From the IMG/VR virus record IMGVR_UViG_3300006916_000450, positions 1 through 21,988 of that record: DNA of 21,988 bases; one strand, given 5' to 3'. Position 1 is the stretch's first letter. Each line of letters begins with the position of its first letter. This DNA comes from a virus. The notes below the pieces were generated by a model that was not told the DNA's origin, made no database searches, and saw nothing but the letters and a program-made list of their open reading frames with translations. The position numbers and the translations under genes were made by a program. Shown here piece after piece: positions 1 through 21,988 of the stretch.

Positions 1-48
1 GTCTAACGGCAAAAGGGTCTTGATTTGGTTCACCCCCTACCCCTCGGA

Positions 49-321
49 TCATTCCTGTTGGTTTTCATAGCTGTCAGCCAGCTGATGCATGCACCAATCT
101 TCAAAGCCTTTCACCACCAGGTACGCTCTCACAGTGGGATCCTCGGTGCGCATGTGGATGGTGGGATCATGGTGCAGATAGAACTGATCCCAAAGGCTGT
201 CCAGGTTCAAGCCCAGGACTTCAGCTGTTGCAATCACCGTCCCATCCATATGGAAGGCCAGGAAGCGCTCTGCGATCTCTCGCACAGGAGTTTCATTGGC
301 CAGGTCGGTGATCATCTCCAT
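49..321 (-). CDS. Small phage protein, candidate small terminase subunit
   Basis: A 90-aa protein of unrecognised family. The open frame extends upstream to 399, but I prefer the ATG at 321. That ATG shares one base with the HNH stop codon (TGATG), a junction used repeatedly in this genome, and the longer start would overlap the HNH gene by 79 bp. Residues near the start (ITDLANETPVREIAERF) could form a helix-turn-helix; the rest is mixed helix rich in His, Trp and acidic residues. It lies just downstream of an HNH endonuclease and reads toward the left edge, where the large terminase would be expected. In HK97-like phages that is the usual place of the small terminase subunit, which binds phage DNA and starts packaging. 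The role is inferred from position only; it could be another small head gene. Confidence 0.5.
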   Translation of the reverse strand: MEMITDLANETPVREIAERFLAFHMDGTVIATAEVLGLNLDSLWDQFYLHHDPTIHMRTEDPTVRAYLVVKGFEDWCMHQLADSYENQQE

Positions 322-629
322 CACATCTTCTGGTGTGCCTCTCGGCCTGATTTCACTGCATGGTGGTGATTGCAGAGGGATTGGAATGGTCCATGCCAAA
401 AGGATCCACCTGCCTTCACCCTGGTGATGTGGTCAACCACTGTGGCCAGCTGCACCCGCCCCTTGCTCTCACACCACTCACAGAGCGGTTGGGAGCGCAG
501 GACGGATTCACGCAGCCTCTGCCATGCAGCGCTCTTGTATCTGGGATCAGAAGCAACCCTGCCCTGGTGGGCTGGTCGCTTGGTCTTCCAGGGTCGCTGT
601 GGCTCTTTGCGGATGATGGTTGGCATCAC
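321..629 (-). CDS. HNH endonuclease
   Basis: A 102-aa HNH nuclease. Zinc and catalytic residues are visible: CEWC at about residues 50-53, the VVDHI core at about 64-68 with the catalytic His, and a second metal-binding stretch SLCNHHH at about 84-90 followed by a Lys. The N-terminus is basic (residues 7-18). The length is normal for phage HNH proteins beside terminase genes; in cos-type phages such proteins cooperate with terminase in end cleavage. The start is GTG at 629 or ATG at 626; an AGGAG motif sits 7 nt before the GTG. The stop overlaps the next gene by one base, implying coupled translation. A free-standing homing HNH is the alternative, but the neighbouring small gene favours a packaging role. 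Confidence 0.85.
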   Translation of the reverse strand: MMPTIIRKEPQRPWKTKRPAHQGRVASDPRYKSAAWQRLRESVLRSQPLCEWCESKGRVQLATVVDHITRVKAGGSFWHGPFQSLCNHHHAVKSGREAHQKM

Positions 630-659
630 AGCAAAGCTCCTGGCATTTCTCTTGGAATA

Positions 660-811
660 CTAACACAAAGCACTGACAGGCTGTGCGCATTCAAAGCACA
701 TCAGGTGGTGATCAGTGCCGGATGGACAAAGGATCTTGTTTCTCTTTTTTACAAGGGAAGAAGCTCTTCAAGAAGCTGCTTGATGCTCTTCAAGAAAGGA
801 GGTGCGCACAT
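660..811 (-). pseudogene. Possible broken small Cys/His protein
   Basis: Two abutting minus-strand reading frames might be one decayed gene. The first runs from ATG at 811 to TAA at 749 (20 aa, starts MCAPPFLKS). The -1 frame then continues to TAG at 660-662 with a basic stretch and a metal-binding-like pattern CPSGTDHHLMCFEC. One extra C in the CCC run just before the TAA would join them into a protein of about 50 aa. There is no ribosome binding site. It could equally be non-coding leader between the 325-aa gene and the HNH gene. Confidence 0.2.
763..796. repeat. 12-bp direct repeat, 22-bp period
   Basis: GCTCTTCAAGAA occurs at 763-774 and again at 785-796, in the 212-bp stretch between the HNH gene and the 325-aa gene. 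Each copy contains CTTCAAGAAG or a near match, which can fold into a tiny hairpin. The function is unknown; it may simply be part of the small frame described at 749-811. Confidence 0.5.
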
Positions 812-841
812 GTATGTACGCGGGTACACATGTGTGAGGGA

Positions 842-1819
842 TCACAGCTGTTGGATTTCTCCTGTTGCTGGGTTGATCATCAGCCTCACTTCCTTTGGCT
901 TTGACAGCGCTGCAATCTCTGCACCATGCATCTCCTTCATCTTCTGGATCTCCATCCGGTGATGCTCCCTCAGATTCTCCAGGGCCTGACGAGCTTGAGA
1001 CACTTCCAGGCTCAGCTTTGATGCCTTCTCCTTGTAGTGATTCAGGGCAGCTTCATTGAAGATGTCATCCTTTGGAGATGGATCATCAACGCCTGTGAAG
1101 CACCAGGTGCCCACTGTGGGATCATTGATGATCTCATCACTCGGCAGCTGGTATGCATCCACACCCAGATTCTCCACCCGGCATGGATTGAAGTCATCCA
1201 CATATTCCTGCATGCCATCCTCCCTCTCGATCAATTCGCTGTCCCTGGATCCAAAGTCATTTGCGATCTGCCAGGGTGCTGGGTAGTCCACACCGATTGA
1301 TTCGGGCAGCGGACCATCCATCCACCACTCATGACCATCACACCCCTTCCAAGGCTTGGCAATGACCCTCCATCTGAAAGACCCCATGACATGGTAGAAG
1401 CGACTAAAATCAAAGCCAATGCCATGAACCTTCAGCGCTTCCAACAGTGTCACCACAAAATACTCTGAGGTGCGCTGCTCCTTTCTGAACTTCTTGGAGC
1501 GGAAGCCATCAACGTTGTTCAGCTGCACCGTGGTGCCCAACAGCTGATAATTCCAATGGCTTTGATTCTTGCCTGTGAATTCCTGCAGCTTGGTCCTGTC
1601 CCCATCCCAGAGATCCATCAGGTGACTGTATGCACACAGGGCCACTTGTCGATTGATCAAGCCATTTGAATCCTTCACATCCCAGGGAGCCGGATCATCA
1701 GTCACCCTGCCCAGAGCATGCTTCCCAAGCTGCCTGCCATTGCGGATCAAGCGCTTCAGATCGTCAAGCTCCTTCTTGATCGGGCTCTCCATCACCTGCT
1801 CTGTGGTCATCTTCTCCAT
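842..1819 (-). CDS. 325-aa phage protein of unknown function
   Basis: I do not recognise the family. The start is ATG at 1819, preceded by AAGGAG at good spacing, one of the few clear Shine-Dalgarno sites here. Residues 1-60 are charged and helical. The middle (about 60-240) is globular and rich in Trp, His and Asp (for example GCDGHEWWMDGP near 160-172). Residues about 262-305 form a charged coiled coil. The tail ends in MINPATGEIQQL. No clear HTH, Walker or nuclease motif is visible. It is the first gene leftward of the operator region and precedes HNH and packaging genes, so it could be a regulator (repressor or late activator) or an early head/packaging protein. It lies where a CI-type repressor might be expected but does not look like one. 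Confidence 0.8.
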   Translation of the reverse strand: MEKMTTEQVMESPIKKELDDLKRLIRNGRQLGKHALGRVTDDPAPWDVKDSNGLINRQVALCAYSHLMDLWDGDRTKLQEFTGKNQSHWNYQLLGTTVQLNNVDGFRSKKFRKEQRTSEYFVVTLLEALKVHGIGFDFSRFYHVMGSFRWRVIAKPWKGCDGHEWWMDGPLPESIGVDYPAPWQIANDFGSRDSELIEREDGMQEYVDDFNPCRVENLGVDAYQLPSDEIINDPTVGTWCFTGVDDPSPKDDIFNEAALNHYKEKASKLSLEVSQARQALENLREHHRMEIQKMKEMHGAEIAALSKPKEVRLMINPATGEIQQL

Positions 1820-1841
1820 TTCGCTCCTTTTTCTGTTTTCA

Positions 1842-1948
1842 TTGTCGTATCAACAATCTTCTTCCATCTGTGGATACGGTGTGCATTACTGGTCCGACTT
1901 TTTGTAGGATCGACAATCAAAGTCATCTCATCTTTGTCGGCATAACAA
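1842..1948. promoter_or_regulatory. Three operator-like palindromes, TTGT-N7-ACAA
   Basis: Three 15-bp imperfect palindromes lie in the divergent intergenic region: TTGTCGTATCAACAA (1842-1856), TTGTAGGATCGACAA (1902-1916) and TTGTCGGCATAACAA (1934-1948). Each has a TTGT and an ACAA arm separated by 7 bp, with half-site consensus TTGTCG. Centres are 60 and 32 bp apart; 32 bp is close to three helical turns, which would place sites 2 and 3 on one DNA face. They lie between the 325-aa gene and the excisionase-like gene, as phage repressor operators do. The cognate protein is not identified. A sequence resembling a DnaA box (TGTGGATAC, one mismatch) sits between sites 1 and 2 at 1869-1877. Confidence 0.65.
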
Positions 1949-1977
1949 TTCGCACCGCTTGTTCATTCCGGATGGTG

Positions 1978-2007
1978 CAAATGTAAAACTTCTTGTGACT
2001 TCTACAA
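1978..2007 (-). promoter_or_regulatory. Leftward promoter, Bacteroidota type
   Basis: On the minus strand, TTG (2007-2005) is followed after exactly 19 nt by TACATTTG (1985-1978). This fits the known Bacteroidota sigma consensus (-33 TTTG/TTG, spacer 19-21, -7 TAnnTTTG). Transcription would start near 1970 and run into the 325-aa gene with a leader of about 150 nt that contains all three operator-like palindromes. The -33 element lies immediately beside the start codon of the rightward gene at 2009. Confidence 0.5.
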
Positions 2008-2008
2008 C

Positions 2009-2206
2009 ATGACATACTTCACTGTGACCCAGGCAGCAGAATTGCTGCAAATGCATCCGGAATCCGTCCGGCAGCTGATCAATAGCCATGAGCTCGGAGC
2101 CTTTCGAAAAGGCCCCAGGGGAAGGTTCCTGATTTCGCAGAAGCAGATTGATGCATTCCTGGTCCCCGCTGGAGCTGATTGGAAATCAAGGAAACCGAAA
2201 AAGTAA
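2009..2206 (+). CDS. Excisionase/MerR-like HTH DNA-binding protein
   Basis: A 65-aa protein of the HTH_17/excisionase type. It opens with the signature YFTVTQAAELLQMHPESVRQLINSHEL (about residues 3-29), a winged-HTH recognition unit, followed by a beta-wing stretch GAFRKGPRGRFLISQKQIDAFL and a basic tail KSRKPKK. The whole protein is essentially this one domain. Family members are recombination directionality factors or small transcription regulators. It is the first rightward gene after the operator region. The integrase and attP in this window make excisionase the most attractive role; control of the divergent promoters is the alternative. No Shine-Dalgarno sequence precedes the ATG. Confidence 0.8.
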   Translation: MTYFTVTQAAELLQMHPESVRQLINSHELGAFRKGPRGRFLISQKQIDAFLVPAGADWKSRKPKK

Positions 2207-2247
2207 CACCGAACCCGGACCTGGATGCTGGTTGGCAGAATGGAATG

Positions 2248-2265
2248 GGCTCATAAATAAGAGCC
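2248..2265 (+). promoter_or_regulatory. Hairpin abutting the next start codon
   Basis: GGCTC (2248-2252) and GAGCC (2261-2265) form a perfect 5-bp stem with an 8-nt A/T loop, ending four bases before the ATG at 2270. There is no U-tract, so it is unlikely to be a terminator. It may influence translation of the 265-aa gene, which has no Shine-Dalgarno sequence. Confidence 0.35.
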
Positions 2266-2269
2266 GAAA

Positions 2270-3067
2270 ATGGCAAATTTAGAAACAGGGCTGAAGGCCC
2301 AAATTGAGCAGCTGAAGCAGCAGATGGCTGAGCTTCAGGCTGAAGTTGAACAACATGAGCAGCAACAGGATTCCGATCCTGCACCTCTGCCCAGGATCCG
2401 CAAAAAGCGCACCATGAAGACGGTGCCCAATGCTCCCTGGGAAGACGTTGTGCAGATGGTGGAATTCGTTGTGATCCAGCGGTGGATGGACTACATCTCC
2501 AAAACCCAAGGAGACTGGAGCGATCCGGACGAAATATGCACAGGTGAGAGGGTGCAAGAAGAGCTGCTGGAATGGATGGTGATCCACACTGATCAGGTCA
2601 TGCTTTGGTATGACCAGCTTCCAAACCAGGTGCAACAGCAAAACAGCATTGACACCCAGCGCATGTCCCTTCTTCGGGCTTACATGTTGACGGTGGGCAC
2701 CATTGATGGCAGCTTCAATCATGCTGACATCCTCAACAGCCTTGCTGGGCTTGGTGAGCTTGGAAAGCGGTTGGCAGCGGATCTCTTTTGGTCAGGCCTT
2801 TCAGAGTTGCTGGCTGGTGATCGCAGGGATAGCAATGGCGATCTGCACGAAAACAAACAACGCAGAGAAGCATTGGCCATTGTCAAGAAACAGGCTGAGA
2901 TCATGCAGCACAGTGGCATTGTGGACCCTACGGAATCCCGCAGAAGCATTCACTGGAATCCGGCACAAAACCACACCCGCAGTGCTGCCACCTATGAATT
3001 CAAAAAGCTGCCCATCTCGGCACCGCAACCCGATGAAGACAGCTGCCAACTCCCAATGCCATTCTGA
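2270..3067 (+). CDS. 265-aa early protein with N-terminal coiled coil, unknown function
   Basis: I do not recognise the family. Residues about 3-35 form a strong Gln/Glu-rich coiled coil, followed by a Pro-rich linker with the basic patch RIRKKR at about 42-47. The remaining roughly 190 residues are mostly helical and acidic. The extreme C-terminus (PDEDSCQLPMPF) has acidic residues followed by Pro-Phe, like the protein-interaction tip of single-stranded DNA-binding proteins. It sits early in the rightward operon, just upstream of replication genes, and its stop overlaps the next ATG by one base (TGATG). A role in replication, recombination or host takeover is plausible from position but not shown. 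Confidence 0.75.
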   Translation: MANLETGLKAQIEQLKQQMAELQAEVEQHEQQQDSDPAPLPRIRKKRTMKTVPNAPWEDVVQMVEFVVIQRWMDYISKTQGDWSDPDEICTGERVQEELLEWMVIHTDQVMLWYDQLPNQVQQQNSIDTQRMSLLRAYMLTVGTIDGSFNHADILNSLAGLGELGKRLAADLFWSGLSELLAGDRRDSNGDLHENKQRREALAIVKKQAEIMQHSGIVDPTESRRSIHWNPAQNHTRSAATYEFKKLPISAPQPDEDSCQLPMPF

Positions 3068-3642
3068 TGATTGAGATTGAATTCTTTGGAAACAAAAGGC
3101 ACTTGAATGTGCACAGAGAGACGGTGAAGGCCACCTGGGATTGCTTATGCAATCGACGGTGTGCCGGAGCCACCACTGGCTTGATCATGGAATGGATCAA
3201 AGCCCACCGGAAAGAGCTCATTCCTGGTCTTGATGCGCGGGCACCGCATAACGCTGGACCCGCTGAGCGCACCCAGGCATGGAAGACGGCCATTGGACAG
3301 GCATTGGATGAGCTTCAAGCTGAGAAGAAGGTGCACTGCGATGACATCGGAAAACGCAAGATGCATGGTGATGAGCGCTCTGTGCCAGTATGGAGGACCG
3401 CTGATGATTACCTGGCATTGAGAGATCACCTGGCCTGGGCGCTGCGGGAAAAGAAGCCGGAATCCGGCACCTGGTACGCAGCCAACCATCTCAAGGTGAC
3501 CAGGAGCGCCATTCAACCCGCACCGGATTGGTGCACCACTTACACGATGACCGCAGATGCATATCAATGGAGCAACAGAGACACCACATGGATCTCTGAA
3601 GTGGTCAACTTTTTTCAACCTAAAAACAAAAACGATCAATGA
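3067..3642 (+). CDS. 191-aa early protein, unknown function
   Basis: Unrecognised. The start codon shares one base with the previous stop (TGATG at 3065-3069), fixing the start. The protein is basic in the first half (FFGNKRHLNVHRETVK; WIKAHRKEL) and contains scattered Cys and Trp but no clear zinc motif. The first 100 residues could be a winged-helix-like DNA-binding segment (GATTGLIMEWIKAH), but this is speculative. It ends with an ATGA overlap into the DnaA-like gene, so the three genes are probably translated as a coupled set. No start-site or membrane signals stand out. Confidence 0.7.
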   Translation: MIEIEFFGNKRHLNVHRETVKATWDCLCNRRCAGATTGLIMEWIKAHRKELIPGLDARAPHNAGPAERTQAWKTAIGQALDELQAEKKVHCDDIGKRKMHGDERSVPVWRTADDYLALRDHLAWALREKKPESGTWYAANHLKVTRSAIQPAPDWCTTYTMTADAYQWSNRDTTWISEVVNFFQPKNKNDQ

Positions 3643-4097
3643 CAGTGACAAATCAAATCCCGCCACTTCCAGTCACCCGGACTGTGAAGGGCCTCACCAA
3701 AACCAAAGCGGAGCAGCTGCACAAGATTGTGCGGATGGTGGCTGATGAAGCCGGGATCCAACCAGAAGCAATCTGGGGCCCGGATCAGGATCAATACAGT
3801 GTGGCATATCGGAGAGCAATCTGGTGGGCCATGCGCCTTGGATACGGCATGACTTTGGAGAACATAGCTGCCAGCTTCCACAGCTCCACAGGGGGGACAT
3901 TCAACCACACCAGTGTGATGGTGGGATGCAACCACATTGCTGAGGAAGCAGCACTGAAATGGGATGAGCGCAGGGGCAAATGGGTGGACGGTGCGGGCGT
4001 TGCTTGCAGCCGTGTCCGGCTCAGAGAAGCCCTGCAAATAGTGTCTGAAATCTGGAATTCTGAAAACCCAAACCAACTCCAATCATGGAAAAAATAA
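3639..4097 (+). CDS. DnaA domain IV-like DNA-binding protein
   Basis: A 152-aa protein whose centre resembles the C-terminal DNA-binding domain of DnaA. Residues about 53-100 read as a long helix with the conserved Arg (SVAYRRAIWWAMRL), then LENIAASF (helix), an insertion, and NHTSVMVGCNHI, matching the DnaA signature Ig..f..R-x-H-T-T-V..a..ki. In DnaA that His-Thr-[ST]-Val helix reads the DnaA box. There is no AAA+ domain, so this is a lone DNA-binding module. Its position directly before a DnaD-like protein and a helicase-like ATPase suggests a replication initiator or origin-binding role. It starts in an ATGA overlap with the 191-aa gene. The loop between the two signature halves is longer than in DnaA, which lowers certainty. 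Confidence 0.6.
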   Translation: MTVTNQIPPLPVTRTVKGLTKTKAEQLHKIVRMVADEAGIQPEAIWGPDQDQYSVAYRRAIWWAMRLGYGMTLENIAASFHSSTGGTFNHTSVMVGCNHIAEEAALKWDERRGKWVDGAGVACSRVRLREALQIVSEIWNSENPNQLQSWKK

Positions 4098-4351
4098 CAA
4101 TGACCATCAACCTGGACAAAATCCAGGAAGACCGAGCCTGGGAATACAATGGTGCCCGGTACATCTCGGTGACTCTGATCCCAACCCCTGACAATCAATA
4201 TGGGAAGGACTACATGTGCAAACAGTATTGGAAGGATGACACTCTTCCTGCTGGCAAATACCCTGATCATCCGATCCTGGGCAATGGCAAAACCATGAAG
4301 CAAGGCTCCCAGGGGCCATCTGTCAACAAAGATGAAGGCAGCCCATTCTGA
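4085..4351 (+). CDS. Small early protein, family seen in Bacteroidota phages
   Basis: An 88-aa protein (83 aa if the ATG at 4100, just past the previous stop, is used). The pattern INLDKI...G.RYISVTLIPTPDNQYGKDY...Q, then PILGNGK, resembles a widespread small phage protein with conserved DKI, DQYG and LGN motifs, usually of unknown function and found among replication genes. The tail KDEGSPF is acidic and ends in Pro-Phe, like the tip of single-stranded DNA-binding proteins. A ssDNA-binding or replication accessory role is therefore possible but unproven. It overlaps the DnaA-like gene and is joined to the following gene by TGATG. Confidence 0.7.
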   Translation: MEKITMTINLDKIQEDRAWEYNGARYISVTLIPTPDNQYGKDYMCKQYWKDDTLPAGKYPDHPILGNGKTMKQGSQGPSVNKDEGSPF

Positions 4352-4995
4352 TGGCGGTGAAGAAGACTCTTGATGCAGACAGCCTCCAGGATTTCCTTCT
4401 GGGGGCTGTTGCTTCTTCGGGCATTGGGTCCGGCCTCCCGGTATTTTGGGCTGTGGGTTACCTGGTGAAGAAAGCAGGGACCTCAACAGTCCAGGTCACG
4501 CTTGATCAGCTCGAAGAAATGACTGGCTACAGCAGAAGCGAATGCACCGCTGCTGTAAAGCAAATCCGCACCGCTGGGCACCGTGTTCAATGGGACAGCA
4601 AAACGGATTGCACCATCACCATTGATGCAGCAAAAGGGATGGCATTGATGGGCCCCTGGTTAACCAGCGAAGAGAAGCCACAGGCTGAGGATCTCAGGAC
4701 CATTGTTGACTACCTCAACCAGGTTGCAGGCACTGCATTCAAGTGGACCCCCTCGGTGCGCAGGCAGCTCAATGCTCGGACCACTTCGGACCGCATGACA
4801 TTGGAAGAGCTGAAGCATGTCATTGATGTGAAGTGCGAACAATGGAAGGGAGATGCGGACATGGAGAAATACCTGAGACCCTCCACCCTCTTTGGCACCC
4901 GCGCTGTGGAATACAGCCAGGAGAGACTGAAGGGGACGATCACTGAAGAGAAAGAAATCAGCCGGGAAGACCTGGGACGAATGTGGGCAGGATGA
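4351..4995 (+). CDS. DnaD-like replication protein with Phg_2220_C domain
   Basis: A 214-aa protein. Residues about 26-90 look like a winged-helix domain (VTLDQLEEMTGYSRSECTAAVKQI). Residues about 113-193 match the conserved phage C-terminal domain Phg_2220_C: TIVDYLNQVAGTAFKWT, then LEELKHVIDVKCEQW and the hallmark YLRPSTLFG near 174-182. Proteins with this architecture are phage replication initiators or helicase-loader-like factors related to DnaD. The gene lies immediately upstream of the helicase-like ATPase, which fits a loader role. Its start is in a TGATG overlap with the preceding gene. Confidence 0.8.
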   Translation: MAVKKTLDADSLQDFLLGAVASSGIGSGLPVFWAVGYLVKKAGTSTVQVTLDQLEEMTGYSRSECTAAVKQIRTAGHRVQWDSKTDCTITIDAAKGMALMGPWLTSEEKPQAEDLRTIVDYLNQVAGTAFKWTPSVRRQLNARTTSDRMTLEELKHVIDVKCEQWKGDADMEKYLRPSTLFGTRAVEYSQERLKGTITEEKEISREDLGRMWAG

Positions 4996-5984
4996 TGGAG
5001 AAGAGCCTGATCACAAATCCCATTGAGATGGGACTGGAAGTGGAGCGGATCCGCAACAGCGTTCCCAAGGGTGGAGCATACGCTGGCTGGGAAGCATTGG
5101 ATTCAATCTTCACAGCAAAGAAGGGCTTCCCCCTGGTGATCTATGGGGCACCGCATTCTGGGAAGTCAGTCTTCATGCTGAACCTGTGTGTGAATCTGTC
5201 CAGGCAACATGGTTGGAAGCACCTCATCTTCAGCAGCGAGCAGGGCACAGTGGCTGATTTGATCCTGGAGGTTGCTGAGATCTACCTGAAGAAGCCGCTG
5301 AGGAAGTACACTGAGAGAGGGAATGAGAGAATGGATGTGGCCAGCGAAGGTGAGCACTTCAATGCTCAGCAGTGGGTTGCAAAGCATTTCCGCTTCATTG
5401 ATCCTACCCATCCCCGGTGTCAGGAGTTTACCCTGGAGGATTTCCACCAGTGGTGCGAAGAAGCAGAAGCCGATGGCTTCAAGCCAGATGTGACTGTGTG
5501 TGATCCCTTCAATGATGTGGCCATGCAGCTGCAGAAGTACGGTGGAAGGCAGGATCTGTGGCTCACTGCTGTGCTGAAGATTGCCAGGGATGTGGCCATG
5601 AAGAAGAACCGTGTGGATATCCTGGTGAACCACATTGCCCAGCAGCAGACCACAATGGTCTCAGAGCGCGGGCAAAGATTTGCACCCCCTGCCATGATGA
5701 ATGAAGCCAATGGTGGGGTGGCTTGGAGCAGGAGGGCATTCACTGTGCTCCTGGTGTACAGGCCCCCATCCAATGATCAGCTGAAATTTGGGAAGCATGT
5801 GGTGACCACAGGCCCTGATGAGAGCTGGATCATCTGTCAGAAAGCCAAGCCCAAAGGTGTTGCCCAGCTCGGACAGGCTGTGCTGTATTACCACGCGGAT
5901 TCTGGCTGCTTCTATGAACGAACAGACCCCAGCGATCTCAGGCAGAGATTCTTTGCTGGAGAGCTCAAATCAAAAGGATCATGA
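4992..5984 (+). CDS. RecA/DnaB-fold replicative ATPase (helicase-like)
   Basis: About 330 aa. The Walker A motif GAPHSGKS lies near residues 52-59. FSSEQ follows in the position of the DnaB LSxEM-like motif, DVTVCDPFND is the likely Walker B strand, and ILVNHIAQQ is the likely sensor strand. This is the RecA-like core of DnaB or RepA-type helicases without a large N-terminal domain. It would unwind DNA at phage replication forks, loaded by the upstream DnaD-like protein. Three starts are possible: GTG at 4983, and tandem ATGs at 4992 and 4995. The tandem ATGs overlap the previous stop (ATGA and TGATG), so one of them is preferred. RepA-like recombination ATPase is the alternative reading. Confidence 0.8.
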   Translation: MMEKSLITNPIEMGLEVERIRNSVPKGGAYAGWEALDSIFTAKKGFPLVIYGAPHSGKSVFMLNLCVNLSRQHGWKHLIFSSEQGTVADLILEVAEIYLKKPLRKYTERGNERMDVASEGEHFNAQQWVAKHFRFIDPTHPRCQEFTLEDFHQWCEEAEADGFKPDVTVCDPFNDVAMQLQKYGGRQDLWLTAVLKIARDVAMKKNRVDILVNHIAQQQTTMVSERGQRFAPPAMMNEANGGVAWSRRAFTVLLVYRPPSNDQLKFGKHVVTTGPDESWIICQKAKPKGVAQLGQAVLYYHADSGCFYERTDPSDLRQRFFAGELKSKGS

Positions 5985-6349
5985 TGAGCCACCTGGAGAG
6001 ACTGATGGCCCGCACCTACCTGGGAGCCCAGATGGAAATCATTGGGATGTGGCTGGATGATGAGCCGGACCTGACTGAAGAAAAGAGAGCGAACTGGCAG
6101 AGACTGCATGACACCCTCAGCCAGGTGAACCTGTGCTTCCATGACATGGAGGAAGAGATCACCAGGAAGATGAATGCCAACAGCACATACAAGATCCGGA
6201 TGCTCGAAGATGCAGAGCGCATTGGATCACTGAAGACCCAGGTGGCATCCCTGGAAGAAGAGAATGCCAGGCTGAAGGAAACGGTTTCCGCAGCCATTGA
6301 AATTCTATCAAATAACAACATCAACCCCGCACCACTATGGCGAACCTAA
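5981..6349 (+). CDS. 122-aa coiled-coil early protein, unknown function
   Basis: Unrecognised. It starts at tandem ATGs (5981 and 5984) that overlap the helicase stop, repeating the junction used one gene earlier. The first 60 residues are amphipathic helix (QMEIIGMWLDDEPDLTEEKR). Residues about 70-112 are a strong coiled coil (MLEDAERIGSLKTQVASLEEENARLKE). No catalytic motif is visible. It overlaps the next gene by 13 nt. It is probably an accessory or scaffolding partner within the replication block. Confidence 0.7.
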   Translation: MMSHLERLMARTYLGAQMEIIGMWLDDEPDLTEEKRANWQRLHDTLSQVNLCFHDMEEEITRKMNANSTYKIRMLEDAERIGSLKTQVASLEEENARLKETVSAAIEILSNNNINPAPLWRT

Positions 6350-6723
6350 GCAACGAAGAGAAGGCCTTCATGAATAGCCTCTTCAACTCCTATGATCTGA
6401 GCATGGATGACATCTTCAGGCACCAGCACTTTGTGATCATCAAAAGGCAGGGCATTGAGAAGATCATGGCAAAGGCAGGGATCACCCTGAAGTATGATGT
6501 GGAAGGTTGCTCTGAGAAGTATGCTGCAGTGCGCTGTGAAGCCACCAATCCAGAGGGCCAATCCATCACAACCTTTGGCAGCGCATGCCCTGAGAATTGC
6601 AGAAGCCCCTATTTCCTGGAGATGGCTGAGAAGAGAAGCAAAAGCAGGGCCATCCTCATGCTCTGTGGTCTCTATGCCAACGGGGTTTACAGCGAAGTGG
6701 AGGAAGCCCACATCAATGATTGA
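6337..6723 (+). CDS. 128-aa phage protein, possible recombination accessory
   Basis: The C-terminal half carries the motif YFLEMAEKRSKSRAILMLCGLYANGVYSEVEEA. It resembles a common phage family with an AEKRAKxRxxLxLxGLxxxVYSExE signature, usually located in replication or recombination modules. The first half has YDLSMDDIF...FVIIKRQGIEKIMAKAGITLKYDV, typical of the start of that family. The function is not established; single-strand annealing or substrate-recognition roles have been suggested for look-alikes, and I would not go beyond that. There is no Shine-Dalgarno sequence. It overlaps the upstream gene by 13 nt and the downstream one by 8 nt. Confidence 0.7.
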   Translation: MANLSNEEKAFMNSLFNSYDLSMDDIFRHQHFVIIKRQGIEKIMAKAGITLKYDVEGCSEKYAAVRCEATNPEGQSITTFGSACPENCRSPYFLEMAEKRSKSRAILMLCGLYANGVYSEVEEAHIND

Positions 6724-6976
6724 TGCAGATCTGCTGTGCCAGCTGGAAGAGCATGAGTGCCTTCTGGCTGATGGCTTTGATGCTGCCCTGATCGGGATCA
6801 GCTATGGAGCCAATCCTGTTGCCGTTTATGAGGTGGGCATGTGCATTGATGTGCTCATCTCAACCGGGATGGACACAGAAGATGCCTGGGATTTCTTCAG
6901 CTTCAATGTGGCTGGATCCTATGTGGGTGAAAAAACTCCCTGCTTCATAGATCTGTATGACTCAGAGCCCAATTGA
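6716..6976 (+). CDS. Conserved small phage protein, unknown function
   Basis: An 86-aa protein. The frame is open upstream from 6494, but the ATG at 6716 overlaps the previous stop by 8 nt and gives the family's usual N-terminus. The sequence shows a recognisable phage pattern: LADGFDAALIGISYGANPVAVYE, then MCIDVLISTGMDTEDAWDFFSFNVAGSYVGEKTP. Proteins with GMdxxxAxxfFxFNvxGxYvGExTP are frequent in phages, with no known activity that I can name. Acidic, no membrane segment. It overlaps the next gene by 20 nt. Confidence 0.7.
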   Translation: MIDADLLCQLEEHECLLADGFDAALIGISYGANPVAVYEVGMCIDVLISTGMDTEDAWDFFSFNVAGSYVGEKTPCFIDLYDSEPN

Positions 6977-7229
6977 TTTCTTTGATCAGGCCCTGGTGCC
7001 TTGCCCTTCCTGGTTGCTCTCAAAATGCAGCCGAATGTTGGGGGATGTGTGCCTGGATGATGTCTCCCTGGAAGGGATTGAAGACCGCATCCACAGCGAC
7101 GAAATGAGCGAAGCTGAGGGCCTGGATCTGCTGGCTTACCTGGAGCAGCACAGAAAGCAGCTCTGGGACTACTATGCCCCCAGCCAGAGAATGATCAGCA
7201 AGCACATCAAGCTAATCTGTGAGCTGTGA
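6957..7229 (+). CDS. 90-aa acidic early protein, unknown function
   Basis: Unrecognised. It is acidic and helical (DVSLEGIEDRIHSDEMSEAEGLDLLAYLEQHRKQLWDYY) and is the last gene of the rightward early operon. It begins inside the preceding gene (20-nt overlap). Its TGA stop forms the left half of the palindrome TGATCA whose right half is the integrase stop, so the two convergent genes have no space between them and no terminator is visible. Confidence 0.65.
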   Translation: MTQSPIDFFDQALVPCPSWLLSKCSRMLGDVCLDDVSLEGIEDRIHSDEMSEAEGLDLLAYLEQHRKQLWDYYAPSQRMISKHIKLICEL

Positions 7230-8549
7230 TCAGAGCCCAACCAGCTCCTTCACCCTCAGCGCTGTCTCAACAGCATTCATGTTCACATACTTGTTGAATT
7301 CGCTCTCAACCTTGTGCCCTGTCATTCCCATGATGGTCCTGGTGGCAATGCCCTTGCTGGCCAGGTATGTTGCAAAGGTTCTCCTGGCAGCATGACTGGT
7401 GACCAGCTGCCACTGATCCACCTCTTCCATCTTGCGCTGCCCATTTTCATCCAGGATAGGCTTCAGCATCTTCTCATCAAATAAGCCAGAGAGCTTGGCC
7501 CCTTTTCGCAGCAGCTTGTTGTACCTGGTCAGAGCTCCAGTGGGTGGCAGCTGCCCTCCATGCTTGGCAGCAATCTTGTGCACCATGTCCCAAACAGGCA
7601 CAGTCACAAAGGCATCTGTTTTCTTCATGTGGATGCTGAAGGTTTCCCTGGATGGGTTGTCATTGTACTGCTTGATGACCTGGGCCAGATCAGAAACCCT
7701 GACACCTGTGGTGCACTGAACACAGAACAGATCCCTGGCCTTCTTCACTCCCGTCCTGGGAGCACCTCCCTGATCAGCTGGTGTATCTGGCACCTCCCAA
7801 TCCAGGAAGGCTTGCAGCTGCTTCTCAGACAATGCAAAGCGCAGCACATCAGCTTCCTTCACTGTCCATTCTGGATGCTTGTGGTGATCGAAGGTGTGGA
7901 TGCCCAGGCTTCTTGCCCTGGTGATCCATCCTCTGACTGTCTTCACCCACCTGCCCACAGTTCCTTCTGATGTCCTGGAATCATCCAGGTATCCATGCCG
8001 GAAGTAGTTGGCAGCTTTGCCAGCTCTCCAGTCCCTCATGGCCTGGCAGAAGTTGTGATCCATGTTGGACCAGCTCAGCTCCTCTCCTGTTTCAATGCTG
8101 AACTGCTCCAGGATCCTGAGATCAGCCTGGTACTTCTTCCTGGTTGCTTCGGTGCCTGTCTTGCTTTGCCCTGGCAGCGCTGTCTTGTCAAACTCATTGA
8201 CAAACTTGGTGACCCAGGGAAGAAAGTCCATCTGGGTGCCCTGGTGTGGGTCCAGATCCCCTGCCAGGTAGCTCTTGAATTCAGCTGCAGTGAATTCATC
8301 CTTCTTGATGTGGTGCAGCCTGTTCCATTCCCGCTCCAGGTCAGCTTGCTGCCTGGTGATGTCTGCATGGATATCCCGCAGCTCCTGGTTGCCTCTGAGC
8401 AGCTTCACATGCTTCTGCTCCTGATCCCAATGGATGGCCTTGATTGTGCACCCTGTTCCAAACTGGCAGCGCTGCTTGCCCCATTGAATTCTGATCTGAA
8501 GATGCCCCTTCTGTTGTGCATACTCCTTGAAGCGAATTGTGCTTTTCAT
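7230..8549 (-). CDS. int: Tyrosine-type phage integrase
   Basis: A 439-aa site-specific recombinase. Residues 1-95 are a Bacteroidota-type arm-binding domain (beta strands around LQIRIQWGKQRCQFGTG, then WD...), about 105-215 the core-binding SAM-like domain, and 235-430 the catalytic domain. The catalytic set is complete: Arg284 in TTGVRVSDL, a candidate Lys at 309-310, His386-x-x-Arg389 in HAARR, His412 in TGHKV and Tyr421 in EFNKYVNM. It would integrate and, with an excisionase, excise the phage genome. The ATG at 8549 is preceded by AGGGGG, which is itself part of the first arm-type repeat at 8551-8561, suggesting that integrase binding could limit its own expression. The gene ends back to back with the early operon. 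Confidence 0.95.
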   Translation of the reverse strand: MKSTIRFKEYAQQKGHLQIRIQWGKQRCQFGTGCTIKAIHWDQEQKHVKLLRGNQELRDIHADITRQQADLEREWNRLHHIKKDEFTAAEFKSYLAGDLDPHQGTQMDFLPWVTKFVNEFDKTALPGQSKTGTEATRKKYQADLRILEQFSIETGEELSWSNMDHNFCQAMRDWRAGKAANYFRHGYLDDSRTSEGTVGRWVKTVRGWITRARSLGIHTFDHHKHPEWTVKEADVLRFALSEKQLQAFLDWEVPDTPADQGGAPRTGVKKARDLFCVQCTTGVRVSDLAQVIKQYNDNPSRETFSIHMKKTDAFVTVPVWDMVHKIAAKHGGQLPPTGALTRYNKLLRKGAKLSGLFDEKMLKPILDENGQRKMEEVDQWQLVTSHAARRTFATYLASKGIATRTIMGMTGHKVESEFNKYVNMNAVETALRVKELVGL

Positions 8550-8550
8550 T

Positions 8551-8595
8551 TTTGTCCCCCTTTACATTTCATTTTGTACCCCTTTTTGTCCCCCT
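8551..8595 (+). repeat. Arm-type integrase-site repeats, left cluster (3 copies)
   Basis: Three same-orientation copies of TTTGTCCCCCT lie at 8551-8561, 8573-8583 (variant TTTGTACCCCT) and 8585-8595. Together with two identical copies at 8808-8830 they flank a 212-bp interval beside int. This is the arrangement of arm-type binding sites around an attP core, and it suits an integrase with an N-terminal arm-binding domain. The first copy touches the int start codon. Confidence 0.7.
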
Positions 8596-8609
8596 TTCAG
8601 ATTTGCTCT

Positions 8610-8629
8610 GACTGGAAAAGACTGGAAAC
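8610..8629 (+). repeat. Tandem 10-bp repeat, possible excisionase site
   Basis: GACTGGAAAA at 8610-8619 is followed directly by GACTGGAAAC at 8620-8629. A period of about one helical turn inside an attP-like region resembles the tandem binding sites of excisionases. The candidate protein is the HTH protein at 2009-2206. The link is inference. Confidence 0.4.
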
Positions 8630-8682
8630 AGTGGGAGTCACAAAGTGCTCACATGCCCTGTCTTTCCTGCAAACTTAGGCAC

Positions 8683-8713
8683 AAAAAAGCCCGCAACCAT
8701 TGAGGAAGCGGGC
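8683..8713 (-). terminator. Intrinsic terminator, minus strand
   Basis: On the minus strand GCCCGC (8713-8708), a 13-nt loop and GCGGGC (8694-8689) are followed directly by six T residues (8688-8683), a textbook rho-independent terminator. No phage gene in the window is transcribed into it from the right. It makes sense if it travels with the borrowed 3' end of a host RNA gene just upstream (8734-8751), insulating int after integration. Confidence 0.8.
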
Positions 8714-8733
8714 GAAGTTTTGCACATCATTCA

Positions 8734-8751
8734 GGTGGAGCCGGCGGAAGT
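8734..8751 (-). other. attP: Candidate attP core resembling tmRNA/tRNA-Ala 3' end
   Basis: The minus strand reads ACTTCCGCCGGCTCCACC. This resembles the T-arm and acceptor end of alanine-accepting RNAs; E. coli tmRNA ends ACTCCCGCCAGCTCCACCA as I recall it. The acceptor half CGGCTCC+A would pair with GGGGCCG and keep the G3:U70 pair used by alanyl-tRNA synthetase. The base after CC is T rather than the encoded A. It lies between the two arm-repeat clusters and 21 bp upstream of the terminator stem, as expected if the phage integrates into the 3' end of ssrA or a tRNA-Ala gene and restores it. Confidence 0.4.
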
Positions 8752-8807
8752 GTAGACACCCCCTCTGACCCCCAATGATTCCAAGTCTTTCAGAGAGCGG
8801 GATCACT

Positions 8808-8830
8808 TTTGTCCCCCTATTTGTCCCCCT
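8808..8830 (+). repeat. Arm-type integrase-site repeats, right cluster (2 copies)
   Basis: TTTGTCCCCCT at 8808-8818 and 8820-8830, identical to the left-cluster consensus and with the same 12-bp spacing as left copies 2 and 3. The remaining sequence to 8911 holds no confident gene. A 46-aa plus-strand frame (8775-8915) crosses these repeats and is probably fortuitous. Confidence 0.7.
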
Positions 8831-8911
8831 GCAGTTGTTAACTGAAAAGGATCTGAATTCCTTGTGCTGCAAGTTTACCCCTGGAATGGTTAGGCTGGAC
8901 ATTCTTGCAGT

Positions 8912-9367
8912 GTGAAACCCCTCACACAGAAGCCGATCAAGCGCACTGCTTTGGGCTCCTGGCTGAAAGGCAAAGCACCTCACATCCTGGACACTGTTGG
9001 TGACCTCCTCCCTGATCGGGGTGGACTGGGCATCCTCAAGAACCTCCTGGAGAAGGATGAGGTGATGAGCCCCCAGGACAAAGAGCAGCTGCAGATCCTG
9101 ATTGCCCAGCGCACTGAGCTGGAGAATGAGATCACCCAAAGGTGGCAGGCTGATTCCAGCTCCTCCTCCTGGCTGGCATCCAATGTCCGGCCATTGATCG
9201 TGCTGATCCTGGTGATCACCCTCCTGGTGTTCATCGTCCTGGACAGCATGGATCTCTCCTTCTTCATCAGAGATGCCTGGGTGAGCTTGTATGAAGTTCT
9301 GACCCTCACAGCTGTGGGTGGATACTTCACCCTGCGCTCTGTGGTGGACAAAAGGCAAAAGCATTGA
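8912..9367 (+). CDS. Holin-like membrane protein (3TM/GTA-type family)
   Basis: A 151-aa protein. A soluble N-terminal half with helix and coiled-coil character (DEVMSPQDKEQLQILIAQRTELENEITQRWQAD) is followed by the family hallmark SWLASNVRPLIVLILVI. Hydrophobic segments lie at about residues 94-111 and 122-142, and the basic end is LRSVVDKRQKH. This matches the holin family typified by gene-transfer-agent release proteins: inner-membrane proteins thought to permit endolysin access to the cell wall. GTG at 8912 is the only plausible start, because a stop lies in frame at 8891 and no ATG lies between. The gene is translationally linked to the next by a TTGA overlap. It is on the strand opposite to the other lysis genes. 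Confidence 0.7.
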   Translation: MKPLTQKPIKRTALGSWLKGKAPHILDTVGDLLPDRGGLGILKNLLEKDEVMSPQDKEQLQILIAQRTELENEITQRWQADSSSSSWLASNVRPLIVLILVITLLVFIVLDSMDLSFFIRDAWVSLYEVLTLTAVGGYFTLRSVVDKRQKH

Positions 9368-10356
9368 AGAAACAAACACCAGCAGCATTCTTGATCCAGG
9401 AACTTCTTGAGCTGTTCCCTAACACCCCCAGCCTGACCCTGGCCAAAAAAGCATACACCCTGGCACCAGAGATGTGGAAGGATCTGGAAGCAACCAGGAG
9501 CATGGTGAGATTCTACAGGGGAGCCAGCGGGAAAGGATCCAGGAAGCACACCAAAGCATCCAGGGACTTCTCAAAGCAGCTCTTCAATCCTTTTGACTTC
9601 CCTGCCAGTGATGAAGCGGAATATCTGCCTTACATCCTCCCAGAGGACTGCAAGAAGATCCTGTGGCTGTCAGATGTGCATGTGCCATATCACAGCCTGG
9701 AAGCTCTGACTGCTGCTGTCCAGGTCGGGATCATGGAGCAGGTTGATACAATCTTCTTGGCTGGAGATTTCATGGATTTCTATGGCATCAGCACATATGA
9801 GAAAGATCCCAGGAAGCGATCCTTTGCAGGTGAGCTGGAGATGGGCAAAGTGATGCTGGAGAAACTCAGAGAAATCTTCCCGGATCAGCACATCTTCTTC
9901 ATGGTGGGCAATCATGAAGAGCGCCTGGAGAGATACATGCGGGTGAAGGCACCTGAACTGCTGGACTGTGATCAGTTCAAGATCCAGGAGCTGCTGGGAT
10001 TTGATGCCCTGGGCATCCATGTGATCAATGGGAAGCGGGTGTGCCATGCTGGTGATCTGGTCCTGATGCATGGTCATGAATTCGGCAGAGGATCCGGTGG
10101 AGTATTCCCAGCCAGGGCTCTCATGCTGAAGGCCAAAACATCAGCGATCTGTGGCCATTGGCACAGGCCTTCTGATCATGCTGAGAATGATGTGAATGGG
10201 AAAGTGGTCCGCGCCTGGTCAACAGGCTGCCTGTGTGAGCTCAATCCAGAGTACATGCCACTGAACAACTGGGGGCATGGCTGTGCTGTGATCACAGTTG
10301 ATCAAGGCCAGGCATCAGTGCAGAATATCCGCATCCAGAATGGCCAGGTGATCTGA
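9364..10356 (+). CDS. Calcineurin-like metallophosphoesterase
   Basis: A 330-aa protein with all the metal-binding motifs in order: SDVHVPYH (about 103-110, Asp and His), GDFMD (134-138), GNHEE (182-186), MHGHE (235-239) and GHWHRP (264-269). Residues 1-90 are a lineage-specific N-terminal extension. The fold hydrolyses phosphomono- or diesters with two metal ions; the substrate in phages is generally unknown (nucleotides, DNA ends or RNA). The start is TTG at 9364, overlapping the holin-like stop; the next ATG is at residue 37 and would only trim the extension. Its TGA makes TGATCA with the stop of the convergent VRR-NUC gene. In the prophage it would sit near one end, in a position typical of accessory cargo. 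Confidence 0.85.
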   Translation: MKKQTPAAFLIQELLELFPNTPSLTLAKKAYTLAPEMWKDLEATRSMVRFYRGASGKGSRKHTKASRDFSKQLFNPFDFPASDEAEYLPYILPEDCKKILWLSDVHVPYHSLEALTAAVQVGIMEQVDTIFLAGDFMDFYGISTYEKDPRKRSFAGELEMGKVMLEKLREIFPDQHIFFMVGNHEERLERYMRVKAPELLDCDQFKIQELLGFDALGIHVINGKRVCHAGDLVLMHGHEFGRGSGGVFPARALMLKAKTSAICGHWHRPSDHAENDVNGKVVRAWSTGCLCELNPEYMPLNNWGHGCAVITVDQGQASVQNIRIQNGQVI

Positions 10357-10755
10357 TCACAGATCCAGGTTGTCTTCTTTGAAGTATTCCCGGATGATCT
10401 CCAGGCATGCTTCCCTCCCCTTGGCAATCACTGCCTGGTATCCCCTGGCTTCCAGGTCCTGCTTCCATTTCTTCTGATCCTTGGTGGCTGATCCCTGGGG
10501 TCTCTTCAGCTCAATGGCCAGCCCCATGAATCCTTCCCTGGGCTCATAGAAGAACAGATCTGGAAAGCCCCTCTTGTAGCCTGTGGCCTTCATCCTCCTG
10601 GCTTCTGCAATGCTGGTCCTGACACCTCCAGCTGATGCACAGTACAACAGCCAGGGAGCCTTCAGATCAAGCAGCTCACAGATGCTCTTCTGGATTGTGT
10701 ACTCTGATTCAGGTCCATGCCTGGTGCCTCCCTTTTGTCTTCCCCTGGATCTCAT
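10357..10755 (-). CDS. VRR-NUC domain nuclease
   Basis: A 132-aa stand-alone VRR-NUC protein of the PD-(D/E)xK superfamily. E16 in SEYTIQ begins the domain. GGVRT (43-47) and GYKRGFPDLFF (59-69, with Pro65-Asp66) are followed by AIELKRPQG (80-88, Glu82-x-Lys84) and DQKKW (93-97). Phage members are thought to act on branched or structured DNA, for example Holliday junctions or packaging intermediates. It is the last gene of the late minus-strand operon. Its ATG overlaps the DUF5675 stop (ATGA), and its stop abuts the metallophosphoesterase stop. Confidence 0.85.
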   Translation of the reverse strand: MRSRGRQKGGTRHGPESEYTIQKSICELLDLKAPWLLYCASAGGVRTSIAEARRMKATGYKRGFPDLFFYEPREGFMGLAIELKRPQGSATKDQKKWKQDLEARGYQAVIAKGREACLEIIREYFKEDNLDL

Positions 10756-11207
10756 GCGCTGACTATTTCCAGGATCACCTCATCACCTCCCAGGATCGCA
10801 TCCCTCACCTGTGGATACACTTTCTCATATGCTGCCCTGGATGACCCAAGGAACCTGGGGCTGAGACTGTCACCCACCAGGATGCAGCCAGAGGTGTGAT
10901 CATCATTGTTGCCACAGTGCACCAGGATATCTGTGAAGCCAGGGACATCCAGGATCTCAATCATCCCCTGGTGCCAGGCCTTGCCATAGCGCTTCAGATA
11001 TTTCTGATGCATGCCAGCATACTCCCTCAGCTTGAGCTTGTAGATGCCAGCCGGGATCCTGGTCTCATGCATGACCTTCACCGCTCGGTGCTCATCCTCC
11101 AGGGTGAAGCACAGGAAGTCCAGAGCCTGTCCTGGGTCATCCCAAAAGAGCAGGCCCTGGGTCTCATCCTCAGTGTGATTGAATCTGATCAGCTTGAGCT
11201 TCTTCAA
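10752..11207 (-). CDS. DUF5675 family protein, probable lysis/cell-wall enzyme
   Basis: A 151-aa protein with the DUF5675 pattern: FTLEDEHRAVKVMHETRIPAG (about 34-54), then GMIEILDVPGFTDILVHCGNNDDHTSGCILVG (about 81-112). The HCGN...TSGC motif recalls the His and Cys arrangement of L,D-transpeptidase-like folds, and phage members are commonly found in lysis cassettes. The start is TTG at 11207, giving MKKLKLIRF; there is no better ATG. It overlaps the upstream small membrane protein by 38 nt. Enzymatic activity is inferred from family context, not shown. Confidence 0.7.
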   Translation of the reverse strand: MKKLKLIRFNHTEDETQGLLFWDDPGQALDFLCFTLEDEHRAVKVMHETRIPAGIYKLKLREYAGMHQKYLKRYGKAWHQGMIEILDVPGFTDILVHCGNNDDHTSGCILVGDSLSPRFLGSSRAAYEKVYPQVRDAILGGDEVILEIVSA

Positions 11208-11376
11208 TTTCTTTGATTCGTTTCTCTTCCCAGTGCTTTCTCAGCTGGGCATATTGATCCAGGTGGGCACTTTGTTTCTTGTGCTCCTTGTACATCTCCA
11301 TGAGCAGCAGGCCTGACATGCAGCCCACTGAAATTGTGATGAATAGAACTGCAATGCTGTGCACCTCCATGATCAC
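11170..11376 (-). CDS. Small membrane protein, possible spanin-like
   Basis: A 68-aa protein with one membrane segment at about residues 7-28 (IAVLFITISVGCMSGLLLMEM) and a charged C-terminal helix (HLDQYAQLRKHWEEKRIKEIEEAQ). An N-terminal anchor followed by a charged helix is the layout of inner-membrane spanins, but length and motifs are not diagnostic. The start is GTG at 11376, overlapping the previous stop (GTGA); an ATG at 11370 is the alternative. It lies in a chain of overlapping small genes before DUF5675, consistent with a lysis cassette. Confidence 0.6.
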   Translation of the reverse strand: MIMEVHSIAVLFITISVGCMSGLLLMEMYKEHKKQSAHLDQYAQLRKHWEEKRIKEIEEAQADQIQSH

Positions 11377-11576
11377 AGTTGATTCTTTGCCAGGATCAGC
11401 TTGATCTCTTGCACCATGTCACTCACATGCTGCAGCATCTTCTTCATCTCGTCCCGGTCCCCCTCCATGTAGTCCATCCGGGTCTTCAGTTTGCCCATCT
11501 CGTTGGTCAGCCTGACATACACAGCCATGACAGCAAGCACAGACGGGATCAGACTGGCCATCATTTCCCAGCTCAT
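11373..11576 (-). CDS. Small membrane-anchored coiled-coil protein
   Basis: A 67-aa protein. Hydrophobic residues about 5-22 (MMASLIPSVLAVMAVYVRL) are followed by a continuous coiled coil to the end (NEMGKLKTRMDYMEGDRDEMKKMLQHVSDMVQEI). The layout is like small phage holin-associated or XhlA/spanin-like proteins. The start codon overlaps the upstream stop (ATGA). The exact lysis role is inferred from neighbours only. Confidence 0.6.
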   Translation of the reverse strand: MSWEMMASLIPSVLAVMAVYVRLTNEMGKLKTRMDYMEGDRDEMKKMLQHVSDMVQEIKLILAKNQL

Positions 11577-11794
11577 TCTTCTTCATTTTTCGGGTTTAGA
11601 TGATCGCTGATCAGCCAATTCACCAGGGCATCCAGGTATCCAAAAACCTGCACAGGCTTCTCACTGGGCAGGAGGTTCAAAGCTGCTTTGATTGCAGCCA
11701 TGCCGATCAGAAGAAGCTCCCCCCAGTTGTCTGCGAAAAAGGCAGCCAGGGAGAAAGCTGATCCATCAGCCAGGTTGGTCATTGTTGTGTCCAT
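11573..11794 (-). CDS. Small membrane protein of the late operon, holin-like
   Basis: A 73-aa protein with one hydrophobic segment at about residues 25-42 (GELLLIGMAAIKAALNLL) and a second amphipathic helix (VFGYLDALVNWLI); the tail is acidic (NPKNEEE). Similar short proteins (NWG...IKxxxNLxP.E...FGxLD) are familiar from Bacteroidota phages next to lysis genes. It may be a holin or an accessory of one. It begins 3 nt after the stop of the 44-aa gene and ends in an ATGA overlap. Confidence 0.6.
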   Translation of the reverse strand: MDTTMTNLADGSAFSLAAFFADNWGELLLIGMAAIKAALNLLPSEKPVQVFGYLDALVNWLISDHLNPKNEEE

Positions 11795-11797
11795 TGT

Positions 11798-11932
11798 TTA
11801 GGGTGTTTCAAGGTTTGAGATTCTTTCATCCATGTCATTGATGGCATCCACAAGCTCTTCCAGCAAAGCCAGGAGCTGCTCAGCATCCACAATGTCATTC
11901 CGGGTGTCTTCGGTGATGTTCAGCTGGATCAT
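11798..11932 (-). CDS. 44-aa acidic coiled-coil protein
   Basis: A short gene, easily missed. Its ATG (11932-11930) overlaps the stop of the hub/fibre gene as ATGA, and its TAA (11800-11798) is 3 nt before the next ATG, filling the gap exactly. The product MIQLNITEDTRNDIVDAE continues as a leucine-rich acidic helix (LLALLEELVDAINDMDERISNLE). It is probably a small coiled-coil protein translated by coupling; its function is unknown. A fibre-associated or lysis accessory role is possible. Confidence 0.6.
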   Translation of the reverse strand: MIQLNITEDTRNDIVDAEQLLALLEELVDAINDMDERISNLETP

Positions 11933-14900
11933 GGGTGTGTGAGTTTGATCAGGATTGTGACTGAGACTCCAGCAGGAGTCCCTGCAGGATCAAAGAAGAA
12001 TGCACAGCGATCACCCGCACTGAATGTGGCAGCATCGAATTCAAAGAGCTTCACCTGGTTGTTGGTGGTGAAGGTGGCTGATGCTGTGTCCAGGTTGCTG
12101 CTGCTGTTGTATTTCCTGAAGTGGAGATTTGATGCACCTGCACCGGATCCTGTGGTGAAGATTCTGGCATTTACCACCTCCCCTGCCAGTGGTGCCAGCC
12201 ATTGGTTGTAATACTGGAAGCTGGTGGTTTCTGTTAGGGTTCCACCCAATGGGATGTAATCACCGTTGCCATCTCCAGTGTAGAAGGATGACTGCAGGGT
12301 GATGAAGCTCTCAGAAGATCCTCCACCTGAAGCTGATGCAAATGAGAGGGCCCCACTGCCATCAGTCTTGATGAATTGCCCAGCAGATCCATCTGCATCA
12401 GGCAAAGTGAATGTGACACTGGTGGTGACATTCCCTGGGGCCTTCAAAGCAATGTATTCAGCCCCACTTGCTGCAGGTGCTTCCATCAGCCTCACCTCTC
12501 CAGCAGTGTATCCCCCAGTGTTGGTGAACAGCATTGGCTTGGAGACTTCCCAGATGTCACTTGTTGAATTGTACCGGAGCAGATTGGAGGTGCCATCCTT
12601 GATGGTCAGTGTGTTTCCATTGGTGTCAATGGCCCTGGCACCGCTCATTGTTTGATCTGCGCTGCCCAGGTTAGTGGTCACCACATTCACCTCAGCTCCT
12701 GTGGCAATGCCGCTCAGCTTGGTTCTTTCTTGACCTGAGAAGAAGAGATTCTCCTGGCCTTCTGTGATCTCATCACTGTTGCCTGTTAGCTCATCCAGTC
12801 CTTCTGGAATGGTTGGCTTATTCAGGATCTGCGCATCACCGCTGGAAGCTGTCCAATCACTTTGCACATTGACCTCAGCTCCTGCTGCAATGCCGCTCAG
12901 CTTTGTGCGCTCAGCAGATGTGATCACATTGGTATCTCCTGCCAGAGCTGTTGTGCTTGATGTGCCCAGCTGCAGCAGAGATGTGTTGCCCTCCAGGGCA
13001 GTGCCCGCTGTAGTTCCAAAACCAGGGAAGCTGGTCTTTGCTGTGTTAGCAGTCACAGCTGAATTTGCTGACACCCTTGCATCTGTGAAGAAGAGATTCC
13101 CATCCTCGGACAGATCACCAGTGTCCAGGACCACAATGCCTGTCTGCCCATTGACAGAATCCACATCACCTCCTCCACCACTGGAGACTGTTCCTGCTGT
13201 CCAGGTTGATCCATTCCATTGCAGCACCTGGTTGGTGCTTGGTGTCATAGCTGCGACATCAGACAGATCCTCAATGCTTGCTGCATTGATCCTGGCATCC
13301 ACCCTGGCATCTGTATGGAAGAGCTTGCTTCCTTCTGTGACCTGGCTGGAGCTGATCCCAGACACCGTGCTGCTGAAGGTGACAGGCTGTGGGAAGGTCA
13401 CAGCTGCATTCTGAAAATTGCTGTTTCCTTCAATGCGCATGCCCTCCACTGAAGCTGGGCTGCCTGCTCCATCACCAGCTTGGACCTTCAGGGAGATCAC
13501 CCCTGGGGATGTCTCTGATAGATCCACCACTGTCCTGGTGCCAGCTTGCATCTTCGCTGTGGTGCTGTCCACAGCCACATGGCTCTCTGTCTCTGTTTTG
13601 TTGCTGTTGACAAAGACCCCCTTTCCTCCTGATCCGGTGGTTGTCTTCAGCACTCCCTTCAGTGCAGTGATGTCATCCTTTTCTGCCTGGCTGGTGAGCT
13701 TCTTGGTGCTGGTGCTGTCATCAATTTCATCCGCATCCACAGGCAGCTCTCCAGCTTTGGCCTTGAGCTTGATCAGGCCATCCTTGTCAAAGATCACATG
13801 CTCTGTGATCCCGCTCAGCTCTGGTCCCTTGGTGCCACCTCCATTGGGGCTGGTCCCTGATCCTCCACCTCCTGATCCATCATCATCAGTTGCTCCACCT
13901 CCATCACCTCCTGATCCGCTGCCAGTGTTCCCATCTGAATCAGTTCCCGCCCCTTGATCTCCATTGTCTGAGATATTTGTGAGATCCAATGCATTGACCT
14001 GGAGCCTGTCCACACTGGCCAGCCTCTGATCTGAGCTGTAGGTGAGACTGGTCACCATGAAGTATGATGTGCCAGCTTGATCCTGGATGGTCATCAGCGG
14101 TGATGGGATCCGCATGGTTCCTGGGATCTTGATCTGTCCACTTCTTTTGGGCAGCCCTGATTGCATCAATGCAATGGCTTCCCTGACACAGAGCCTGTTG
14201 ATGTGCGCTCCATCAGTGCTGAAGTGACTCACCCAGGATCCCATGTCCCAGCTGATTGTGCTGGCCTGATATTGATGGATCACATTGAGCTGCCCTGAAT
14301 TTGTTCCAATGCTGTTCACCGTCCCGAACACCAGGCTTCCCTGGCTGAATGGCTCGGTGTTATCCAGGGAAGTCTCACCCTGGAAAAGCAGCTGATTCTG
14401 GAAGGCATCATTCTGCAGGCTGGTGGTGATGAAGCATCCCAGAAATGTCACCGGGATTGAATCATCAAAGAGAGCATTCAAGCTCTGCCCAACTCCATTG
14501 ATGAAGTCAGCATCAATGTCACAGGATAGGGTTTCAGAATCATCAGGAAGCCCCACAGTGCTGATCTGGAATGGCACTGAGACATCAATGCCCTGGGAGA
14601 TGGATCCGATCTGCTCAATGAAGAAGAACTGATCTGTGGTCTGATCGGTGACCCAGGTTGAATTGGCTGGGTTGTATCTGTAGCTGCCCACATCCAGGTT
14701 GCACTTGATCCTGAGAATTGCAATGCCAGCAGGCCCGCTGTATCCAGAATTGGACTGTGCTGCCCTGGAGACCTGGATGCTGCCATCAATCAAGAACTGG
14801 GCCCCCGTGAAGAAGGACTGTGGTGCATCAAAATCAACCAGATCAAAGCCATTCACACTGATGTGCATGGTGGTGCCACCACCCGTCCTGATGCTGTTAT

Positions 14901-15939
14901 TCAGCCAGAGCAGGGATCTGTATGGTCTGGCCCTTCTGAAGTTCTTCAAGGGCACTGTGTGAGAGATATTCCCACCGCTCAGCTGCACATACCTGTTCGC
15001 TGTTGTTCCTGGTCCCAACTGGGGTGTGGTCCTGGAATAGAATTCACCCTTCTGCTGCTGGGTCATGCTCAGCTCAGTTCCTGCCTTGCTGTAGATCACA
15101 TGACTGTAAGTGTAATCATCACCATTGGCCTCCATCAGGTGCTGATTGACAGGCCAGAAGTGCCACTCTCCATTTGCCAGGCACAGTCTGGCATTGAACA
15201 GCATGCAGATGCTCTGCAGGAAGGTCCAATCTGTGTAAGCCTCTGGAGTTCCATCCAGGACATTGATGGTGTTTGGATCGAATGCACCTGTCAACTGGGT
15301 GTAATCCAGGACATTCAATCCACTTGTGCCCTGGCCACCATTGGCAAGGCTGTTGCCAAAGTTGTCTGGCTTGAAGTCTGTCCAGGCTCTGATGAATGCA
15401 TCTGATCCTCCCCAGTGCACAGAGCTCTTGGTGTTCGTCAGGATCTCCTGAAGCCAGTTGATCACACTATTTGAGGACAGCACATCCACACTGTTGGCAT
15501 TGGTTTCTGTGATCGTGCCCCTGATCGTTTTCAGGAAGCTGATCCCATCATTTGCCACCAGCTTCACCCTGGATGGGGTTGGCATATCCTCAATCTCAAT
15601 CTGATCCACCATGACCACCCCGGCCCATTCCAGCTGGTAGGTGCTGGCATTCTTCCATTCCAGGGTGATGGTCACATCATTCTCTCCTGTTAGGCTTGGA
15701 ATGTTCTGCAGCCAGGTATCAAAAGCACCACCATCATTGATGAGGTGGCATGTGAGGGTGCTGGAGATGATTCCCTGGTAGGGTTGATCCGGTTCTCCTT
15801 CGTAGCTGAGATCAAAGCCTGGGACTGCGCATGTCAGATCCTGCTCAACTGATGCCCCTGCATAGTTGTCATCAAAGATGCTGATCCGGTACTCCTGACC
15901 ATCTATGTCATCAAATTCTGCTGTGAATCTTTTTGCCAT
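11929..15939 (-). CDS. Tail hub/fibre fusion protein
   Basis: A 1336-aa protein. The N-terminal half (about 1-640) looks like a tail-tip hub: repeated beta-rich modules, LINDGGAFDTWLQNIP and an extended structure ending GTMRIPSPLMTIQDQAGTSYFMVTSLTYSSDQRLASVD. A Gly/Ser/Asp-rich linker (about 651-706) separates it from a fibrous C-terminal half. That half contains repeats LFHTDAR/LFFTDAR/LFFSGQE and two copies of ERTKLSGIA-GAEVNV, typical of trimeric tail fibres, and ends in a compact beta-rich tip from about 1215 that probably contacts the host. The gene follows the tape measure by a single base, the normal order for siphovirus tails. In other phages these functions are often separate genes. 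Receptor binding by the tip is inference. Confidence 0.75.
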   Translation of the reverse strand: MAKRFTAEFDDIDGQEYRISIFDDNYAGASVEQDLTCAVPGFDLSYEGEPDQPYQGIISSTLTCHLINDGGAFDTWLQNIPSLTGENDVTITLEWKNASTYQLEWAGVVMVDQIEIEDMPTPSRVKLVANDGISFLKTIRGTITETNANSVDVLSSNSVINWLQEILTNTKSSVHWGGSDAFIRAWTDFKPDNFGNSLANGGQGTSGLNVLDYTQLTGAFDPNTINVLDGTPEAYTDWTFLQSICMLFNARLCLANGEWHFWPVNQHLMEANGDDYTYSHVIYSKAGTELSMTQQQKGEFYSRTTPQLGPGTTANRYVQLSGGNISHTVPLKNFRRARPYRSLLWLNNSIRTGGGTTMHISVNGFDLVDFDAPQSFFTGAQFLIDGSIQVSRAAQSNSGYSGPAGIAILRIKCNLDVGSYRYNPANSTWVTDQTTDQFFFIEQIGSISQGIDVSVPFQISTVGLPDDSETLSCDIDADFINGVGQSLNALFDDSIPVTFLGCFITTSLQNDAFQNQLLFQGETSLDNTEPFSQGSLVFGTVNSIGTNSGQLNVIHQYQASTISWDMGSWVSHFSTDGAHINRLCVREAIALMQSGLPKRSGQIKIPGTMRIPSPLMTIQDQAGTSYFMVTSLTYSSDQRLASVDRLQVNALDLTNISDNGDQGAGTDSDGNTGSGSGGDGGGATDDDGSGGGGSGTSPNGGGTKGPELSGITEHVIFDKDGLIKLKAKAGELPVDADEIDDSTSTKKLTSQAEKDDITALKGVLKTTTGSGGKGVFVNSNKTETESHVAVDSTTAKMQAGTRTVVDLSETSPGVISLKVQAGDGAGSPASVEGMRIEGNSNFQNAAVTFPQPVTFSSTVSGISSSQVTEGSKLFHTDARVDARINAASIEDLSDVAAMTPSTNQVLQWNGSTWTAGTVSSGGGGDVDSVNGQTGIVVLDTGDLSEDGNLFFTDARVSANSAVTANTAKTSFPGFGTTAGTALEGNTSLLQLGTSSTTALAGDTNVITSAERTKLSGIAAGAEVNVQSDWTASSGDAQILNKPTIPEGLDELTGNSDEITEGQENLFFSGQERTKLSGIATGAEVNVVTTNLGSADQTMSGARAIDTNGNTLTIKDGTSNLLRYNSTSDIWEVSKPMLFTNTGGYTAGEVRLMEAPAASGAEYIALKAPGNVTTSVTFTLPDADGSAGQFIKTDGSGALSFASASGGGSSESFITLQSSFYTGDGNGDYIPLGGTLTETTSFQYYNQWLAPLAGEVVNARIFTTGSGAGASNLHFRKYNSSSNLDTASATFTTNNQVKLFEFDAATFSAGDRCAFFFDPAGTPAGVSVTILIKLTHP
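12682..12903. repeat. Imperfect 39-bp direct repeat in the fibre domain
   Basis: 12682-12720 and 12865-12903 are 39-bp copies with three mismatches, 183 bp (61 codons) apart and in frame. They encode the two KLSGIA-GAEVNV units of the fibre. Nucleotide-level conservation in a repeated protein unit suggests recent duplication or gene conversion and makes the fibre prone to length change by recombination. Confidence 0.75.
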
Positions 15940-15940
15940 C

Positions 15941-18841
15941 TCAGAAATTTCTCACGCGGGTTCTTTGGTCACTGGCTCTCTCATTGGTCAGCAGGATATC
16001 CTTGCCAGAGATCCTTCCTGTGATCACCACCTCCTGGGGGCCTCTTGATCCTCCAGCCATATCCAGGAAGCGCCCCATCTTCTCAAATGGAATCACCGCT
16101 TCTTTCCCAGATGGGTTGTCCCCGATGAGAGCGAGCTGTGGCCCCAGGACCATTCCACCATCCTTGAGCTTCACCAGGCTGTTGAAGAGAGCATTCACTG
16201 TTGCCACACCAGCTGCTGCAATTCCTGCTGCAATCGGTGGAGGTGCTTTGGTAAAGGATTCCTTGATCACACCTGCCAGGGCTTCTGCCAGGAAGATGTT
16301 GATCAGCTTGAGCGCTGCTGACTTGACTGCCTTCACCTGCAGCTCACTGCTTTTCTTGGCTGCCTCTGCCTGGCTCATTGTGCCTTCCACCACAGCTTCA
16401 GTCAAAGCCTCCTGGCCTTGGCGCATGGTGGTGAACATGTTTTCAAAAACCGTCCCCAGCTGGGCTGCTGTTGCCTCCATTGCTGTGGCTGCTTCCACAG
16501 TCACTGTGCTGAGACCGTTGAGCTGTGCCACCAGTTCCATCACCTTGGTGCTGGTTGGTGTCAGGCCTGCTTCCAGGAGAGAGCTGATGGCTTGCTGCAG
16601 AGCTGAAGTCTTTGCCCCGATCAGATCAAAGGATCCACCAAAAGCCTGGGCCTGGAGATCTGCCACGCCCATTGCCCGCTGGAGATTCTCCATGATCGGT
16701 GCAATGCCATCCACTTCCTGGGCAGCTCTGGCCTGCTCCATGAGTTGTGCAGCCAGGTCAACTTCTCCCAGCTTGGCAGCTTCCAGGGCTGCCTTCTCAT
16801 AGGCCTTGGCCATTGCATCCAGGTTGGCAACTTGATCACCGTCCAGGCTGAGCTGGGATGCAGCAGAATTCAGCTCATCAGATAGCTGGCCCATAAGATC
16901 ACCCAGAGGATCATTGGCCAGGTTAAACTTGACTGGGATTGGGACTGCTGTTGCCGTTACTGCTCCACCGCCTGTGTCTGTTGATTCGCTGCTGCTTACT
17001 GGATCCAGGCCTGCATCTGATCTGGCCTCTGCCAGGCTTGCCTCTGCCCTCTGGATTTTTCCCAGGATGCCCACCCGCTCAGCTTCAAGCGCATTGCCCT
17101 CAGATGTGGCATCATTCACTTCTTTCTGTGCTGCTGTCAATTCCAGAGATGCTTCCAGCCTGCCACTGGTTCCGTCTCTAATTGATCCACCAGATTGCTT
17201 TGCAGCATTGGCAACACCTTCCTGGGCTTTGGCCAGTCTCAGCTCAGCATCTCTCAGCTTCTCAGTGGCCACCAGCTGCTCAGCAACCACATCCACCAGG
17301 GCATCACCAAATGCCTTTTGAATGGCTGCTGCTTTGACCTCTGCAGTGTAGTTGCCCACCGCTTTCTTCAGGTCTTCATATTTCGTTTTTTCAGAATCCA
17401 GATCCCCGAAGTAGTCAGGACTGATGGCCTTGAGATCATTCAGGATGGTTTTCCGCTTCTGCAGATCCCCTTCAAAAAGTCTGTATTCTTCAGCCAGGGC
17501 ATTCACCTTGGCTGCCTCCTGGACATATGCTCCCTGGGCTTTGTCGCTGATCCCTTGGATCTTCTTCTGCACCCGGTTCACATCCTCGAAGGCACCAGCT
17601 TGATCCAGAAGTGCATACACCAGGATGCCAGCTGAAGCCACCAGAGCTGTCATGGGATTTGCCAGGAGGGTCAGGCTTCTGCTCAGGAGCTTTGTTGCTG
17701 TTTGGCTCTTGCTGATCATTCCCAGCATACCACCCAGGCTGCTCTTGAATGGCCCAATGGCAGCTGCTGCCAGGCCAGCCTTCACAATGAATCCCTGGGT
17801 GCCCTTGGATAGGTCGCTGAATCCAGCAGCCATCTTCTCAATGGTCTTGATGATGTCCAGCATGGTGGGTGCCAGGGCAGATCCAATGCTGATCTGCGCA
17901 CCTTCCACTGCGGACTGCATCCGCTTCACAGCTCCCTCAGCTGTGTCATCCATAGTGGCAGCCATTCCAGCTGCTGCCCCTGCAGAATTCTCAAAAGCAC
18001 CTGAGAGATCCTCCACCACTCCCATGCTGTCCAACAGGACCAGCAAAGCACTTTGGGCATTCCTTCCCACCTCATCCTGGGCTCCTCCCAGGGTCAGGCT
18101 TTCCTTGCTCAGTTTCTCCAGGGCAGCAGAAACATCACCCCCAGTGGCTCCCACTGTGGAGAGGATCCTGCGCAATGCCGTTCCAGCCTGGCTTCCCTTG
18201 ATGCCATTATTTGCCATTGCAGCCAGCATTGCTGTGGTCTGCTCAATGCTCAGCCCAGCCTTCCTTGCAACTGGAGCCACAAACTTCATGGAATCCTGGA
18301 AGCTGCCCATGTCCAGGGCAGAGCTGGAGAAGCTGGCAGCCATCACATCAGTGACCCTGCCTGTCTCACTTGCATTCAGGCCAAAAGCTCTGAGGGTTGC
18401 ACCAGCCACTTCAGCTGATTGTGCCAGGTCTGATCCGGTTGCCTGTGCCAGGTTCAATGTTGCCCCTGTGACCTTTGTGATCTCAGTTGCTGTGAATCCC
18501 AGCTTTGAAAATTCCAGCTGTAGAGCTGACACCTGGGAAGCGCTGAACCTGGTTGAGCTGCCCAGCTCCAGGGCATTCTCTTTCAGCTTCTTGAATTCAC
18601 CAGCTGTGGCTCCAGAGACAGCCTTCACCTTTGCCATTGACTGCTCAAAATCAGCAGCCACCTTGAAGGAGGTAACAGCGATCAGCCCCAGTGGAGCTGT
18701 GACATTCCTGGTCAGATTGGCACCGCTTCTCTTCAGGCTCCTGGATGTCCTGCGCATGGAGCGCTGGGCCTTTTGCAGGCCGCTCTCAAAGCCATCAGCA
18801 TTGAGATCAAGGAGGACACTCAGGAGGGATTGCCTTGCCAT
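15941..18841 (-). CDS. Tail tape measure protein (TP901 type)
   Basis: A 966-aa protein. Residues about 55-290 match the tape-measure core: VAADFEQSMAKVKAVSGATAGEFKKLKENALELGSSTRFSASQVSALQLEFSKLGFTA, then MAASFSSSALDMGSFQDSMKFVAPVARKAGLSIEQTTAMLAAMANNGIKGSQAGTALRRIL. Long Ala-rich helices follow, with hydrophobic stretches near 385-405 and around 880-900. The protein sets tail length and later helps DNA entry. At the usual 0.15 nm per residue, 966 residues suggest a tail of about 145 nm. It lies between the chaperone frameshift genes and the hub/fibre, as in lambda-like tails. Confidence 0.95.
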   Translation of the reverse strand: MARQSLLSVLLDLNADGFESGLQKAQRSMRRTSRSLKRSGANLTRNVTAPLGLIAVTSFKVAADFEQSMAKVKAVSGATAGEFKKLKENALELGSSTRFSASQVSALQLEFSKLGFTATEITKVTGATLNLAQATGSDLAQSAEVAGATLRAFGLNASETGRVTDVMAASFSSSALDMGSFQDSMKFVAPVARKAGLSIEQTTAMLAAMANNGIKGSQAGTALRRILSTVGATGGDVSAALEKLSKESLTLGGAQDEVGRNAQSALLVLLDSMGVVEDLSGAFENSAGAAAGMAATMDDTAEGAVKRMQSAVEGAQISIGSALAPTMLDIIKTIEKMAAGFSDLSKGTQGFIVKAGLAAAAIGPFKSSLGGMLGMISKSQTATKLLSRSLTLLANPMTALVASAGILVYALLDQAGAFEDVNRVQKKIQGISDKAQGAYVQEAAKVNALAEEYRLFEGDLQKRKTILNDLKAISPDYFGDLDSEKTKYEDLKKAVGNYTAEVKAAAIQKAFGDALVDVVAEQLVATEKLRDAELRLAKAQEGVANAAKQSGGSIRDGTSGRLEASLELTAAQKEVNDATSEGNALEAERVGILGKIQRAEASLAEARSDAGLDPVSSSESTDTGGGAVTATAVPIPVKFNLANDPLGDLMGQLSDELNSAASQLSLDGDQVANLDAMAKAYEKAALEAAKLGEVDLAAQLMEQARAAQEVDGIAPIMENLQRAMGVADLQAQAFGGSFDLIGAKTSALQQAISSLLEAGLTPTSTKVMELVAQLNGLSTVTVEAATAMEATAAQLGTVFENMFTTMRQGQEALTEAVVEGTMSQAEAAKKSSELQVKAVKSAALKLINIFLAEALAGVIKESFTKAPPPIAAGIAAAGVATVNALFNSLVKLKDGGMVLGPQLALIGDNPSGKEAVIPFEKMGRFLDMAGGSRGPQEVVITGRISGKDILLTNERASDQRTRVRNF

Positions 18842-19140
18842 TTCTTCAGGTATTCAATTTGATCAGTGGTGGGTATTGATGTGTGCTCTGTTGCTTTTGC
18901 ATATGGGTTGAAATCGTTGGGCTTGTAGGCCTTGGATTTCTGTGATCGCTGGGTGTTTGCAACCAGGGCCATCATCGCTGATGTCCTGGCCCAATGCCTC
19001 TCTTCCTCGTGCTTCAATCCTTTTGACCAGCATCCGAATTCAGCCAGGGTCATCCCCCAGAACTGATCAGGAAGCAATCCCATTGAGAGCCCCAGGGAAT
19101 AGAGCTCACGCCAGGTGCTGATTGATGCTCCCTCTTCTAC
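18820..19140 (-). CDS. Tail assembly chaperone T part, made by -1 frameshift
   Basis: This is the -1 frame that continues the G-like protein after the slippery site at 19140-19146. It encodes VEEGASISTWRELYSLGLS and then the 87 residues from the ATG at 19083 (MGLLPDQFWGMTLAEFGCWSKGLKHEEERHW...). The W-x-E-L motif upstream of that ATG belongs to the domain, arguing that the normal product is a fusion of about 220 aa (114+19+87) rather than a separate protein. Such GT fusions bind the tape measure and recruit tail tube subunits. The reading frame overlaps the tape-measure start by 22 nt. Confidence 0.85.
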   Translation of the reverse strand, partial: VEEGASISTWRELYSLGLSMGLLPDQFWGMTLAEFGCWSKGLKHEEERHWARTSAMMALVANTQRSQKSKAYKPNDFNPYAKATEHTSIPTTDQIEYLKKWQGNPS

Positions 19141-19481
19141 TTTCCCGCAGTCTCAGACTCAGGATCATTGAAGCCCAATGCATCACTGATCTGGGAAGCG
19201 TATGCTGTGATGGCATCTGGATCAGCCAGGACCAAAGCAGCAAAGCGATCAAAGGCCAGGCCTTCTGGCAGCTCCTTGCCATGATAGGCTGCTGCATTCT
19301 TCACTCCTGCCCAAAGCACAGCTGGCACGAATTCCAGTGCATTGCTTGTGGCAAAGTTGTCCAGATCAGCCAGCTCCATTTCTTGATCCTGACAAAGGAT
19401 CCTGAAGCAGTTCATGTTGAGCAGAGCATCCAGGGTCATTGCCCCAGCTTTCACCTGCACTTCTCCTCTCAGTGTGTTCAT
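19137..19481 (-). CDS. Tail assembly chaperone, G-like
   Basis: A 114-aa protein located between the major tail protein and the tape measure, where siphoviruses encode the G chaperone. It begins MNTLRGEVQVKAGAMTLDALLNMNCFRILC and is mostly helical and acidic toward the end. Its last codons are GCG GGA AAG TAG, so the slippery heptamer GGGAAAG ends directly at the stop codon. Most ribosomes would make this short form, a minority the GT fusion. The gene is preceded by a strong RNA hairpin (19502-19536) and has no Shine-Dalgarno sequence. Confidence 0.8.
   Translation of the reverse strand: MNTLRGEVQVKAGAMTLDALLNMNCFRILCQDQEMELADLDNFATSNALEFVPAVLWAGVKNAAAYHGKELPEGLAFDRFAALVLADPDAITAYASQISDALGFNDPESETAGK
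19140..19146 (-). promoter_or_regulatory. -1 programmed frameshift site GGGAAAG
   Basis: On the minus strand the zero frame reads GC-G GGA AAG TAG. Slipping back one base gives GGG AAA GTA, an open frame that runs without a stop into the T part. GGGAAAG is the same heptamer used by phage lambda gpG/gpGT. The stop codon immediately after the heptamer should cause pausing and favour the shift. Confidence 0.85.
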
Positions 19482-19501
19482 GTGGTTCTATGGATGAAGC
19501 A

Positions 19502-19536
19502 AGGCCCAGCATTCCCAGGAAAGGGATGCCAGGCCT
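19502..19536 (-). other. Strong intergenic RNA hairpin, no U-tract
   Basis: On the minus strand AGGCCTGGCATCCC (19536-19523) pairs with GGGAATGCTGGGCCT (19516-19502), giving 14 pairs with two G-U wobbles and one bulged A, and a 6-nt loop. It begins 14 nt after the major tail protein stop and precedes the chaperone gene. Without a U-tract it is unlikely to terminate fully; it may protect or process the major tail protein mRNA and so raise its yield over downstream genes. Confidence 0.6.
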
Positions 19537-19550
19537 GCCAGGGTTGTTTC

Positions 19551-19988
19551 TTAGGATACAGTTGCTTCAGTGATCGGCCCTGTGTTCTCCAGGGTGATGC
19601 TGTAGGTAGCAATTTCATTCACTGCAGCTGTCTCCTCAAATGAGGTGATCACTGCATCAAAGCTCACCTCTTTATCACCTGTGACACCTGTGGTGAATCG
19701 CGCCTGATAATCTGCATCATCAGTGCCACCCAATGCCACAGAGCGGAGCTGCTGTGATCCTATGGTGTCATCATACTTCACAAAGCCTTCAGCTGTGATG
19801 GTTGCTGATTGGAGACCATAGAGCAGAGAGCGGGCACCGCTGTTTGCTTTAGTTGTCACATCAAGGGTCTCATTCGAGATGCTGAGGGTGGCAGTGTTTG
19901 CGCTGCCCACCAGGGTGTATGAAGTGCCACCATCGGTGCTGATGTACAGCCCCAGAAGGTTGGCCTTTACATTTCCAGTTGTTGCCAT
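19551..19988 (-). CDS. Major tail tube protein
   Basis: A 145-aa protein resembling the TP901-1/HK97 group of major tail proteins: MATTGNVKANLLGLYISTDGGTSYTLVGSANTATLSISNETLDVTTK, then ATITAEGFVKYDD, and a beta-rich end EVSFDAVITSFEETAAVNEIATYSITLENTGPIT. The length is normal for a short tube protein without an Ig-like addition. It polymerises into the tail tube around the tape measure. An A-rich leader without a Shine-Dalgarno sequence precedes the ATG. It is probably the most abundant tail product, and a hairpin follows its stop. Confidence 0.85.
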   Translation of the reverse strand: MATTGNVKANLLGLYISTDGGTSYTLVGSANTATLSISNETLDVTTKANSGARSLLYGLQSATITAEGFVKYDDTIGSQQLRSVALGGTDDADYQARFTTGVTGDKEVSFDAVITSFEETAAVNEIATYSITLENTGPITEATVS

Positions 19989-19991
19989 GTT

Positions 19992-20213
19992 TTAAGATTG
20001 GGAGGGTTCAAATTCATCTGTGCTGTCATCGCTGATCATGATCTCAAACTCTTCCACCTCTTCAGCTTCAGGTTCAGGATCTGGAAGGGGATTGCTCAGG
20101 TCAGTTGCCCAGCCTTTCTTCACCCAATCCTTGCCTGTTTTTTGTTGCACAGTCATCACTGTGCCCACCCTGGCATTGGTGGATTTGTTGTCTTTCAGGA
20201 TCTCCAGCTTCAT
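19992..20213 (-). CDS. 73-aa acidic-tailed protein, unknown function
   Basis: A small protein between the tail completion gene and the major tail gene. The first 36 residues (MKLEILKDNKSTNARVGTVMTVQQKTGKDWVKKGWATDL) look like a compact beta-barrel start common in head or neck genes of Bacteroidota phages. The rest is a Pro/Glu/Asp-rich acidic tail (PDPEPEAEEVEEFE). No known activity. A 51-bp gap without a gene separates it from the DUF3168 gene upstream. Confidence 0.6.
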   Translation of the reverse strand: MKLEILKDNKSTNARVGTVMTVQQKTGKDWVKKGWATDLSNPLPDPEPEAEEVEEFEIMISDDSTDEFEPSQS

Positions 20214-20264
20214 GCCGCGAACTTCACCCGATCAGATCCCCGATCAGGTAAACCCTGGCAACAA

Positions 20265-20648
20265 TCATCTGCGCTGATGGGCCTGGAATTCAGATGCGCA
20301 CATGTAGATGGAATCACCAGCAAAGTGATTCATGTTGAGCCGCTCAAATCGGATGCCCTGGAAGTTGGTGCTGCCCATCGTTCCAGAGTAATTGTCCAGG
20401 CTGGTCCTGATCCGCTCTGCAATGGTGAATGCATCCAGGGCACTCTTGGCATAGGTGGTCAGATCAAGCTCCACAAAATCATCTGTGCTGGCTGCTGTCT
20501 TCGTTGGATTGGCTTCCACATCATTGATGGTGATCATGATTGCTGGCAGCGCTTCTTCCTGGTTCAACTGAACAGGGAAGATCCTGGTGCCCACATACTC
20601 TGTGATGCGTGAATCAGCCAGGAGGTGGTTGATGATGTCCCCGATCAT
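20265..20648 (-). CDS. Tail completion/terminator protein (DUF3168-like)
   Basis: A 127-aa protein of the DUF3168/gpU-like type: MIGDIINHLLADSRITEYVGTRIFPVQLNQEEALPAIMIT, followed by VELDLTTYAKSALDAFTIAERIRTSLD and a beta-rich end. These proteins cap the tail tube and form the head-proximal ring. It follows the gp10-like gene with an ATGA overlap, the standard order in HK97-like phages. Confidence 0.75.
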   Translation of the reverse strand: MIGDIINHLLADSRITEYVGTRIFPVQLNQEEALPAIMITINDVEANPTKTAASTDDFVELDLTTYAKSALDAFTIAERIRTSLDNYSGTMGSTNFQGIRFERLNMNHFAGDSIYMCASEFQAHQRR

Positions 20649-21187
20649 TTCAAATGGGATTGCAGGATGTCATCAAATGCATCCATCAGCTTCTTCCTGA
20701 TCTTCTCATTTGCCTTCTTGTACTTGTTATCAAAAGCAGTCCGAATGAATGGCTGTGCTCTTGATCCTGGGTGTTCAATCTCCCTGGTGATCACCTCATC
20801 AGCTTCACCGAAAATCCGGAAGGGTTTCTTTGTGCTGGTTCTTTTGCCTGCAGCTGTTCCCAGCTCCACCAGGTGAGCATATCTGCCACCCACACGGCCC
20901 TGCCTGGCTGATGGTCCGATGCGTACCCTGGCATGCACTTTGCCTGTCCCGCTGGCTGTATTGGAAACCCGGTACACCCTGACAGTGATGCTTTTCTTCA
21001 GCTCTCCAGTCTTGCCCACTGGTGCCAGCTTTCTCATCTCTGTGGCAATGGGTGTGCCAGCTGCTCTCATGGCGCTGGTGAATACCTTCTTCAGCTTGTC
21101 TGGATCCAGGGCAGCAAGTGCCTGGATGTGCTTCTCAAACTCTGCAGGCTTGATGTCAAATGTTGCTGTGCTCTTGAATCCTGCCAT
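20645..21187 (-). CDS. HK97 gp10-like neck/tail protein
   Basis: A 180-aa protein with the gp10 family pattern: MRAAGTPIATEMRKLAPVGKTGELKKSI (about 40-67), RYAHLVELGT (about 102-111) and HPGSRAQPFIRTAFDN (about 138-153). In HK97-like phages this protein helps tail attachment or neck assembly. It is somewhat longer than typical because of an insertion between HLVELGT and the PGSRAQPF motif. It is coupled to the adaptor gene upstream by TGATG and to DUF3168 downstream by ATGA. Confidence 0.85.
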   Translation of the reverse strand: MAGFKSTATFDIKPAEFEKHIQALAALDPDKLKKVFTSAMRAAGTPIATEMRKLAPVGKTGELKKSITVRVYRVSNTASGTGKVHARVRIGPSARQGRVGGRYAHLVELGTAAGKRTSTKKPFRIFGEADEVITREIEHPGSRAQPFIRTAFDNKYKKANEKIRKKLMDAFDDILQSHLK

Positions 21188-21507
21188 CAGTCATTGTCTC
21201 TTGCCACCGCTGTGATTCTCAGACCTTCTTGCCTTCCAATCTCAGCAATGGCTGTCACCTCATAGGTGTCTGATCCATAGCTGATGCGGTGTGTGGTTTT
21301 CACATCAGATCTGAAGCGGATGGTGAACACCTTGGTGGCCACTGTCACCCGCTGATCTGCTTCTTCTCTTTCCTTCGCTCCTGGATCCCGGACCTCTGCC
21401 CAGACTGTTGCCAGGAGCACATATGCATTGCCCCTCTGGTTCCAGCTGTCTGTGCTGGATCCTCTCTGTAGGATGGAGATCCTTCTATCCAATCGCCCTG
21501 GCTCCAT
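21187..21507 (-). CDS. Head-tail adaptor (head closure) protein
   Basis: A 106-aa protein with the family's opening MEPGRLDRRISILQRGSSTDSWNQRGNAYVLLATVWAEVRD, then a beta-rich core (TVATKVFTIRFRSDVKTTHRISYGSDTYEVTAIAEIGRQ). Members close the connector and link it to the tail. The length is normal. Both ends are one-base TGATG overlaps with its neighbours. Confidence 0.9.
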   Translation of the reverse strand: MEPGRLDRRISILQRGSSTDSWNQRGNAYVLLATVWAEVRDPGAKEREEADQRVTVATKVFTIRFRSDVKTTHRISYGSDTYEVTAIAEIGRQEGLRITAVARDND

Positions 21508-21988
21508 CAGAAAGTGCTGGGCTTGAATTTGTCCATCAGGAACTTGGCCCCATGCACCAGGGGAGCTGACTGCACCCCCACCAGGACATCCTTCCTGTGC
21601 TCATACAGATGACCAATGATCAAAAGCATGGCGCTCTTCAATGTCTCTGGCACTGTGGTGTATCCGGCATCACCAGCGATCTGGACAGCATTCAGCCGAT
21701 CATCCACCTCTGTGGGCAGGTCATCGAATTGCACCCGCATTGGGTGGCTCTTCACATCAGAATTCCAGTGTGTGCCTGAATAGGTCTGCAGTGTGTTGTT
21801 GGTGTCATAGTATTTCACTGTGAGGATCCTGATCCCAGGTCCCACATGGATCTTCATCACGCTGCTGAAGTGGTCTGCATAGTAGGTGAAGCCGCAGCTG
21901 GACAGGTATTGCCCAGTGTACTCTTCCACAATCTCTCCTGCTGTGCTGATCAGGGAGGTGATCAGTGCATCCTCATCACTGTGGTCCA
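21507..21988 (-). CDS. Head-tail connector (gp6-like), 5' end cut by window
   Basis: At least 159 aa; the frame remains open to the window edge (DHSDEDALITSLISTAGEIVEEYTGQYLS), so the true start lies outside. The helical opening with D-E-D-A-L-I followed by VEEYTGQ is typical of gp6/connector proteins, which form a ring under the portal. The rest has beta strands and ends with ETLKSAMLLIIGHLYEHRKDVLVG, also characteristic. A shorter internal start (GTG at 21929) is possible but would remove the conserved helix. It ends in TGATG with the adaptor gene. Confidence 0.8.
   Translation of the reverse strand, partial: DHSDEDALITSLISTAGEIVEEYTGQYLSSCGFTYYADHFSSVMKIHVGPGIRILTVKYYDTNNTLQTYSGTHWNSDVKSHPMRVQFDDLPTEVDDRLNAVQIAGDAGYTTVPETLKSAMLLIIGHLYEHRKDVLVGVQSAPLVHGAKFLMDKFKPSTF

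Follow-up and report, generated by a model that had tools for sequence, protein, structure and literature searches.

In phage lambda, several operators lie in the gap between the divergent cI and cro genes, and cI is served by two promoters, PRM and PRE. To our knowledge, lysogeny control in the phages of Bacteroidota is barely characterised, and searches of an open-access library brought up no studies on this subject. The phage 186 protein Apl and the P2 protein Cox are small helix-turn-helix (HTH) proteins of the excisionase family that come first in the early operon. Regulators of the excisionase type bind direct repeats spaced by one helix turn, and their sites at att resemble those at the switch (PMC7498355).

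The locus described here belongs to a stretch of viral DNA of 21,988 nt (hereafter, the window), in which four palindromes of the form TTGT-N7-ACAA occupy a 189-bp gap (1820-2008) between a leftward and a rightward operon. The likeness to lambda-type cI/cro regions consists in the multiple palindromic, putative operators between divergent transcription units, the small HTH protein that heads the early operon, and the predicted leftward promoters, one overlapped by an operator and another antisense to the small HTH gene. Unlike in lambda, the leftward gene does not encode a protein of the CI, XRE (HTH_3) or S24 type, the four sites are spaced at 60, 32 and 59 bp, and downstream of the putative repressor gene come genes for an HNH endonuclease and for packaging. 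As with Apl and Cox, the first protein of the early operon is a small HTH protein of the excisionase family (above the curated cut-offs of TIGR01764 and PF12728), whereas the sites of Apl and Cox are direct repeats that recur at att and those in the window are inverted repeats that are absent from attP. Lambda-O-type iteron origins (e.g., in contigs L057, L068 and L071) also contain several copies of the same TTGT-N7-ACAA class; those copies are arranged in tandem inside the initiator gene, mostly 18-26 bp apart, in contrast to the intergenic location and the 32-60 bp distances seen here.

The palindromes start at positions 1842, 1902, 1934 and 1993, and the window contains no other match. O1 (1842-1856, TTGTCGTATCAACAA) is located 22 bp upstream of the start codon of the leftward gene for a 325-aa protein; O2 (1902-1916, TTGTAGGATCGACAA) and O3 (1934-1948, TTGTCGGCATAACAA) form a core pair; and O4 (1993-2007, TTGTGACTTCTACAA) holds the -33 TTG of a predicted promoter, with the ATG (2009) of the rightward gene for a 65-aa HTH_17 protein starting one base past its end. 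The layout is almost mirror-symmetric, with O2 and O3 about 3 helical turns apart and the outer distances amounting to about 5.6-5.7 turns. The array is real and far beyond chance: shuffles of the whole window give an expectation of 0.36 palindromes against the 4 observed, and none of 20,000 dinucleotide shuffles of the gap yielded more than 2. Contigs L008 and L010, the sources of the remaining genome, contain no match. A weight matrix derived from the four sites assigns them scores of 15.2-18.8, compared with 11.4 for the next-best site in the window, which is within the 325-aa gene, and only 5.96 for the best site near attP. An earlier, sequence-only reading placed three palindromes at 1842-1948; their positions proved exact, as did the gap size of 189 bp, and the fourth site, at 1993-2007, had been overlooked. 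The divergent operator array that this reading proposed between the early (replication) operon and the leftward operon is supported. No site in the window matches its full consensus TTGTCG-N3-CGACAA exactly, and the best two carry one mismatch. The strong half-site TTGTCG is present once in each of three sites, and the fourth consists of TTGTAG and TTGTGA halves.

The gap region also contains predicted promoters. The -33 TTG is a promoter element of Bacteroidota. In Flavobacterium psychrophilum, the -7 box recognised by the main sigma-A is TAnnTTTG (PMC9723704). The strict pattern TTG-N17-21-TAnnTTTG has two matches in the window, both strands taken together (0.24 expected), both of which face leftward and lie in the switch region. 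PL1 (1978-2007, minus strand) combines the TTG within O4, a 19-bp spacer and TACATTTG, with the -7 box at 1985-1978, and would read into the 325-aa gene. PL3 (2274-2303, minus strand; TTTG-N18-TAAATTTG, -7 box at 2281-2274) sits at the start of the gene for a 265-aa protein and would direct transcription to the 325-aa gene, crossing the HTH_17 gene in antisense. A weaker candidate with one mismatch, PL2 (1918-1948, minus strand), joins the TTG within O3 through a 20-bp spacer to TGACTTTG (1925-1918). Relative to the 325-aa gene, PL1 and PL3 are placed like PRM and PRE relative to cI, which suggests, from position and motif, that they may be used in a similar manner. Promoters of the Escherichia coli sigma-70 type were represented by a single weak match, outside the gap. 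No convincing strong rightward promoter was found, which speaks against the switch reading.

The rightward early/replication operon (2270-7229, plus strand) includes a DnaA domain IV-like gene (3639-4097), a 214-aa replication initiator of the Phg_2220_C family (4351-4995) and a DnaB-type helicase (4983-5984), all on the plus strand; the last of these is similar to helicases from phages of Flavobacterium and Riemerella. The leftward operon consists, in the order from the gap, of the 325-aa gene (842-1819, minus strand), a 212-bp spacer, the HNH endonuclease gene (321-629, minus strand), and terS and terL, the latter two known from contigs L002 and L007. No confident terminator is detectable in the spacer, and tandem GAAGCTCTTCAA-type repeats with a period of about 12 at 758-796 within it could be a late promoter or another regulatory site. 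Contig L008 extends from terS to beyond the gene for the major capsid protein and, as its comparison with L010 indicates, adjoins the right end of the window. Together, L008 and the window add up to a composite genome of some 29.9 kb; therefore, no regulatory region is missing from the window. The ends of several contigs (the window, L008, L009 and L010) cluster at or just before terS, beside the HNH gene, which suggests a cos site. The interval between terL and the portal gene holds variable cargo, an esterase/PHB-depolymerase-like gene in L008 (2595-3698) and a different secreted-type protein, encoded on the opposite strand, in L011 (2160-3131).

The phage looks temperate, judging from a tyrosine integrase (7230-8549, minus strand; profile matches to the SAM-like and arm domains), a tmRNA-type attP (core candidate CCGGCTCCAC, 8735-8744, minus strand, equal to the 3' end of tmRNA), and a related prophage, with a 92% identical integrase, integrated at the tmRNA gene of a Flavobacteriales metagenome-assembled genome (MAG). 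The contig with this prophage ends within the helicase gene, short of the switch region, and carries between the integrase and the early operon an additional secreted-type gene (L055:11339-11900) that is absent from the window. Identity between the two integrases (window region 7230-8600) is about 52% over the first 40 aligned residues, about 80% over the next 40 and about 98% over the remainder; the repeats beside attP (window 8807-8830; L055:9950-10130) switch from the GGGGGACAAA type to the GTGTGACACA type. These observations suggest a possible swap of the integrase arm module, with the arm domain and the arm sites exchanged together.

Which protein would bind the palindromes is not apparent from homology. 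Pfam scans covering all six frames of the non-structural regions (1-9700, 9700-11950 and 18800-21988 of the window and the terL-portal region of L008) revealed no CI-, XRE-, LexA- or S24-like protein; the stretch 11950-18800 is taken up by two large tail genes, and the remaining frames of L008 are those of terS, terL, portal, protease and capsid. The DNA-binding matches were HTH_17, a DnaA_C-like domain and a sub-threshold Hop2 winged helix, and the other matches represented replication, integration, nuclease, esterase and structural families. Searches with PHROGs (the minus strand of 1-9700 and selected proteins) and NCBIfam (selected proteins) likewise detected no recognisable repressor. Thus, the statement of the sequence-only reading that neither neighbour of the gap is CI-like is borne out and, by profile scans, the absence extends to nearly the whole genome; the canonical CI elsewhere in the genome that this reading named as evidence against itself was not found in the scanned regions. 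Its further suggestion of an unusual regulator stands as a hypothesis and can be narrowed to two proteins, the one of 325 aa, which we prefer, and the one of 65 aa.

The 325-aa protein, encoded by the first gene of the leftward operon, is an orphan with a coiled-coil-like C-terminal helix. It has no match in Pfam, PHROGs, NCBIfam or PDB, and profile searches detect in it no HTH or other DNA-binding domain. A simple HTH profile, written from general knowledge, scored the HTH_17 protein at 13.1 and the initiator at 7.5 and did not recover the 325-aa protein; an HTH-like stretch at residues 73-94 of the latter (GDRTKLQEFTGKNQSHWNYQLL) scored -1.1, below the 95% shuffle limit of 1.6, and was dismissed as evidence. 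The AlphaFold model is unusable (pLDDT 35). An IMG/VR alignment search shows that homologs are restricted to near-identical contigs of the same lineage; none were found in the phage collection or, in a search run without a positive control, among 114 host-family genomes. The 65-aa protein (2009-2206, plus strand), whose gene heads the rightward early operon, belongs, as had been proposed, to the excisionase-type HTH proteins: it matches Pfam PF12728 at 9e-11 and exceeds the curated cut-off of TIGR01764. Its model (pLDDT 54) has no significant fold match, and the weak hits are chiefly MerR, BldC and excisionase proteins.

The array most likely supplies the operators for a switch between lysis and lysogeny. 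In the explanation that we favour, the virus is a temperate siphovirus of Flavobacteriales, and the four palindromes are the operators of its switch, with the 325-aa protein as the most likely binder; taken jointly, these statements have, in our estimate, an even chance of being correct. A symmetric (dimeric) phage protein would occupy the four palindromes, with O2 and O3 as the core pair on one face of the DNA and O1 and O4 flanking them, and the bound protein would turn off the rightward early operon and adjust the leftward promoters. The binder would be the orphan 325-aa protein, whose gene occupies the cI position, divergent from the early operon, and could be served by the operator-overlapped, PRM-like PL1 and the distal, antisense, PRE-like PL3; the coiled-coil-like helix could allow dimerisation. 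The 65-aa HTH_17 protein would act as the opposing lytic regulator, as an excisionase or as both. The sites, the order of the genes, the temperate gene set and the absence of a recognised repressor from the scanned regions are direct observations, whereas we infer promoter use, binding, the identity of the binder and repression from the sequence and its comparisons. Our preference for the 325-aa gene as encoding the repressor stems mainly from the PRM/PRE-like promoter geometry. Against this preference, the HNH and packaging genes come next in the same operon, an unusual neighbourhood for a repressor gene; moreover, the 325-aa protein has no detectable DNA-binding domain, and it changed between the window and L007 while the operators did not.

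Comparison of relatives bears on the last point. Both contigs that share the two flanking genes, L002 and L007, retain all four sites, as the sequence-only reading requires, and their gaps are identical to that of the window, which makes this retention weak evidence. Between L007 and the window, 49 positions of the 325-aa gene vary, altering 26 codons nonsynonymously and 16 synonymously (the proteins are 92% identical), compared with 2 positions in the HTH_17 gene and none in the gap or in the HNH gene. The unchanged gap fits constraint and could equally be a recombined patch, and three contigs decide nothing; site conservation is uninformative because the lineage is represented by only three near-identical members. 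Pattern scans of IMG/VR produced about 50 other contigs with arrays and, among the matches listed, the divergent intergenic architecture occurs only in L002 and L007. A wider phage family with this array was rejected, given that the others among these matches are almost all intragenic, namely, replication-O iterons, repeats in T4-like or structural genes, and radical-SAM-like genes; a few (e.g., L059 and L072) are intergenic but lie beside structural genes. The arrays inside putative replication-O genes (L056, L057, L062, L068-L071, L081, L085, L096 and others) have a spacing of mostly 18-26 bp, often adjoin dnaB-like genes, and appear to be iterons of origins, built from this class of palindrome.

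The alternative that survives best, which we still consider rather unlikely, is that the 65-aa HTH_17 protein binds all four palindromes as a Cro-, Apl- or Cox-like regulator of lytic growth that also represses its own gene, in which case the 325-aa protein would be an unrelated late or accessory protein. The 65-aa protein is the sole recognised HTH regulator adjoining the gap, and the position of O4 directly before its ATG makes a natural autoregulatory site. We nevertheless rank it as the less likely binder and the 325-aa protein as the most likely one. Proteins of the recombination directionality factor (RDF) type recognise direct repeats spaced by one turn and have similar sites at att (PMC7498355), whereas the repeats here are inverted and, contrary to the expectation for this type, attP carries no copy of the palindrome; furthermore, the 65-aa chain leaves no evident segment for dimerisation, and its role as binder would leave prophage maintenance unexplained.

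A much less probable reading makes the gap mainly an origin of phage replication, with the palindromes as iterons to which either the Phg_2220_C initiator or the DnaA domain IV-like protein would bind. The same palindrome class forms tandem iterons in replication-O-like genes of other phages, replication genes are present in the adjoining operon, and a DnaA-box-like sequence, GTATCCACA, is located at 1877-1869. This box, however, is one among many one-mismatch matches in the window, iterons elsewhere are spaced at 18-26 bp compared with 60, 32 and 59 bp here, the initiator gene (4351) lies over 2 kb away from the gap, and the change in GC skew tracks gene direction. Least probable of all is the binding of the palindromes by a host transcription factor that sets the lytic or lysogenic choice: some temperate elements do use host repressors, which counts in its favour together with the lack of a recognised phage repressor in the scanned regions, but a host regulon of this motif is unlikely, given that the perfect motif has 14 matches in 114 host-family genomes (once each in 14 genomes) against 33 for the reversed control and is thus not enriched, and that the 12 host matches examined are mostly intragenic, have no second site nearby, form no clusters and are not upstream of regulators.

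Returning to the switch with the 325-aa protein as its binder, we consider it possible, if somewhat doubtful, that this protein is the founder of a new repressor family for lysogeny in which no DNA-binding domain can be recognised, and that it acts via the four TTGT-N7-ACAA operators in a lambda-like switch of a Bacteroidota phage. As a test object the locus is compact, with four sites in 189 bp, a set of predicted promoters and two proteins as candidates. Should the 325-aa protein prove to bind these sites, it would represent a type of repressor that homology searches miss and would help explain temperate phages that are annotated without a repressor.
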